Shown here piece after piece: positions 1-64,000 of a stretch of 64,000 nt of DNA. Origin of the DNA: Natronococcus occultus SP4 (lineage in GTDB: Archaea > Halobacteriota > Halobacteria > Halobacteriales > Natrialbaceae); contig NC_019974.1 in NCBI RefSeq assembly GCF_000328685.1, positions 2,409,001-2,473,000 on the forward strand, given 5' to 3'. Position numbers and translations under genes: made by a program. Under the pieces are notes generated by a model, which was given only the letters and a program-made list of their open reading frames with translations, was not told where the DNA came from and made no database searches. How positions within the stretch are numbered: the stretch's first letter is position 1; the number at the start of each line of letters is the position of its first letter.

Positions 1-176
1 CCGTCGACGACGGCCGCGAGATCGCCCCGGTAGAGTAGATGTGCCGCCTCGACCGGCGCGAGGGCGATCTCGTTGCCCGCAAGCGGGTAGCCGTAGCCCC
101 GCGAGTCGTGATAGCGCTGGCGGGCGTCGCCACCGACGCGGACGACGCCGTCCTCGAACCGCCCCTCGAGTGACAT
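1..176 (-). CDS. endA: tRNA-splicing endonuclease EndA, N-terminal part (cut by window edge)
   Basis: The reverse strand from an ATG at 176 encodes MSLEGRFEDG, then VRVGGDARQRYHDSRGYG and a PVEAAHLLYRGDL stretch. This is the usual N-terminal repeat of haloarchaeal tRNA intron endonuclease, which cuts bulge-helix-bulge introns and takes part in pre-rRNA maturation. Only about 58 residues are inside the window; the catalytic C-terminal domain lies beyond position 1. The assignment rests on recognising the N-terminal motif, and no active-site residue can be checked here. Confidence 0.8.
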   Translation of the reverse strand, partial: MSLEGRFEDGVVRVGGDARQRYHDSRGYGYPLAGNEIALAPVEAAHLLYRGDLAAVVD

Positions 177-254
177 ACGCGATTCTTTGCCGGACATCAC
201 TAAGTGGCTGTGGATCGCGCCCGGACACGAGCTGTCCGTGGCGATCCGGCCGGA

Positions 255-1019
255 TCAGTCGTCGACGCCGGCCTCGACCCGGTACTCGCCGACCCGCCCG
301 CAGGTCGCGTCGAGACAGCGCGCGCCGGTTCCGGTCTCGAAGGTCGGTAGCCCGCAACCGCAGTCGCCGTCGAGGACGCCGGCGGGGATCGCGAACCCGG
401 TGTCGCAGTCGGGGTAGTGCTCGCAGCCGGCGATCAGCCCGCCCCGGCGGAGGATCCGCAGGTCGCCGTCGCAGTTCGGCTCCGGACAGTTCCACTCGCG
501 GTCGAACGCCTCGCGGACGGCCTCGTCCAGCGACTCGCAGCCCCGGTCGAGACAGACGTCGAACGCGAGCCCGCGCTCGACGCGCATTCGCGGGAGGCCA
601 CAGCCACAGCGTTCCTCGCGGATCGTCGCGTCGGAGGGGATCCCGTACCGGTCGCCGCAGTCGACGCAGTGGACCCCCGAGGAGCGAACGAGTGCACCGC
701 CACAGTCCGGACAGGAACCGACGGGCGTCCCCGCCGCCGAGGACGGGTAGTGGGCGAACCCGTCCTGATCGTGGGCGGCGATCCGCAGGGTCTGGGTGTC
801 TTTCTTCGCGACGAGCGTGAAGTCGTTCGCCCGGTCGCTCGAGACGCTGTCGGCCCGGGTGAGCCAGGCGACTGGCTGGTAGCCGTCGACGTCGTGGACG
901 AGGACGGTGTTGTCGGGCTTGACGAGAGTCGTCACTCGGCCGCGGTACTCCGATTGATCGCTGTCCTCCGCGATGACGGTACAGTCGCCCGCGAGGACGC
1001 GGATGGCGTCGTCGATCAC
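255..1019 (-). CDS. NucS/DUF91 N-domain protein with repeated topoisomerase-type zinc fingers
   Basis: This is a 254-residue protein. I start it at the GTG at 1019 because homology begins there (VIDDAIRVLAGDCTV) and a TTTAAG TATA-like element lies about 22 nt upstream. Residues 1-75 match the N-terminal DNA-binding domain of the NucS/EndoMS family (YRGRVTTLVKPDNTVLVHD and a GYQPVAWL stretch). The rest is a run of Cys4-type units (CPDCGG with CVDCGD; CGCGLP with CLDRGC; CPEPNC with CEHYPDC; CGCGLP with CLDATC), as in bacterial topoisomerase I tails. I see no RecB-like catalytic domain, so this looks like a DNA-binding rather than a cutting protein. The role is inferred from domains only. Confidence 0.75.
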   Translation of the reverse strand: MIDDAIRVLAGDCTVIAEDSDQSEYRGRVTTLVKPDNTVLVHDVDGYQPVAWLTRADSVSSDRANDFTLVAKKDTQTLRIAAHDQDGFAHYPSSAAGTPVGSCPDCGGALVRSSGVHCVDCGDRYGIPSDATIREERCGCGLPRMRVERGLAFDVCLDRGCESLDEAVREAFDREWNCPEPNCDGDLRILRRGGLIAGCEHYPDCDTGFAIPAGVLDGDCGCGLPTFETGTGARCLDATCGRVGEYRVEAGVDD

Positions 1020-1119
1020 GGACGGTGTTGGCCGCGCTTCGGTACTTAAATTCGAATCCGGAGTCGACACCGTAGCTACAACGCCACACCTTTCTCTCTG
1101 CTCGCGGATCGGCCACTGT

Positions 1120-1827
1120 ATGGCGGATTCGAACGAGGACGTCGATGTGGTAGACGCCGACGGACTCGAAGAGGAGGTCACGGCCCTGATAGGGGCGCTA
1201 CGAACGGCCGAGGAGCCCGACGACGAGCTTCGGCGTCGAGCGGAGTCGGTCGTCGGGGAGCTGCAGGATCTCCTCGCGGCGGCCGACGGCGGACACGCAC
1301 CGATCGACACCCGGACTGGCGGGACGATCACGCCGCTCTCGCCGACGCCAGAGCGGATCGACCTCGTCGACGTGGCCCACGCGCTCTCGAATCTCAGTCG
1401 GTTCACTGGACAGGGGAAGTACTTCTACAGCGTCGCTCGCCACTCGGTCCACGTCAGCCGCGAGGTCGAGGCCCGCGGCGGGGATCGGTCGGCACAGCAG
1501 TGGGGACTGCTCCACGACGCCAGCGAGGCCTACCTCTCGGACGTCCCCGCGCCGGTCAAGCGGAGCCTCCCCGGATACACGCGCGCCGAGCGACGGCTCC
1601 AGACGGCCGTCCGCGACGCCGTCGGGCTCGAGCTGACGGCCAACGCGGAACGGCTCGTCGACACGGTCGACGCCGACGTCGGCCGCTACGAGCTCGCGGT
1701 TCACTTTCCGAACGAGATCCGCGAGAAGCCCGCCCTCAAGTACGTCCCCGACGATATCGATCCCGCTACGGACGCGAAGACGCTGTTTCTCGAACGAGCG
1801 CGATCGCTCGGAATCGAGATCGACTGA
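1120..1827 (+). CDS. HD-domain phosphohydrolase (YfbR-like)
   Basis: This 235-residue protein starts at ATG 1120, close after the divergent gene's promoter region. The first 60 residues are an acidic helical extension. The catalytic part has the HD-superfamily order: SVARHSVHVS, then LLHDASEAYLSDVPAPVK, then a late Asp. This is the pattern of YfbR-type 5'-deoxynucleotidases and related metal-dependent phosphohydrolases. A soluble nucleotide-phosphate hydrolase is likely, with substrate unknown. It ends 21 bp before the convergent phnE stop. Confidence 0.75.
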   Translation: MADSNEDVDVVDADGLEEEVTALIGALRTAEEPDDELRRRAESVVGELQDLLAAADGGHAPIDTRTGGTITPLSPTPERIDLVDVAHALSNLSRFTGQGKYFYSVARHSVHVSREVEARGGDRSAQQWGLLHDASEAYLSDVPAPVKRSLPGYTRAERRLQTAVRDAVGLELTANAERLVDTVDADVGRYELAVHFPNEIREKPALKYVPDDIDPATDAKTLFLERARSLGIEID

Positions 1828-1848
1828 AAAGAGCGCCGGCGAGCGGTT

Positions 1849-2736
1849 CTACTTGACGGCCGATTCCGCCATCCGCTGTGGGAAGCCGACGATGAGCGCG
1901 ATCAGTCCGTCGGCCTCCTCGTCGTCCCGGAGGTACGAACGGATCCGCTGGCTGATCATCTCGACGACGACGATCAGCACGAAGACGACCAGAATGCCGG
2001 CCATCATGTTGTCGTAGGCCCGCATCCCCTGCTGGACCTCGATGACGACGCCGATCCCGCCGCCGCCCAGCAGTCCGAGCGTGACGGCCTGTCGGACGTT
2101 GACTTCGAAGATGTACAGCGTCCAGGCGATAAAGGAGGTCTTGACCTGGCTCAACATCCCGAAGGTGACCGTCTGGGATTTCGACGCGCCGGTGGTCTCC
2201 ATCGCCTCGATGGGGCCTTCCTTGACCTCCTCGAGTTCGTCGGTAAAGAGACGACCGAGGTTACCGATCGTGCTGACGAAGATCGCGATCGTCGAGGTGA
2301 TCGCCCCCAGCCCGCTCAGCGGGATGAAGATGAAGAACCACACCAGCGCGGGGATCGCACGGGAGACGGCCATGATCGAGCGGAAGATGAAGTTAAACGG
2401 GAAAGGAGTTACCCGACCGCTCCCCAGAACGCCGAGTGCGAGCGCGAACGGGATGCCAAAGACGGTCCCGACGAATCCCATCGCGAGCGTGATCCCGGCC
2501 TCGAGCGGCAGGTTCTCCTCGATGAGGAACTCGAGATCCGGAACGTAGTTGACGACCTGATCGGTGAAGTACGGCCACTGCTGGTAAAGATAGCTAAACG
2601 AGAAATCCATCAGCCGGATCGAGCCGTACAGCGCGGCGACGAACACCACCGAGAAGAGCGCGTACATGATCCAGCGCACCCGACGGGTCAGCCGGATCTC
2701 CTCTAACCGTTGTTCGATCGCCGTATCCGCACTCAT
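1849..2736 (-). CDS. phnE: Phosphonate/phosphate ABC transporter permease PhnE
   Basis: This 295-residue membrane protein has about six hydrophobic segments after a short cytoplasmic N-terminus. The PhnE-type permease signature is clear: the EITLAMGFVGTVFGIPFALALG-like inner-membrane loop region and the EAMETTGASKSQTVTFGMLSQ coupling region. Its start overlaps the phnC stop by 4 bp (ATGA), so it is translationally coupled as the last gene of the minus-strand phnD-phnC-phnE operon. It imports an oxyanion such as phosphonate, phosphite or phosphate with PhnC and PhnD; the substrate cannot be told from sequence. Confidence 0.88.
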   Translation of the reverse strand: MSADTAIEQRLEEIRLTRRVRWIMYALFSVVFVAALYGSIRLMDFSFSYLYQQWPYFTDQVVNYVPDLEFLIEENLPLEAGITLAMGFVGTVFGIPFALALGVLGSGRVTPFPFNFIFRSIMAVSRAIPALVWFFIFIPLSGLGAITSTIAIFVSTIGNLGRLFTDELEEVKEGPIEAMETTGASKSQTVTFGMLSQVKTSFIAWTLYIFEVNVRQAVTLGLLGGGGIGVVIEVQQGMRAYDNMMAGILVVFVLIVVVEMISQRIRSYLRDDEEADGLIALIVGFPQRMAESAVK

Positions 2737-3500
2737 TGCTGTGCCTCCGCCGTGTCGTTGCCGGTCGACAGGAACTCCTCCATATCGATACCGCCGTACA
2801 GTTCGTCGATGACGTCAAGCGTCAGCTCGTCGCCGTAGCCGTCGAAGACCAACTCTCCGTCGGCGAGTCCGATGAACCGCTGTCCGAACTGCCGGGCGAG
2901 GTTAACCTGGTGGAGGCTGATCATCGCGGTCAGGCCGCGCTGTTCCGCCGCGGTACGGAGATACCCCATCACGGTCTGTGCGCTCCCGGGATCGAGGCTC
3001 GCGACCGGTTCGTCGGCGAGAAGGATATCCGAATCCTGGACGAGCGCTCTCGCGATACCGACCCGCTGTTGTTGGCCGCCGCTCATGCGACTGGCCCGCT
3101 GTTCGGCCTCGTCGAGCAGCCCGACGGTCTCGAGCGCCTCGAGCGCTTTGATCTTGTCCTCTCGATCGTTGAACCGGAGGAGACTCTCCATGTAGTCGGC
3201 CCGACTCAACGCCCCGGTGAGGGCGTTGGAGTACGCGCTCATCCCCTCGATAACGTTGTGCTGCTGGAAGACCATCGAGACGTCCTGTCGATGGGACGTG
3301 ACCGGTTCATCCTGCACGTACACCGCACCCTCCGTCGGCGCGGTAAGCCCGTTGATACACCGCAGGAGCGTCGATTTCCCCGATCCCGAGATACCGAGCA
3401 CGATCACGAACTCCCCCTCGGCGATCTCGAACGAGACGTCGTTCAGTGCGACGGTCTCTCCGTACCGTTTTGTAAGGTTTTCAACCCGGATTGCGGACAT
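2733..3500 (-). CDS. phnC: Phosphonate/phosphate ABC transporter ATPase PhnC
   Basis: This 255-residue ABC ATPase has Walker A GISGSGKST near residue 35, Q-loop FQQHNVI, signature MSGGQQQRVGIARAL, Walker B DILLADEPVASLD and an H-loop MISLHQVNLA. The SLHQVN and FVIVLG segments are typical of PhnC. It is the middle gene of phnDCE, with 35 bp to phnD upstream and a 4-bp overlap with phnE. It powers uptake through PhnE at the inner face of the membrane. Confidence 0.9.
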   Translation of the reverse strand: MSAIRVENLTKRYGETVALNDVSFEIAEGEFVIVLGISGSGKSTLLRCINGLTAPTEGAVYVQDEPVTSHRQDVSMVFQQHNVIEGMSAYSNALTGALSRADYMESLLRFNDREDKIKALEALETVGLLDEAEQRASRMSGGQQQRVGIARALVQDSDILLADEPVASLDPGSAQTVMGYLRTAAEQRGLTAMISLHQVNLARQFGQRFIGLADGELVFDGYGDELTLDVIDELYGGIDMEEFLSTGNDTAEAQQ

Positions 3501-3535
3501 AATAATTCGATTGCCCTATGTAGTCTCTCTGCCGG

Positions 3536-4552
3536 CTACTCCTCCTCAAAGTCTTCGAATTCGAGCCCCAGCTCGTCGAGGACCTCGTTGACCGGTTCGT
3601 AGTCGTCTCTGTCGGCTTCCTCGATTCCGGTGAACCAGAGTTCGTAGTCGTCGTCGACGTCCTCGGGGATGAGATCCTCCTCTTCGGCCGCGAGCAACGC
3701 CTCGACGATGTCTTCGCGGACGGGGTCGTCCCACTCGCTTCGAGCCATGATCGGCGCTCGGGGAAGCGGCTCCGAGACGTCGAGCAGCTGCAGTTCGTCC
3801 GCGCCGTCCTCGAGTGCGCTCCCCGCGTCGTCGTACTCCGCGGAGTGTTCGACGAACTCCTCGTACTCGTCGAACGCCTCCTGGGGAATCTGCGGTGCGG
3901 ACGCGAACGCACCCGTCGTCGCGGCCGCGACTGTGTCGTCGTTGACCATCTGCTCGCGGGCCGTGTCGTGGTCGCCTGCGGTCTGGATCTCCAGATCCTC
4001 GGCGTCTCCTTGCGGGAAGGTGCCGATATCCAGTCCCGCGTCGCTTAGCATCGTCGCCGGCGCCAGCGTCCCGCTGAACGACATCAGCGCGCCGGCTGCC
4101 ACCGACTCACCCTCGAGGTCCTCGACGCTCTCGATGTCGCTGTCCGGCGTGGTGATGATCGTCGAGAAGTACAGCGGCCCGCCGAAGGCTGTTCGCATTC
4201 CGAGGACGTCGGCGAACCCTTCGCCACCGGGCACTGCCGTCGGCGACGTGTCGGCCATCTCGGCCTGGTTCGCGTCGAGGGCTTCGAGGGTCTCGACGTA
4301 GCTGCCGGCACGAATGAGCTCGATGTCGGCACCGGTTTCGTCCTCGAGGTACTCCTTCATCGGGGTGTACTCCTCGATGATGTCGGTCTGTTCCTCTGCC
4401 GGATTGAGAATGAATCGAACGGCGTCGCCGCCGTTGTCGTCTCCGTCACCGGTTTCTCCGAGACAACCAGCCAGCCCTGCGAGCGCGGCTCCCCCGGAGG
4501 CCGCCAGGAACGTTCGTCGGGTGCTGTCGCCACGGCGTGGTGTCTGCGCCAT
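3536..4552 (-). CDS. phnD: Phosphonate/phosphate-binding lipoprotein PhnD
   Basis: This 338-residue substrate-binding protein has a Tat-type, lipobox-containing signal (STRRTFLAASGG, then LAGLAGC), so it is predicted to be folded before export and anchored by Cys30. After an acidic linker comes the PhnD/periplasmic-binding fold: FILNPAEEQTDIIEEYTP, then the YVETLEALDANQAEMA region and a VEDLEGESVA hinge. It is the first gene of phnDCE. A TATA-like TTTTTATCC lies about 28 nt upstream of the ATG, consistent with a short or leaderless transcript. Confidence 0.9.
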   Translation of the reverse strand: MAQTPRRGDSTRRTFLAASGGAALAGLAGCLGETGDGDDNGGDAVRFILNPAEEQTDIIEEYTPMKEYLEDETGADIELIRAGSYVETLEALDANQAEMADTSPTAVPGGEGFADVLGMRTAFGGPLYFSTIITTPDSDIESVEDLEGESVAAGALMSFSGTLAPATMLSDAGLDIGTFPQGDAEDLEIQTAGDHDTAREQMVNDDTVAAATTGAFASAPQIPQEAFDEYEEFVEHSAEYDDAGSALEDGADELQLLDVSEPLPRAPIMARSEWDDPVREDIVEALLAAEEEDLIPEDVDDDYELWFTGIEEADRDDYEPVNEVLDELGLEFEDFEEE

Positions 4553-4574
4553 ATCTAGTAGGTGAACCGAGCCG

Positions 4575-4583
4575 GGATAAAAA
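4575..4583 (-). promoter_or_regulatory. TATA-like element for phnDCE
   Basis: On the minus strand TTTTTATCC lies about 23-31 nt upstream of the phnD start at 4552, the spacing expected for an archaeal TATA box serving a near-leaderless transcript. Confidence 0.5.
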
Positions 4584-4621
4584 CAATGATAATTTCACGC
4601 GTTATTTTGCTCTTTTCATAT

Positions 4622-4642
4622 TTATCGGTACGTGTCCGATAA
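4622..4642. promoter_or_regulatory. Inverted repeat in the phnD/kinase divergent promoter region
   Basis: TTATCGG and CCGATAA are perfect 7-bp arms around a 7-nt spacer, with further A/T symmetry outside. The repeat sits between the two divergent TATA-like boxes, about 40 bp from each, so it is a candidate operator for phnDCE or for both genes. The regulator is unknown. Confidence 0.4.
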
Positions 4643-4682
4643 AATACGACTGGAAGCGTGCTGGGTCGGAAGAATTCGGTCG

Positions 4683-4690
4683 GATTTAAT
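4683..4690 (+). promoter_or_regulatory. TATA-like element for the P-loop kinase gene
   Basis: ATTTAATA lies about 27 nt upstream of the GTG at 4714 on the plus strand. This spacing supports the GTG as the true, leaderless start. Confidence 0.5.
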
Positions 4691-4713
4691 ACCAGTACGA
4701 CAGACCACATCCT

Positions 4714-5232
4714 GTGGCCCGCCCAACGCTGATCGTCTACTGTGGCTTGCCCGGTGTCGGCAAATCGGTCGCCTCCGCCTACACTGCCGAACAGCTCGGG
4801 GCCGAGCGCTACCGAAGCGACCGGGTCCGCAAACGGCTCTTCCCCGACCCCGACTACACGAGCGAGGAGACCGACGCGACCTACACCGAGCTGCTCGGGC
4901 TCGCTCGCGAGGACCTCTCGGCTGGTACCGACGTCGTCCTCGACGCGACGTTCCAGTCGAAACCGTACCGCGATCGGGCCGGCGAGATCGCAGACGCCGT
5001 CGGCGCCGACTGCACGTTCGTCCACGTCGACTGTGACCTCTCGGTCGTCAAGGACCGCATCGAAAGTCGAACTGATTCCGTCAGCGACGCCCGGTTCGAA
5101 CAGTACCTTCAGCTGCGTGAGACGTTCGACCCCCTCGACTGCGACCACCTTACGATCGACAACTCGGGCTCGCTCGAGGATACCTACACACAGATCGACC
5201 GTGCGCTGCTCGCACCGGTCGCCACACAGTAG
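4714..5232 (+). CDS. P-loop kinase of the zeta-toxin/Cmk-like AAA_33 group
   Basis: This 172-residue protein starts at GTG 4714 with MARPTLIVYCGLPGVGKS, so the Walker A begins at about residue 11. Further family features are the RSDRVRKRLF segment after the first helix, DVVLDATFQSKPYRDRAG (Walker B-like, with the Asp before the substrate loop) and an Arg-rich lid (DRIESRTDSVSD). It is a small cytosolic phosphotransferase; substrates in this group range from nucleotides to sugars. It runs divergently from phnDCE and 69 bp before the HD gene, with which it may be cotranscribed. Confidence 0.7.
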   Translation: MARPTLIVYCGLPGVGKSVASAYTAEQLGAERYRSDRVRKRLFPDPDYTSEETDATYTELLGLAREDLSAGTDVVLDATFQSKPYRDRAGEIADAVGADCTFVHVDCDLSVVKDRIESRTDSVSDARFEQYLQLRETFDPLDCDHLTIDNSGSLEDTYTQIDRALLAPVATQ

Positions 5233-5301
5233 GTCTGAGATCGGTTCCCAGTCGACACCGAGACCATCGCGGCTAAGAGTCCGGTCCGCCGACTGTCGGT
5301 C

Positions 5302-6477
5302 GTGACGACGATCAAGGACAGCGTTCACGACTACATCGAACTCCATCCGACAGCGGAGGCGCTGCTCGATACCGAGCCGATGCAACGGCTCCGGTACGTC
5401 CGGCAGCTGAGCACCGTCCAGCTCGTCTATCCTGCCGCGAACCACACCCGCTTCGAGCACAGCCTCGGCGTCTATCATCTCGCCTCGCGGGCCGTCGACC
5501 AGCTCGACCTCGAAGACGCCCTCGCCGACCGCCTGCGGGCCGCCGCGCTGGTCCACGACGTCGGCCACGGCCCGTTCGGTCACCAGACCGAGCGCGCGAT
5601 CGAACGCCACCTCGGGCGCCACCACGACGAGATCGGGTGGCTCCTCGCGGAGACGGAACTCGGGACGGTCCTCGAGGAACAGGGGATCGATCTCGACGCC
5701 GTCGCGGCGACCGTCGACGGTCGCGGGCCGCTGGGCGAGCTCGTCTCGGGCCCGCTCGACGTCGATCGGATGGACTACCTCGTCCGGGACGCCCACCACA
5801 CCGGCGTCCCCTACGGAACGATCGACCACGCGCGGCTAATCCGGGCGTTCCGGCTCGTCGACGGCGAGCTGGTCATCGCCGACGACAGCGTCGCCAGCGC
5901 CGAAAGCGCCCTGATCGCCCGAACGCTGATGAACGCGACCGTCTACCGCCACCACGTCTCCCGGATCGCCGGCGCGATGCTCGATCGCGCCAGCGAGCGC
6001 GTCCTCGCCGACGGGGTCGCCGATCCCGACGCGTTCGCCCGCCTGACCGACGAGGAGCTGCTAGGCGTCCTCGCCGACTACGAGCCGACCGCCGAGTTCG
6101 CGAGCCGTCTGCGTAACCGACGGCTCTACAAGCGCGCGGCCTGGGCCAGACGCGAGGACGTCCCCGAGACGTTCGTCGATCTTTCGTACGACCGCACCCG
6201 CGCCCTCGAGCGTGAGATCGCGGACGTCGCCGGCGCCGATCCGTCGGCCGTGATCCTCGACAGTCCCGGCACGTCCTCGTCGCCGGAGTCCCGAGCTCGG
6301 ATTCTCGTCGACGGCGAACCCCAGCGGCTCGGCGACCGCTCGCCGTTGGTCGCCGGTCTCGACGCCTGCGCGCGCGAGATCTGGCGGCTCGGTGTCTACG
6401 CCCCGCCGGACGTCCTCGAGTCGGTTCGCGAGGCGACCGTCGACGTCCTCGAGCTCGCGGGCGATCCGGCCCCGTAG
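5302..6477 (+). CDS. HD-superfamily phosphohydrolase (COG1078-like)
   Basis: This 391-residue protein starts at GTG 5302 (MTTIKDSVHDYIEL). The catalytic HD motifs are in order: HTRFEHSLGVYHLA (His-Arg.His), AALVHDVGHGPFGH (HD pair), and DRMDYLVRDAHHTGVPYGTID in the middle. This is the layout of COG1078 proteins related to dGTPases and SAMHD1. It likely hydrolyses phosphate from nucleotides, substrate unverified. The C-terminal third carries no recognised motif. It ends 12 bp before the convergent mazG-like stop. Confidence 0.82.
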   Translation: MTTIKDSVHDYIELHPTAEALLDTEPMQRLRYVRQLSTVQLVYPAANHTRFEHSLGVYHLASRAVDQLDLEDALADRLRAAALVHDVGHGPFGHQTERAIERHLGRHHDEIGWLLAETELGTVLEEQGIDLDAVAATVDGRGPLGELVSGPLDVDRMDYLVRDAHHTGVPYGTIDHARLIRAFRLVDGELVIADDSVASAESALIARTLMNATVYRHHVSRIAGAMLDRASERVLADGVADPDAFARLTDEELLGVLADYEPTAEFASRLRNRRLYKRAAWARREDVPETFVDLSYDRTRALEREIADVAGADPSAVILDSPGTSSSPESRARILVDGEPQRLGDRSPLVAGLDACAREIWRLGVYAPPDVLESVREATVDVLELAGDPAP

Positions 6478-6489
6478 TCGGTGCCGACG

Positions 6490-6798
6490 CTACTCGCCGG
6501 AGCCCGGTGATCCGTCCATCGAGAGCCGGCGGTCGTACTTCGCGAGTGCCTCGTCGAGGGCCGTGTCGGCGTCGATTTCGAGGGCGTCGGCGACCGCAAG
6601 CGTCGCGAAGAGCACGTCCCCGAGCTCGTCGGCGCTGATCTCGAGCTCGTCGGGGTCGTCACCGTACTCCGTCGACTCGTTGGCGTCTTTCGCGAGTTCG
6701 CCGACCTCTGAGACGAGATCGAGCAGTCGGTACGCGGGCGGCGTCTCGAGGTCGTGTTCGGCGACGAACGCCGCGACCTCTCGTTGTCGATCCTCCAT
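6490..6798 (-). CDS. MazG-like nucleotide pyrophosphohydrolase
   Basis: This 102-residue single-domain all-alpha NTP pyrophosphatase has the metal-binding motif LVSEVGELAKD (EVGE) and a second acidic motif ADELGDVLFATLAVAD, as in MazG/iMazG proteins. It probably hydrolyses (d)NTPs to monophosphates for pool cleaning. Only one MazG domain is present, which is usual for archaeal copies. It starts at the ATG at 6798. No operon partner is evident. Confidence 0.85.
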   Translation of the reverse strand: MEDRQREVAAFVAEHDLETPPAYRLLDLVSEVGELAKDANESTEYGDDPDELEISADELGDVLFATLAVADALEIDADTALDEALAKYDRRLSMDGSPGSGE

Positions 6799-6995
6799 AC
6801 GTCACGGGCACGGGAGCGCGAGCAAAACTCCGGCGGTTCGGGCGACGAGGTGACCCGGAACGGATCAGCGCCGACACGAGCGCGGTACCGACGCGAGAAC
6901 GTGCGGTGGCCGATCACTCTTCAACGGTCTTCGCCGGTTCCGTGTTACGCCGTCGCGTTCGAGTCTGTCGATCAGCTGCAGCCGACAGCGTAACA

Positions 6996-7003
6996 CTTAT
7001 ATA
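6996..7003 (+). promoter_or_regulatory. TATA box of the thermosome gene
   Basis: CTTATATA lies about 28-35 nt upstream of the thermosome ATG at 7031, a strong archaeal TATA box. Haloarchaeal thermosome genes are heat inducible, but no heat-specific operator can be identified here. Confidence 0.65.
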
Positions 7004-7030
7004 GAATAGCAATCAATCCTTCGTCTGACT

Positions 7031-8704
7031 ATGGCACAACAGCAGATGGGCAACCAGCCCCTTATCGTTCTCTCGGAGGACAGCCAGCGAACGTCCGGTA
7101 AGGACGCTCAGTCGATGAACGTCCAGGCCGGCAAGGCGGTCGCCGAGTCGGTACGGACCACACTCGGTCCCAAGGGGATGGACAAGATGCTCGTCGACTC
7201 CTCGGGCAACGTCATCGTCACCAACGACGGCGTGACGCTGCTCTCGGAGATGGAGATCGACCACCCCGCAGCGGACATGATCGTCGAAGTCGCCGAGACC
7301 CAGGAGGACGAGGTTGGCGACGGTACCACGAGCGCCGTCGTCGTCGCCGGTGAACTCCTCAGTCAGGCCGAGGACCTCCTCGACCAGGACATCCACGCGA
7401 CCACCCTCGCCCAGGGGTACCGCCAGGCCGCCGAGGAGGCCACGGAGGCCCTCGAGGAGATCGCCGTCGACGTCGACGAGGACGACGACGAGATCCTCCA
7501 CCAGATCGCCGCGACGGCGATGACCGGCAAGGGCGCCGAGAGCGCCCGCGACCTGCTCGCCGGACTCGTCGTCGACGCCGTCCAGTCGGTCGCCGACGAC
7601 GACGAGATCGACACGGACAACATCAAAGTCGAGAAGGTCGTCGGCGGCTCGATCGAGAACTCCGAGCTCGTCGAGGGCGTCATCGTCGACAAGGAACGGG
7701 TCTCCGAGAACATGCCGTACTTCGCCGAGGACGCCAACGTCGCGATCGTCGACGGCGACCTCGAGATTCAGGAGACCGAGATCGACGCCGAGGTCAACGT
7801 CACCGATCCCGACCAGCTCGAGCAGTTCCTCGAGCAGGAAGAACAGCAGCTCCAGGAGATGGCCCAGAAGGTCGCCGACGCTGGCGCCGACGTCGTCTTC
7901 GTCGACGGCGGCATCGACGACATGGCCCAGCACTACCTCGCACAGGAGGGCATCATCGCCGTTCGTCGCGTCAAGTCCAGCGACCAGAGCCAGCTGGCCC
8001 GCGCGACCGGCGCCTCCCCCGTCACCAGCGTCGACGACCTGACCGAGGACGACCTCGGCTTCGCCGGCAGCGTCGCCCAGAAGGAGATCGCCGGCGACCA
8101 GCGCATCTTCGTCGAGGACGTCGACGACGCCAAGGCCGTCACCCTCATCCTGCGCGGTGGCACCGAGCACGTCATCGACGAGGTCGACCGTGCCATCGAG
8201 GACTCGCTGGGCGTGGTCCGGACGACCCTCGAAGACGGCAAAGTCCTCGCGGGCGGCGGCGCCCCCGAGGTCGAGCTCTCGCTTGCCCTGCGGGATTACG
8301 CCGACTCCGTCGGCGGGCGCGAGCAGCTGGCCGTCGAGGCGTTCGCGGACGCCCTCGAGGTCATCCCGCGCACGCTCGCGGAGAACGCCGGTCTCGACCC
8401 CATCGACTCGCTGGTCGAGCTGCGCGCCGACCACGACGGCGGCAACGAGGCTGCCGGACTGGACGCCTTCACGGGCGACACGATCGACATGGGCGAGGAA
8501 GGCGTCTACGAGCCGCTGCGAGTGAAGACCCAGGCGATCGAGTCCGCCACCGAGGCTGCCGTCATGCTGCTGCGCATCGACGACGTCATCGCCGCGGGCG
8601 ACCTCGCGGTCGCCGACGACGATGATGACGAGGAGATGCCGCCAGGCGGCGGTATGGGCGGCGGCATGGGCGGCATGGGTGGCGGTATGGGCGGCATGAT
8701 GTAA
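7031..8704 (+). CDS. Thermosome subunit (group II chaperonin)
   Basis: This 557-residue ATP-dependent protein-folding subunit of the double-ring chaperonin shows [20 protein letters not shown] near residue 40, [15 protein letters not shown] near residue 95, [12 protein letters not shown] near residue 410 and a C-terminal [13 protein letters not shown]-type tail reaching into the ring cavity. Length and ends fit a complete haloarchaeal subunit. Which paralogue (ThsA, B or C) it is cannot be settled alone. It is monocistronic, with its own TATA box and a hairpin right after the stop. Confidence 0.95.
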
Positions 8705-8706
8705 GC

Positions 8707-8723
8707 GAGGTTCGAAGAACCTC
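8707..8723 (+). terminator. Hairpin after the thermosome stop codon
   Basis: GAGGTTC-GAA-GAACCTC, a perfect 7-bp stem with a 3-nt loop, begins three bases after the TAA at 8702-8704. It is followed by a short A/T stretch rather than a long U run, so this may be a terminator or a 3'-end stabiliser. Confidence 0.4.
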
Positions 8724-8883
8724 AACTATTCGAGCGGGGAGTGTGCGACCCGCGAGGGTCGGATCGGCCCGCTCGGCCACCCACCCATCCGTTCGCGTAT
8801 CGTCTTCGACCGATCGTCGGCCCACACGTCGATTTCTTTCGCCGCTTGTCCCGACAGCCGCGGGTACGCTCGACAGTTAGCAC

Positions 8884-8892
8884 GACTTAAGT
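8884..8892 (+). promoter_or_regulatory. TATA-like element of the ornithine cyclodeaminase-family gene
   Basis: ACTTAAGTA lies about 26 nt upstream of the ATG at 8916, consistent with a leaderless transcript. Confidence 0.5.
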
Positions 8893-8915
8893 ACCAGCCC
8901 GCAATATTCGCCGAT

Positions 8916-9908
8916 ATGCAGACGCTTCTCCTGGACAGCGACGACGTCGACGAGCACGCGCGGATGGCGGACGTCATCGGTGCGGTCGAGGACGCCTTCG
9001 GCGCCTACGAGCGCGGCGACGCCCAGATGCCGGCCAAATCCTACATCGACCTCCCCAAGTACAACGGCGACTTCCGATCGATGCCCGCCTATCTGGACGC
9101 GGGCGAGTGGGACGCGGCGGGCGTCAAGTGGGTCAACGTCCACCCCGACAACCCCGAGGACCACGATCTGCCGACCGTGCTGGGGACGATGATCTACTCC
9201 GACCCCGAGACCGCTTCGCCGCTGGCGATCATGGACGGAACCGCGCTGACGATGAAACGAACGGGGGCGGCGGCGGCCGTCGCCACCGACTACCTCGCCG
9301 TCGAAGACGCCACGTCGATGGGACTCATCGGGGCGGGCGTCCAGTCTTACACCCAGCTCGACGCGATCAGCGCGATCCGTCCGATCGAGGAGGTCGTCGT
9401 CAGCGACCTCGACGACGACCGCGTCCAGCGGTTCATCGACGCCTACGACGACGAGTTCGACGTCCGCACGGGCTCGATCTCCGAGGCGGGACACTGCGAC
9501 GTCCTCTCGACGGTGACGCCGGTCCGAGATCCCGTCGTCGGCCTCGAGGACGTCGGTGACCACACCCACATTAACGCTATCGGCGCCGACGCCGAGGGGA
9601 AACACGAGCTGTCCGACGAGCTGCTGCTCGAATCGACCGTCGTTATCGACGATCACAAACAGTGTACCCACTCCGGCGAGGTCAACGTCCCCTACAACGA
9701 GGGGACGCTTACGGACGACGATATCTACGGCGAGATCGGCGAACTCGTCGTCGGCGAGAAGGCGGCCCGCGAGGACGACACCGGCGTCACGGTCTTCGAC
9801 TCCACCGGGCTCGCGATCCAGGACGTCGCGGCGGCCCGCGTCGTCTACGAGGACGCCCGCGAGCACGAGGCCGGTTTCGACTTCGGACTGATTCACACCG
9901 ACCGGTAG
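8916..9908 (+). CDS. Ornithine cyclodeaminase / archaeal alanine dehydrogenase family protein
   Basis: This is a 330-residue NAD(P)-binding enzyme of the mu-crystallin fold. The N-terminal half has MPAKSYIDLPKYNGDFRSMPAY and KWVNVHP, the catalytic lysine region of the family. The Rossmann part shows SMGLIGAGVQSYTQLDAI (GxGxxx) near residue 135 and a DVLSTVTPVRDPVV loop. Members act as ornithine cyclodeaminase, alanine dehydrogenase or imine reductase; the exact substrate cannot be assigned. It is a single gene, ending 57 bp from the convergent sugar porter stop. Confidence 0.85.
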   Translation: MQTLLLDSDDVDEHARMADVIGAVEDAFGAYERGDAQMPAKSYIDLPKYNGDFRSMPAYLDAGEWDAAGVKWVNVHPDNPEDHDLPTVLGTMIYSDPETASPLAIMDGTALTMKRTGAAAAVATDYLAVEDATSMGLIGAGVQSYTQLDAISAIRPIEEVVVSDLDDDRVQRFIDAYDDEFDVRTGSISEAGHCDVLSTVTPVRDPVVGLEDVGDHTHINAIGADAEGKHELSDELLLESTVVIDDHKQCTHSGEVNVPYNEGTLTDDDIYGEIGELVVGEKAAREDDTGVTVFDSTGLAIQDVAAARVVYEDAREHEAGFDFGLIHTDR

Positions 9909-9965
9909 TCGCTGGCTGCAGTCGACCGACCGAACTTCGCTTCTCTCCCGAAACAGAAACGGCGC

Positions 9966-11402
9966 TCAGTCGTCGCTCCCGACGGCGTCGGGGCGATCGT
10001 CCGGTCCGACGAGGGTCTTCTCGCGCAGATCGGCCTCGATTTCCTCGAGCGTCCGCCCCTTCGTCTCCGGAACGAGCTTGTAGCAAAAGACCAGCGCGGC
10101 CAGACAGCAGGCGCCGAAGAGCCAGAACGTGCTGGCCTGGCCGACGGCGTCGACCAGCCCGAGGAAGGTAAGCGAGACCAGCAGGTTCGCCGCCCAGTTA
10201 ACGACCGTCGCGGCGCCCATCGCGGTACCCCGAATCTGTGTGGGGTAGATCTCGGAGATCAACAGCCAGAAGACCGGGCCGAGCCCGATCGCGAAGAAGG
10301 CGACGTACAGCATTAGACCGATCGTCGCGAGCCAGCCGACGATCCCCGAGAGCCCGGGCAGGAAGAAAGCGAGCCCGAGCAGGCCGAGCATGACGGTCAT
10401 CCCGACGAGCCCCGTGAGCAACAGCGGGCGCCGACCGGTTCGATCGATCAGGAGCACTGCGACGACGGTCATCACGACGTTGACGACGCCGATCCCGACC
10501 GTCGCCAGAATCGAGGCCGTGTCCTGGAACCCGGTGGACTCGAGGATCACCGGCGCGTAGTACATGACGACGTTGATCCCGGTTACCTGCTGGAAGGCGG
10601 CCAGTCCGACGCCGACGACGAGCATCGGCCTGACCCACGGTTTGAACAGGTCGCCGACGGTGCCGGACTCAGTTTTGACCGTCTCCTTGATCTCGCGGAG
10701 CTCCGCGGCGACGCGGCCCTCCGTGCGAGTACGAGAGAGCACGTCGCGGGCGTCCTCGACCCGCCCCTGTTCGTATAGCCAGCGGGGACTCTCGGGCATG
10801 AACAACATCCCGGCGAACAGTACGACCGCAGGAACCATCCCGAGACCGAGCATCCAGCGCCAGTCGCCGCCCCCGGAGAACGCGTAGTTCACGAGGTAGG
10901 CGACGAGGATCCCGCTCGTGATCGTCAGCTGATTGAGCGAGACCAGCGACCCGCGGATCTTCGGCGGCGCGAGCTCGGAGATGTACAGCGGTCCGACGAC
11001 GGAGGCGAAGCCGATCCCGACGCCGTTGATCAGTCGACCGAAGATCAACACCTCGACGTTCGGCGCGATCGCCATGACGAGCGAGCCGACGAAGAAGATT
11101 ACGGCACCGACGAGGATGAGTCGCCGTCGGCCGAGTCGGTCCGCGAGACGGCCTCCGAACGCCGCCCCGACGATCGCACCACCCATCGCTCCGCTGACGA
11201 TGAGCCCCTCGACGAACGAGGCACTCATCGGGTAACCAAACAGCGCGGTCAGATCGAAGCTGTTCTGGATGTACAGCATCGCGCCGGCGATGACGCCGGT
11301 GTCGAAGCCGAACAACAGTCCGTTGAGCGCCGCCAGCGCGGCGACGACGTAGACGAAGGAGTTTCGTCCGGTCCCCTCTGGAGTCGCGTCTTTCGTTGCC
11401 AT
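9966..11402 (-). CDS. MFS sugar porter (sugar/H+ symporter family)
   Basis: This 478-residue transporter has about 12 membrane segments and the sugar-porter signatures: LNGLLFGFDTGVIAGAML in helix 1, GGRLADRLGRRRLI after helix 2, PESPRWLYEQGR before the central loop, QQVTGINVVMYYAP in helix 7, DRTGRRPLLL, and a PETKGRTLEEIE end. It is likely to import a hexose or pentose by ion symport. The start ATG at 11402 is preceded by a TATA-like region near 11440 and an inverted repeat, suggesting local repression. Confidence 0.92.
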   Translation of the reverse strand: MATKDATPEGTGRNSFVYVVAALAALNGLLFGFDTGVIAGAMLYIQNSFDLTALFGYPMSASFVEGLIVSGAMGGAIVGAAFGGRLADRLGRRRLILVGAVIFFVGSLVMAIAPNVEVLIFGRLINGVGIGFASVVGPLYISELAPPKIRGSLVSLNQLTITSGILVAYLVNYAFSGGGDWRWMLGLGMVPAVVLFAGMLFMPESPRWLYEQGRVEDARDVLSRTRTEGRVAAELREIKETVKTESGTVGDLFKPWVRPMLVVGVGLAAFQQVTGINVVMYYAPVILESTGFQDTASILATVGIGVVNVVMTVVAVLLIDRTGRRPLLLTGLVGMTVMLGLLGLAFFLPGLSGIVGWLATIGLMLYVAFFAIGLGPVFWLLISEIYPTQIRGTAMGAATVVNWAANLLVSLTFLGLVDAVGQASTFWLFGACCLAALVFCYKLVPETKGRTLEEIEADLREKTLVGPDDRPDAVGSDD

Positions 11403-11404
11403 GC

Positions 11405-11432
11405 GGTTAGAACTCGAGCGTTCTTTCTAACC
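11405..11432. promoter_or_regulatory. Inverted repeat at the sugar porter start (candidate operator)
   Basis: GGTTAGAA and TTCTAACC are perfect 8-bp arms 12 nt apart, lying between the probable TATA region (minus-strand TTAGTTTAC near 11440) and the start codon at 11402. That position overlaps the expected transcription start, where archaeal repressors commonly bind. A 5'-leader hairpin is the alternative. Confidence 0.45.
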
Positions 11433-11489
11433 CGAGTAAACTAATCTGTCGCTTTCATATAACAGATGAGAATAATAGTAGAATATAAC

Positions 11490-11514
11490 GAACGATCGTC
11501 GGCACCGATCGTTC
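11490..11514 (-). terminator. Hairpin downstream of the YqjF-like gene
   Basis: GAACGATCG and CGATCGTTC form a perfect 9-bp stem with a 7-nt loop. Reading on the minus strand it is followed by an A/T-rich tract (TTATATTCTACTATTATT). It lies between the stop of the YqjF-like gene and the next gene on the same strand, as expected for a terminator. Confidence 0.5.
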
Positions 11515-11547
11515 CCCGCCGCTCGAAGCTACTCCGAGTGACGTCCT

Positions 11548-11567
11548 CCCACGACTTCAGTCGTGGG
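11548..11567 (-). mobile_element. Remnant of an IS200/IS605 (IS1341)-type element end
   Basis: CCCACGACT-TC-AGTCGTGGG is a 9-bp perfect palindrome inside the minus-strand context GAAGCCCACGACTGAAG followed by a GGAGGACGTCA flank. I recognise this subterminal hairpin context from haloarchaeal TnpB-only IS elements and the MITE-like elements derived from them. No tnpA or tnpB is next to it. The palindrome contains the stop codon of the YqjF-like gene (11557-11559), so the insertion or its scar has redefined that C-terminus. Confidence 0.55.
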
Positions 11568-12345
11568 CTTCCGCTATATTTGTGTCAGGAAGCCAGCGAG
11601 GGATCGACCCCCAGATCGGGAGCCGATCGCAGTAGTGGACGACGGGGTCGGCCGTCGGTGACGGCAACCCGTTGGCAGCGAACATCGTATTCGCCTGAAT
11701 CGTGGCCTCGGCCGGCTGAAGCGGCCACGGGTCGTGAGCGATCTCGGCGCCCATCACGCCCCGTCCGGAGGGTGCGTAGAACCGCCGTCGCTCGGTGAGC
11801 CAGTAGGCCAGCGAACCCGTTTCGGGCGGGGAGACGTCACCGTCCGGACGGTACGACGCCGCGAACCGGGCCGGATTGCCCGTCTCTGACCGCCGCCGCT
11901 CGCTCGAGAACTCGATCCAGTCGCCGTCGTCCTTGAGGGACATCCGGGCAGTGTAGACCGGGAGCCGGGTCGCCCGACCGATCGATTCGCCGACCACTGG
12001 GTTGTCGACGTCGACGCTGAAGAAGTAGAGGGCAGGGTCACCGCGGTGTTCGACGTACGTCCGGACGTTGAGCTCGGTAATGCTAACCCTCGTAAACGCG
12101 GGCGTCCCTCGCACTCCGGCGTCCGCGAGGACGAACGGTAACACGCTCAGCCAGGCCTGCCCGTCCCGAGTCTCGAGGGTGAGCTGATCGGGAACGTGGG
12201 GGCGGAGCGCCTCGGGGTCGATCGGCCAGTGGACGAATAGCCCCTTCCGCCAGGTCATCGCGCCGACGTACGGCGCCTTCGGGCTCGCTTCGTCGGCGAC
12301 CGGCCACCGGGCGGGATCCGACTGCGTTCTGCCGTCGTTTCTCAT
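11557..12345 (-). CDS. YqjF-like DUF2071 protein, C-terminus altered by IS remnant
   Basis: This 262-residue protein shows the DUF2071/YqjF order: MTWRKGLFVHWPIDPEALRP, DGQAWLSVLPFVL, TELNVRTYVEHRGDPALYFFS, RLPVYTARMSL, and LTERRRFY near residue 185. The family has an acetoacetate decarboxylase-like fold and no firm function. The body looks complete up to about PRWLPDTN; the last residues IAEAHD and the stop come from the IS-end hairpin, so a few native C-terminal residues were probably replaced. It starts at ATG 12345. Confidence 0.82.
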   Translation of the reverse strand: MRNDGRTQSDPARWPVADEASPKAPYVGAMTWRKGLFVHWPIDPEALRPHVPDQLTLETRDGQAWLSVLPFVLADAGVRGTPAFTRVSITELNVRTYVEHRGDPALYFFSVDVDNPVVGESIGRATRLPVYTARMSLKDDGDWIEFSSERRRSETGNPARFAASYRPDGDVSPPETGSLAYWLTERRRFYAPSGRGVMGAEIAHDPWPLQPAEATIQANTMFAANGLPSPTADPVVHYCDRLPIWGSIPRWLPDTNIAEAHD

Positions 12346-12421
12346 TCGGTGTCTCCACTACCCACAGGAGTGAAAATAAAAGAACAGCCTGCCCGTTCCA
12401 CGCTCGTCGGCGAGGGTGCCG

Positions 12422-15139
12422 TCAGTTCGCGGAGCCGTCCTCGATCTCGATCGCCGGCCGTCCGGGCTCGGCGTTTTTCAGGACGCTGTCGTCGGCCTCC
12501 TCGGCGCGGCGAACGGTGACCGGCGCCTCGAACTCGCGTTCGAGCAGCCACGCGGCCGCCTCAAGGGCCTCGTACTCGGCCCCGGGATCGAGCGTCGCCG
12601 ACAGCGCCTCGCGCTCGGCCTGCAGGTCCTGGCCGTAGTCGGCCGCGGCGTCGCCCTGCTCGCGGATGTGTGGCTCCTGCATCAGCTCGCCGATCAGGTT
12701 GTCGGCGTCGCTCTGGACGGCGATCTCTAAGGCGTCGTACTTCCAGTCGGGTGCGATGACGACCTCGATCTCCTGGGGGTTTTCGATGCCGGCGACGTCG
12801 ACGATATCGCGGACGTCCTCGCGTGTGTTCTCGACTAACTGGCGTCGTTTCTGGACGTACTCGCGGTCGATCTCGGCGGTGGGCCACTCGGCCTCGGCCG
12901 CGAACCCGTCGTAGCCGAGCGCCTCGTGCAGCTCCTCGGCGATGTGGGGCGCAACGGGCGCCAGCAGCCGGACGACCGTCGACAGTCCTCGCTCGTAGGT
13001 GTCGGCGTGGGGGTCGGCGTAGTCAGCGTACTGCCGGAGCGTCCGCACCAGGTCCTGGGTCTGTCGCAGCGCCCGGTTGAACGTCAGCTCGTCGTACTTC
13101 TCGGTCGCGATGGCGACCGTCGCGTCGATCTCGCTCTCGACGTAGCTCGCGATCGCGTCGTCGTCGCCGTCGGGATCGTTCTCGACGAAGTCCTCGACCA
13201 TCCGCTGCAGGCGCGTCAGGAAGGCATACGTCGAGCGCACGCCCTCCTCGCTCCAGTCGAAGTCCCGCTCGGGCTGGGCGGCCTGCATCATGAAGAGACG
13301 GGCCGTGTCGGCGCCGTACTCCTCGACGATCCGCTGAGGCGAGACGACGTTGCCCTTCGACTTAGACATCTTCTCGCCCTCCAGCTGGACCATCCCCTGG
13401 GCAAGCAGGTTCGTGAAAGGCTCGCGGTGCTCGAGGTCCTCGTGGTCGGCCAGCACCTTCGTAAAGAACCGCGAGTACAGCAGGTGCATCACGGCGTGTT
13501 CGATCCCGCCGACGTACTGGTCGACGGGCATCCAGTCGTTTGCCCGCTCGCGATCGAAGGGAGCCTCGTCGAGGTCGGGCGAGACGTACCGCAGGAAGTA
13601 CCACGAGGAGTCGACGAACGTGTCCATCGTGTCGGTCTCGCGGGTCGCGTCGCTGCCACAATCGGGACAGGTCGTCTCTTTCCACTCCTCGGCGGCGTCG
13701 AGGGGGTTGCCGGTGGTGTTGATGAACTCCGGCAGCTCGACGGGCAGGTTCTCCTCGGGGACGAGGACGGGCCCACAGTCCTCGCAGTTAACGACCGGGA
13801 TCGGCGTCCCCCAGTAGCGCTGGCGGGAGATCCCCCAGTCCCGCAGCTGGTACTGGGTCGTCCACTCGGCGGTGTCGATCCCCTTGGTCAGCCGCTCGCG
13901 GGCCCGCTCGCTCGAGAGCCCGGAGTACTCCCCGGAGTTGACCAGCACGCCGTCCTCGGTGAACGCCGCCTCGCTGACGTCGGGCGCCTCGGGAACGGTC
14001 TCGCCGTCCCAGTCGTCCGGTTCGGGGGCGACGACGGGGACGATCTCCTCGTCCATCTTCGTCGCGAAGGCGTGGTCGCGCTCGTCGTGGCCCGGCACCG
14101 CCATCAGCGCGCCCGTCCCGACGTCCGAGAGGACGAAGTCGGCGACGTAGACGGGGATCTCCTCGCCCGTCACTGGGTTCGTCGCCGTCAGATCGGTTTC
14201 GACGCCGTTTGGCTCGTCGCCCTCCGGGTCGGCCTCCTTCTCGATGAAGTGTCGGACGTCCTCGTCGTCCTCGGCGACGTCCTCGCTGATGGGATGGTCC
14301 GGCGCGAGCGCGAAAAACGTCGCGCCGTGGATAGTGTCGACGCGGGTCGTAAAGGCCGTTACCGGCCCGTACTCCCGCGGCTCGCTTTCCTCGCCGCGTC
14401 CGTCCGAGGCGTGTAGCGCCTCGCCGACCTCGAACTCGAGTTCGGTCCCTTCCTGGCGGCCGATCCAGTTGCGTTGCATCTGGCGCACCGAGTTGGGCCA
14501 CCCCTCCAGCTCGTCGATGTCCTCGAGCAGTTCGTCGGCGTACTCCGTAATCCGCAGGAACCACTGCTCGAGTTCGCGCTGCTCGACGGGGGTATCGCAG
14601 CGCCAGCAGAGTTCGGCCTCACCCTCGACCTGCTCGTCGGCCAGGACGGTCTCGCAGTGGGGACACCAGTTGACCTCGGCGTCACGCCGATCGACGAGCC
14701 CCTCTTCGTGGAACCGGGCGAAGAGCCACTGGTTCCACTTGTAGTAGTCGGGGGTGCAGGTGGCGATCTCCCGTTCCCAGTCGTATCCGAACCCCATCGA
14801 CTCCATCTGGTCGCGCATCGTCTCGATGCAGTCGACGGTCCAGTCCCGGGGGTTGGTGTCTCGTTCCTTCGCGGCGTTTTCGGCGGGGAGGCCGAAGGCG
14901 TCCCACCCCATCGGATGCAAGACGTCGTCGCCGCGAAGCCGTCGGTAGCGGGCGTAGGCGTCCGTGATCGTGTAGTTCCGAACGTGACCCATGTGGAGTT
15001 TCCCCGACGGGTACGGGTACATCCCGAGGACGTACGTCGGATCCTCAACGTTGTCGGGGGTCCGGTAGACGTCCGCCTCGTCCCACGCCTCCTGCCAGCG
15101 TCGTTCGACCGCCGCGTGGTCGTATTCCGCGTCGCTCAT
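12422..15139 (-). CDS. leuS: Leucyl-tRNA synthetase with bacterial-type catalytic core
   Basis: This 905-residue class I synthetase charges tRNA-Leu. Visible are the HIGH-type motif PYPSGKLHMGHVRNY (residue 42), MGWDAFGLPAENAA, NWCPHCETVLADEQV, NWIGRQEGTE before the CP1 editing domain, MAVPGHDERDHAF in the editing site, and EKMSKSKGNVVSP (KMSKS). These strings are bacterial in style. The C-terminal region, from roughly residue 740, does not look like a bacterial LeuRS end and resembles archaeal C-terminal tRNA-binding segments. It starts at ATG 15139. A TATATAAA sits only about 4-11 nt upstream, too near to serve this start; a weaker TATA-like site near 15180 is better placed. Confidence 0.95.
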   Translation of the reverse strand: MSDAEYDHAAVERRWQEAWDEADVYRTPDNVEDPTYVLGMYPYPSGKLHMGHVRNYTITDAYARYRRLRGDDVLHPMGWDAFGLPAENAAKERDTNPRDWTVDCIETMRDQMESMGFGYDWEREIATCTPDYYKWNQWLFARFHEEGLVDRRDAEVNWCPHCETVLADEQVEGEAELCWRCDTPVEQRELEQWFLRITEYADELLEDIDELEGWPNSVRQMQRNWIGRQEGTELEFEVGEALHASDGRGEESEPREYGPVTAFTTRVDTIHGATFFALAPDHPISEDVAEDDEDVRHFIEKEADPEGDEPNGVETDLTATNPVTGEEIPVYVADFVLSDVGTGALMAVPGHDERDHAFATKMDEEIVPVVAPEPDDWDGETVPEAPDVSEAAFTEDGVLVNSGEYSGLSSERARERLTKGIDTAEWTTQYQLRDWGISRQRYWGTPIPVVNCEDCGPVLVPEENLPVELPEFINTTGNPLDAAEEWKETTCPDCGSDATRETDTMDTFVDSSWYFLRYVSPDLDEAPFDRERANDWMPVDQYVGGIEHAVMHLLYSRFFTKVLADHEDLEHREPFTNLLAQGMVQLEGEKMSKSKGNVVSPQRIVEEYGADTARLFMMQAAQPERDFDWSEEGVRSTYAFLTRLQRMVEDFVENDPDGDDDAIASYVESEIDATVAIATEKYDELTFNRALRQTQDLVRTLRQYADYADPHADTYERGLSTVVRLLAPVAPHIAEELHEALGYDGFAAEAEWPTAEIDREYVQKRRQLVENTREDVRDIVDVAGIENPQEIEVVIAPDWKYDALEIAVQSDADNLIGELMQEPHIREQGDAAADYGQDLQAEREALSATLDPGAEYEALEAAAWLLEREFEAPVTVRRAEEADDSVLKNAEPGRPAIEIEDGSAN

Positions 15140-15286
15140 CTGTTTATATACGTGTAGGAGCCGTCGCCGACCTATACCTTTCTATACAGCTTACTGAACG
15201 TTCTTCCAATGGCTACCCGGGTAGAAGGTCGTTCGGCCTTCGGGGCCATCGATACCACGGTGGGGTCGACGGCACGTCGAGTGCGC

Positions 15287-15706
15287 TTATTCGATATCGA
15301 TCGCCTTCGTGTCGTCGCCGCCCTCGAGTTTCGGCAACCGTACCGTCAGCACGCCGTTCTCGTAGCTTGCCGACACCGACTCCTCCTCGACGGGTTCGGG
15401 TAGTCGGATTCGACGGTTGACTGACTTGCGGGTCCGCTCGCGACGGAGGTACCGCTCTGATGCCTGCTCGATCTCGTCGGTCCGTTCGGCCTCGAGTCGC
15501 AGCGTTCCCTCGGCGAGAGTGAGTTCGACGTCGTCGGTGTCGTAACCGGGCAGATCCGCCGTGACGACGTACTCCTCGGCCCGATCGGCGACGTCGACCG
15601 GAACCGAACCCGGTACCTGGAGGCCGCCGCCTGTCATCCCGCCCTCGACCTGTTCGCTGACGCGGTCGAGCATCTCCTCGATCTCCTCGAACGGATTGCG
15701 GCGCAT
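15287..15706 (-). CDS. Hsp20/alpha-crystallin small heat-shock protein
   Basis: This 139-residue ATP-independent holdase starts with RRNPFEEIEEMLDRV as an N-terminal arm. The alpha-crystallin domain follows: PVDVADRAEEYVVTADLPGYDTDD, then LRLEAERTDEIEQ, and a final SYENGVLTVRLPKLE (the conserved GVL and LPK). Length is typical for haloarchaeal copies. CTTATCCC at about 15731-15738 is a suitable TATA-like box for the ATG at 15706. It probably forms oligomers in the cytosol. Confidence 0.9.
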   Translation of the reverse strand: MRRNPFEEIEEMLDRVSEQVEGGMTGGGLQVPGSVPVDVADRAEEYVVTADLPGYDTDDVELTLAEGTLRLEAERTDEIEQASERYLRRERTRKSVNRRIRLPEPVEEESVSASYENGVLTVRLPKLEGGDDTKAIDIE

Positions 15707-16001
15707 ACGCTACCGTAGGTGCTCGATCGGGATAAGTTCTGCTCGAAACGAACCAGTCTCTCCGGAAGGGCCACGCGAACAGGTGGCTCGGCTCCTCCGT
15801 GCTCTCGTCCCCGAGGAGGCGTGGCCCGTATCGTCGTGGTTTTCACACGCGATACATCGTCCAGCCGATCACCGGACTTGCTATCGTCCAGCGACAGCTA
15901 TCCGTTTGTTCCCTGCTCTCATAAAACATGTGCTTGGGATACTCATGCATGCCATGGCGCCGATCGCTCTCCTGACGTCCAGTCGTGTAGTCGACGGTCG
16001 A
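15707..16001. other. Intergenic region hsp20-bcp with nested inverted repeats
   Basis: No convincing ORF. It holds the hsp20 TATA-like box near 15731. Further up, 9-bp arms GGGCCACGC (15768-15776) and GCGTGGCCC (15819-15827) enclose a shorter CTCCTC/GAGGAG pair. The arms lie upstream of the hsp20 promoter, so they would not be in its transcript. The part from 15830 to 16001 shows nothing I can identify. Confidence 0.4.
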
Positions 16002-16457
16002 TTACTCCGGCAGTGAGACGCGACCGTCCTCGAGCGCGTCGAGTAACACCTGGCGAGCGTGGCCGTCGGGATCGACGTCCTCGTAGGCGGCCTTGACCTC
16101 GCCGTCGCCGATGAAAAACGTCGTCCGGGCCGTCGCTCCGTTTCGAACCTCGACGTCGAACGCCTTGGCCAGTTCTGCGTCGGGGTCGGCAAGCAGGTCG
16201 AACTCCAACCCCTCCGACTCGCAGAAAGACTGGTGGGAGTCGACGTCGTCGGTCGAGACGCCGTAGACGTCGACGCCGGCCTCGTGGTAGGTCTCGAGTT
16301 CGCGCTGAAACTGGGTCGCCTCGGTCGTACAGCCGGGCGTCTCGTCTCGCGGGTAGAAGTACAGCACCGTCGGCCGCTCGAACTCGAGGGTGACGTCCTC
16401 GCCGTCCTGGTTGCGCGCGGTGACGGTTGGCGCGTCGTCGCCTGCAGTGAGTGCCAT
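16002..16457 (-). CDS. bcp: Thioredoxin-dependent peroxiredoxin (Bcp/PrxQ)
   Basis: This 151-residue peroxiredoxin has the catalytic motif YFYPRDETPGCTTEATQF with the peroxidatic Cys near residue 42. The next Cys is in HQSFCESEGLEF near residue 77, not at the common Cys+5 resolving position. GVSTDDVDSHQSF and RTTFFIGDGEV complete the fold. It reduces hydrogen and organic peroxides in the cytosol. It starts at ATG 16457 and stands alone upstream of the ABC cassette. Confidence 0.92.
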   Translation of the reverse strand: MALTAGDDAPTVTARNQDGEDVTLEFERPTVLYFYPRDETPGCTTEATQFQRELETYHEAGVDVYGVSTDDVDSHQSFCESEGLEFDLLADPDAELAKAFDVEVRNGATARTTFFIGDGEVKAAYEDVDPDGHARQVLLDALEDGRVSLPE

Positions 16458-16505
16458 ACTCGCACTACGGTGGGCGGGTGAAAAACGATTTGGACAGCGG
16501 CTCGG

Positions 16506-17375
16506 CTAGGAGAGATCGGCGCTACGGAATCGGAGGTAGCCGACCGCGAGCGGGACAACCGTCCACAGGACGAGTACCGCTGCCAGAAACGCCGGTTCAT
16601 GAACGAGGGCATCCGTCGCTCCGGACGGTGTCTGTTCGGCCTGCGTCGCGGACGCTCCGTCCTCGGTCACCGTGATCGCGATCTGACTCGCTTCGGGGAG
16701 CAACACGTCGGCGCTCGTTCCCAGCACGGTCAGTGGGTTGAGGTGGTCAACGACGGCGAGCCACGTCGGAGGGTCCGCACCGGGAAACTCCCGGGTGACC
16801 ACGTAGTGGATCCCGTCGATGACGTACGACCAGAGAACCGTCGCAAGGAGAAACCCACCGACGGCGACGCTAATCGCCCGGGTCCGCGTGTCGACAATGG
16901 CCGAAATCGCGATCGCGATCGCAACGATCGCCGCCGCCGACAGCAACACGAATAGGACGTACGCCGCGATCGGAACGAGTGGCGGAACACCAACCGTTGC
17001 GACGATAAGACCGACGGCGGTCAGGAACCCGCCGAGGATCGCAACCGAGAGCACCGCTGTCCGCCCGAGGAACTTGCCGAGGATAACGTCCCGTCGCGAG
17101 TGTGGCAGTCCGAGCAGGAATCTAAGGTTCCCCGACTCACGCTCTCCTACGATCGCCTGATAGCCGAGGAGGAGTCCAAGCATCGGAAGAACGATCTCCG
17201 TCGCCGGCCCCTCGAGAAAGCGCGCCGCGAGTTTTGGGTCCGGGTCCTCGACGACCGTGACGACGATGGCCTGCGTGAGGGCAATCATTCCGAGAAAGAT
17301 CACGGTGGCGACCCACAGCGCCCGCGAACGCACGGCGTCGGCGAACTCCTTGCGTGCGACGTCAGCAACTGTCAT
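16506..17375 (-). CDS. ABC-2 type exporter permease (NosY-like), end of CPBP operon
   Basis: This 289-residue integral membrane protein opens with VADVARKEFADAVRSRALW, the usual first cytoplasmic segment of ABC-2 permeases. About six hydrophobic segments follow, with a large external loop between residues 190 and 255 (VTREFPGADPPTWLAVVDHLNP and onward). GERESGNLRFLLGLPHSRRDVILGK is the conserved coupling segment. Its start overlaps the upstream ATPase stop by 4 bp, so the two form one exporter. Substrate is unknown; the CPBP gene upstream suggests a peptide or lipid-like cargo. Confidence 0.85.
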   Translation of the reverse strand: MTVADVARKEFADAVRSRALWVATVIFLGMIALTQAIVVTVVEDPDPKLAARFLEGPATEIVLPMLGLLLGYQAIVGERESGNLRFLLGLPHSRRDVILGKFLGRTAVLSVAILGGFLTAVGLIVATVGVPPLVPIAAYVLFVLLSAAAIVAIAIAISAIVDTRTRAISVAVGGFLLATVLWSYVIDGIHYVVTREFPGADPPTWLAVVDHLNPLTVLGTSADVLLPEASQIAITVTEDGASATQAEQTPSGATDALVHEPAFLAAVLVLWTVVPLAVGYLRFRSADLS

Positions 17376-18286
17376 CGATTCGCCTCCGTGACACAGTCCT
17401 CGAACAGCGACTCGAGCGACGGCTCCTCGGTTGTGAAGTCCTTAATTGTCGTGTATGCTTCAACCGTCTGTATGACCTCCGCCTTCGAGGTATCCGTTGA
17501 GAGCGATACTTCCAATCGGCCGTTGAGAACTGTACACGCCGTAACTCCCTCGAGCGATTCGACGTCCGCTACGAGCTGCGACGATGTGGCGTCGACGGAG
17601 ATTGCTAATTCGACTGCAGGTCCGATCTCGGATTTCAGCTCATCGAGCTTACCGCTCGTTAGTAACTTGCCGTCAACGAGAATACCGACCCGATCGCATA
17701 CGGCTTCGACCTGCTCAAGAAGGTGACTTGAGAAAAAGACGGTTGTGCCTCGATCCCGCTCCTCGAGGACGAGTCGTCTGAGCAGCTGAATTCCTGCCGG
17801 ATCGAGTCCACTGGAAGGTTCGTCGAGTACGAGCAGTTCGGGCTCACCGACCAATGCTAGTGCCAGTCGTAATCGCTGTTTCATTCCCGTCGAGTACTCG
17901 CCGACTGGCTGTCGTACTGCGGTCGTTTCGAGGCCAACCCGATCGGCCAATTCATCGGGATCGTCGTCCGATCCCGTCGAGTCGATTGCGAAACTGAGGT
18001 GCTTCCGACCCGAGAGTCGGTCGTACAGCCGACACGCCTCCGGTAGTACCCCAACCCGGTGTTTGAGTTCGACTCCGTCCTCGCGGACGTCTTTGCCGAA
18101 GATCCGGGCAGCTCCTGCTGTCGGATGTACGTACGAAAGCAGCATCGCAATCGTCGTCGATTTGCCGGCCCCGTTCGGTCCCAAAAATCCGTATACCTCT
18201 CCTCTATCTACCGCAAGGTCGATCTCCGAAACGACCGTCTGTGGTCCGTACCGCTTCGTCAACTCGTTCGTCCGAATTGCACTCAT
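17372..18286 (-). CDS. ABC-2 type exporter ATPase
   Basis: This is a 304-residue ABC ATPase of the CcmA/NatA type. I use the ATG at 18286 (MSAIRTNELTKRYG), where homology begins. Walker A is GPNGAGKSTT near residue 40, signature EYSTGMKQRLRLALAL, Walker B LLVLDEPSSGLDPAG, and H-loop FFSSHLLEQVE. The last 90 residues form a small extra domain with DATSSQLVADVESLEGV. An A/T-rich stretch upstream (ACAAATAAGTACTATAGG near 18310-18328) could be its own promoter, since 58 bp separate it from the CPBP gene. Codon use is visibly less G+C-rich than flanking core genes. Confidence 0.9.
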   Translation of the reverse strand: MSAIRTNELTKRYGPQTVVSEIDLAVDRGEVYGFLGPNGAGKSTTIAMLLSYVHPTAGAARIFGKDVREDGVELKHRVGVLPEACRLYDRLSGRKHLSFAIDSTGSDDDPDELADRVGLETTAVRQPVGEYSTGMKQRLRLALALVGEPELLVLDEPSSGLDPAGIQLLRRLVLEERDRGTTVFFSSHLLEQVEAVCDRVGILVDGKLLTSGKLDELKSEIGPAVELAISVDATSSQLVADVESLEGVTACTVLNGRLEVSLSTDTSKAEVIQTVEAYTTIKDFTTEEPSLESLFEDCVTEANR

Positions 18287-18344
18287 CAGATTATCAGTAG
18301 TTAGCCTATAGTACTTATTTGTGAAAATTATTACTATCGAGAAA

Positions 18345-19211
18345 TTAGTGTAGGAATTTTCCCTCATATCCAACTAACACGGCGACTGATGCGACTATTA
18401 AGACGACTAGTACGAACGGAGAGGCAGTAACGGCTGCCAGGTCACCACCGAAAAGGAACGGCGACTCTGTGTACTGATAATCAACTATTGCTTCGTCCGG
18501 TTGTCGTTCGGCTGACTCGATCGAAACGACCCGGGTGTGAAACGCTGTGTTCCAGATTGCGTGGAGCGCGACTGCGTTCCAGATGTTTTTCGTGTAGTAC
18601 GTAACAAGTGCGTACAGCAATCCCGCCGCGGTTGCGACCAACACGTAAAGTTCCGATGCACCGACATCTGCTACCTTTCCGTTGTGGAGAAGACCGAACA
18701 ACACCGATGTCAGTACGATCGCTTCTTTCCAGCCCCAGTGATGGCCGACGAACGAGAGCAGATATCCACGAAATACGAGTTCTTCTGTTATCGCGGCGAG
18801 TAATCCTAACAGCACCGCGCTAAGTAATACAGTCAATAGAACGTGAGGCTCTCCAACGTCTATTGAGAGTGCTCCCGGTAGCATTCCGACGGCACTGACG
18901 ACGACAAACCCGACGAGAACGGCTCCGAACCCTACCCAGCGAAGGATCGATCGACCCGGAATCGTCACAAAGATTGCCTCGTGTGGAATTCCAACGGCTC
19001 TCGAAGCGAGTAAGTAAATGACTAGTGCAGCCGGAATTCCGATCACTGCGCCCTCTGCTTCCGAAAGAAGCCAGGGTATCGATAAGTAACTGTTCGCGAC
19101 AATATGGGATCCCACCAGTATCACGAACATGGCCGCGAGCAGGGCCATTGACATCGTTGCGACTTTCCACTCCTCGATAGATTCAATACTCTTGTCGTAT
19201 TCTGAACTCAT
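18345..19211 (-). CDS. CPBP-family intramembrane metalloprotease
   Basis: This 288-residue membrane protein is read from the ATG at 19211 (MSSEYDKSIESIEEW), giving a short acidic cytoplasmic N-terminus before about eight hydrophobic segments. All catalytic motifs of the CAAX protease/bacteriocin-processing family are intact: EELVFRGYLLSFVGHHWGW (EExxxR), SVLFGLLHN (FxxxH) and NAVALHAIWNTAF (HxxxN). Family members cut prenylated proteins, process peptides or give bacteriocin self-immunity. Here it lies 112 bp downstream of a 25-codon ORF and 58 bp upstream of an ABC exporter, all on one strand, which favours a peptide-related role (inference). G+C is low for this genome. Confidence 0.85.
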   Translation of the reverse strand: MSSEYDKSIESIEEWKVATMSMALLAAMFVILVGSHIVANSYLSIPWLLSEAEGAVIGIPAALVIYLLASRAVGIPHEAIFVTIPGRSILRWVGFGAVLVGFVVVSAVGMLPGALSIDVGEPHVLLTVLLSAVLLGLLAAITEELVFRGYLLSFVGHHWGWKEAIVLTSVLFGLLHNGKVADVGASELYVLVATAAGLLYALVTYYTKNIWNAVALHAIWNTAFHTRVVSIESAERQPDEAIVDYQYTESPFLFGGDLAAVTASPFVLVVLIVASVAVLVGYEGKFLH

Positions 19212-19323
19212 ACGCTCGGTGTCATTGTACTCGATCTCTGCCGATCGGTGGTCACTTTTCCGACAACAGCTTGTCACCACCAAAACGGGTTACTGATGTG
19301 GCTGTTCCTCCAGGGTCGTCGCT

Positions 19324-19401
19324 CTAGAAGGATCCGATATCGATACTGAAGTTGGCACTCAGCGTGTCGCCATCGTATCCTGCTTCGACGTATTGTAGCA
19401 T
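19324..19401 (-). CDS. Candidate small peptide ORF (25 codons) upstream of CPBP protease and exporter
   Basis: From the ATG at 19401 the minus strand reads MLQYVEAGYD and onward to IDIGSF, then TAG; an in-frame GTG at 19413 would add four residues. A good TATA box (TTTATAAG, 19439-19446) lies about 27 nt before that GTG, so transcription should begin almost at the ORF. The peptide is acidic, has no Cys and has no typical signal sequence. It is the first ORF of the strand carrying the CPBP protease and exporter, in the place where precursor peptides usually sit in such loci. I know no homologue; it may be a leader peptide or chance. Confidence 0.4.
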   Translation of the reverse strand: MLQYVEAGYDGDTLSANFSIDIGSF

Positions 19402-19438
19402 GGGTATCAACACCCGAGTCGAAATGGACGCGTTATAA

Positions 19439-19446
19439 CTTATAAA
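19439..19446 (-). promoter_or_regulatory. TATA box for the small ORF/CPBP/ABC transcription unit
   Basis: Minus-strand TTTATAAG within the near-palindromic tract TTATAACTTATAAA (19433-19446). The tract reads as a TATA-like element on both strands, so it could drive transcription either way. Confidence 0.55.
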
Positions 19447-19552
19447 TCTAAAATAGGTGAGATGCCCGGAACGACACGCTTCATACGAAGCGATTCAACT
19501 CGATCAAGCCTACCAGTAGGTGGTTCGGTACAAATCGATCAAAGTGAGCGAG

Positions 19553-19560
19553 AATATATG
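19553..19560 (+). promoter_or_regulatory. TATA box for the divergent ABC operon
   Basis: AATATATG lies about 29-36 nt upstream of the ATG at 19589 on the plus strand, correct spacing for a short-leader transcript of the ATPase-permease pair. Confidence 0.5.
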
Positions 19561-19588
19561 TAGGATCACGAGGCACACGCTCAGCTGT

Positions 19589-20602
19589 ATGCCCAAGAAC
19601 GTGGATTCGGGGACGCGCCAGATTATCTCCGCCGAGAATCTGGTCGCAACGTACGATCGAAGTGAAGGAACGGTCCGTGCGATCGACGATATCGATCTAG
19701 AGATTCAGTCGGGAAGTATCGTCGGACTGATTGGCCCAAACGGTGCCGGGAAGACGACGTTACTCGAGACGATGCTCGGGTTGGTTTCTCCGACAAGAGG
19801 CCGAGTTCAGATCAACGGTATCGACGTATCGAAACACCCTCATCGCGCTCACACGACTGTGGCCGCGGTGCTGGAAGGAGCTCGAAGTACGTACTGGCGG
19901 CTCACGGTTCGTGAAAACCTCGAGTTTTTCAGCCGACTGAACGCCGCCGAGCACGACGACGAACACGAGCGAATTCGGAGGACGCTCGATCAGTTGGCTC
20001 TCACTGATCTCTCGGGGACCGTCGTGAACGACCTCTCCCGAGGACAGAAACAACGCGTCTCACTTGCCGCTGCACTGATACAGGATGTCGACGTGTTGAT
20101 TCTTGACGAACCACTGCTCGGGCTCGATACCGAGACGTCACTCGAATTCCAGGCATCGCTGGTCGAACTCGCGGAACGCCGAGAGCTAACGATCGTGCTT
20201 TCGAGCCACAATCTCGACGCAGTCGAATCGATCTGTGATCGAGGCGTCATCCTCGAGAACGGACGCATCGTGGCTGACGACGCCATCGAGAATTTACTCG
20301 AAGTCTTCCAAACGGAGGTCTACGAACTGGTTATCGAAGGACAGCTCCCTGCGGCCACACGAAACGAAATCGAGCGGACCTACGACCTCGTCTCCACCAC
20401 CGAGCTTCGAGATCGAACGACGCTCGAAGTCGCGGTTCCGGACACCAACCGTATCCACGATCTGACCGGAACAGTGGTCGCTCAGGGCTCGCAAATCGAA
20501 TCGGTTCGGATCCGCGAAGGAAGCCTCGAGACAGTTCTCGAATCACTCGCGTTCGATCAGTCGCGACTCGACGCTCAACGTAGACCGCGGAGCGTATCAT
20601 GA
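19589..20602 (+). CDS. ABC-2 type exporter ATPase (second, divergent)
   Basis: This 337-residue ABC ATPase starts at ATG 19589 (MPKNVDSGTRQIISAENLV). Walker A is GPNGAGKTTL, signature NDLSRGQKQRVSLAAAL, Walker B DVLILDEPLLGLDTETS, and H-loop IVLSSHNLDAVESI. The roughly 100-residue tail after residue 240 is a small substrate- or subunit-interaction domain. Its stop overlaps the permease start by 4 bp. It shares the intergenic region with the oppositely oriented small ORF/CPBP/ABC unit, so the locus has two exporters side by side. Substrate is unknown. Confidence 0.88.
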   Translation: MPKNVDSGTRQIISAENLVATYDRSEGTVRAIDDIDLEIQSGSIVGLIGPNGAGKTTLLETMLGLVSPTRGRVQINGIDVSKHPHRAHTTVAAVLEGARSTYWRLTVRENLEFFSRLNAAEHDDEHERIRRTLDQLALTDLSGTVVNDLSRGQKQRVSLAAALIQDVDVLILDEPLLGLDTETSLEFQASLVELAERRELTIVLSSHNLDAVESICDRGVILENGRIVADDAIENLLEVFQTEVYELVIEGQLPAATRNEIERTYDLVSTTELRDRTTLEVAVPDTNRIHDLTGTVVAQGSQIESVRIREGSLETVLESLAFDQSRLDAQRRPRSVS

Positions 20603-21402
20603 ACGGCGCCAGCTCAAGGACACCAGCGATGCTCGGATCGGCGCTGTATGCACTTGTGCGGCGAGATATCCTTATCATGTGGCGGTACCCGTTGAACACT
20701 CTTGGTGCAATACTGGGGCTGTACGCGCTGTTTCTGCTCGTCTACGTAGGCGGACGGTCGCTCGTCGGTCCGGGATTCGGTGAGACGCTCGGCGCACTTA
20801 TCGTCGGTTTCTTCCTGTTCATCATGGGCAACGCCTCCTACCAGTCGCTCGCCGGACTGTTCGCGACGGAGGCGAAGTGGGGCACGCTGGAGCAGCTATA
20901 TCTCTCACCGATCGGGTTCGGCTCCGTCGCGGTGCTAGTGTCGATCAGCTCGCTGCTCGTGACGTTCGCGATCGGATTCGTGATGCTGGGCTTGATGCTC
21001 CTGACGACTGGAGAGTCGATCTCACTCGATCTCCTCAGTATCGTTCCAGTCGTCGTCCTCGCGCTGCTGTCGACGCTCGGAATCGGACTACTACTCGGCG
21101 GTGCTACCGTCCGCTACAAGAACGTGAGTTCGATCTTCGGGCTCGTCAAGTTCGTCCTCGTCGCCTGTATCGCACTTGGTCCTGCTTCGGCGGAGGTCTT
21201 CGCACTGAAAGCACTTCCACTCACTCAGGGGAGCTACCTGCTCCAGCGCGTTATGAACGAAAACGTTCGCCTCTGGGAGATCGAGCCCACTCAGATCGCG
21301 GTGCTGGCGATCGTGGGTGTCGTGTACTTTCTCGTCGGCTACGTCCTCTTTCAGTACTGCACCGATCGTGCCCGTTCGAGAGGTGTAATGGGCCACTATT
21401 GA
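20599..21402 (+). CDS. ABC-2 type exporter permease (second, divergent)
   Basis: This 267-residue protein has about six membrane segments. The N-terminus LYALVRRDILIMWRYPLNTLG and the coupling segment LFATEAKWGTLEQLYLSP are typical of ABC-2 permeases. GLLLGGATVRYKNVSSIFGL and the C-terminal FQYCTDRARSRG complete the pattern. It starts at ATG 20599, overlapping the ATPase stop, and forms the exporter with that gene. It has no large external loop, unlike the permease at 16.5 kb, so the two exporters are not recent duplicates. Confidence 0.87.
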   Translation: MNGASSRTPAMLGSALYALVRRDILIMWRYPLNTLGAILGLYALFLLVYVGGRSLVGPGFGETLGALIVGFFLFIMGNASYQSLAGLFATEAKWGTLEQLYLSPIGFGSVAVLVSISSLLVTFAIGFVMLGLMLLTTGESISLDLLSIVPVVVLALLSTLGIGLLLGGATVRYKNVSSIFGLVKFVLVACIALGPASAEVFALKALPLTQGSYLLQRVMNENVRLWEIEPTQIAVLAIVGVVYFLVGYVLFQYCTDRARSRGVMGHY

Positions 21403-21802
21403 ACACCGTACTATTCGTTTGTACATGCCTCTGCGCCGGTGAGTGCTACCTCGGGGCCGATGCTATGTGAACGGAGTGGGAAGTCATAGTCAACAGGGTT
21501 CTTACACCGGCGTACGGACTGCTCAACACCGATGAAGACATTTCTGCTCTATACGAAAACAGTCTCGACACTACCCGCTCCGGGATCTCAAATAACGTAT
21601 GGAAGCCAAGGGCCCGAGTTAAGGCGGCGTTTTATATAGTACGAGGGTTGAGACGAGGTTAATTTCGGAAGATAGCCGAACTCAATTCCTGATACGGCCA
21701 ATCCAAGAGTGCGGAACTACTGACACGGGGACGGCGGTCGACGGTGGAGGCCGACACGACGAGGGAACAAAACGACCGCAGGTCCATAGTACTCCTCGGC
21801 AG
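21403..21802. other. Intergenic region between ABC permease and SWIM gene
   Basis: No convincing gene. It contains the degenerate tRNA-Cys 3'-end repeat at 21593-21629 and a TATA-like TTTTATATAG just after it (21631-21640). A 35-codon ORF that runs through the repeat has no coding support. Confidence 0.6.
21593..21629 (-). repeat. Degenerate copy of the tRNA-Cys 3' end (distal att site)
   Basis: Ungapped, 30 of 37 positions match 23772-23808, which holds the T-arm, the 3' acceptor strand and 11 nt of 3' flank of tRNA-Cys. The first 22 positions (TAACGTATG, two mismatches, AGCCAAGGGCC) are nearly identical; the T-arm part has decayed. Orientation is the same as in the tRNA, as expected when an element integrates into a tRNA 3' end and leaves a partial copy at its far side. 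Confidence 0.65.
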
Positions 21803-22603
21803 ATGAACATCGACGAAAAGACCATCCGAAATCTGTGTACTGATCCCGCGTTCGAACGGGGACAGAAGTACCGCAACGAGGGACGCATCCAGCGAATCGA
21901 ACGATTCGACGTCGTCGCCACCGCCATCGTGCAAGGGTCGTCCCAGTACGACGTGACCGTCGAACGAGGAGAAGGGACCATCGACGCCCGGTGTACGTGT
22001 CCCTACGATGGCGCTGGCGAATGCAAACACGTTGTCGCGGTATTGCTGGACGTCGCCGCCGACACACCCCGAGACGAGAGCGAACGTGTGGAGTCAGCAC
22101 TCCAAAACGTCTCGGCCGACGGTCTCCGGACATTCCTACGCGACGTACTCGCCGAACATCCAGATCTCCGTGATCGGTTCCTCGCGCGCTTTGGCGACAC
22201 CTGCAAATCTGTCGAAGAATATCGCGTCGAAATCGAGCAACTGTTCGACCGGCACGCACAGGACTATCCGGTCGTCACCGACGCCATCGACTTCTCGCAT
22301 TTCTTCGAGTTGGCTGAGCGGTACCACGAGCGCGAGCGCTACCTAAAAGCCGCGACCGTCTATCGCGCGCTGTTCGAGGGGATCGACAATAACGGAGTCC
22401 GTATCGATGCCGCGTACGACCACTACGCTAAAGCCTTGCAGTCCGCCCTCGATGGATACGTCAAGTGCGTGCTCGCGGCTGATCCTGACCAAGGCGAGTT
22501 CGAGAAATACATCAGTGTGCTAGAAGACCAAGCGGCATCGGAACATTCAGCTAACACCGAGCAGTTCTACCGAGCGATCGACGATCTCGAAGAGCGACGA
22601 TGA
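21803..22603 (+). CDS. SWIM zinc-finger protein
   Basis: This 266-residue protein starts at ATG 21803 (MNIDEKTIRNLCTD). The SWIM motif is ARCTCPYDGAGECKHVVAVLL near residues 63-82 (CxC..CxH), preceded by the usual beta-strand segment YDVTVERGEGTI. The remaining 180 residues are helical, with FFELAERYHERERYLKAATVYRALFEG like a tetratricopeptide-type helical repeat. SWIM domains bind DNA or proteins; in archaea their roles are largely unknown. It is cargo of the tRNA-Cys element; no helicase partner (a common SWIM companion) is adjacent. Confidence 0.8.
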   Translation: MNIDEKTIRNLCTDPAFERGQKYRNEGRIQRIERFDVVATAIVQGSSQYDVTVERGEGTIDARCTCPYDGAGECKHVVAVLLDVAADTPRDESERVESALQNVSADGLRTFLRDVLAEHPDLRDRFLARFGDTCKSVEEYRVEIEQLFDRHAQDYPVVTDAIDFSHFFELAERYHERERYLKAATVYRALFEGIDNNGVRIDAAYDHYAKALQSALDGYVKCVLAADPDQGEFEKYISVLEDQAASEHSANTEQFYRAIDDLEERR

Positions 22604-22844
22604 CGGCCGAGTCCCCCGCTCGGGAAATGATTCGGCCACTCTGTACCGAAAGATCTCTGGAGCAGGGGACCAACCACTGGAATCAAAGTCTGATTTGAGA
22701 GTTGACCACCGACTCCTGGTGAGGCCACTTCTTCACGTCGCTACGCTCGTTCAGTCGTCGCCTCGTCGTACATAGCAAACACGAAGGGATTGTTCAGTCC
22801 CGACGATTTATGCGCCCACCTGCAAACGAACCTCTATAGGCGGT

Positions 22845-23437
22845 ATCGAGCTACGAAACGGAACACTCGTCGTCGAACGTGAACCGAATCAGCTCGACGA
22901 GCTGACGATTGGGTTCTCCGAGATTCTCGGTCAGTTCGGCATCAAGCACGTCTACATCGCAGGGTACGTCTCCATACTCGCTGGTCGGGCACGCTCTACC
23001 GAAGACGTCGACGTCCTCATCGAACAGATCGACGAGGAGACTGCAGACGAACTCGCAGAGACGCTTGCCGAGAACGGGTCCTGGGGACCGACAATGCCAC
23101 TCACATCGATGCACGAGATGCTCGACAACGGGGACAACATTTGGGTCGCACCAACAGATCAGGTCACGCCGTACCTCGAAGTCAAGTTCGCGCGCAACGA
23201 GTTCGACCGCGGGTCCCTCAAAAACGCACTCACAGCCCGAATCGGTGGCAAGACGATTCCGATAGGTCCCCTAGAGCTCCAGATCGCGTACAAACTCTAC
23301 CTCGGTGCGCAAAAGACGTCGAGGATGCAGTCCACCTCTACACGCTCTTCGAGGAAAGTCTTAGTGTGCCCCGCCTCGAAGAGTGGGTAACGCGACTCGA
23401 CGTCGAAGACGAATATGAGCGACTCAAACGCGCATGA
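22845..23437 (+). pseudogene. Nucleotidyltransferase (AbiEii/DUF6036-like), start lost and frameshifted
   Basis: The reading frame from 22845 gives IELRNGTLVVERE, then FGIKHVYIAGYVSILAGRARSTEDVDVLIEQ, which is the nucleotidyltransferase motif with D-x-D, and ends in IGPLELQIAYKLYLGAQK. At the A-run 23311-23314 one base appears to be missing; the next frame continues KDVEDAVHLYTLF to LEEWVTRLDVEDEYERLKRA. No ATG, GTG or TTG occurs between the upstream in-frame stop and residue one; ATC stands where ATG is expected. Both lesions argue for a dead gene, though a programmed shift or sequencing error at the A-run is possible. Confidence 0.72.
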
Positions 23438-23678
23438 GGATCTGGATGCGAAGCACGAACGCAACCGTGAGCAGCGCTTCGAAGGCATCAAGCGCTGGGT
23501 CGAATACATCAAGTCCGAATCCCCCGAGACGTGGGGACCACAACAGAACGCGGTCGTCAACGACCAGCTTGATGCGGCCCAAAGCGTACAGACGTCGGCG
23601 GCCCACCAGCAGCACGTGGAAGACGTAGCGGCGGAGATCATCGAAGCGGGCGACAAGTCCGACACTGATTCGAAGTAG
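23415..23678 (+). CDS. Small hydrophilic partner protein of the nucleotidyltransferase
   Basis: This 87-residue protein starts at ATG 23415, overlapping the end of the nucleotidyltransferase frame by 23 bp, which implies a two-gene unit. It is highly charged and predicted helical: EDLDAKHERNREQRFEGIKRWVEYIK, then QNAVVNDQLDAAQ. I recall similar short ORFs behind haloarchaeal nucleotidyltransferase genes of this type, in arrangements like two-component toxin-antitoxin pairs, but no function is known to me. It appears intact although its partner is broken. Confidence 0.6.
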   Translation: MSDSNAHEDLDAKHERNREQRFEGIKRWVEYIKSESPETWGPQQNAVVNDQLDAAQSVQTSAAHQQHVEDVAAEIIEAGDKSDTDSK

Positions 23679-23782
23679 ACGATCTCCACGCGGGAGATTC
23701 ATCTCGGGAGACATACATAGCCTCTCGAAATAAGAGGTATTGCCAAAATGTAGTTGTCCTGGGCTTTAGGGTAACGTATGAG

Positions 23783-23858
23783 AGCCAAGGGCCGGATTTG
23801 AACCGGCGGTAGGCGGCTCTGCAGGCCGCTGCGTTCGGCCGGACTCTGCCACCTTGGC
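23783..23858 (-). tRNA. tRNA-Cys (GCA)
   Basis: The minus strand folds as a 76-nt cloverleaf: acceptor GCCAAGG/CCTTGGC, anticodon arm GCGGC-CTGCAGA-GCCGC with anticodon GCA, T arm GCCGG-TTCAAAT-CCGGC, and discriminator U73, which is required for Cys. CCA is not encoded. It is the distal gene of the rRNA operon (16S-Ala-23S-5S-Cys) and has its own TATA-like box. Its 3' end is the integration target of the adjacent element. Confidence 0.95.
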
Positions 23859-23883
23859 GCGGTTCTCCCTTATCACTGCGCTC

Positions 23884-23894
23884 GTTTAAATATA
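23884..23894 (-). promoter_or_regulatory. TATA box directly upstream of tRNA-Cys
   Basis: Minus-strand TATATTTAAAC ends 26 nt before the tRNA 5' end at 23858. It suggests tRNA-Cys can be transcribed independently of the rRNA operon. Confidence 0.55.
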
Positions 23895-24034
23895 GCGGTA
23901 CGGAGCGGCTGTGACTTCCGTTATGGTTCGATCTGTCTGTAACTATCGTACAGTGCAGGAGACTACGGACATGTTCTCAGTAAATACGGAACGCCCACAC
24001 AGCGGGCGCTGTGCGGGCGTGAATCAGTATGAGT

Positions 24035-24156
24035 GGTGGCGGCGAATCGGATTTCCCAGAGGGTCTCCCACTCCAGTACTGACCGAAACGCAGGCGAGCT
24101 TATCTTCCGTGTTCGGGATGGGTACGGGAGGCACCTCGCCGCTGTGGCCGCCGTAA
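24035..24156 (-). rRNA. 5S ribosomal RNA
   Basis: The minus strand begins TTACGGCGGCCACAGCGG and contains CCCGTACCCATCCCGAACAC, the conserved loop of archaeal 5S rRNA, ending near CGCCGCCAC, which pairs with the 5' end. About 122 nt; ends are accurate to a few bases. Confidence 0.92.
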
Positions 24157-24208
24157 TGCCGATCGACGGAGTCGAACCGTCGTCAAACCCTAATCGGTCA
24201 ACGACCGT

Positions 24209-24256
24209 AATGTACGTGTAGTCCAGTTTGCGTCCGGACCCGTTTCCGGGCACTGT
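24209..24256 (-). other. 3' arm of the 23S processing stem
   Basis: The sequence here (GTACGTGTAGTCCAG on the plus strand, continuing through GGACCCGTTTCCGGG) is the near-complement, read in the transcript, of 27222-27268 in the 23S leader. The two arms pair around 23S. Imperfections in the stem fit the bulge-helix-bulge cut by the archaeal splicing endonuclease EndA. Confidence 0.7.
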
Positions 24257-24274
24257 GATCCGAATGCGAATATG

Positions 24275-27192
<2,918 letters not shown>

Positions 27193-27221
27193 GTTCGTCG
27201 GATCAGGGTTGCAAAGCAACC

Positions 27222-27268
27222 GTGTAGTGACCCGGGAACGGGTCCAGTGGACGCCTGGACTACACGTA
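27222..27268 (-). other. 5' arm of the 23S processing stem
   Basis: The tract containing AGTGACCCGGGAACGGGTCC and CTGGACTACACGTAC is the partner of the 3' arm at 24209-24256; together they give a long, slightly interrupted helix enclosing 23S. Confidence 0.7.
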
Positions 27269-27423
27269 CACACGGTCTCATCTGCACGCCGGTAGACGGC
27301 CGGCCTGCATTAACCCTTCCCAGCCACACTTGCGCGGGCTGGTGCATCGGTTTGCGTCTGCGGATTTGATCGAAAGTTCCTGCCCCACTTAAGGGACACG
27401 ATCTTCGATCGCTTCCGCAATCA

Positions 27424-27495
27424 TGGACCCACAGGGATTCGAACCCTGGGCATCCTCCTTGCAAAGGAGGCACTCTCCCACTGAGCTATGGGCCC
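27424..27495 (-). tRNA. tRNA-Ala (TGC) in the 16S-23S spacer
   Basis: The 72-nt cloverleaf on the minus strand begins GGGCCCATAGCTCAGTGG. The anticodon arm CTCC-TTTGCAA-GGAG gives anticodon TGC, the T loop is GGTTCGAATCC, and discriminator is A. The G-U or mismatched pair near the acceptor base is typical for tRNA-Ala identity. Its place between 16S and 23S is the standard haloarchaeal arrangement. A short CTCTCTAC/GTAGAGAG hairpin lies between it and the 16S processing stem. Confidence 0.96.
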
Positions 27496-27535
27496 ACTCT
27501 CTACAGGCCGGATGTGGCCCGTAGAGAGCGTAGAT

Positions 27536-27602
27536 GGTGTGAGCCTCGGTAGTTCAAGGGTGCCCGGTCGGCCCGTGATGGGCGCGAACCGAACGTGGAC
27601 TG
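27536..27602 (-). other. 3' arm of the 16S processing stem
   Basis: GTGAGCCTCGGTAGTTC (plus strand, 27539-27555) and CCGAACGTGGAC further in match the 5' leader arm at 29186-29257 as complements in the transcript, forming the 16S precursor stem with a probable bulge-helix-bulge. Confidence 0.7.
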
Positions 27603-27658
27603 CGTGGCGCAACGCGCCACGAGTTTGGTGGGCCACCCCGTCGGGGTGGTCCCGGTCT

Positions 27659-29128
<1,470 letters not shown>

Positions 29129-29185
29129 GCTCTTTCCCCCAAAGTGGGGGAGGTTGGCGGAGTATGAATCGAATCACACTCACTT

Positions 29186-29257
29186 GAATGGGTCCACGTT
29201 CGGATCGGCCGCGATCGCAGACCGATCGGGCGTCACCGAACTACCAAGGCTCACATC
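29186..29257 (-). other. 5' arm of the 16S processing stem
   Basis: On the minus strand GTGAGCCTTGGTAGTTC and CCGAACGTGGACCC complement the 3' arm at 27536-27602 with one G-U pair in the outer part. Confidence 0.7.
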
Positions 29258-29299
29258 AGACCTCATCTTGCGGCGGACCGCAGGGGTGAAGTCCTCATC

Positions 29300-29346
29300 T
29301 TCTTCGTACTAAATCAGAGTACCCGGTTACTACATAAGGCCTTCGA
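29300..29346 (-). promoter_or_regulatory. rRNA operon promoter
   Basis: Minus strand TTCGAAGGCCTTATGTAG followed by GGGTACTCTGA resembles the haloarchaeal rRNA promoter pattern (TTCGA element, TTATGTA TATA box, then a purine start about 25 nt on). The leader to 16S would be about 180 nt. Confidence 0.65.
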
Positions 29347-29523
29347 ACCCAACCCTCGCCGTCAGGCACTCACAAACACGTCGCCGTCGTGCGGTCTTCC
29401 TGTGAACTGAGTGGTAGTTTCTGAGTGGCCGTCGAACTTAATGGTGTGTCCGCGCACCCGAAATGAGGACGAATCGAATTCGAATCAAACTGAGAAACCG
29501 TCTCCTCGTTATACGAACCGCGC

Positions 29524-30330
29524 CTATCTATTCGAGTTACGTCCCGACTCAGCCGGCTGGGGATCGACGTGAGGACTCGCGACGAGATCCGAAAACGGCT
29601 GGTCGTCGAGCCATTCGAGCAGGGCGACGAGCTGTTCGGTCGCGGCCTCGAACAGTCGCTCACCGATTTCGGGCGTCGCGTCCGTCTGATCGCCGAACAC
29701 GCCGTTCGGGCTGTTCTCGATCGCATCGTAGAAGATGCGGGCGCCGTGGACGAGTTCGGCCTCGTAGTCGAAGATCGCGCCGCCGTCGCGGGCGTCCTCG
29801 AGTCGATCGTCGTGGACGAGTTCCTCGGCGATGTGCATGATCATCGCCGTCTCCTTGGGGCCGCCGTGAGGACCCGGCGTCTCGAAGACGTCCTCGATAA
29901 GCCCGGGGATCGATTCGTCCCACATCCACTCGATAGCGAAGGCAGTCTCGTCCTCATGGAGTCGGCGGCCGACCTCACGAAGGTGCTGGACGTTCCCGCC
30001 GTGAGCATTAACGTAGACGATGCGATCGATCCCATGGTACGTGAGGTTTCGCGAGAGATTCTCCACGTAGTCCCGAAAGACCGGCGGATCGACCCACATA
30101 GTGCCGTGGAACTGTCGGTGGTGGGAGCTCACGCCGACCGGAATCGGCGGGGTACAGAGATAGCCGGTCCGATCGGTCGCCGCCCGAGCGAGCGCCTCCG
30201 CGATCAGGTAGTCGGTTCCCTCCGGAAGGTGAGGACCGTGTTGTTCGGTCGAGCCCAGGGGGACGACCGCGAGCGACTCGTCGGCGACGTAGTCGGCCAG
30301 ATCTGGCCACGACTGGTGTGGAAGGAACAT
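29524..30330 (-). CDS. Creatininase-family amidohydrolase (ArfB-like candidate)
   Basis: This 268-residue metal-dependent amidohydrolase has the creatininase-family ligands: LAVVPLGSTEQHGPHLPEGTD (E and H), GVSSHHRQFHGTM, YVNAHGGNVQHL, and a FETPGPHGGPKETAMIM loop with the late Glu. Archaeal members include ArfB, which deformylates a pyrimidine intermediate of riboflavin/F420 synthesis, so that is the most likely specific role, with moderate certainty. It starts at ATG 30330 and lies just upstream of the rRNA operon on the same strand. Confidence 0.82.
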   Translation of the reverse strand: MFLPHQSWPDLADYVADESLAVVPLGSTEQHGPHLPEGTDYLIAEALARAATDRTGYLCTPPIPVGVSSHHRQFHGTMWVDPPVFRDYVENLSRNLTYHGIDRIVYVNAHGGNVQHLREVGRRLHEDETAFAIEWMWDESIPGLIEDVFETPGPHGGPKETAMIMHIAEELVHDDRLEDARDGGAIFDYEAELVHGARIFYDAIENSPNGVFGDQTDATPEIGERLFEAATEQLVALLEWLDDQPFSDLVASPHVDPQPAESGRNSNR

Positions 30331-30454
30331 ACTGTACTCTTACACCGAGCCGTCAAAACGTTGTGTTACTCCGTTCGGTTCTGCAGCTGCGGGAACGGGT
30401 GCCGGTAGCGGAGCGATAGTAAGCCTTAATAGTAAACGGCCGCCGATTTAATAT

Positions 30455-30892
30455 ATGGCAGTCGTCAGCGTCTCGATGCCGGACGAGCTTCTCGAGCGAC
30501 TCGACGAGTTCGCAGACGAGCACGGGTACACCGGCCGGAGCGAGGTCGTCAGGGAGGCCTCCCGCAACCTTCTCGGAGAGTTCGAGGACACCCGCCTCGA
30601 GGACCGGGATCTGATGGGAATCGTCACCGTTCTGTTCGACTACGAGACGACGACCGTCGAGGAACGGATGATGCAGCTCCGCCACGAACACGAGGACCTC
30701 GTCGCCTCGAACTTCCACAGCCACGTCGGCGACCACTACTGTATGGAGCTGTTCGTCCTCGAGGGACAGCTCGAGGATATCTCGACGTTCGTCGGGAAGA
30801 TCCGCGCGACGAAAGACGCGCTGACCGTCGACTACTCGGTGACCCCCGTCGACAGTTTCGATCCGATCTCGCAGGACGGCCACGGCCAGTAG
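30455..30892 (+). CDS. nikR: NikR-family nickel-responsive regulator
   Basis: This 145-residue protein has an N-terminal ribbon-helix-helix ([32 protein letters not shown]), then an ACT-like metal domain. All four NikR nickel ligands are at canonical spacing: His in LRHEHEDL, then HxH and x5-Cys in [14 protein letters not shown]. It should bind DNA when loaded with Ni(II). A TATA-like CCTTAATAGT lies 25-30 nt upstream, and a second A/T patch touches the ATG, allowing autoregulation. No nickel transporter or Ni enzyme is in the window, so targets lie elsewhere. Confidence 0.88.
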
Positions 30893-30933
30893 CGAACGCG
30901 TAGTTTTACTGGGATCCCCTCGTACTGACAGCC

Positions 30934-31311
30934 ATGTCTTACCGCAAGGTCAACTACGAGGACGTCGATCAGGTCTCGAGCGCGATGCACTTTCTGAGCG
31001 ACCCGCTCGAGACCGAGCAGGTCGGCGTCACGGTCGCGCGCTGTGATCCGGGCTGGAAGAGTCAGCCACACGACCACGCCGACAACGAACACGAGGAAGT
31101 GTACGTCCTCATCGAGGGGGAGGCGACGGTCGTCGTCGACGACGATCCCGTGCGGATGGAAACCGGCGACGCGCTGTGGATCCCGCCGGAGTCGACCCGC
31201 CAGATCCGCAACGGCGACGAGGAGAGCGCGTTCGTCCTCGTCAGCGCACCCGGGATCGCCGACGAGGACGACGTGGACGGCGAGTGGCTCCTCTCGGGGT
31301 TCGCAGGGTAG
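30934..31311 (+). CDS. Cupin-domain protein
   Basis: This 125-residue single cupin has metal motif 1 SQPHDHADNEHEEVYVLIEG (HxH..E) and motif 2 near METGDALWIPPESTRQIRNG, where the usual His is replaced (TRQI). Such haloarchaeal proteins are of unknown function. It starts at ATG 30934, 41 bp after nikR, with its own TATA-like AGTTTTA about 28 nt upstream, so cotranscription with nikR is possible but not required. Confidence 0.8.
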   Translation: MSYRKVNYEDVDQVSSAMHFLSDPLETEQVGVTVARCDPGWKSQPHDHADNEHEEVYVLIEGEATVVVDDDPVRMETGDALWIPPESTRQIRNGDEESAFVLVSAPGIADEDDVDGEWLLSGFAG

Positions 31312-31355
31312 CTGCGGGACCGAACGTACGGAAGCGGGTGGCGACGGCTGGGTGG

Positions 31356-33362
31356 CTACACCCGATCCGCACTGGTCGCGGGCGCGTCGGTGTCGAGGGC
31401 CGTCGCCGTCGCGAGTCGGATCGCGTGGGGCCAGCCAAGCGGCGTCGCGCTGTCGGGGGTTCCGTCGTCGAAGAACTGTTCGGGGAGGAAGTCGCCGTCG
31501 CCGCGAAGCGGGCCGCCGGGGGCGACCAGCTCCAGGAGCGCCCGTGCGCGGGCGTCGAAGGTCGGGGCCGCGTCGTGGCCCGCCTCGGCGAGCAGCGTCC
31601 GCAGCTCTGTCGACGCGTGGGCGCCCCACGCGGTCGTCACCGTCCAGATCTTCGGCTCGTCCTGGTCGCTGCGCCGCCACGGATCGTCCTCGAACCGGGC
31701 GAGCCCCTCGACTGGACCCTCGGGATCGCGGTAGAGTCCCTCGATCGTCGTCTCGAAGTGTGAGACGAGTCGTTCGAGGCGGTCGGCGTCGACGCCGTCG
31801 ATCGCGGCGTACTCCCGGTGGGCACCAGCGAGCGCGAGCGTGCTCCCGTCGAGGCGCTCGTCGTGCTCGCCCGCGTCGAGCCGGAGCGCGTAACAGCCTC
31901 GGTCAGGGACCCACAGCGCGTCGAGTCCTTCGAACACCGCTTGCGCGCTCTCGCGCGCCCGCGCCGTAACGTCGTCCTCGAGGGGCGCCCGGGCGATCGC
32001 GGCGTAGGCTTCGAGGAAGGTCGCGGCGGTGTGGGTGAACCGACCGGTCATGTTCTCCCAGGCGTTCTGGACCTGTCCGGGGAGGCCGTCGTCCGCCAGG
32101 GAGGCGTCCAGCCCCTCGAGGGCGGCGAGGACGGCCTCCCGGACGCGCTCGTCGTCGCTGTCGATCTCTCGGAGGTAGGTCGCGAGGAAGGCCGCGACGC
32201 TTGCGGTCTGGTCGGCCTGGTAGTCGACCGAATCGCCCTCCTCGAGTCGGCCGTGGGCCCAGCCGGGTGCGAGGCTGCCGTCGTCGGGCCAGACCCGGTG
32301 GGGCCAGGTGCCGTCCTCGAGCTGGGTCTCGGCGTAGAAGTGCGCGCTCGCGGCGTGCCACTCGTCGAGGCCGAGCCCCGCCCGTCGGTCGGCCGCGAGC
32401 AGGAAGCCGGCGATCTCGGCGTCGTCGCGGAACCAGGTGTAGCCGTATCCGCCGGAGTGGCGGTAGAACGGGTCGAACTCGGGGCCGGCGATCCGGGCCC
32501 CCGACGGCGCCCGCAGCAACGAGAGCGCGCGCAGGTCGGCGACGGCGCCGTCGACGGACGTCTCTGCGGGGAACCGGTCCCGGGCCTGTCGTCGCCCGGC
32601 CTCGAGCAGCGCCTCGGGGTCGGCAAAGTCGGCGACGTCCCGGCGAGCGCGCTCGAGGACGTCCTCGCGATCCCCGGTCGAGAGCACCGTCGCAATCGTC
32701 GCGGTCGGCTCGGACCCCGAGAGCTCGACGTCGGCGACGACGATCGGACTCAGGCGGTCCTCCTCGTAGCGGTCGTCGCCCTCGTCCCGGGGGAAGGGCG
32801 CGGGCTCGTCGGCGAGGACGTCCTCGAATCGCACCGACGGGTGGCCCCGTATCGAGAGGTCGCCCGAGGCCGCGAGGACGTCCCGTTCGCTCCGATGGTA
32901 GACCTCGACGGCGTCGCCGTGCCGGAGCTGGCCGATCCTGTTTTCCTGGCCGTCGGGAGCGAACTCGACGCAGGCGCGGAGCCGTGCGTCGGTCGCGGTC
33001 GGCTCCTCGAGAACGAACTGCGTGAGATGCGTTCGGCCGAGGGTCAGATCGTACTGTCGGCAGGCGTAGTCGTCGTCCTCGTGGCGGGTTTCGACGACCG
33101 CAGTGTCGTCGACGTACGATTGGGCAGCGTCGCCGAACCAGACGACCTCGTCGTCGAGTTCGAGTCCGAACCGGGAGCGGTCGATCCCCGAGAGTCCCGA
33201 GAGCGGCGCGGAGTAGTCCCGGAGCGAGCCGTCCGGGGCGACGTGGACGAGGCGATCGTCGAGCCCTGAGAACAGTCCCGACGTCGAGCGGCGCTCGCCG
33301 GGAAACAGGCGCGGGTCGTCCCGGGAGCGCTTGACGTCGTCGAGAGCCGTAGCGAGGTTCAT
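31356..33362 (-). CDS. Glycoside hydrolase family 15 enzyme (glucoamylase-like)
   Basis: This 668-residue protein is started at ATG 33362 (MNLATALDDVKRSRDD); the longer open frame upstream has no homology. The N-terminal beta-sandwich spans about residues 1-260. The alpha/alpha-barrel shows GYGYTWFRDDAEIAGFLLA and TWPHRVWPDDGSLAPGW, and the C-terminal catalytic-base region is FLPEQFFDDGTPDSATPLGWPHA. It releases glucose from alpha-1,4-glucans. No signal peptide is seen, so an intracellular role on glycogen or imported oligosaccharide is likely. It is divergent from the KDPG aldolase gene and fits that sugar pathway. Confidence 0.87.
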   Translation of the reverse strand: MNLATALDDVKRSRDDPRLFPGERRSTSGLFSGLDDRLVHVAPDGSLRDYSAPLSGLSGIDRSRFGLELDDEVVWFGDAAQSYVDDTAVVETRHEDDDYACRQYDLTLGRTHLTQFVLEEPTATDARLRACVEFAPDGQENRIGQLRHGDAVEVYHRSERDVLAASGDLSIRGHPSVRFEDVLADEPAPFPRDEGDDRYEEDRLSPIVVADVELSGSEPTATIATVLSTGDREDVLERARRDVADFADPEALLEAGRRQARDRFPAETSVDGAVADLRALSLLRAPSGARIAGPEFDPFYRHSGGYGYTWFRDDAEIAGFLLAADRRAGLGLDEWHAASAHFYAETQLEDGTWPHRVWPDDGSLAPGWAHGRLEEGDSVDYQADQTASVAAFLATYLREIDSDDERVREAVLAALEGLDASLADDGLPGQVQNAWENMTGRFTHTAATFLEAYAAIARAPLEDDVTARARESAQAVFEGLDALWVPDRGCYALRLDAGEHDERLDGSTLALAGAHREYAAIDGVDADRLERLVSHFETTIEGLYRDPEGPVEGLARFEDDPWRRSDQDEPKIWTVTTAWGAHASTELRTLLAEAGHDAAPTFDARARALLELVAPGGPLRGDGDFLPEQFFDDGTPDSATPLGWPHAIRLATATALDTDAPATSADRV

Positions 33363-33716
33363 CGATCCATCGTTCGTCGCCCGCCGGATAAAGAGTGCTG
33401 AAGAAAGTGCTCTCACTTTCAACCCTCGAGTGCGGCGAGTCGAAAGCGAGCGTGATCGCCGACACGGGCTGCTCGCGCCGAGCGAGCTGGTGCCTGACTC
33501 GACCAGCGAGTCGCGGGCGATCTCGCTGCCCCGGGAGCAGCTCGCGCCCGTCCTGGCGGCTTGTTCCTGGCGAACGGCTGGCCGACCGCCTCGGCAACTT
33601 TCTTGGCCGGGGGCGGCGAACCCGACCGTGATGAACGCTCTTTCGGCACCGGGTGAACGTTCGACGGAAGCGACGCAGTCGACGACCGCGCGGAGAGACG
33701 CCGACGGAGGGCGCCG
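33363..33716. other. Divergent intergenic region between GH15 and KDPG aldolase genes
   Basis: 354 bp with no supported ORF. A TATA-like CTTTATCC (minus, near 33395) could serve the GH15 gene. GAAAGTGCTCTCACTTTC just beside it is a short imperfect palindrome (33403-33420) that might be an operator. No clear TATA box is seen for the aldolase. Confidence 0.4.
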
Positions 33717-34370
33717 ATGAGTTCGTCCCACGACGTCAGGGATCGGATCATCGAAAGCGGCGTCCTCGCCGTCCTCCGGGGGATCGACGAGGACGACGTC
33801 GTCCCGGTCGCGCGCGCAATCTCCGAGGCCGGCGTGGGCGCCCTCGAGGTGACCGCGGACGGAACCCGCACCTACGAGAAGATCGCCGCGATCGACCGCG
33901 AGCTCGCGGACACCGACACCGTCGTCGGCGCGGGGACGGTCCTCGACGCCGCGAGCGCCCAGTCGGTCATCGACGCCGGCGCCGAGTTCCTCGTCTCGCC
34001 ACACGTCGATCCCGAGGTCGTGGAAGTCTGTAACCGCCACGGCGTGCTCTCGGCGCCGGGCGTGATGACCCCGACGGAGGCCGTCACCGCGATCGACGCC
34101 GGCGCCGACGTCCTCAAGATGTTCCCCGCCTCGACGGTCGGGCCGGGCCACATCGGCGCGTTGCAGGGACCGCTCGGCGACGTGGACGTGATCCCCACCG
34201 GCGGCGTCGATCGGGACAACGTCGCCGACTACCTCGAGGCCGGCGCGGTCGCCGTCGGCGCGGGGAGTGCGCTCGTCGACTACGAGGCGATCGCCGAAGG
34301 TGATATGGACCAGGTACGGGAGAGCGCAGCCGCGTTCGTCGAGGCCGTCGAGAACGCCCGCGCGGAGTAA
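33717..34370 (+). CDS. 2-keto-3-deoxy-(6-phospho)gluconate aldolase
   Basis: This 217-residue class I aldolase of the bacterial KDPG (Eda) type has GVLAVLRGIDEDDVVPVARA, the catalytic Glu in VGALEVTADG, VGAGTVLDAASAQ, and the Schiff-base Lys in GADVLKMFPASTVGPGH. IPTGGVDRDNVADYL is the phosphate-binding loop. It splits KDPG (and perhaps KDG) into pyruvate and glyceraldehyde-3-phosphate. It starts at ATG 33717. With gdh and gnaD downstream it completes three Entner-Doudoroff steps; the KDG kinase is missing from the cluster. Confidence 0.93.
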   Translation: MSSSHDVRDRIIESGVLAVLRGIDEDDVVPVARAISEAGVGALEVTADGTRTYEKIAAIDRELADTDTVVGAGTVLDAASAQSVIDAGAEFLVSPHVDPEVVEVCNRHGVLSAPGVMTPTEAVTAIDAGADVLKMFPASTVGPGHIGALQGPLGDVDVIPTGGVDRDNVADYLEAGAVAVGAGSALVDYEAIAEGDMDQVRESAAAFVEAVENARAE

Positions 34371-34567
34371 CTGCGAGCGTCGACTCTGCGAGTTCGTTTT
34401 TCGAGCGTCGATGACGACCAGTTGCGACGCTCCCCTCGACGTCAGCCTTCGTGTCCGCGGGGGTTCTCGCGTCTCGTTCCGGATCGATACCGCCGCTGCC
34501 CGACCGCTGTTCAAATATTTACTACAGATAGCGTAATCTTTTATTCGCCGAGCGCGTAGGGCGGACC

Positions 34568-35638
34568 ATGAAGGCGATCGCAGTCGAACCGGGCGCCGGC
34601 GAGCCGACCCTCGTCGAGCGGCCCCGGCCGGAACCGAACGAGGGGGAGGCGCTCGTGCGGACACTTCGCGTCGGCGTCGACGGCACGGACCACGAGGTCA
34701 TCGCGGGCCACCACGGCGAGGTTCCCCCCGGCGAGGACCGACTCGTGCTGGGCCACGAGGCCGTCGGCGTCGTCGAGGACCCGAACGGGACCGACCTCGA
34801 GGAGGGAGAGTACGTTGTCCCGACGGTACGCAGACCACCCAACGGGACGAACGAGTACTTCGAGCGCGGCGAGCCCGACATGGCCCCCGAGGGGGAGTAC
34901 CTCGAGCGCGGGATCGTCGGCGCCCACGGGTTCATGGCCGAGTACTTCACCAGTCCCGCCGAGACCCTCGTCGGAATTTCCGAGCGGCTCGCTCACCTGG
35001 GCTTTCTGGTCGAGCCGATCAGCGTCTCCGAGAAGGCGATCGAGCACGCCGTCGCCGCCCGCTCGGCGTTCGAGTGGGAACCCGAGTCGGCGCTCGTGCT
35101 CGGCAACGGCTCGCTCGGGCTGGTGACGCTGGCGATGCTCGAGGACGTCCTCGGCTTCGATCGAACGTACTGTCTCGGACGGCGGGACCGCCCCGATCCG
35201 ACGATCGACATCATCGACGAGCTCGGCGCAACCTACGTCGACTCGCGAGAGACGCCCGTCCCCGAGATCCCCGACGCGTACGAGTCGGTCGACTTCGTCT
35301 ACGAGGCGACGGGCTACGCGAAACACGCCTTCGAGCCGATCGAGGCACTCGCGCCCAACGGCGTCGCCGCACTCGTCGGCGTCCCCGAACCCTGGTCGTT
35401 CGAGATCGACGGCGGGCGGCTCCACCGGGAGTTCGTCCTGCACAACAAGGCGCTCGTGGGGTCGGTCAACTCCCACCGGGGCCACTTCGAGGCCGCGACG
35501 GACACGCTCGCAGGGCTGCCCGAGTGGCTGTTCGACGAGCTCGTCACCGGCGTCTACGATCTCTCGGAGTACGAGCGGGCGTTCGAGACTGGCGAGGACG
35601 TCGTGAAAACCGCCGTCGAATTCGCGCCCGTCCAATAG
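34568..35638 (+). CDS. gdh: Glucose 1-dehydrogenase, zinc-dependent
   Basis: This 356-residue medium-chain dehydrogenase has catalytic zinc ligands at the positions known for the Haloferax mediterranei enzyme: Asp38 (VGVDGTDHE), His63 and Glu64 (LVLGHEAVG) and Glu149 (LVEPISVSEKA). VLGNGSLGLVTLAML is the nucleotide-binding GxGxxG-like loop. It oxidises glucose to gluconolactone with NAD(P). It starts at ATG 34568 with a TTCAAATATTTA promoter element about 40-55 nt upstream. The structural zinc Cys cluster is absent, as in haloarchaeal orthologues. Confidence 0.93.
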   Translation: MKAIAVEPGAGEPTLVERPRPEPNEGEALVRTLRVGVDGTDHEVIAGHHGEVPPGEDRLVLGHEAVGVVEDPNGTDLEEGEYVVPTVRRPPNGTNEYFERGEPDMAPEGEYLERGIVGAHGFMAEYFTSPAETLVGISERLAHLGFLVEPISVSEKAIEHAVAARSAFEWEPESALVLGNGSLGLVTLAMLEDVLGFDRTYCLGRRDRPDPTIDIIDELGATYVDSRETPVPEIPDAYESVDFVYEATGYAKHAFEPIEALAPNGVAALVGVPEPWSFEIDGGRLHREFVLHNKALVGSVNSHRGHFEAATDTLAGLPEWLFDELVTGVYDLSEYERAFETGEDVVKTAVEFAPVQ

Positions 35639-35797
35639 GGGCCACGGAGTCTCGGTCGAACGCGGGGCGACGTCCTCGGCCAACCGCGACGGCTGACGGT
35701 CGGCGTCCTCGATCAGTGGCGACGCTCGTGTCGGTATGAGAGAGACTGTGTCCCAAAATAGAAACTATTACCCGATCACGAGTGAGAACTGCCCTCT

Positions 35798-37036
35798 ATG
35801 GGAGTCGATTACTCGAAGCTCCACGACCCGAACGCGGAGTACACGATGCGGGAACTCTCCGCGGAGACGATGGGCGTCACCGGCGAGCGCGGCGAGGGCC
35901 GCGACGTCAAGATAACCGACGTCCAGACGACGATGATCGACGGCAACTTCCCGTGGACGCTCGTGCGCGTCTACACGGACGCCGGGATCGTCGGTACCGG
36001 GGAAGCGTACTGGGGTGCCGGCGCGCCGGAGCTCATCGAGCGGATGACACCGTTCCTGCAGGGAGAGAACCCGCTCGACATCGACCGTCTCACCGAACAC
36101 CTCGTCCAGAAGATGTCCGGCGAGGGATCGCTCGGCGGCGTCACCGTCACCGCGATCTCGGGGATCGAAGTCGCGCTGCACGACCTCGCGGGCAAGATCC
36201 TTGATGTCCCGGCCTACCAGCTGCTGGGCGGCAAGTACCGCGACGAGGTCCGTGTCTACTGTGACTGTCACACCGAGGAGGAGGCCGACCCCGCCGCCTG
36301 CGCCGACGAGGCCGAGCGCGTCGTCGAGGAGCTGGGCTACGACGCCCTGAAGTTCGACCTCGACGTCCCCTCGGGCCACGAGAAGGACCGCGCCAACCGC
36401 CACCTGCGCGGCGTCGAGGTCGAGCACAAGGCCAGCATCGTCGAGGCGATCACCGAGCGCGTCGGCCACCGCGCCGACGTCGCCTTCGACTGCCACTGGA
36501 CGTTCTCGGGCGGCAGCGGCAAGCGCCTGGCCCAGCGTCTCGAGGAGTACGACGTCTGGTGGCTCGAGGACCCCGTCCCGCCGGAGAACCACGACGTCCA
36601 GCGGGAGGTCACCCAGTCGACGTCGACGCCGATCACGGTCGGCGAGAACGTCTACCGCAAGCACGGTCAGCGCAGCCTCATCGAGAACCAGGCCGTCGAC
36701 ATCATCGCGCCCGACATGCCCAAAGTGGGCGGTATGCGCGAGACCCGGAAGATCGCCGACCTCGCGGACATGTACTACATCCCGGTCGCGATGCACAACG
36801 TCTCCTCGCCGGTCGCGACGATGGCCAGCGCCCATGTCGGCGCCGCCATCTCGAACTCGCTTGCCGTCGAGTACCACTCCTACGAGCTCGACTGGTGGGA
36901 GGATCTCGTCGAGGAAGACGTCATCGAGGACGGCTACATCGAGATCCCCGAAGAACCCGGCCTCGGCGTGACCCTCGACATGGACGTCGTTGAGGAGCAG
37001 ATGGTCGAGGGCGAGGAACTCTTCGACGAAGAGTAG
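35798..37036 (+). CDS. gnaD: D-gluconate dehydratase (enolase superfamily)
   Basis: This 412-residue protein has the mandelate racemase/enolase fold: N-terminal capping domain (DVKITDVQTTMIDGNFPWTLV), then the barrel with the metal-ligand segments AFDCHWTFSGG, WWLEDPVPPENH and VGENVYRKHG, and a general-acid His in VAMHNVSSPVATM. It closely fits haloarchaeal gluconate dehydratase, which makes KDG in the semi-phosphorylative pathway. It starts at ATG 35798, with a TATA-like AAACTATTA about 28 nt upstream, so it has its own promoter despite its neighbours' shared pathway. Confidence 0.92.
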   Translation: MGVDYSKLHDPNAEYTMRELSAETMGVTGERGEGRDVKITDVQTTMIDGNFPWTLVRVYTDAGIVGTGEAYWGAGAPELIERMTPFLQGENPLDIDRLTEHLVQKMSGEGSLGGVTVTAISGIEVALHDLAGKILDVPAYQLLGGKYRDEVRVYCDCHTEEEADPAACADEAERVVEELGYDALKFDLDVPSGHEKDRANRHLRGVEVEHKASIVEAITERVGHRADVAFDCHWTFSGGSGKRLAQRLEEYDVWWLEDPVPPENHDVQREVTQSTSTPITVGENVYRKHGQRSLIENQAVDIIAPDMPKVGGMRETRKIADLADMYYIPVAMHNVSSPVATMASAHVGAAISNSLAVEYHSYELDWWEDLVEEDVIEDGYIEIPEEPGLGVTLDMDVVEEQMVEGEELFDEE

Positions 37037-37504
37037 GGTCATCGAGCCATCGAATCGCTGATTTGTGCTATTCGGCGAGGAACAATAGCAGATCGGAGTG
37101 CAGTTTGTTTATTCAGATAGTTGTGAAAGAGTCACGTTACGTATCGGTGCTGTAGTACGCGATGTTATGTGTAGTGTTTTTTGCCATCAGGAAATAACCC
37201 AGACCCATTGGGACGGCAAAGATGGCAGTAACGACCCAGAAGCCGGTGTCAGAGAGTATGGTGGCAAATGAACGGCTAGGTTCGAGTATCCGTAGCCAGA
37301 CTGTGTGACCAGCAATTATCAGTAACAGAAACGCCACTGTGCCCAAAGCTGGACGTTCCTTCAGGTATTGATTACCTGCATTTGTCGTTCTGGAGACTCA
37401 AGTAGTGGTATGGGTGATGTTGTGATCAGCACTCACCTTCTTGAACTGATCAATAAGCATAACGAAATAGCACTCTCGACTCACAGTACGATTCCTCAGA
37501 CTCG
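37037..37504. other. A+T-rich scar between gnaD and the phosphotransferase pseudogene
   Basis: The base composition shifts sharply from the flanking genes. It holds only a doubtful 69-codon ORF and a plus-strand open stretch (MGDVVISTHLLELINKHNE) that reads into the pseudogene without homology. It looks like the residue of inserted DNA that removed the 5' half of the downstream gene. Confidence 0.5.
37137..37346 (-). CDS. Possible small two-helix membrane protein
   Basis: A 69-codon frame is open from a TTG at 37346: VAFLLLIIAGHTVWLRI and FWVVTAIFAVPMGLGYFLM are two clear membrane segments. No ATG or GTG exists before the upstream stop, so this may be a rare TTG start or the tail of a truncated gene. 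Base composition is A+T-rich compared with the neighbours, in keeping with imported DNA. I know no homologue. Confidence 0.35.
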   Translation of the reverse strand: MGTVAFLLLIIAGHTVWLRILEPSRSFATILSDTGFWVVTAIFAVPMGLGYFLMAKNTTHNIAYYSTDT

Positions 37505-38020
37505 AGGAGTCCCACCCGCCTCGTTCGACGAAACCACGCTTCCTCGTGTCGCCGATTATCGCGAACGATACCCCCACCTCACCGAGACCATATATCGGCT
37601 ATCGGGGCTCGAGCTCGAGACCGGCGCCTGGACCGATGTGCTCGTCGAGCGGATCGCGTGGATGCGGGAGCTGGCCTCGAGCGATCGGTTCGACCACCAC
37701 TTCGATGCAGTCGTTGGGGCCGTCGAGGACAGCCGCGGGCGACTCGACGAGGCACCGGCGATCCTCATCGGGTCGGGGTTCACGGCGACCCCGCCCGGCC
37801 GAACTGCGTTCGCGGCGCGGCGGGAACGGGGTTCGTCGACTGGGAGCTCGTCCACGTCGGCGATCCGGCCCGCGAGCTTCACCGGGCGGAGGACCAGCTA
37901 CTTCCGGAGACGGCGACGAACGCGAGCGAGCTTCGAGACGCGCTCACCGACGAGCCGGAAGCGACGGTCGCAAAACGTGTCGGATCGGAGATGCAGCGGC
38001 GTCTCGACGCGATCCGATAG
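37505..38020 (+). pseudogene. Aminoglycoside-phosphotransferase-family pseudogene (5'-truncated, frameshifted)
   Basis: Homology begins abruptly at about 37505 with PPASFDETTLPRVADYRERYPH, continues through LSGLELETGAWTDVLVERIAWM to EAPAILIGSG, then must change frame near 37780 to VHGDPARPNC (the kinase Brenner motif HGDxxxxN) and FVDWELVHVGDPARELHRAEDQL. The ATP-binding N-lobe is gone, replaced by A+T-rich DNA, and one base is missing in the middle, so no active kinase can be made. Confidence 0.75.
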
Positions 38021-38040
38021 CTGCGGGCTCTCCGTCCGGG

Positions 38041-39927
38041 CTACGAACCGGACCGGAACAACGTCTCGATCCCATCGGGGTGGAAGTCCTCCGGCGAGAC
38101 CTCGCCGTCGGTCTCGAGGGCCCGCGTGAGGTAAGAGGCGCTGTTGAGCAGGCCGAGGTGACTGAACGCCTGCGGGAAGTTCCCCAGCAGCCGGCCGGTC
38201 TCGGGATCGATCTTCTCGGAGTAAAGTCCGAGCGGACTGGCGTACTCGACGAGCGACTCGAAGTACTGCTCGGCGAGCTCAAGGCGGTTCGAGAGGACCA
38301 GGGCGTCGATCAGCCAGAACGAACAGAGGACGAACGCCTCTTTTTCGTCCTCGCGGACGTCGCTGCCGACGAAGCGAACGACGAGCCCGTCGTCGGTCGT
38401 CAGCTCCTCGAGGACGGTGTCGATCGTGTTCTGGACCCGTTCGTCCTCGGGTGGCAGGAACTCGTAGATCGGGAGCAACAGGGCGGTAGCGTCGATCGCC
38501 TCGTCGGTCTCGAAGTGCTGGACGAAGCTGCCGGCGTCCTCGCTGTAGCCGCGTTGCTCGATCGCCTCGCGGATCGCCTCGCGCTCTTCACGCCAGTGCT
38601 CGAGGGGCGCTTCGAACCCGTTCTGCTCGGCGATCGCGATGCCGCGGTCGAGCGCGACCCAGCACAGCAGCTTCGAGTGCAGGAAGTGGCGGTGTTCCTC
38701 GCGGAACTCCCAGATACCGGGGTCGCGCTCGGACCAGTGGGTACAGACGTAGTCGACCAGATCGCAGATCGCGTCACACTGCTCGCCGGTCAACGAGATG
38801 TCCTCGTCGTACTGGATCGTCTCGTAGATCGCCTGGACGATCGTCCCGTAGGCGTCGAGCTGGCGCTGGGGGGCCGCGCCGTTACCGATCCTGACGGGAC
38901 GGGTGTCCCGGTATCCAGAGAGGTGCTCGAGAACCTCCTCCCCGATGTCGGTCTCGCCGTGGAGTCCGTACAGCGGCTGGATCTCGTCGGGATCGTTCTG
39001 CATGATCTCGACGAACCAGTCGAAGTACTCCCGGGCCTCCTGACGGTGGCCGGTGTCGTGTAAGGCCTGAACGGTGAACTTCGCGTCCCGGATCCAGTTG
39101 TATCGGTAGTCCCAGGTGCGATCCGAGCCGATCTGTTCGGGGATCGAGGCCGTCGCCGCGGCGGGAATCGCGCCCGTTTCGTGATGGATCAGGAGCTTGA
39201 GGACGAGCTCCGAGCGGATCACCATCTCGTACCATCGCTCGGGCATCGAGTCGGGGGTCTCCTCGCGGGCGTTGAGCCACGACCGCCAGTATCGCTTCGT
39301 CTCGTCGAGCGTCGTCTCCGGATCGAGCGAGGCCATCGGTTCGGTGCCGCCGTACTGCACGCCGATCCAGCACGTCTCGTCTTCCTCGAGCGAGACCGTT
39401 CCGGTGGCTGCCGGTTCCGAGTCGGCCAGCTCGAGTTCGGACGCGAGCCGATCGTCCGCGACGAGGTGCAGCTCCTCGTCGTCGCTTCGCGCCGCCACGC
39501 CGTCGTCGATCCGCTCGAGGACGGGATCGACGCGGGCGTAGTCGAACCGCGGTTTGAACTCGACGGCGAACTCTACCTCGCCGCGGTCACACTCGAGCCG
39601 GCGGTAGATCGCCTGCTGGAAGTCCTCGTTTTGCTCCTGCTCATCTGTGATCGGCATGAAGTCGGTGACCGTCGCCTGACCGTCGGTCGTCTCGAACACC
39701 GTCTCGAGGACGTTCGTTCGATCGGCGTACCGGTGGTGGGATTCGTAGTTCGCCTCCGGGTGGACGGCGAAGTGACCGCCCCGGTCGAGGTCGAGGACGC
39801 GAGCGAAGACGCTTGCGTCCTCGAGGTGAGGGAAACAACACCAGTCGATCGAGCCGCGGCGACTGACGAGCGCACAGCGGTCGTCGTTGCCGATGACGCC
39901 GTAGTCGCGAAGTGGGAGGTGTTCCAT
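38041..39927 (-). CDS. Glycoside hydrolase family 15 protein (glucoamylase/trehalase type)
   Basis: This 628-residue protein starts at ATG 39927 (MEHLPLRDYGVIGNDD). N-terminal sandwich: ALVSRRGSIDWCCFPHLEDASVFARVLD, the usual start of this GH15 subgroup. Barrel: TWDYRYNWIRDAKFTVQALHDTGH near residue 270 (substrate-binding WxRD), and ALLLPIYEFLPPEDERV and LGNFPQAFSHLGLLNSA near the end. Members hydrolyse maltooligosaccharides or trehalose. It has no signal peptide. It is only distantly similar to the GH15 enzyme at 31.4 kb, so the two probably differ in substrate. Confidence 0.88.
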   Translation of the reverse strand: MEHLPLRDYGVIGNDDRCALVSRRGSIDWCCFPHLEDASVFARVLDLDRGGHFAVHPEANYESHHRYADRTNVLETVFETTDGQATVTDFMPITDEQEQNEDFQQAIYRRLECDRGEVEFAVEFKPRFDYARVDPVLERIDDGVAARSDDEELHLVADDRLASELELADSEPAATGTVSLEEDETCWIGVQYGGTEPMASLDPETTLDETKRYWRSWLNAREETPDSMPERWYEMVIRSELVLKLLIHHETGAIPAAATASIPEQIGSDRTWDYRYNWIRDAKFTVQALHDTGHRQEAREYFDWFVEIMQNDPDEIQPLYGLHGETDIGEEVLEHLSGYRDTRPVRIGNGAAPQRQLDAYGTIVQAIYETIQYDEDISLTGEQCDAICDLVDYVCTHWSERDPGIWEFREEHRHFLHSKLLCWVALDRGIAIAEQNGFEAPLEHWREEREAIREAIEQRGYSEDAGSFVQHFETDEAIDATALLLPIYEFLPPEDERVQNTIDTVLEELTTDDGLVVRFVGSDVREDEKEAFVLCSFWLIDALVLSNRLELAEQYFESLVEYASPLGLYSEKIDPETGRLLGNFPQAFSHLGLLNSASYLTRALETDGEVSPEDFHPDGIETLFRSGS

Positions 39928-40054
39928 GGTAAACACTGAGATCGTCGTTCGAATTCCGTTTCGCCGACGGGTTCGGATTCGAATACGATCGGCCGGGAGC
40001 AAAAGCGTACGCCGGCATGCGCCGGGGCGTGCCGACTGTGACGCTTCGGGTGAG

Positions 40055-40064
40055 AGTTTTATCG
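40055..40064 (+). promoter_or_regulatory. TATA-like element of the HtrA-like protease gene
   Basis: GTTTTATCGG lies about 25-33 nt upstream of the ATG at 40088, supporting this start rather than the longer upstream frame. Confidence 0.45.
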
Positions 40065-40087
40065 GCCTGCTCGAAGTGGGACGGGGC

Positions 40088-41128
40088 ATGAGACCAGATA
40101 TCACTCGCAGACGGCTCCTGGGCGTCGTCGGCGCCGCCACCGGTTTCGGCAGCGTGGGGACCGTCGCGAGCGCACAAGAGCAGACGGAACGCTACGCAGA
40201 GATCTACGACGAGGCGATCGACGCGGTCGTTCTGGTCAACGTCTCCGACGACGAGGGACCGGAGGGGCTGGGCTCGGGGTTCGTCGTCGACGACTACGCC
40301 GTGACCAACGACCACGTCGTCGGCGAGGCCAGCGAGGTCGAACTCCAGTTTCGCGACGAGCAGTGGCGGACGGCGTCGGTCGTCGGCTCGGACGTCCACA
40401 GCGACCTGGCCGTCCTCGAGCTCGAGGACGTCCCCGACGTCGTCTCCCCGCTCTCGTTTACCGAGTCGGAGCCGACCGTCGGCCAGGAGGCGCTCGCGCT
40501 GGGCAACCCGCTGGGGCTCGACGCCTCGATCTCGCAAGGGCTGGTCAGCGGGATCGACCGCTCGCTACCGAGCCCGACCGGGTTCTCGATCCCCGCCGCG
40601 ATCCAGACCGACGCGCCGGTCAACCCCGGCAACAGCGGCGGGCCACTGGTCGACCTCGACGGCGACGTCCTCGGGGTCGTTTTTGCCGGCGCCGGCCAGA
40701 CGATCGGGTTCGCGATCTCGGCGGCGCTCGCCGACCGGGTCGTTCCCGCTCTCGCCGAGGACGGCGAGTACGACCACGCCTACCTGGGCGTCAACGTGAT
40801 CCCCGTCAGCCCACCGCTGGCCGAGGCCAACGAGCTCGAGGATCCCCGCGGCGTCCTCGTCGCGGAGGTCGTCCCGGACTCGCCGGCCGAGGACGTCCTC
40901 GAGCCCGTCGACGACGTCGCGACCGTCAATGGCGAGCCGGTTCCGGTCGGCGGCGACGCGATCATCGCGATCGACGGTGAGGAAATCCCCAACCAGGAGC
41001 AGCTGGCCGCGACGATCGCGCTCGAGACCTCGCCCGGCGAGACCGTCGCGGTCGAGGTCATCCGCGACGGCGAGCGCGAGACCGTCGAACTCGAACTCGA
41101 ACCACGGCCCGACGTGGACGTCCCCTGA
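40088..41128 (+). CDS. HtrA/DegP-like serine protease with PDZ domain, Tat-exported
   Basis: This 346-residue protein has a twin-arginine signal (ITRRRLLGVVGAATG) ending near VASA, so it is exported folded. The trypsin-like triad is complete: His in AVTNDHVVGEA, Asp in VHSDLAVLEL, and Ser in TDAPVNPGNSGGPLV. A C-terminal PDZ domain (YLGVNVIPVSPP, DAIIAIDGEEIPN) follows. It is expected to degrade or refold damaged proteins outside the membrane. It is divergent from the GH15 gene at 39927. Confidence 0.93.
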   Translation: MRPDITRRRLLGVVGAATGFGSVGTVASAQEQTERYAEIYDEAIDAVVLVNVSDDEGPEGLGSGFVVDDYAVTNDHVVGEASEVELQFRDEQWRTASVVGSDVHSDLAVLELEDVPDVVSPLSFTESEPTVGQEALALGNPLGLDASISQGLVSGIDRSLPSPTGFSIPAAIQTDAPVNPGNSGGPLVDLDGDVLGVVFAGAGQTIGFAISAALADRVVPALAEDGEYDHAYLGVNVIPVSPPLAEANELEDPRGVLVAEVVPDSPAEDVLEPVDDVATVNGEPVPVGGDAIIAIDGEEIPNQEQLAATIALETSPGETVAVEVIRDGERETVELELEPRPDVDVP

Positions 41129-41197
41129 CCGTGACCGCTCGCTCCGCAGGCGAACGCAGGTGCATCGATTAGGGACGGGAGCGTGCTGGAGTGTGGT

Positions 41198-42154
41198 ATG
41201 ACCGAAATCGGTCACAAGCTCATCTGCGAGGAACACGGGCCGAACGATCTCGCCGACTACGCCGAACTCGCCGACCGATCGGCGTTCGACTTCGCGATGA
41301 TCTCCGATCACTTCCACCCCTGGACCTCGAGCCAGGGCGAGAGCCCGCTGGTCTGGAACGTGATCGGCGCCGTTTCGCAGGCGACCGACGACCTCACCCT
41401 GGGGACCAGCATCACCTGTCCGATCCTGCGGTACCATCCCGCGATCATCGCGCAGGCAGCCGCGACCGCAGGAGTCCAGCTCCCCGGTCGATTCTTCCTC
41501 GGGGTCGGCACCGGCGAGAACCTGAGCGAGCACGTGCTGGGCGATCGGTGGCCCGAACACCAGGTTCGCCTCGAGATGCTCGAGGAGGCGGTCGACCTCA
41601 TCCGAACCCTGTGGGAGGGCGAGACGACGAGCTACCGGGGCGAGTACTACACCGTCGAAAACGCCAAGATCTACACGCTACCCGAGGAGCGGCCGCCGAT
41701 TCCGATCGCCGCTGACGGCCCGAAGACGGCGCGCAAAGCGGGGGAGATCGGCGACGGGCTCGTCGCGGTCGCGCCCGATCCCGATCTGATCGAGGCCTTC
41801 GAGGACGGCGGCGGCGAGGACAAACCCCGGTACGCCGAGATCGACGTCTGTTACGCCGAGGACGAGCAGGAGGCGATCGAAACCGCCCACGAGATCTGGC
41901 CGCAAGCGGCGCTGCCGGGGGAGCTGCTCTGGGAGCTGCGGACGCCCGCCCACTTCGAGCAGGCGACCGCGGCGGTCTCGAAGGAAGACGTCGCGGAGGT
42001 CGTCGTCTGTGGTTCCGATCCCGAAGCCCACATCGAGGGGATCAGGGAGTACGTCGACGCCGGCTTCGATCACGTCGCGGTCCACAACGTCGGCTCGAAC
42101 CAGGCCGAGTTCGTCGAGTTCTACGAGGAGGAGGTGCTACCGGCGGTGCAGTAG
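41198..42154 (+). CDS. F420-dependent LLM-class oxidoreductase (TIGR03557-like)
   Basis: This 318-residue luciferase-fold enzyme starts at ATG 41198 (MTEIGHKLICEEHGPNDL). Diagnostic strings are FDFAMISDHFHPW, LTLGTSITCPILRYHPAIIAQ and GRFFLGVGTGENLSEHVLGDRW, matching the F420-dependent glucose-6-phosphate dehydrogenase-like group. The natural substrate is unknown. It has its own weak TATA-like site near 41166. It follows the HtrA-like gene by 69 bp. Confidence 0.88.
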   Translation: MTEIGHKLICEEHGPNDLADYAELADRSAFDFAMISDHFHPWTSSQGESPLVWNVIGAVSQATDDLTLGTSITCPILRYHPAIIAQAAATAGVQLPGRFFLGVGTGENLSEHVLGDRWPEHQVRLEMLEEAVDLIRTLWEGETTSYRGEYYTVENAKIYTLPEERPPIPIAADGPKTARKAGEIGDGLVAVAPDPDLIEAFEDGGGEDKPRYAEIDVCYAEDEQEAIETAHEIWPQAALPGELLWELRTPAHFEQATAAVSKEDVAEVVVCGSDPEAHIEGIREYVDAGFDHVAVHNVGSNQAEFVEFYEEEVLPAVQ

Positions 42155-42173
42155 TCGCCCGGCTGCGGGGACG

Positions 42174-42380
42174 TCAGGACGACTCCTCGGTCTCGCCTTC
42201 CGCCTCCTCGAGGTCGTCGGGCTGTTCTCCGTCCGATCGCGGCGCGTTCTGGGTGCCCAGGTCGTCGTCGCCGTCGTCGGCCGCGTCGTCCTTGCGGTCG
42301 ACGCGCTCGAGTTCCTCCTCGACCTCGGCTTCCCGTTCGGCCTCGTACTCGTCGGCGCGGTCGGTGTCGTCTTCGGCCAT
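42174..42380 (-). CDS. Small, extremely acidic hypothetical protein
   Basis: This 68-residue frame from ATG 42380 (MAEDDTDRADEYEAEREAEVEEELERVD) is nearly half Asp and Glu, probably disordered with a short coiled coil. It is convergent with the LLM gene and divergent from secE. Composition is typical of small haloarchaeal proteins, but no motif can be named. Confidence 0.5.
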   Translation of the reverse strand: MAEDDTDRADEYEAEREAEVEEELERVDRKDDAADDGDDDLGTQNAPRSDGEQPDDLEEAEGETEESS

Positions 42381-42519
42381 ATCGACTGCTGTTTTGGGAC
42401 CGAGCGGTTTGGTCCTCGGGCCGTCGACTGCAACGTCGACCGCGAGGACGCTTCGTTTCAATAACAGGGTGGCTGACACGAAAGACAGATAAAAGAGCCC
42501 GCACTGTGAACGAATAGAT

Positions 42520-42705
42520 ATGGACGTTCCGTACGACCTCACCTCGTACGTTCGGGTGTTGAAGATGGCGACGACGCCCACGAGCGAGGAGTTCTTTCAG
42601 GTATCGAAGATCGCCGGTGCGGGGATCCTGCTCGTCGGGTTCCTCGGGTTCATCATCGGCGGGATTATGCTGCTGTTGACCGGCGACGCCGGTGGTGCCT
42701 TCTAA
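42520..42705 (+). CDS. secE: Preprotein translocase subunit SecE (Sec61 gamma)
   Basis: This 61-residue protein has an amphipathic N-terminal helix ([27 protein letters not shown]) followed by one membrane helix ([19 protein letters not shown]), the classic SecE/Sec61-gamma plan. It clamps SecY in the protein-conducting channel. The stop overlaps the spt5 ATG by one base, and AGATAAAAGAG about 28-36 nt upstream is a good TATA box for the pair. The secE-spt5 order is conserved in archaea. Confidence 0.92.
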
Positions 42706-43142
42706 TGGGCATCTACGCAGTCAAGACGACGGCCAGCCAGGAGCGCACCGTCGCCGAGATGATTATCAACCGCGAGGAGCCCGAGATTCACGCCGCGCTC
42801 GCGCCCGACTCGCTGACCTCCTACGTGATGGTCGAAGCCGACGGCGACGCCGTGATCAACCGCGTGCTCGAGGACATCCCCCACGCGCGCAGCATGGTGC
42901 CCGGCAAGTCCGACATCTCGGAGGTCGAGCACTTCCTCTCGCCGAAGCCGGACGTCGAGGGGATCGCCGAGGGCGACATCGTCGAGCTCATCGCCGGCCC
43001 GTTCAAAGGCGAGAAGGCCCAGGTCCAGCGCATCGACGAAGGCAAGGATCAGGTGACGGTCGAACTGTACGAGGCGACGGTTCCGATCCCGGTGACGGTA
43101 CGGGGCGACCAGATTCGCGTGCTCGACAGTGACGAACGGTAG
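42705..43142 (+). CDS. spt5: Transcription elongation factor Spt5
   Basis: This 145-residue NusG/Spt5 protein has an NGN domain ([20 protein letters not shown], then LTSYVMVEADG and ARSMVPGKSDISEVEHFL) and a KOW domain (EGDIVELIAGPFKGEKAQVQRIDEGKDQVTVELYEA). It binds the RNA polymerase clamp with Spt4 and keeps it closed. It is translationally linked to secE. Confidence 0.95.
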   Translation: MGIYAVKTTASQERTVAEMIINREEPEIHAALAPDSLTSYVMVEADGDAVINRVLEDIPHARSMVPGKSDISEVEHFLSPKPDVEGIAEGDIVELIAGPFKGEKAQVQRIDEGKDQVTVELYEATVPIPVTVRGDQIRVLDSDER

Positions 43143-43247
43143 TTCGTCAGTCAGTACGAACGGGCACACCGTGCCCGTAGGTGTCTCCAACGATCGGTAG
43201 CGAGTCGGTTCGCTCGGGGCGAACGACGTGAGCACCGAGGACGTTTT

Positions 43248-43640
43248 CTACTCCGTTCTGCAAGCTGAGGTGTCGACGCGAAGCGAGGCACCTGACGACG
43301 CGTTCCCCGGATCGCCGTCGTTGGGGAGTGTCTCACTGTGCGTCGTGACCTGCTGAATGCGGACGTCGACCGGTTCGTCCACGTGCGGCTCGATCGCCGC
43401 GACGAGTCGGTCCGACAGTGGCGGATCGAGATCCCGCTCGCCCGGTAACCGTGACGACGATCGCATCGATCGACCGTATCGGGTAGTCGTCGAGTTCGAC
43501 CGTTACCGTCCGGGCGTCGATGACGACGACGCTCGCGTCCTCGCTGATTCCGGCGTCAGTCAGTCGATCGAACACCCGCTCGACGGCGTCGCTCGGGAGT
43601 GGAAACCGAACGACCGTGACGTGTTCCCCTGCCAACAGTA
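43248..43640 (-). pseudogene. Decayed DUF389-like gene (internal deletion and frameshift)
   Basis: Reading the minus strand from about 43640, HVTVVRFPLPSDAVERVFDRLTDAG resembles the N-terminal cytoplasmic domain of DUF389 membrane proteins. Within 40 residues it passes to IRSIDAIVVTVTG, and after a frame change near 43440 to ERDLDPPLSDRLVAAIEPHV and VRIQQVTTHSE, which resembles the C-terminal domain of the same family. The membrane helices that should lie between are missing and no proper start codon remains. The family assignment is from memory of its ends. Confidence 0.55.
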
Positions 43641-43711
43641 TCCGTTCGCTACCGGCGTGCGTGCCGAATCAGAATGCATAACCCGACGCTCGCGAAAGGG
43701 CTCACGTACTC

Positions 43712-44476
43712 GTGAGCGACGGAGAGGAAGTTCGGGTCGACTGTCACGTGAAGGTGCTCAACGACGATGTCGTCGAGCGCGCGACGCGTGCCGGCCTCGA
43801 CGCAATCGTCTACGCACCGCACTTTACCCGCCTGCCGGAGATCCGCGAGCGTGCAGCGGCCTACTCGAACGAGGACTTACTGGTCGTCCCGGCCCGAGAG
43901 GTCTTTACCGGCACCTGGCGGGATCGCAAACACGTCCTCGCGATCGGGCTCGAGGAGCCGGTGCCGGACTTCATTCCCCTGGAGGTCGCGATGGCCGAGT
44001 TCGACCGCCAGGAGGCCGCGGTGCTGGCACCCCACCCCGAGTTCGCGACCGTCAGCCTCGGCGAGCCCGAGCTGCGCACGTACGCGAAGACGATCGACGC
44101 GGTCGAGATCTTCAACCCGAAACACCTCCCGTCGCACAACCGCCGTGCCCGCGAACTGGCCGACATGCTCTCCTATCCGCCGTTTACCTCCTCGTACGCC
44201 CACCTACCGAGCTCGGTCGGCGTCGCCTACACCGCCTTCGACGCGACGATCGAGGACGAGGACGACCTGGTCGCGGCCCTCGAGAACCCTGCTGCCCGGC
44301 GGATCGTCCACGACAACGGGCCGAGGCGGCTGCGGACGTCGGTCCGGGAGCTCGCACACCTTTGCTACGAGAACACCTGGAAGAAGGCCGACCGCTGTTT
44401 CCTCTCGGGGATCGAGCCGACCCATCCCGACCACATCGCCTACGACGGTCGGTTCGACGACGTCGCGCTCTACTGA
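43712..44476 (+). CDS. PHP-domain metal-dependent phosphoesterase-like protein
   Basis: This 254-residue protein starts at GTG 43712 (MSDGEEVRVDCHVKVLND). The PHP pattern is present with variations: DCHVKV in place of the usual HxH, YAPHFTR, the metal Glu in VVPAREVF, AVLAPHPEF, VEIFNPKHLP and a terminal GIEPTHPDHIAYDG. It is likely to be a phosphatase or nuclease-like hydrolase of unknown substrate. It converges on the 55-residue ORF with a 7-bp overlap. Confidence 0.78.
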   Translation: MSDGEEVRVDCHVKVLNDDVVERATRAGLDAIVYAPHFTRLPEIRERAAAYSNEDLLVVPAREVFTGTWRDRKHVLAIGLEEPVPDFIPLEVAMAEFDRQEAAVLAPHPEFATVSLGEPELRTYAKTIDAVEIFNPKHLPSHNRRARELADMLSYPPFTSSYAHLPSSVGVAYTAFDATIEDEDDLVAALENPAARRIVHDNGPRRLRTSVRELAHLCYENTWKKADRCFLSGIEPTHPDHIAYDGRFDDVALY

Positions 44477-44637
44477 TCCTCGGTGTCGTCTTCGAGTGCG
44501 TCCGCGATACGCTCGAGCTGCAGCCCGACGTAACACAGCGCCTGCGTCTGCATGATCGCCGGATCGGTCGTCCACTCGTCGGTGATGTAGGCCGCCTGCT
44601 TGCCTGCCCGGTCGAGTTCTGTGGTATCGTTTGCCAT
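44470..44637 (-). CDS. Small hypothetical protein (55 aa)
   Basis: From ATG 44637, MANDTTELDRAGKQAAYITDEWTT and onward with LQLERIADALEDD gives a soluble helical protein of haloarchaeal composition. No motif is known to me. The longer open frame upstream is rejected because it is basic and lacks bias. It overlaps the PHP gene end by 7 bp. Confidence 0.6.
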   Translation of the reverse strand: MANDTTELDRAGKQAAYITDEWTTDPAIMQTQALCYVGLQLERIADALEDDTEDQ

Positions 44638-44708
44638 CAGTATCGGGTTCGTCACCGATCCCTGAAATCGTTTGGCCGGCTGGCGCTTTCGAACCCCCCG
44701 ACGGTCGG

Positions 44709-45173
44709 TCACTCTCGGCGCGAGGCGTCCCGGACCCGTTCGAGCGTGTGCTCGACCCGCTCCCAGTGGCTCCCGCGCCAGAAGTACTGGCCGCAGTCCC
44801 GACAGCGCCAGACCGCACGCTCAGCTGGGTCGGGGGCGTACTCGGGCGTCGACGTCTCGAGCTCGACGTCCTCGAGCGGGCCGTTACAGCGGCCACAGTA
44901 GGAGGGGACGTCCTCGAGGACGAGCTTGACTCCCACGGACGCGAGTTCGACGAGCTGGGCCTCGACCTCGCGGGACTCGAGGAGGATCGCGTCGTCGGCG
45001 CGGGTCGCGAGCTGGACGTCCCGCGTGAGGAGCGTTCGGGCCTCGTCCTCCGCGACAGCGAGCAGAGCGTCGTCGGCCTCGATATCACGGTCTCCGGCGT
45101 AGACGGTGTCGTGGCCGCACATCCGCAGGTAGGCGACGAGCCCACCGCACATGACGTCGAGAAGGAGTTTCAC
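44709..45173 (-). CDS. Mut7-C RNase-domain protein with zinc ribbon
   Basis: This 154-residue protein has a PIN-like Mut7-C domain: LLLDVMCGGLVAYLRMCGHDT with the first acidic residue, ARTLLTRDVQLA with the second, then a treble-clef pair CGRC and CRDCGQYFWRGSHW. Proteins of this family are proposed RNases. It lies 4 bp after polX on the same strand, so it is probably in one operon with DUF5788 and polX. Confidence 0.87.
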   Translation of the reverse strand: MKLLLDVMCGGLVAYLRMCGHDTVYAGDRDIEADDALLAVAEDEARTLLTRDVQLATRADDAILLESREVEAQLVELASVGVKLVLEDVPSYCGRCNGPLEDVELETSTPEYAPDPAERAVWRCRDCGQYFWRGSHWERVEHTLERVRDASRRE

Positions 45174-45177
45174 GGGA

Positions 45178-46929
45178 TCAGTGCAGGAACGCCCGCAAGT
45201 CCTCGATTTCTCGGGTGTTGATCACGTCTGCAGGTTCGGCCCATCCCCGTCGGGCGGTGTGGACGCCCCAGCGCATATACTCGAGCGTCGCGGGCTGGTG
45301 GGCGTCGGTGTTGACCGCGATCGGCGCGCCCGCCGCGATCGCGGCCTGGACGGCGCTCCCCCAGAGGTCGAGCCGCTTCGGGTTGGAGTTGATCTCGAGG
45401 GCGGTGCCGTGCTCGGCGGCGGCCTCGCCCAGCGCGGTCGCGTCGAAGTCGAGCCCGGAACGCTCGTTCAGCAGCCGGCCGCTGGGGTGGCCCAGCACGT
45501 CCACCGCGGGGTTTTCGATCGCCGTCACGAGTCGGTCGGTCGCCGTCTCGGCGTCCTGTCCCAGGCCGCTGTGGGGCGAGGCGACGATCACGTCGAGGGC
45601 GTCGATGACGTCCTCGACGAGGCCGATCTCCCCGTCGGCGTCGACGTTAGCCTCGATGCCTGCGAAGACTTCGAGGTCGGCTGCGGCCGCGACCTCGCGG
45701 ATCGCTTCGATCTGCTCGACGATCTCCGTATCGCTGAGTCCCATATCGGCGACGACGCCCGGCCCCTCGGCGTGGTCGGCAATGGCGAGGTAGTCGTACC
45801 CCCGCTGCTCGGCCGCCTCGACCATCGCGTCGATCGACGTGTTGCCGTCGGACCACTCGGTGTGACAGTGCAGATCGCCCCGGATATCGTCGCGGGTAAG
45901 AAGCTCCGGGAGCTCGCCGTTCGCCGCGGCGTCGATCTCGCCGCGGTCCTCGCGCAGCTCGGGCGGAATCCACTCGAGACCGAGCGCCTCGTACATCCCC
46001 GCCTCGTCCTCGCCGGCGACGCGCTCGCCGACCCGCTGGCCGGAATCGGGGTCGTCGATCTCGGAGACGTCGAAGGCGCCGTACTCGTTTAGCTTCATCC
46101 CACGGTCGATCGCGTAGTTGCGCAGCGTGACGTTGTGGTCCTTGCTCCCCGTGAAGTACTGCAGCGCGGAGCCAAACTCCTCGGGCGCGACGGTCCGCAG
46201 GTCGACCCGGATCTCGCCGACGCGGACGCTGGCCTTCGCGGGGCCGGACTCGATCTCGCTGTCGACGGAGTCCCAGCCGACGAACGCTTCGACGACGTCC
46301 TCGGACGTCTCGGTCGCGACGAGGACGTCGACGTCGCCGATCGTCTCGCGCCACCGGCGGATGGAGCCGGCGACCTCGCAGCGCCGGACGTCTTCGAGGC
46401 TCTCGAGGAAGGCCAGCACGTCGTCGGCCAGCGGGCGGGCCTCTCCGAGCAGCTGGCGCTGGCCGATCGTGCGGGCGAACTCGAGGTTTTCGCGGATGTT
46501 CTGTTCGGTCTTGGGACCGAACCCCTTGACCGCCTGGATCTCGCCGGCCTCGGCGGCGTCCTCGAGGTCATCGAGGGTCTGGATCCCCAGCTCGCGGTAG
46601 AGTTTCCCCGCGGTCTTCGGGCCGACGCCCTCGATTCGGGTGAGGTCGGCGATATCGATCGGGAGCTCCGCGCGCAGCTCCTCGAGTTCCTCGATCGACC
46701 CGGTCTCGACGTACTCGACGATCTTCGAGGCGATGGCGTCGCCGACGTGGTCGATCGTCTCGATCGACTCGCGGTCGTCGGCGGCGACGTAGTCGGCGAT
46801 CGGCGTCGGGTGGGCGCGAACGCTCTCGGCCGCCCGCCTGTAGGCACGGGGTTTGTACTCGACGTCGTCGGCCTCGAGCAGGTCGGCGAACTCCTCGAGC
46901 CGCCCTGCGAGTTCGGCGTTGGTCGTCAT
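45178..46929 (-). CDS. polX: DNA polymerase X family protein with PHP domain
   Basis: This 583-residue protein has an N-terminal helix-hairpin-helix region (IEGVGPKTAGKLYRELGIQT and VKGFGPKTEQNI), a nucleotidyltransferase core EVAGSIRRWRETIGDVDVLV, and a C-terminal PHP domain (RGDLHCHTEWSDGNTSIDAMVEAA, AIADHAEGPG, NSNPKRLDLWG). This is the bacterial/archaeal PolX design for gap filling and 3'-end processing in base excision repair. Its start overlaps the upstream DUF5788 gene stop by 4 bp. Confidence 0.94.
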   Translation of the reverse strand: MTTNAELAGRLEEFADLLEADDVEYKPRAYRRAAESVRAHPTPIADYVAADDRESIETIDHVGDAIASKIVEYVETGSIEELEELRAELPIDIADLTRIEGVGPKTAGKLYRELGIQTLDDLEDAAEAGEIQAVKGFGPKTEQNIRENLEFARTIGQRQLLGEARPLADDVLAFLESLEDVRRCEVAGSIRRWRETIGDVDVLVATETSEDVVEAFVGWDSVDSEIESGPAKASVRVGEIRVDLRTVAPEEFGSALQYFTGSKDHNVTLRNYAIDRGMKLNEYGAFDVSEIDDPDSGQRVGERVAGEDEAGMYEALGLEWIPPELREDRGEIDAAANGELPELLTRDDIRGDLHCHTEWSDGNTSIDAMVEAAEQRGYDYLAIADHAEGPGVVADMGLSDTEIVEQIEAIREVAAAADLEVFAGIEANVDADGEIGLVEDVIDALDVIVASPHSGLGQDAETATDRLVTAIENPAVDVLGHPSGRLLNERSGLDFDATALGEAAAEHGTALEINSNPKRLDLWGSAVQAAIAAGAPIAVNTDAHQPATLEYMRWGVHTARRGWAEPADVINTREIEDLRAFLH

Positions 46930-47366
46930 CGGCCCCGCCCCTGAGTGTTGTCGTCCTCGTGGCCCAGTGCCTTCTTTAGGAACGACATCCAGCGCTTCTT
47001 GTCGGCGGCCTGCTGGGCCTTCTGTTCCTGTTCGAGGTTCGTCGGGCCGAGGTTCTCGAGGACGTTCAGCGCCCGGTCGATCCCGATGATGCTCCGGGCG
47101 AGCTCCTCGCCCTCCTCGCGGGAGACCGCACCCTCTTCGATGGCCTCGAGGCGTTCGAGGCGCTCGCGGCGCAGGTTCCGTTTGGCCTGCTCGACGCGGT
47201 CGCGCTCGCCGGGCGGCACCGTGTCGCGACGTTTGATCTCGAAGACGAAGGTCCGGAGGTCGATCTCCTCGCCCTGGACGGTGATCGTCTCCGGGATGTC
47301 CGCACCGACAGTGGCGCCCTCGCGCTCGACGCGCTCGAGCAGCTGCTTGCGCTCGTACTCTTGCAC
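46926..47366 (-). CDS. DUF5788-family haloarchaeal protein
   Basis: This 146-residue protein is read from GTG 47366 (QEYERKQLLERVEREG); the in-frame TTG nine codons upstream is less likely. It is helical and highly charged: FVFEIKRRDTVPPGERDRVEQAKRNLRRERLERLEAIEEG, then RALNVLENLGPTNLE. The family is haloarchaeal and uncharacterised. Overlap with the polX start suggests coupling and perhaps a DNA-repair link. Confidence 0.75.
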   Translation of the reverse strand: MQEYERKQLLERVEREGATVGADIPETITVQGEEIDLRTFVFEIKRRDTVPPGERDRVEQAKRNLRRERLERLEAIEEGAVSREEGEELARSIIGIDRALNVLENLGPTNLEQEQKAQQAADKKRWMSFLKKALGHEDDNTQGRGR

Positions 47367-47543
47367 GCTTCGTCGTTGGGGGCTGAACGGCAAAAATGTA
47401 CGTTCCGACGGTGATCGATCATCCCGAGGACGTCGGGGCTACCGTCGGCGTCGGTAAACCGGCAGCCGAAGCCATGAGAATTCCCCGCCAGCGCCGGAAC
47501 TGAACCCCAAATCCCTTGAGAGTGCCACCCTTATCCCCGGCTA

Positions 47544-48491
47544 ATGGCCACGTGCGACGTGTGTGGGAACGAAGAGAGCATGCCCTACAACTGCCGGCAC
47601 TGTGGGGGGACCTACTGCTCCGAACACCGCCTGCCGGAGAACCACGACTGTTCGCGGCTCAATAACTGGAACGATCCGCAGGGAGTCTTCGACAGCGGGT
47701 TCGACGAGAGCGTCGACAACGGAGGGACGGCGAAGAGTCGAAGCCTGACCGACAAACTCCCGATCGACACCGGTCCCGGCGGCCCGCTGGCGTACTTCCG
47801 CGGGAACATGACCTACACGGTGCTGGCGCTGATGTGGATCACGTTCGCGCTCCAGGGGATCGTCGAGCTGACGCTCGGCTCGGGAGTCCATCGATCGCTG
47901 TTCGTCCTCGCTCCCGAGAGCCCGGAGTACGTCTGGACGTGGGTTACCTCCATCTTCGCCCACGGCGGGTTCCTGCACATCGTCTTCAACAGCATCGTGA
48001 TCTTCTTCTTCGGCCCGCTGGTCGAGCGCTACGTCGGCTCGCGGGACTTCCTGGGGCTGTTCCTGATAAGCGGCGCCGTCGCCGGCCTCAGCCAGATCGG
48101 GATCCAGATTCTGCAGGGCGTGCCGCCGGGTTTCGGCGGCGTGGTCGGTGCCAGCGGCGCTGCACTGGCAATCCTGGGTGTGCTCACGATCCTGAACCCC
48201 AATCTCACCGTCTACCTCTACTTCATCCTGCCAGTCCCGCTCTGGATCCTCGCGGCGGGGACGGCGCTGATCAGCGTCATCTTCATCGGCACCGGCGGCG
48301 GCGGGAACATCGCCCACGCGGCCCACCTCGTCGGACTTGTGGTCGGACTGGGATACGGTGAGTACATCAAACGGACCAGGAACGTGCGAACGCCCGACCA
48401 GTTCCAGCTCGGCGGCGGCGGACCGGGCGGCCCCGGTGGCCCGGGCGGTCCCGGTGGCCCCGGTGGACCAGGCGGTCGCCGTCGCTTCTGA
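47544..48491 (+). CDS. Rhomboid-family intramembrane protease with AN1 zinc finger
   Basis: This 315-residue protein has an exact AN1 finger at residues 4-36 (C-x2-C-x9-C-x2-C-x4-C-x2-H-x5-H-x-C), a linker, then six membrane segments of the rhomboid fold: GGFLHIVFNSIVIFFFGPLVE, catalytic Ser in VVGASGAALAILG, and catalytic His in HAAHLVGLVVGLGYG. The tail is a tandem GGP/GGPGG repeat followed by GRRRF. It cleaves single-pass membrane proteins; the AN1 finger may recruit substrate. The start is ATG 47544. Confidence 0.92.
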   Translation: MATCDVCGNEESMPYNCRHCGGTYCSEHRLPENHDCSRLNNWNDPQGVFDSGFDESVDNGGTAKSRSLTDKLPIDTGPGGPLAYFRGNMTYTVLALMWITFALQGIVELTLGSGVHRSLFVLAPESPEYVWTWVTSIFAHGGFLHIVFNSIVIFFFGPLVERYVGSRDFLGLFLISGAVAGLSQIGIQILQGVPPGFGGVVGASGAALAILGVLTILNPNLTVYLYFILPVPLWILAAGTALISVIFIGTGGGGNIAHAAHLVGLVVGLGYGEYIKRTRNVRTPDQFQLGGGGPGGPGGPGGPGGPGGPGGRRRF

Positions 48492-48548
48492 GCGCGCAGC
48501 CGAAAGCCCACCCACTGATTTTCCCGCGCCGTCAATCCCGCGGTACCG

Positions 48549-49340
48549 ATGCACGTCTCCCGCCCCGACCTCGTTCCCGACGCCTCGCTCGAGCGCTCGG
48601 AGATGGAAACCCTCCAGCGCGAGATCGCCGACGCCGCCGTCTTCGAGGACGCCCTCGAGTTCGATCCCGCCGTCCTCGGCGACCCGCTGGTGGCGTCGAC
48701 GAGCGAGGACGACCCCCCGATCGTCGCGGGCGTCGACCAGTCGTTTCTCACGAACGACGCGGGCGACCAGGACCGGGCGCTGTCGGCCGTCGTCGCCGTA
48801 CAGGGCGACGAAGTGATCGAACGGGTCCACGCGGTGACGCCGCTTTCGATCCCCTACATCCCCGGTCTGCTCTCCTTCCGGGAGGGCGCGCCGATCATCG
48901 ACGCCCTCGAGGAGCTGTCGGTCGAGCCCGACCTCCTCCTGTTCGACGGCAGCGGGCGCATCCACTTCCGGCAGGCCGGGATCGCGACCCACATGGGCGT
49001 CGTGCTGGACGTCCCGAGTATCGGGATCGCCAAGAGCCTCCTCTGTGGCAGCCCGCGCGAGGACGTCGAGAATCTCCCCGAGGGGACGCGAGTGCCGATC
49101 GAGGCCAACTCGCGGGTCGACGCCGCCGAGGGTACCCTGCTCGGCTACGCGGTCCAGACCCGCCAGTACGACTCGCCGGATCGGCACATCAACCCGCTGT
49201 ACGTCAGCCCGGGCCACCGCGTCGGCCCCGAGACGGCAGCCGACGTCGCGCTGGCGACGTCCTCGTCGTACAAGCTGCCCGATCCCGTCCGGCTGGCCGA
49301 CAGCTACGCCGACGAGGCGAAGCGCGGACTCGGGGAGTAA
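48549..49340 (+). CDS. nfi: Endonuclease V
   Basis: This 263-residue enzyme cuts near deoxyinosine. Motifs are VAGVDQSFLTND (first catalytic Asp), YIPGLLSFREGAPIIDAL (wedge and Glu), LLLFDGSGRIHFRQAGIATHMGV (second Asp and Gly-rich loop), and NPLYVSPGHRVGPETA near the end. The N-terminal 50 residues are the usual archaeal extension. It starts at ATG 48549, 57 bp after the rhomboid gene. Confidence 0.92.
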   Translation: MHVSRPDLVPDASLERSEMETLQREIADAAVFEDALEFDPAVLGDPLVASTSEDDPPIVAGVDQSFLTNDAGDQDRALSAVVAVQGDEVIERVHAVTPLSIPYIPGLLSFREGAPIIDALEELSVEPDLLLFDGSGRIHFRQAGIATHMGVVLDVPSIGIAKSLLCGSPREDVENLPEGTRVPIEANSRVDAAEGTLLGYAVQTRQYDSPDRHINPLYVSPGHRVGPETAADVALATSSSYKLPDPVRLADSYADEAKRGLGE

Positions 49341-49458
49341 GGGTCGGAATCCGGGTTCGCGACTGGCGGACGATCGATCGGTCACGTTTCCTGAGTGCCG
49401 TTTCGACCGGCACGATAAACCGTCGATACTTAGGTATCCTCACTCGAAACGGTCACGC

Positions 49459-50406
49459 ATGGCCATCGCTGAGGAAGCCGACGATGATGCGGGGGACGAC
49501 GCGACCGTCGCGGACGACACTCGACGGGAACCGACGGACGAAACCGAAACGACCGACGCGACCGAGGATCGCTACACGCGCAAGCAGTGCGTGCTGATCA
49601 CCGGCTGTTCGTCGGGAGTCGGCCACGCGACCGCGCGGGCGTTCCTCGAGAAAGACTGGCAGGTGATCGCGACGGCCCGAAACGTCGAGGACGTCGCGGA
49701 CCTCGAGGAGGCCGGCTGTACGACCCTCGAACTGGACGTCACCGACCCCGACCAGGTCGCCGACGTCGTCGAGCGCACCGTCGAGATCGGCGGCGCGATC
49801 GATTGTCTGGTCAACAACGCCGGCTACGCCCAGATGGGACCGATCGAGGACGTCTCGACGGTCGATCTCCACCGCCAGTTCGACGTCAACGTCTATGGCC
49901 CCCACCGTCTCGCGCGGGCCGCGCTCCCGCATATGCGCGCCCAGGGCGAGGGCCGGATCATCAACGTCTCGAGCGTGGCCGGCCGGGTATCCTTCCCCGG
50001 CTACGGCGCCTACTCGGGGTCGAAACACGCCCTCGAGGCGATGACCGACGCGTTGCGCGGCGAGGTCGAGGAGTTCGGTATCGAGGTCGTGTTGATCGAG
50101 CCCGGCCCGATCGAAAGCGAGTTCTCCGACCGGGTCGACGAGGAGCTGCCCGGCTCGGAGCGCACTCCGGCCTACGAGTCGCTGTACGAGATCTACGACG
50201 AGGCCCAGCTGATCGGGGGCGGACAGGGCGGTCCCTTCGCCTCCACCCCCGCGGAGGTCGCGACGGCGATCGTCGAGTCGGCGATCCGCTCGGAGCCGCC
50301 CGCCCGGTACCCCGTCGGGCCGATCGGCCAGCTCGGCGTCTACGCCCGCTTCCTCCCGGATCGGCTCCAGGACGCACTCTACGGCGTCGTCCGAAAGCTC
50401 GTCTGA
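49459..50406 (+). CDS. Short-chain dehydrogenase/reductase
   Basis: This 315-residue protein starts at ATG 49459; the first 45 residues are an acidic, Thr-rich extension before the classical SDR domain: VLITGCSSGVGHATARAFLE (cofactor loop), LVNNAGYAQMGP, catalytic Ser in NVSSVAGRVSFPG, and YxxxK in YSGSKHALEA. The VIATARNVEDV segment points to NADPH preference. Substrate is unknown. Confidence 0.9.
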   Translation: MAIAEEADDDAGDDATVADDTRREPTDETETTDATEDRYTRKQCVLITGCSSGVGHATARAFLEKDWQVIATARNVEDVADLEEAGCTTLELDVTDPDQVADVVERTVEIGGAIDCLVNNAGYAQMGPIEDVSTVDLHRQFDVNVYGPHRLARAALPHMRAQGEGRIINVSSVAGRVSFPGYGAYSGSKHALEAMTDALRGEVEEFGIEVVLIEPGPIESEFSDRVDEELPGSERTPAYESLYEIYDEAQLIGGGQGGPFASTPAEVATAIVESAIRSEPPARYPVGPIGQLGVYARFLPDRLQDALYGVVRKLV

Positions 50407-50465
50407 CGCCACGGCCCGTCGTTACAGAACTCTTATACTTCGGCGCGGAGAGGTGTCACACAACG

Positions 50466-51023
50466 ATGTCGGACGCTCCCGCCGGGGCCGTCGAGCTCGC
50501 CGACAGGATCTCCGCGCTGCTGTACGGGATCGCTGGCTGGCTGACCGTCGGATTCGGACTGTTACTGACCGTCGCCGCGGGCCGGTTCGGCTACAGCGTC
50601 GCGACCGGCACTGCCCGGGTCGACGCCGCGATCGCCGCCGGCCTGTTCGCACTGGTTTTGCTTCTGACGGGGCTCGTGACCGTCGCGCTCGGGCTCTTCG
50701 TCAACCCTCGCTTTCGCCGTCGGCTGGATCGGCGCCATGGGCCCTCCACGTTCGGTCGCGTGCGCTCGGTCGATCGACGGGTCGTCCGTCCCGAAGAACG
50801 CTGTCTCGAGCGCTGTGTCGACTGCGACGACCGGGTCGAGAAGGGGCTGGTCCGACGCTACCGCGAGGAGTACGCGCTCGCGGGCGTTCCCGTATACACG
50901 TGCTCGGAAGGGTACAACCACTACTGTCTCGAGTGTACGACGGTCGGACTCCGTGCCGAGGACGTCGCCGGCTCGAGCGCCGAGCCCGAGCCCGACCGTC
51001 GCGTCCTCGAGCGCGCGAAGTGA
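50466..51023 (+). CDS. Membrane protein with C-terminal Cys-rich domain
   Basis: This 185-residue protein starts at ATG 50466. Two N-terminal membrane helices (LYGIAGWLTVGFGLLLTVAAG and FALVLLLTGLVTVALGLF) precede a soluble part with CLERCVDCDDRV, YTCSEGYNHYCLECT, a likely zinc-binding module. A haloarchaeal family of unknown role. It is 59 bp from the SDR gene. Confidence 0.72.
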   Translation: MSDAPAGAVELADRISALLYGIAGWLTVGFGLLLTVAAGRFGYSVATGTARVDAAIAAGLFALVLLLTGLVTVALGLFVNPRFRRRLDRRHGPSTFGRVRSVDRRVVRPEERCLERCVDCDDRVEKGLVRRYREEYALAGVPVYTCSEGYNHYCLECTTVGLRAEDVAGSSAEPEPDRRVLERAK

Positions 51024-51035
51024 GAAGCGCAAGCG

Positions 51036-51266
51036 TCAGTCGCCGACCGCCCGCGCGTCGTCACCGGAGTCGTCGATAGCGAACGCGCCACCGGGGCACC
51101 GACGGACTCGTCCCGCCCGCTGGAGGTCGCGACACTGGCGTTCAATCGTTACGGGGTGGGCAGCGAGGGTCGCGGCCAGTCGGGAGACCGTCATCGGGCC
51201 GTCGGCTGCCAGTATCTCGAGGATCTCGCGTTCGGTCCGGTCGGCTGACGGGTCGTCCGTCGGCAT
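51036..51266 (-). CDS. Winged-helix transcriptional regulator, small
   Basis: This 76-residue protein is read from ATG 51266. A helix-turn-helix is visible in REILEILAADGPMTVSRLAATLAAHPVTIERQCRDL, followed by a short wing (GRVRRCPGGAFAI). It resembles single-domain ArsR/MarR-type haloarchaeal regulators. Target is unknown; the anion transporter on the same strand begins well away from it. Confidence 0.68.
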   Translation of the reverse strand: MPTDDPSADRTEREILEILAADGPMTVSRLAATLAAHPVTIERQCRDLQRAGRVRRCPGGAFAIDDSGDDARAVGD

Positions 51267-51441
51267 GGGAGTTACTTCCACATTGGCGAACGGACGGATG
51301 AATGGCGCTCCAGTTCCCAGTCGATGAGAACGGTCTCGAGGGGTGATCTCGATCCCGATACCCGAGCGAACGATGTCGGTCGACCCGCGGCTCGAGGTCG
51401 TCTGTGCCGATCGCACGCCGACGGAAAAGAACGTGCGCGGA

Positions 51442-53238
51442 CTATCCGCTGAACGCCTCGGCGAAGTCGGCCGGCAGCGTTCCGATGTCGATCCCCCAGG
51501 CTATCGGGAGCCACAGCAGCGCGACGGCCGTGATCAGGATGATTCCGATGACGTTGAGCCCGACGCCGACGCGGGCCATCTGTGGCAGGGAGATGTAGCC
51601 GCTGCCGAAGACGATGGCGTTTGGCGGCGTCGCAACGGGAAGCATGAACGCGAACGAGGCCGCGGTCGCACCGGCGATCATCAGCCCGTAGGGGTGGACG
51701 CCGATGCCGACCGCGACGCCGGCCAGGATCGGCATGAGCATCGCCGTGGTCGCCGTGTTCGAGGTCACTTCCGTCAGGAAGACCGTCATCGAGACCACGG
51801 CCAGCAGGATGAAGACCATCGAGACGCCCTCGAGGGCGGCGAGCTGTTCGCCGATCCAGGCCGCGAGCCCGGTGTCGCCGAACCCGGAGGCGATCGCGAG
51901 CCCCCCGCCGAACAGGAGAATAACGCCCCACGGAATGTCGACGCCGTTGGTCCAGTCGAGCAGGAACGTGTGGTCGCCGTCCTCGGTCTTCGTCGGCAGG
52001 GTGAAGAGAACGAGCGCACCGCCGATCGCGACGATAGTGTCAACGTCGTCCGGCGGCACGATCCCGACCAGCGGTTCGAGCAGGCTGGCGGTGATCCAGG
52101 ACAGCGCCATCCCGACGAAGACGACCAGCACCAGCCGCTCCTGGCTGCTCATCGATCCGAGTCGCTCGAGCTCGCGGTCGATCGTGTCGGCGCCGATCGG
52201 CAACTCGTCGAACTGCGGGGAAATCGCGACCCGCGTCACGTAGACGTAGACCGTCGCGAGCCCGACGATCGAGATCGGGACGCCGTACAGCATCCACTCC
52301 GCAAAGCCGATCGTCGTTCCGAACAGCTCGCCCGCCTGGCCCGCAAAGAGGATGTTCGGCGGAGTGCCGATCAGCGTCGCGACGCCGCCGACCGAGGCGC
52401 CGTAGGCGATACACAGCATCAAAGCGACGCCGAAGGAGAAGTTCCCCTCGCTCGTGTCAATCTCGAGCTCGGTCTCGTCGACCAGGTCCGCGGTCTGATA
52501 GATGACGGCCAGCGCGATCGGAACCATCATCATCACCGTCGCGCTGTTCGACACCCACATCGAGAGAAACGCCGTCGAGAGCATGAACCCGAGGATGAGC
52601 CGCGAGGGAGCGGTGCCGACGGCCTTGATCGTCCGCAGGGCGATGCGCCGGTGCAGCCCCCACCGTTGCATCGCCATCGCGAGGAAGAACCCACCCATAA
52701 AGAGGAAGATCAGGGGGTCGGCGTAGGAGGGGGTCGTGTCGGCGGCCGGCACGGCTCCGGTCAGCGGGAAGAGGACGATCGGGAGCAGCGACGTCGCCGG
52801 AATCGGAATCGCCTCGGACATCCACCAGACCGCGATCCACGCGGTTGCGGCGGCGACGGCCTGCCCCTCGGGCGTGAGCCCCTCGGGCGTCGGCGAGAGG
52901 AAGATCATCGCGAACAGGATCGGCCCGAGGACGAAGCCGATCTTCTGTCGGAGCTCGTACTCCCCGCCGACGTCGAACGGCGACCGATCGTCGTCGGAAC
53001 CGCCGTCGTCCCCACCCCCGAAACCGGTAGCTTCGGAATCGCCGTTCGGATCGCGTCCGCCGTCGGACAACGCCCGTTTCGCGACGCGGCGCTCCTCGTC
53101 CGAGACGCCGTCCAGATCCGCGGCGATCGCGTGTCCGTCGAGTCTGAGGTAGGCCTTCGTTCGTTCGTTCAGGAACCAGAGATACGCCCAGAGCCGCTGT
53201 ATAGCCAGCTCACACCTGTCGAAAGCGTTCGATACCAT
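51442..53238 (-). CDS. SLC13/DASS-family anion transporter
   Basis: This is a 598-residue permease. The first 90 residues are a hydrophilic, Gly/Asp-rich cytoplasmic region, unusually long for the family. About 11-12 membrane segments follow. Both SNT-type signatures are present: STAFLSMWVSNSATVMMMVPIA in the first half and LTEVTSNTATTAMLMPILAG in the second, plus GTPPNILFAG. It likely couples Na+ to uptake of dicarboxylate, sulfate or phosphate. It starts at ATG 53238. Confidence 0.9.
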   Translation of the reverse strand: MVSNAFDRCELAIQRLWAYLWFLNERTKAYLRLDGHAIAADLDGVSDEERRVAKRALSDGGRDPNGDSEATGFGGGDDGGSDDDRSPFDVGGEYELRQKIGFVLGPILFAMIFLSPTPEGLTPEGQAVAAATAWIAVWWMSEAIPIPATSLLPIVLFPLTGAVPAADTTPSYADPLIFLFMGGFFLAMAMQRWGLHRRIALRTIKAVGTAPSRLILGFMLSTAFLSMWVSNSATVMMMVPIALAVIYQTADLVDETELEIDTSEGNFSFGVALMLCIAYGASVGGVATLIGTPPNILFAGQAGELFGTTIGFAEWMLYGVPISIVGLATVYVYVTRVAISPQFDELPIGADTIDRELERLGSMSSQERLVLVVFVGMALSWITASLLEPLVGIVPPDDVDTIVAIGGALVLFTLPTKTEDGDHTFLLDWTNGVDIPWGVILLFGGGLAIASGFGDTGLAAWIGEQLAALEGVSMVFILLAVVSMTVFLTEVTSNTATTAMLMPILAGVAVGIGVHPYGLMIAGATAASFAFMLPVATPPNAIVFGSGYISLPQMARVGVGLNVIGIILITAVALLWLPIAWGIDIGTLPADFAEAFSG

Positions 53239-53374
53239 CTGCTCGACGTTCCGAACCGGGGATTAAAAAACGCCAAGATTCCCTCGCGAGAGGATGTCAA
53301 CGACGTTCGACGTTCCCGCGAGAGGAGTTCCCAGTGAGCGGAACGCACATCCCGTCGCCCGCACAATTCGGGCC

Positions 53375-53752
53375 ATGCCGCTGTTACAGTTCGACACGAC
53401 TCGATCGCTGTCGGCCGACGAGCGGACGGCGCTGGCCGATCGAGTGACGGCGCTGTACGCTGAAGAGATGGCAACGACCACGGGCCACGTCGCGGTGACG
53501 ATCCGCGAACGAGCGTCCTCGGCGATGCACCTCGGACGCGAGGTCGAGGGGCCGTTGCTCTTTCTCGACGCCGAGATCCGTCGCGGACGGCCGTTCGAGC
53601 GCAAGCGGGCGTTCGCGCTGGCGACGATGGAGTACGCCGGCGAGGCGCTGGGGATCCCCGACCCGAACATGAAGGTCGTGTTCACCGAACACGAGGGCGA
53701 GGCGATGATGGGCGTCGATCGGGTCGGCGGCGAGTGGAACGGATCGGAGTGA
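53375..53752 (+). CDS. Tautomerase-family protein
   Basis: This 125-residue protein starts at ATG 53375, leaving the catalytic N-terminal proline (MPLLQFDTTRSLS) right after Met, as needed by the 4-oxalocrotonate tautomerase/MIF superfamily. GHVAVTIRERASS and PNMKVVFTEHEGEAMMGVDR fit a long-chain member. Substrate is unknown. The longer upstream frame would mask the proline and is rejected. Confidence 0.85.
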   Translation: MPLLQFDTTRSLSADERTALADRVTALYAEEMATTTGHVAVTIRERASSAMHLGREVEGPLLFLDAEIRRGRPFERKRAFALATMEYAGEALGIPDPNMKVVFTEHEGEAMMGVDRVGGEWNGSE

Positions 53753-53813
53753 AACCCCGCGCCGGCAGCCGGTTCCGTCACGGTAAAGCGGCCCCGTCGG
53801 AAAGGCGCGAGCG

Positions 53814-55010
53814 ATGGATCGATCCTACTGGCGGACGGTCTCGCTGATCGCGCTCTGGCAGGTCGCCGCGAGTATCTGTTACTACACCGTCTTCGCGGCG
53901 ACGCCGTTTTTCCGCGCGGAGTTCGGGCTCTCCCGGTTCCAGGTCGGGTTCGTCGTTACCGCCCTGACGCTGGGTTACGCCGTTTTCCTGCTCCCGGTCG
54001 GGGCGCTGATCGATCGGTTCGGCGAGTACCGCTCGCTCCTGGTCGGCCTCGTCGGACTCGCCGCCGGCGCGACGTTCGTCGCGGGTGCGCCGTCGGTCGC
54101 GACGCTGCTCGCTGCCGCCTTCTTCCTGGGCTCGGCGTACGCGAGCGCGATCCCAGGGACGAACAAGGCCGTCTATGACAACGTCGCCGCGGGTCGCCAG
54201 AACCTCGCGGTCGGGATCAAGCAGGTCGGGGTCACCGCCGGCAGCGGGATCAGCGCCCTGCTGGTGACCGGGCTCGCCGGTGTCCTCTTCTGGCAGGCCG
54301 GATTCCTCGTCGCCGCCGTCGCCGCCATCGTCGTCGCCGCACTCTTTGCGGTGCTGTACGACGGCTCCGGCGGCGGCGGCACCGCCGAGTACCCCGATTT
54401 CCGGTCGCTGTCGAAGAACCGTCCGTACCGCTGGCTGGTCGCGGCTGGCTTCTTTCTCGGCGCCGCGCTGTTCACGACGACCGGTTACACCGTCCTGTTC
54501 GTCCAGGAGGAGATCGGCGCCTCGGTTGCCTTCGGCGGGGTCGTCCTCGCGGTCGTCCAGCTGTTCGGCAGCGGGGGCCGGCTCGCGACGGGCTGGCTAA
54601 GCGACGCGCTGCCCGGCGATCCACAGGTCCGGATCGGGTCGATCCTGATCGTCCAGGCGCTCGCCAGCGCCGCCCTGTTCGCGGTCGTCGCCGCGACCTC
54701 GAGCCCGATCGGGGCCACGGTCGCGTTCGCGGCGCTCGGCTTTTTCGTCCTCGGGAACACGGGCGTCTACTACTCCTGTATGTCGACGCTTGTCGGCAGC
54801 GAGGAGATGGGCGGCGCGACCGCGGGCGGGCAGCTCTCGCTGGTCGCCGGCTCGATCGTCGCCCCACCGGCCTTCGGCTACCTCGCCGACGTCGTCGGCT
54901 ACCGCGCCTCGTGGGGACTGCTCGGCGCCGGCTGCGTCCTCGCCGCGGGGCTGCTTGTCGTCGCGGTTCGCAGCGAACCCCCGATCGACGACCCCGCGCT
55001 GGCCGACTGA
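53814..55010 (+). CDS. MFS transporter
   Basis: This 398-residue carrier has about 12 membrane helices. FVVTALTLGYAVFLLPVGALIDRFGEYRSLLVG is the helix 2-3 loop motif of the family, with GTNKAVYDNVAAGRQNLAVGIKQVGVTAGSGIS further on. It resembles NarK/CynX-type organic or inorganic anion carriers but substrate cannot be assigned. It starts at ATG 53814 and precedes the uspA-like gene by 22 bp, probably in one transcript. Confidence 0.87.
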   Translation: MDRSYWRTVSLIALWQVAASICYYTVFAATPFFRAEFGLSRFQVGFVVTALTLGYAVFLLPVGALIDRFGEYRSLLVGLVGLAAGATFVAGAPSVATLLAAAFFLGSAYASAIPGTNKAVYDNVAAGRQNLAVGIKQVGVTAGSGISALLVTGLAGVLFWQAGFLVAAVAAIVVAALFAVLYDGSGGGGTAEYPDFRSLSKNRPYRWLVAAGFFLGAALFTTTGYTVLFVQEEIGASVAFGGVVLAVVQLFGSGGRLATGWLSDALPGDPQVRIGSILIVQALASAALFAVVAATSSPIGATVAFAALGFFVLGNTGVYYSCMSTLVGSEEMGGATAGGQLSLVAGSIVAPPAFGYLADVVGYRASWGLLGAGCVLAAGLLVVAVRSEPPIDDPALAD

Positions 55011-55032
55011 TCGATCCGAAGAACGAACCACT

Positions 55033-55533
55033 ATGGCCTCCGAGGACGAACTCCCGCTCATGTACCGCGTTTTGCTCCCCGTCGACGACAGCGAGGCCCG
55101 CGGTCGCGCCCAGGCCGCGGCCGTCCTCGAGTTGCCCAGTGCCAGCGACGAGATTACGGTCGACGTCCTCCACGTCCACGAGGGGGTGTCGGGTCCCGAC
55201 GCCGAGTGGGCCGCGGGCGGGTTCTCCGAGGAGTACGCCGAGCAGATGGACGAGAACCTGCGCGAGCGGGCGAACCTGCCAAGCGCCGTCGATACCGCGA
55301 CCGAACTGCTCGAGGAGAGCGGAGTCGACTACGAGGTCCACGAATCGGTCGGCGATCCCGCCGAGACGATTCTCACGGCTGCAAGCGAACGGGACAGCGA
55401 CGCGATCGTCATCGGGATCCAGAAGCGCTCGCCCGTCGGGAAGGTGCTGTTCGGCAGCGTCGCCCAGGGCGTGATCCTCGACAGCGATCGGCCAGTGACG
55501 ACCGTTCCCGCGGCCGAAGGGGAAGAGCGGTAG
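55033..55533 (+). CDS. Universal stress protein (UspA family)
   Basis: This is a 166-residue protein from ATG 55033. YRVLLPVDDSEARGRAQAA is the first strand and Asp of the fold; DSDAIVIGIQKRSPVGKVLFGSVAQGVI is the nucleotide-binding G-x2-G-x9-G(S) region, with the last strand RPVTTVP. Likely ATP- or ligand-binding and dimeric. Coupled behind an MFS gene, as Usp domains often are with haloarchaeal transporters. Its stop is adjacent to the convergent ArsA stop. Confidence 0.9.
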   Translation: MASEDELPLMYRVLLPVDDSEARGRAQAAAVLELPSASDEITVDVLHVHEGVSGPDAEWAAGGFSEEYAEQMDENLRERANLPSAVDTATELLEESGVDYEVHESVGDPAETILTAASERDSDAIVIGIQKRSPVGKVLFGSVAQGVILDSDRPVTTVPAAEGEER

Positions 55534-56682
55534 CTACCGCAGGCAGGCCGCGACGACCTCGAGCATCCCCTCGCCCTGGACCTCGTCGGCGAACAGCGGC
55601 ACCCGGCGAACGTCGGTCCCCCGGAACAGCTCCTGGGCCTCCGCGAGCGCCGACTGCTGGACGTCCCAGCGGCGCTGGCAGAACTCGCAGCTCTCGAGGT
55701 CGGGCTGTAAGAACTCACCCTCGACGTCGTCGGTGACGTCCGACAGCGGCTCCATGACGCGGTTGACGACGACGGTTCCGACGGGAATCCCGAACTCCCC
55801 GAGCTGTTCGCGCAGTCGTTTGGACTCGAGGACGCTCATCTCCTCGGGGACCAGTACGATCCGGAAGTCGGTTCGGGCGGGGTCCCGTAGGGCGGCCCGG
55901 AGTTGCTCGATACGCTCGCGCAGCTCCTCTAGGTTCTGCAGGTCGGGCTCCTGGTCGGGCATCTCCTCGCCGCCGAACATCCCCTTCATCCCGTCGAGCA
56001 TCCCGCCGATCCGCTGGCGGAACGTCATGAGACGGCCCATCATTGTGTCCATGAGCTCGGGCAGCTGGAGCAGGCGCAGCGTGTGGCCCGTCGGTGCCGT
56101 ATCGACGACGACCCGCTCGAACCGCTCGTCGTCCAGATACTCGAGCAGCAACTGCATCGCCGCGGCCTCGTCGGAGCCCGGCATCGGCCCGCCCAGCAGC
56201 GACTCCATCGGGGAGTCCTCGCCGAACATTCCCTCGAGCCCGCCGAACATTCCGGCGCCCTCGCCCTGTGCCTGCGCCTGGGCGGCGAAGCCGGCGTCGT
56301 CGACGGCCGCCTCGGGATCGATCTCGGCGGCGTACAGCGGGACGTCCTCGCGGATCCGGCCCGGCTCCGAGGGGACGTCGGTCTCGAACGTATCGGAAAG
56401 CGAGTGGGCCGGATCCGTCGAGACGACCAGCGTCGAGACCCCCGCGCGGGCGCTGTCCAGCGCGGTCGCGGCCGCCATCGTCGTTTTTCCGACTCCGCCC
56501 TTCCCGCCGTAGAGGACGTAGTCGGGGCCGTCGACGTCCTCGTCGGACGGCTCGACGCTGATCGTCTCGCGCTCCTCGGCCACCGACTCCGTTGGCGTCA
56601 CTTCGATCGTGTGGTCCCCGTCGTCGGTACCCCCTTCGTCCGTCTCGGCCTCGTCGACGGGCTCGACGTCGATTCCGCTCAT
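55534..56682 (-). CDS. ArsA/Get3-family ATPase
   Basis: This 382-residue protein has an N-terminal acidic tail of about 50 residues, then a deviant Walker A YGGKGGVGKTTMAAATALDSA, the switch DPAHSLSDTFETDV, a Met-rich region (GMFGGLEGMFGEDSPMESLLGG and GMLDGMKGMFGGEE) that in Get3 forms the hydrophobic groove, and VVDTAPTGHTLRLLQLPELM. Only one ATPase domain is present. It is better read as an archaeal Get3 homologue for tail-anchored proteins than as an arsenite pump. CEFCQRRW near the C-terminus resembles the Get3 zinc pair. Confidence 0.9.
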   Translation of the reverse strand: MSGIDVEPVDEAETDEGGTDDGDHTIEVTPTESVAEERETISVEPSDEDVDGPDYVLYGGKGGVGKTTMAAATALDSARAGVSTLVVSTDPAHSLSDTFETDVPSEPGRIREDVPLYAAEIDPEAAVDDAGFAAQAQAQGEGAGMFGGLEGMFGEDSPMESLLGGPMPGSDEAAAMQLLLEYLDDERFERVVVDTAPTGHTLRLLQLPELMDTMMGRLMTFRQRIGGMLDGMKGMFGGEEMPDQEPDLQNLEELRERIEQLRAALRDPARTDFRIVLVPEEMSVLESKRLREQLGEFGIPVGTVVVNRVMEPLSDVTDDVEGEFLQPDLESCEFCQRRWDVQQSALAEAQELFRGTDVRRVPLFADEVQGEGMLEVVAACLR

Positions 56683-56898
56683 GCGGTCCGGTTTCCGGCG
56701 GGCACACGAGTATTCGTCGGTCTCGGAGAGGGACGATCCGACGTCGCCGAGCCACGCATGATACTAGTACTACAGCTCGAATTTAAGGCATAGGGAGTCT
56801 CCTTATCCATATATTCATATCCGGAGGTAGATTTAATTACGATGCCGTCGACGATACGCCCACACCGAAGCGGTGGTGGCGCTTCGAACCCTTCACTC

Positions 56899-57150
56899 AT
56901 GACCGCACAACTCACCGAACCCCGAACCGACGAACCGACGACCGACGACCGCACGTTCCCGTACGACGGGGGCGAGCCCGGACTGGCGCTTCCGGTGGCG
57001 AACGCACGCGGCGTGCTTCGACCCGAGGACCCGACCGCAGCCGTCGGCGCCGCCGGTTCGACGGCCTGTCCGGACTGTGCTGCAGAAACCGTCAACGGCG
57101 CGGGGCTGTACGTCTGTCCCGACTGTTCCTGGAGCGGAACCTTGCGGTAG
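56899..57150 (+). CDS. Small zinc-ribbon protein
   Basis: This 83-residue protein from ATG 56899 (MTAQLTEPRTDEPTTDD) has a C-terminal zinc ribbon ACPDCAAETVNGAGLYVCPDCSWSGTLR, with two CPxC pairs. I prefer this start because the TATA-like ATTTAATT near 56831-56838 is too close to the upstream ATG at 56842. Such small zinc-finger proteins are common in Halobacteria and mostly uncharacterised. Confidence 0.7.
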   Translation: MTAQLTEPRTDEPTTDDRTFPYDGGEPGLALPVANARGVLRPEDPTAAVGAAGSTACPDCAAETVNGAGLYVCPDCSWSGTLR

Positions 57151-57254
57151 TCAGCCGCGTTGTCGATGGCTCACGCGTCTCCCGAGTAGCCGATCGCTTC
57201 GAACTGCGGAACTTTTGGGATGTGTAGAATAGGTGATTGAGGTGAGAGAGCTGG

Positions 57255-58382
57255 CTATCGATCGAAGTACGCCGCGAGCCGCTCCGCGGCCGCCGAGACG
57301 CGGGGCGTGACCAGCGCGAAGCGAAGCCAGTCGGCTCGCGAGTCGCCGAACGCCTCGCCGGGCATCCCGGCCACGCCGGCCTCGTCGATCAGTCGCTCGA
57401 CGTTCTCGAGGGTCCCCGGGTAGTCCTCGAAGCGAGCCATCACGTAGAACGATCCCTGCGGCGTGGTGTAGTCGGCGCCCGCGTCCTCGAGGGCGTCGGT
57501 GAACGTCTCGACGCGCTCGGCCAGCAGCTCCCGGTTTCGCTCGTAGTAGTCGGGCTCGGTCTCCCGGAGTCCCCGGAGAACCGCGTACTGGGCGGGACGG
57601 CTGCCCGCGACGTTGACCAGCATGTGGCGGCTCTTGGCGTTCTCGACGAGGTGTGGCGGGAAGATCGCGTACCCGACTCGGAACCCGGTGATCGCCATCG
57701 ACTTCGAGAAGGCGTTGGTGACGATGCGGTGGTCGGAGTCGACTCCGAGCGCGGAGGCGAACCGTCCCGAGAGGTCGAAGTGGTCGTACACCTCGTCGCT
57801 GACGAGGACGGCGTCGTACTCCTCGGCGATCGCGACGAGTTCGCGGATCGTCTCCTCGGGGTAGACGGCTCCCGTCGGGTTGTTCGGCGAGTTGACGACG
57901 ATCGCGGCCGTCTCCTCGCCGACGACCTCGCGAACGGCCGCGGGATCGAGCTGGCCCTCGGCGTCGGCGGCGACGAACCGCTGACGGCCGCCGAGCATCG
58001 TCGTCTTCCCCGGGTAGTAGGGGTAGACGGGATCGGTCAGTACGACCTCGTCGCCGCGGTCGCGCTCGAGCGCCCGCGCCATCGCGAGGTAGTTCGCCTC
58101 TCCCGCGCCGTTGGTGACGACGACCTGCTCGACGTCAACGTTCCGTCGGGCGGCGATCTCCTCGCGAAGCTCGACGAGGCCCTCGCTGGGCGGATACTGG
58201 AACCGGTCGGGCTCGAAGTCGGCGTAGTCGCCCAGCCCCTCCCGCAGCGCCTCCGGTGGCTCCCAGTCGGGGTTCCCACTGACCATGTCGATCACGTCCC
58301 GGTCGGCCCGGTCGGCGTACTGCATCACGCGAAAGAACAGCGGCGTCTCGTACTCCATGCGAGCTACTGGGTGCTCGCCCAT
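57255..58382 (-). CDS. PLP-dependent aminotransferase class I/II
   Basis: This 375-residue fold-type I enzyme is read from ATG 58382 (MGEHPVARMEYETPLFFRVM). VTNGAGEANYLAMARALERD is the cofactor phosphate region, VVNSPNNPTGAVYP the Asn-Pro loop, VSDEVYDHF the Asp for the pyridine nitrogen, and NAFSKSMAITGFRVGYAI the Schiff-base Lys. It resembles archaeal aspartate/aromatic aminotransferases; substrate is unassigned. It is divergent from the CinA-like gene. Confidence 0.9.
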   Translation of the reverse strand: MGEHPVARMEYETPLFFRVMQYADRADRDVIDMVSGNPDWEPPEALREGLGDYADFEPDRFQYPPSEGLVELREEIAARRNVDVEQVVVTNGAGEANYLAMARALERDRGDEVVLTDPVYPYYPGKTTMLGGRQRFVAADAEGQLDPAAVREVVGEETAAIVVNSPNNPTGAVYPEETIRELVAIAEEYDAVLVSDEVYDHFDLSGRFASALGVDSDHRIVTNAFSKSMAITGFRVGYAIFPPHLVENAKSRHMLVNVAGSRPAQYAVLRGLRETEPDYYERNRELLAERVETFTDALEDAGADYTTPQGSFYVMARFEDYPGTLENVERLIDEAGVAGMPGEAFGDSRADWLRFALVTPRVSAAAERLAAYFDR

Positions 58383-58468
58383 CGTCGTTCTTTCGTCGCG
58401 GGCCCAGAGGGAGACGGCGCACCGATGCAACCCTGGCCTTCAAACCGCCCCCGCTCCTGGACACGCGT

Positions 58469-58987
58469 ATGAACGACGACATCGACCGCGAACTGCCGAT
58501 GGACGTCGCCGACGTGATGCGGGAGACCGGAGACACGCTCGCGGTCGCCGAGTCCTGTACGGGCGGGCTGATCGGCGCCGCGATCACAGCGGTGCCGGGA
58601 GCCAGCGACTACTTCGATTCGGGGCTGACGACCTACGCCTACGACGCCAAACGGCGCCACCTCGGGGTCAGCCGCGAGGCCCTGGACGAGTACGGCGCCG
58701 TCTCGGAACCGGTCGCCCGCGAGATGGCCCAGGGGGTCCGCGACGCGACGGATACGACCTGGGGGATCGCGACGACCGGCGTTGCCGGCCCGACGGGCGG
58801 TACCGAGGACGACCCCGTCGGCACGGTCTACATCGGAATCGCCTACGCCGGCCCGTGGGGCAGCGAGTCCTCGTTCGCGACGGTCTCTCGATACGAGTTC
58901 GACGGCGACCGCGCGACGGTACGAGCCAAGACCGTCGATCGGGCGCTCGAGGACCTGCTTGCCGCCGTCGAGGACGTTCGGGGGTAG
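58469..58987 (+). CDS. CinA C-terminal domain protein (NMN amidohydrolase, PncC type)
   Basis: This 172-residue stand-alone CinA C-terminal domain has TLAVAESCTGGLIGAAITAVPGAS with the catalytic Ser, SGLTTYAYDAKRRHLGVSREAL, and GIATTGVAGPTGGTEDDPVGTVYIGI. It deamidates nicotinamide mononucleotide to nicotinate mononucleotide in pyridine nucleotide recycling. It starts at ATG 58469. The MocF-like N-terminal domain is absent, as usual in archaea. Confidence 0.9.
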   Translation: MNDDIDRELPMDVADVMRETGDTLAVAESCTGGLIGAAITAVPGASDYFDSGLTTYAYDAKRRHLGVSREALDEYGAVSEPVAREMAQGVRDATDTTWGIATTGVAGPTGGTEDDPVGTVYIGIAYAGPWGSESSFATVSRYEFDGDRATVRAKTVDRALEDLLAAVEDVRG

Positions 58988-59089
58988 CGATCGCGCGGCG
59001 CCGAGGCGCGACGAACCGGGACGATTCCTCACCGTCGCTGACCGTCCGCGAGAGAAAACTATTCGAGGCTCCCCCGTCGACTCCGGCGT

Positions 59090-59575
59090 ATGAACAAACG
59101 GGGGCACGTCCTCAACGCCGTCCTGTTGAGCGTCGGGCTCGGCATCCTGCTCGAGCCGACGGCGGATCTGGGGACGCTCGAGTCCGTCGTCGCTATCACG
59201 GTTCCGGTGACGCTGGGGGCGCTCTTTCCCGACGTCGACACCGCCTTCGGTCGCCACCGCAAGACGCTACACAACCTCCCCGTGCTCGGGCTGTTCGTCG
59301 CCTTCCCGTTCGTCTTCGGCAACCTCCACTACGTCTGGATCGGCGTCCTGACCCACTACGTCCTCGACGTCACGGGCAGCAGGCGCGGCATCGCGCTGTT
59401 TTACCCGCTCTCGAGCAGGGAGTTCGATCTGCCGACGGGGGTCCCGGTCAGCAGCGGGCGGGCCGATCTCGTGACGGTGCTCGTGACCGGGTTCGAGCTC
59501 GCGGTCGCGGTCCTCCTGCTGTACGAGCTCCCGCGTCGAGGGATCGACGTCGCGGAGCTCGGGCTCTGGTTCTGA
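59090..59575 (+). CDS. Membrane-bound metal-dependent hydrolase (YdjM family)
   Basis: This 161-residue protein has about four membrane segments. Conserved polar residues are embedded in them: GALFPDVDTAFGRHRKTLHNLPVLGLF (DxD, HR, HN) and GVLTHYVLDVTGSRRGIALFYPLSSREF (HxxLD, PLS). This is the YdjM/LexA-regulated membrane hydrolase pattern. Function is unknown. The start is ATG 59090. The stop is 4 bp from the convergent neighbour's stop. Confidence 0.82.
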   Translation: MNKRGHVLNAVLLSVGLGILLEPTADLGTLESVVAITVPVTLGALFPDVDTAFGRHRKTLHNLPVLGLFVAFPFVFGNLHYVWIGVLTHYVLDVTGSRRGIALFYPLSSREFDLPTGVPVSSGRADLVTVLVTGFELAVAVLLLYELPRRGIDVAELGLWF

Positions 59576-59579
59576 GCGG

Positions 59580-60434
59580 CTACCGGCGGTTCGGCGTCCA
59601 GTCCTCGCAGGCGTCCATCCCGGTCATCGCCTCCTCGTGGCGGGTGCAGTACGGAATCAGCTCGTCCGATCCGCGCTCGCGAGCGTACGCGAACTGCTCG
59701 CAGTTTCCGCAGTAGCGATCCCTCGGTAGCGTCGGCTCGGATTCGGTTTCGAGCAGCTCGGCGTCCTCGCGGTCCGGGGCGGGCTCGGCCGTCCCGGCGG
59801 GGCCACCGTCTCGGCGGGCGCTCGGTTCGGGTTCGATCTCGCCGTCGGGTTCGGCGCCGAGGACGCCGATCCCGCCGAGTCCCCCGGCGGGTCCCTCGTC
59901 GTCTCGCTCGACGATCGTCCGGTTCTGTCGCGTGACGTGCATCTCGAGGGTGCCGCCGGGGTCGTTGCGGGTCTTGAAGTTGACGACGCCGACGAACAGA
60001 CACCAGATCGCGGCGAACAGACCGAGGAGGTAGACCGCGGCGACCTCGAGGGTCAGATCCGCGCCGACCCCGCGCCAGTGGTAGGGGTAGGCGACCCAGA
60101 AGAGCGCGACCCCGAGCAGGCAGAGCCCGGCGCCGACCGCGCCGGCTGCGCGGAGCCGACGGCTCGCGGGCAAGACGAGAAAGAGACCGACGAGGGCGGC
60201 CGGAACCCCGACTCCGGCCACGATCCCGGCGAGCCGGACGGTCGCGTAGTGGGCCGCCATCTCCCAGCCAGTCGCCGAGGCGACGATCCCGTCGAACAGT
60301 TCGGTCGTCGCCAGCACGACCCCCAGCACTGCGAGGACGGCGCCGGACGCGACGAGGCCCGTCCCGACGTACAGCCGCCGTCGGCTCGGCCCCGACCGTG
60401 CGTCGCCCTGGTACACCTCCGTCAGACTCGTCAT
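59580..60434 (-). CDS. Haloarchaeal membrane protein with C-terminal Cys motif
   Basis: This 284-residue protein has an N-terminal half with about five hydrophobic segments (LYVGTGLVASGAVLAVLGVVLA through VYLLGLFAAIWCLFVGVVNF), then a long acidic linker and a final Cys module (RDRYCGNCEQFAY, IPYCTRHEEAMTGMDACEDW). I chose ATG 60434; an in-frame ATG at 60440 is the alternative. The role is unknown. It is divergent from the DUF5789-like gene. Confidence 0.72.
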   Translation of the reverse strand: MTSLTEVYQGDARSGPSRRRLYVGTGLVASGAVLAVLGVVLATTELFDGIVASATGWEMAAHYATVRLAGIVAGVGVPAALVGLFLVLPASRRLRAAGAVGAGLCLLGVALFWVAYPYHWRGVGADLTLEVAAVYLLGLFAAIWCLFVGVVNFKTRNDPGGTLEMHVTRQNRTIVERDDEGPAGGLGGIGVLGAEPDGEIEPEPSARRDGGPAGTAEPAPDREDAELLETESEPTLPRDRYCGNCEQFAYARERGSDELIPYCTRHEEAMTGMDACEDWTPNRR

Positions 60435-60543
60435 GCACATATATTTGAATTACAACTACAAAACAATAACGTCAGACACAGGTCAGGTATTAGAGGTTCC
60501 CGGAAGCGAAAGGTTGAATCGCCGGGCTCGAAAACGCTCTCTC

Positions 60544-60831
60544 ATGAGCGACGACGACGAGGAGGACGCGCCCGCAGTCGAGCTCGGCGAGCGAACCCCC
60601 GTCGAGGGGGCTCCACTGGCCCGCATCAGCTCGCGGCTCTTCTGGCCAAAGGAGAAAAGCGAGATCGACCGCCTCGAGGGCGACAGCGTCATCCGGACGC
60701 CCGACGGCCCGCGGGAGCTCTCGGCGGTGCTCGAGGAGATCGACGAGACCTACTTCCAGCGCCACCAGGAGTTCGAGCGCCACGTCCGGGACGTCGTCGG
60801 CACGGGGCCGGTTCCGACCGCCGACGAGTAA
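60544..60831 (+). CDS. DUF5789-family small protein
   Basis: This is a 95-residue protein from ATG 60544 (MSDDDEEDAPAVELGERTPVEGAPLARISSRL). The pattern FWPKEKSEIDRLEGDSVIRTPDGPRELSAVLEEIDETYF is a recurring haloarchaeal family I recall as DUF5789. It is soluble, acidic and of unknown role. It lies 6 bp upstream of the CPBP-like gene and is probably cotranscribed with it. Confidence 0.75.
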   Translation: MSDDDEEDAPAVELGERTPVEGAPLARISSRLFWPKEKSEIDRLEGDSVIRTPDGPRELSAVLEEIDETYFQRHQEFERHVRDVVGTGPVPTADE

Positions 60832-60837
60832 TCAGCC

Positions 60838-61536
60838 GTGTCGGCCGAGGAAGAGCAACGCGGGGTCGACTGGCTCCCCGGCCCGCTGGACGGACTCAGC
60901 TGGTTCCAGAAGTCGCTCCTTACGGGAGCCGTCCTCACGGTCCTGTGGATGCAGCTGGTCCCCGGCGAGCTCGAGCGTCGCGTCGTCGTCGACTCGGTAC
61001 TGCTGATCGGCGGCCCGCTCGTGTTGGGGCTGACCCACGGCAACCACATCGGCTGGAACGTCAACCGAACCGCCGTCCGCAACGCCGTCCTGCTCTCGCT
61101 TTTCGTCCTCCCGTTCTATCTGGTCGGCTCGACGCTTCCGACGATCCGGGCGTTCTACCCGATGTGGGAGACCTCGGCCGCACCCGGCGAGTTCATCCCC
61201 CACGCGATCCAGCTGTTCGCGCTCGCTTTGGCCGCTGAGACCTACTACCGCGGGCTGCTCTGTGTCGGCGTCCGGGAGATCGGGTTCAAGGCCGTTCTGA
61301 TCAGCCCCGTCGTCTACATGATCCACCACATGTCGAAACCGCCCCTGGAGTTCCTGCTGTCGGGACCGACCGACGTGCTGTTCGGCGCGGTCGACTACAA
61401 GTCCAACTCGATCCTCCCCTCGGTGATCGCCCACGGCGCCGGGCTCGTTCTGCTGGACTGGCTAGTCCTGCACGACCCGCTGTTCGATCCTACCGGGTTC
61501 CTGGAGTACCTCGAGTGGCTCCCGATCCCGATCTGA
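60838..61536 (+). CDS. CPBP-like membrane protein with reduced active-site motif
   Basis: This 232-residue protein starts at GTG 60838, with about six membrane segments. ALAAETYYRGLLCVGVREIG corresponds to the EExxxR motif but with Ala in place of the first Glu; VVYMIHHMSKP and SVIAHGAGLVLLDW supply the two later His motifs. So it is a family member with possibly changed or lost catalysis. This is unrelated in context to the intact CPBP gene at 18.3 kb. Confidence 0.7.
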   Translation: MSAEEEQRGVDWLPGPLDGLSWFQKSLLTGAVLTVLWMQLVPGELERRVVVDSVLLIGGPLVLGLTHGNHIGWNVNRTAVRNAVLLSLFVLPFYLVGSTLPTIRAFYPMWETSAAPGEFIPHAIQLFALALAAETYYRGLLCVGVREIGFKAVLISPVVYMIHHMSKPPLEFLLSGPTDVLFGAVDYKSNSILPSVIAHGAGLVLLDWLVLHDPLFDPTGFLEYLEWLPIPI

Positions 61537-61592
61537 GAGCCGTGGCAGCCGCGACGGTGGGGCTTTAGTGGCTCCCGACCGACGATCCGGAT

Positions 61593-62057
61593 ATGAGTCT
61601 CCCAATCGACCCGGCCGAGATCGATCCCGAGGACGTCGGCGAGAAACAGGCCGTCCTCGAGATGGAACACGAGGAGGCGATCGAACACGTCCGCGAGGTC
61701 TGCGAGGAGGTCGGCTTCGGCATCCCCGCGGAGTTCTCTCCGTCCGAACTGCTCAACGAGAAGGTCGACGCCGACCGCGATCCCTACTACGTGCTGGGCG
61801 CCTGCAACCCCGAGATCGCCGACCGGGCGTTGGACGAGACGCTGCGGATCGGCGGGTTCTTCCCGTGTAACATGATCGTCTGGGAGGAGGAGCCGGGCCG
61901 TCAGCGTGTGTACCACCTCTCGATCATGAAGATGGCCCGGCTGCTCGGACTGGCTCCGGACAGCGAGGAGTGGGCAGACATTGTCGACGAGACGGGTGAA
62001 CTCACCGAGGAGGCGTTCGCGAAGTTCGACTCCGTCGACGCCGAGACGAGCCACTGA
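61593..62057 (+). CDS. DUF302-domain protein
   Basis: This 154-residue soluble protein from ATG 61593 has EEAIEHVREVCEEVGFGIPAEF, YYVLGACNPEIADRALDET, GGFFPCNMIVWEEEPGRQRVYHLSIMKMARLLG, the standard DUF302 strand-helix order. A conserved Cys occurs in GFFPCNM. Function of the domain is unknown. Confidence 0.85.
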   Translation: MSLPIDPAEIDPEDVGEKQAVLEMEHEEAIEHVREVCEEVGFGIPAEFSPSELLNEKVDADRDPYYVLGACNPEIADRALDETLRIGGFFPCNMIVWEEEPGRQRVYHLSIMKMARLLGLAPDSEEWADIVDETGELTEEAFAKFDSVDAETSH

Positions 62058-62229
62058 GACGGTCACCGACGGGCGGTTTCGACACACTCTTCCGCCGGTC
62101 CGTCTCGACACCGGGACGACCGATCCGTTCGACGCAACCGCGGGTCCGACGGTCGGCCGACGTGTGTCGGACGTTACGTTAGTTTATTTGAATGTCAAGG
62201 TTTACATACATTCAGAACTATGTTGACGT

Positions 62230-63312
62230 ATGGACGTCAGAACCACGTTCTTCGCCCTCCTCCTTCTGTCCCTCGCGGCGGTCACGACGCTTATCCTCGC
62301 GCCGCTGTTGCAGTACGTGCTCGCCGCCGCGTTGCTCGCGTTCGTGCTCTTCCCGGCCCACGAGCGCCTCGAGCGACGGATCGGCTCCCGGCCGTCGGCG
62401 CTCGTCCTCACCGGCGTCGCCATCGTCGCCGCGGTCATTCCGCTTCTCTATCTCTCGATCGTCACCGTCCAGACGGTGTTTACCTTCCTGAATCGGTTCG
62501 ACGAGGCTGCAGCCATCGAGACGGCGAGCGAGTGGGCGGTCGAACTCGGAATCGATCCCGAACTTGTCGCGACGATGCGCGCACAGCTGCTCACCGAAGT
62601 GAACGGACTGTTCGACGGCGCCGTCGACGTCGCGCTGGGGGAGCTGGTCGGGTTGCTCGACGCGAGCGTCCGAATGGGGTTAGGGATGCTGGTGCTCGTC
62701 TTTCTGCTGTACTACCTGCTCGCCGACGGTCGGACGTTCGTCGGCTGGCTGGCGGAGGTGTCGCCACTCGAGAACGAGGTGCGCGACGAGCTGTTCACCG
62801 AGGTCGACGTCGTCACCTGGGCGGTGATCAAGAGCCACGTCTTCGTCGCCGTCGTCGAGGGGCTGCTCGGCGGACTCGGGTTCTACCTGCTGGGCGTCCC
62901 CAACGTCGCCTTCTGGACGATCGTTATGGTCGTCGTCTCCTTCCTGCCGGCGATCGGCGTCTGGCTCGTCTGGGGGCCTGCGGTTGCCTACCTCCTGATG
63001 ACCGCCGGACCGCTCCCGGCGATCGCGCTGTTGCTGTACGGGATCGCCGTCCTCTCAGTCGTCGACAACTACCTGCGGGCGATCTTCGTCGACCGGCGAA
63101 CCGGACTCCACCCCGCGGTCGTCCTGATCGGCGTCATCGGCGGGATCTACCTGCTGGGGATCATGGGACTGTTCCTCGGCCCGGTGTTGCTCGCGGTGTT
63201 CAAGGCCGGCCTGAACGTCTTCAACGAGACCGCGCTCACGACGGACGATCTCCACCTGGAGTCGTCAGCCACGGAGCGTCCGAACACCGATCCCGGGACC
63301 GCCGACGATTGA
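62230..63312 (+). CDS. AI-2E family transporter (TqsA/PerM-like)
   Basis: This is a 360-residue membrane protein with about eight segments. Family-typical stretches are PAHERLERRIGSRPSALVLTG near residue 40, a large central loop, ITKSHVFVAVVEG-like WAVIKSHVFVAVVEGLLGGLGF, VSFLPAIGVWLVWGPAV, and DNYLRAIFVDRRTGLHPAVVLIGVIGG. Bacterial members export signals or act as antiporters; the archaeal role is unknown. TTTACATA about 20-26 nt before ATG 62230 is a likely TATA box. Confidence 0.88.
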   Translation: MDVRTTFFALLLLSLAAVTTLILAPLLQYVLAAALLAFVLFPAHERLERRIGSRPSALVLTGVAIVAAVIPLLYLSIVTVQTVFTFLNRFDEAAAIETASEWAVELGIDPELVATMRAQLLTEVNGLFDGAVDVALGELVGLLDASVRMGLGMLVLVFLLYYLLADGRTFVGWLAEVSPLENEVRDELFTEVDVVTWAVIKSHVFVAVVEGLLGGLGFYLLGVPNVAFWTIVMVVVSFLPAIGVWLVWGPAVAYLLMTAGPLPAIALLLYGIAVLSVVDNYLRAIFVDRRTGLHPAVVLIGVIGGIYLLGIMGLFLGPVLLAVFKAGLNVFNETALTTDDLHLESSATERPNTDPGTADD

Positions 63313-63383
63313 CGTCAGTCGGAGCCGTCGGCGTTGTAGCAGCTTCAATGGCCACGAAAAGCAAGCCGAAGGTGGAAGACTGG

Positions 63384-63572
63384 TTACCGGTCCTCGTCGG
63401 CGGGGACCGAAGGCTGCTCGTCCTCGAGTTCCGCTAGCCGTTGCTTGGCGTCGTAGCGGATGTATCCCGAGAGGACCGCAAGCACAACCACGACAAAGGC
63501 GGGGACGCCGAACAGCAGGGTTACCATTGCCAGAACCGACAGCAGCTCCGTACTGACGAGCGCGATCCACAT
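63384..63572 (-). CDS. Small single-pass or two-helix membrane protein
   Basis: This 62-residue frame from ATG 63572 has VSTELLSVLAMVTLLFGVPAFVVVVLAVLSGYI as one long or two short hydrophobic segments and an acidic tail YDAKQRLAELEDEQPS. Haloarchaeal small membrane proteins like this are widespread but uncharacterised. Confidence 0.6.
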   Translation of the reverse strand: MWIALVSTELLSVLAMVTLLFGVPAFVVVVLAVLSGYIRYDAKQRLAELEDEQPSVPADEDR

Positions 63573-63597
63573 GGGTCCCCGAACGGGCCCGACGGAT

Positions 63598-64000
63598 TTA
63601 GTTTCGCGGGTCAGACGACCCGCCGGAGAACGCCCCTAGACTCGACTGGACGCCGGCCGCCAGCTCCGACTTGCGCCGCAGGCGCTCGAACGATATTGGC
63701 AGCTGTGGCGCGATCGAGGCGATCGCACCGTGGAACGTCTCGGCCTCGCCGTACTCGCCGGCGAGCGTCTCCCTGCTCTCGGGGGCTAACCCGCTTGCCT
63801 TCCCAGGGACGCCGTCGAAGGCGTTGCGGACGCTCTCGCGGACCTGCCAGACGCCGACCGGTGCCCAGTAGTCGTCGCTGACTTCCCGGAGGACCAGACA
63901 CTTCGCCTGGCGGCCGATCGACTCGAGGTGCTCCAAGACGCCCAGGCGGGCGGCGTAGTAGGCGCCCGCGGTCTCCTCGACGTAGCTGGTCCGGCCCTCG
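63598..64000 (-). CDS. Nre-family DNA repair protein, C-terminal part (cut by window edge)
   Basis: The minus strand is open from the window edge to a stop at 63598 (about 133 residues). EGRTSYVEETAGAYYAARLGVLEHLE, RQAKCLVLREVSDDYWAPVGVWQVRESVRNAF and AETFHGAIASIAPQL match the C-terminal domain of archaeal NreA/NreB proteins, which act in DNA repair with PCNA. The very end has QSSLGAFS, a PCNA-box-like QxxLxxF whose last aromatic is Ser. The N-terminal zinc finger lies outside the window. Confidence 0.85.
   Translation of the reverse strand, partial: EGRTSYVEETAGAYYAARLGVLEHLESIGRQAKCLVLREVSDDYWAPVGVWQVRESVRNAFDGVPGKASGLAPESRETLAGEYGEAETFHGAIASIAPQLPISFERLRRKSELAAGVQSSLGAFSGGSSDPRN

Follow-up and report, generated by a model that had tools for sequence, protein, structure and literature searches.

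Very few ribosomally made peptides are known from archaea, and those validated in the literature that we searched are either LanM products or proteolysed secreted proteins. In Bacillus subtilis, the skf and yyd (epipeptide) loci each bring together a short precursor, a membrane protease, and an ABC pair, and skf requires a radical SAM enzyme. Likewise, yyd requires the radical SAM enzyme YydG (PMC7026026). Staphylococcal PmtABCD, which exports phenol-soluble modulins and protects the producer, is built from two ATPases and two ABC membrane proteins (PMC5080381), while SilX-type CPBP/CAAX proteases are encoded beside the gene for a small secreted peptide (PMC9298176). In haloarchaea, class II lanthipeptide clusters (archalan and others; PMC10105419, PMC12144867) combine ribosomal peptides with linked transporters, and antagonistic peptides are freed by proteolysis when halolysins cut halocins and other secreted precursors outside the cell (PMC12893001). 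Haloferax volcanii has served as a host for archaeal lanthipeptides (PMC12144867).

In a 64,000-nt stretch of the Natronococcus occultus SP4 genome (the window, to which all coordinates refer), we located every gene named in the original prediction: a 25-codon open reading frame (ORF) and five large genes, namely a CPBP protease gene and two ATPase-permease pairs on opposite strands. The minus strand carries the ORF (19324-19401), the gene for a CPBP-family (Rce1-like) intramembrane glutamic protease (18345-19211), and pair A, made up of the ABC ATPase AtpA (17372-18286) and the ABC-2 permease PermA (16506-17375), whose genes overlap by 4 nt. Pair B, comprising the ABC ATPase AtpB (19589-20602) and the membrane protein PermB (20599-21402), is divergent and lies on the plus strand. 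The protease matched PF02517 at 69.5 bits (cut-off, 22.4), and its catalytic motifs, EExxxR, FxxxH, and HxxWN, showed no variation in nine homologues, so that the predicted full catalytic set is indeed present. AtpA matched PF00005, with the Walker A and signature motifs invariant in nine homologues; PermA matched PF12679 (147.7 bits) and is conserved in nine loci; and AtpB matched PF00005 (113.6 bits), with a conserved start codon context. AtpA and AtpB are about 30-35% identical and, as had been proposed, the two pairs are not duplicates. PermB had no Pfam match, and a PDB sequence search with it returned nothing usable, while the same search with the protease gave only a weak Rce1 match (E 0.078). 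AlphaFold2 models built on shallow alignments had a mean pLDDT of 41 for PermB and 35 for the protease, too low to be of use. The NCBIfam model for an ABC permease-CPBP fusion (ABC_perm_CPBP, NF041647; cut-off, 435) scored 51.9 bits against the protease and 22.6 against PermA, which places neither in that family.

In eight of nine Natronococcus genomes, the cassette occupies a single chromosomal site, flanked by bcp and, on the evidence of one congener, by pheA. It is less G+C-rich than its surroundings, as predicted (52-59%, against 62-68% for the genes on the left), and in congeners, the GC3 of the unit is 0.55-0.85 versus 0.86-0.93 for bcp and leuS. Since congeners show the same pattern, low G+C is a property of the unit rather than a mark of recent arrival. 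We found no relatives of the protease in plasmids or viral contigs. In the focal species, synteny breaks immediately 3' of PermB and foreign-looking DNA starts there, in agreement with the suggestion that the zone abuts an integrated element.

The predicted lack of a modification enzyme near the locus also held up. Unlike yyd and skf, the locus has no radical SAM (PF04055) gene within 52 kb (the nearest is 52 kb off), and it is not of the epipeptide or skf type. It is not a TOMM/azole peptide cluster either, as there is no YcaO gene near it and the sole one in the genome is 1.1 Mb distant. Haloarchaeal lanthipeptide clusters share the AtpB/PermB family with the Natronococcus locus, but the latter lacks LanM, a Cys-rich precursor, and a leader; what it has is a 25-mer without Cys, together with a CPBP protease. 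PF13575 had no match in this genome or in other Natronococcus genomes, and the locus falls outside class II lanthipeptide clusters as defined by LanM (PF13575 and PF05147) and a precursor with Ser/Thr and Cys. PmtABCD has the same complement of two ATPases and two membrane proteins; however, it is described as one operon with a regulator and no CPBP protease, its modulins are alpha-helical, whereas the Natronococcus 25-mers pattern as beta, and the NCBIfam PmtA and PmtC equivalog models scored only 109 and 105 bits against cut-offs of 350 and 375. The arrangement of SilX-type loci is similar, but their precursors are bacterial class II bacteriocins, whereas peptide and exporters here belong to archaeal families. 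The precursors cut by halolysins are larger secreted proteins processed by extracellular serine proteases, in contrast to a 25-mer with a dedicated intramembrane protease. The peptide cassette was unmatched in Pfam, NCBIfam, and the literature searched.

The 25-codon ORF proved to be a genuine gene. Its product is MLQYVEAGYDGDTLSANFSIDIGSF, and it is exactly 25 codons long in each of eight Natronococcus species, across which it is under purifying selection (pooled pN/pS 0.19), with 17 of its 29 variable columns falling on third codon positions (binomial P 0.005). In the Natronococcus alignment, identity is 78-84% within the ORF but only about 40-70% on either side of it. A TATA-like TTTATAA box is followed by a GGGTG...ACCC block directly ahead of the ATG, and on the basis of the sequence and the eight-species alignment, this segment (19402-19446, minus strand) is a putative promoter and 5' leader. 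None of the peptides compared contains Cys, and the 25-mer has no visible Sec/Tat-like signal. Since it also lacks a double-glycine or other known leader and a transmembrane segment, it does not readily suggest itself as the substrate of an intramembrane protease. The Natronococcus peptides are near-neutral in hydropathy (GRAVY 0.1-0.3) and have a beta rather than an alpha hydrophobic moment. The peptide family is probably new, with no earlier description. ORFs of about 265-330 amino acids in other haloarchaea gave weak matches to the peptide profile, but those read in frame were the C-terminal end of a single protein family with the sequence MLxSIEAxYDGD; with only YDGD in common with a peptide from a second genus (G099, below), we regard the matches as coincidence.

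The peptide, the protease, and both ABC pairs occur together in eight of nine Natronococcus genomes (seven of the eight besides the focal one). In the ninth (G092), all six genes are replaced by foreign DNA with a TnpB-type gene, and a permA stub remains. A second Natrialbaceae genus (G099), whose protease is 40% identical, has the genes in one operon, pep-CPBP-atpB-permB-atpA-permA, while a MAG from a different family (G136) has pep-CPBP-atpA-permA only. The G136 peptide, which lies 100 bp upstream of a separately found CPBP gene, matched at E 4e-8 a profile built without it. When a Natronococcus-only profile was searched against all six-frame fragments of three loci, the G099 peptide ranked first (E 0.0024) and the G136 peptide second (E 0.24). 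Both peptides contain Y(D/N)GDxxSGS, and their genes have strong, near-perfect Shine-Dalgarno sites, GGAGGTGA. The expectation of a short ORF upstream of the CPBP gene in other genomes was borne out directly upstream in all 10 loci having the peptide, but a distant CPBP-AtpA-PermA unit (G184) has no recognizable peptide. The expectation that the two pairs stay together was likewise only partly upheld, in Natronococcus and G099. Since G136 lacks the second pair, most AtpB/PermB pairs in other genomes occur by themselves, and the G184 unit is without the peptide, the core consists of the peptide, the protease, and a single ABC pair, with the second pair as an addition to it.

PermB relatives point to a wider connection. 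A PermB profile had matches in 87 of 125 Natrialbaceae genomes, and 8 of the 12 LanM loci in Natrialbaceae have a PermB relative no more than about 7 kb away (chance, about 4e-16). One such cluster (L130, in genome G082) contains five lanthipeptide-like precursor ORFs, pair A, LanM, and pair B, while ThiF and YcaO genes are present at one further pair-B locus, so that at least one YcaO cluster adjoins pair B. AtpB/PermB thus belongs to a haloarchaeal exporter family associated with RiPP-enzyme loci. A single clade uniting the LanM-linked PermBs with the focal PermB was not supported by the tree. Since ordinary metabolic genes are the neighbors of most PermB-family pairs examined and the PermA family is very common (123 of 125 genomes), ABC linkage alone is no proof of a peptide cargo.

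Together, these findings make it fairly likely that the locus is a dedicated export-and-immunity or production cassette for a short, ribosomal, apparently unmodified peptide. We favor this over the other option originally offered, a protease and a pair of stress exporters, because the parts travel together and the peptide gene, wherever it occurs, is directly upstream of the CPBP gene. Independent support comes from other Natrialbaceae loci, where members of the AtpB/PermB family neighbor lanthipeptide synthetase genes and a YcaO cluster. One qualification is that pair B lies outside the core, and on sequence alone the peptide may be a toxin or a signal.

Some bacterial membrane transporters have small regulators, and the strict co-occurrence of peptide and protease would also suit a small accessory subunit that binds the protease or a permease intracellularly to regulate it or assist its assembly, in a complex that exports something else or handles envelope stress. 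We consider this unlikely, as such regulators are mostly single-pass membrane proteins, in contrast to this near-neutral 25-mer, and as the pair-B family is linked elsewhere to genes for exported peptides. Rather improbable, too, is a regulatory leader peptide whose translation controls CPBP-ABC expression in cis, with no outside function. The ORF has a typical length for one and lies on the same strand as the protease gene, a short spacer away, at every locus, but selection acts on its amino acids, the YDGDxxSGS motif is kept across families and is at no locus a single-amino-acid run of the kind found in classical attenuators, and no stem is conserved in the spacer (consensus energy, -0.3 kcal/mol). 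It is very unlikely that two general exporters and a protease are neighbors by chance, with the small ORF playing no role in them: both pair families are common as separate loci in Natrialbaceae, but the rearranged operon of G099 already largely refutes this reading, and the joint loss in G092 and the selection on the peptide argue against it as well. ABC-2 pairs frequently confer peptide resistance. That the locus removes incoming antimicrobial peptides, with the 25-mer as sensor or decoy, is likewise very unlikely despite the streptococcal CPBP proteins near bacteriocin genes, such as SilX at the angicin locus (PMC9298176), as no regulator gene is linked to the cassette and PADLOC matched generic ATPases only.

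In the favored export-and-immunity reading, the peptide is, judging from the protease and exporter genes beside it, probably a secreted signal or antimicrobial peptide. The 25-residue product would be made without a Sec/Tat-like signal or a linked modifying enzyme and would probably form an amphipathic beta-hairpin with its turn at Y-D-G-D. From genetic linkage and the association of AtpB/PermB with lanthipeptide and YcaO clusters, we infer that AtpA/PermA, of ABC-2 type, may export the peptide from the cytoplasm, protect the producer by clearing the membrane of it, or both, with AtpB/PermB joining in Natronococcus and one relative. The protease may cut the peptide in or at the membrane, or neutralize it as an immunity factor, and the activity outside the cell would most likely be competition with, or signaling to, close relatives. 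More tentatively, the locus could represent a first for archaea, a system serving a peptide signal or bacteriocin that carries neither modification nor leader, in which a beta-hairpin of 23-25 residues has its own intramembrane glutamic protease and dual ABC-2 exporter, an archaeal counterpart of bacterial pheromone and bacteriocin loci that uses the same exporters as haloarchaeal lanthipeptides.

The locus is a compact, testable candidate for an archaeal ribosomal peptide, and since it has no linked modifying enzyme, a synthetic 25-mer might be assayed directly. The PermB family, for which there is no Pfam model, offers a handle for genome mining, as it flags lanthipeptide and YcaO loci and might lead to other peptide loci in haloarchaea. 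If Natronococcus does possess a conserved peptide exporter, archaeal peptide communication or competition would become directly testable.

The 25-codon ORF (19324-19401, minus strand) lies directly upstream of a CPBP protease gene (18345-19211, minus strand; PF02517, 69.5 bits), and the same strand carries pair A, the ABC ATPase AtpA (17372-18286) and the ABC-2 permease PermA (16506-17375). Pair B, on the plus strand, consists of a second ABC ATPase, AtpB (19589-20602), and PermB (20599-21402), a membrane protein with zero Pfam matches. In line with the original prediction, the CPBP protease has all of its catalytic motifs, which are invariant across nine homologues, and pairs A and B are not duplicates, since AtpA and AtpB are only ~30-35% identical. 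The genome, which comprises the 4.0 Mb chromosomal contig carrying the window and two smaller contigs, one of 288 kb, holds ten CPBP-family genes (L001-L010), and a focal ABC gene match was found within 1.5 kb only for the focal CPBP.

Comparative evidence indicates that the tiny ORF is a real gene, as judged by its conservation, selection, and recurrence upstream of CPBP in a second Natrialbaceae genus (G099) and in a MAG from another family (G136). When 125 Natrialbaceae genomes were searched, the peptide query matched seven of the eight other Natronococcus genomes, and the CPBP query matched those same seven plus one more genus. The eight Natronococcus ORFs, counted from ATG to stop codon, all specify a peptide of exactly 25 residues, and the ORF forms an island of 78-84% identity between less conserved flanks. 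Pooled over pairs of these eight, the ORF showed 0.50 synonymous versus 0.096 nonsynonymous differences per site (ratio 0.19), the other two frames of the same DNA gave ratios of 1.2 and 4.1, and variable columns were distributed 7/5/17 over codon positions 1/2/3 (P 0.005). A Natronococcus-only profile was run against six-frame translations of three distant loci, and its top two matches came from G099 (E 0.0024) and G136 (E 0.24), in each case the ORF immediately preceding CPBP; with the G099 peptide added, the G136 peptide was matched at E 4e-8. These ORFs encode MIFSFSVSYDGDRFSGSFAYSGSRL and MSFSVEYNGDRFSGSISYEGSRF, with GGAGGTGA ~5-6 nt ahead of the start codon in both. Within the Natronococcus subclade G094/G089/G093, peptide pN/pS was ~1 compared to 0.17-0.34 for neighbouring genes, from small counts (1-3.5 synonymous versus 6-10.5 nonsynonymous changes per pair), which hints that the product may be diverging faster there.

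The peptide is Cys-free, is acidic in Natronococcus (charge -3 to -4), and had no match in Pfam or NCBIfam. Hydrophobicity alternates over its last 13 residues around a Y-D-G-D turn, suggesting that it may form a beta-hairpin. Of shuffled sequences, 1-2% surpassed the beta moment of the Natronococcus peptides and 9-11% that of the G099 and G136 peptides, which have a helical moment just as high. In several other haloarchaea, one conserved protein family ends in ~24 residues, MLxSIEAxYDGDVRFADDLRTVEL (L065, L070, L073, L079, L080, L081, and L084, around position 1501), that closely resemble residues 1-12 of the Natronococcus peptide; this likeness may be coincidence or a hint that the peptide originated from a gene fragment.

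All eight Natronococcus loci have an identical arrangement beside leuS-hsp20-bcp. The right flank is pheA in the one congener examined; in the window, synteny with seven congeners stops directly after permB, and pheA was not found within 19 kb to its right. The stretch at 21402-40000 is lower in GC and includes a SWIM zinc-finger protein (21803-22603) and a tRNA-Cys (23782). In a ninth species (G092), ~4 kb containing a TnpB-like gene, an MBL-fold-like protein, and a membrane protein replaces the unit, of which nothing but the C-terminal half of permA remains (L097:13700-17950). G099 carries the six genes co-directionally in one run at a different site, pep-CPBP-atpB-permB-atpA-permA, where pep is the peptide gene, and in G136 the run pep-CPBP-atpA-permA is followed by uvrA, with pair B absent from the 16.6 kb examined. 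Since G136 keeps the peptide, CPBP, and pair A without pair B, this gene content indicates that these three are the core and that pair B is an addition. The original check asked whether a short ORF always lies upstream of CPBP, which held for the eight Natronococcus genomes, G099, and G136 but not for G184, a distant locus with CPBP-atpA-permA and no recognisable peptide; likewise, the two ABC pairs stay together in the eight Natronococcus genomes and G099 but not in G136. At the order and class levels (392 and 391 genomes, respectively), searches that scored the six top CPBP candidates in each genome found no further members. Across 84,980 species genomes, a scan best suited to detecting close relatives recovered only Natronococcus-type close relatives and one remote Acidobacteriaceae stretch. 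These searches indicate that the system is rare.

The absence of a modification enzyme was borne out: the genome lacks LanM, the nearest radical SAM gene is 52 kb from the locus, and YcaO lies 1.1 Mb away. The ORF could act as a cis-acting leader peptide, but this is less likely because its amino acids are conserved and the peptide-CPBP spacer has no conserved fold. Altogether, our comparisons show, at the level of sequence, that a 25-residue product is under selection and is linked to CPBP and to ABC-2 exporters with relatives in RiPP clusters. Most likely, the ABC pairs export this 25-mer and/or prevent it from entering the membrane of the producer, whereas CPBP would trim it or serve as immunity.

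The PermB profile matches 87 of the 125 Natrialbaceae genomes. Of these genomes, 12 encode a LanM lanthipeptide synthetase (PF13575), and eight of the 12 have LanM within ~7 kb of a PermB/AtpB pair (~0.005 expected per locus). The lanthipeptide cluster of G082 (L130:161-9273) carries two different ABC pairs, in the order three small lanthipeptide-like precursor ORFs ending in Cys-rich cores (161-358, 547-729, and 863-1048, plus strand), pair A, LanM (3109-6369), pair B, and two precursor ORFs on the opposite strand (8700-8891 and 9040-9273, minus). G086 also has LanM and both pairs. Genes for azole-type RiPP enzymes adjoin pair B in G011 (L141; ThiF and YcaO) and in G029 (L133; a ThiF-family protein). 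LanM-linked PermBs are scattered across the PermB tree, a pattern that would follow from repeated use of the family by peptide clusters; many other PermB loci have metabolic genes close by, so the case for a peptide cargo does not extend to every member of the family.

The literature searched held no description of such a locus. Its exporters are common to haloarchaeal lanthipeptide clusters, and by analogy we propose that it would work like bacterial peptide and bacteriocin export loci, but it falls outside each known family on the defining test (radical SAM, LanM, YcaO, and Pmt score).
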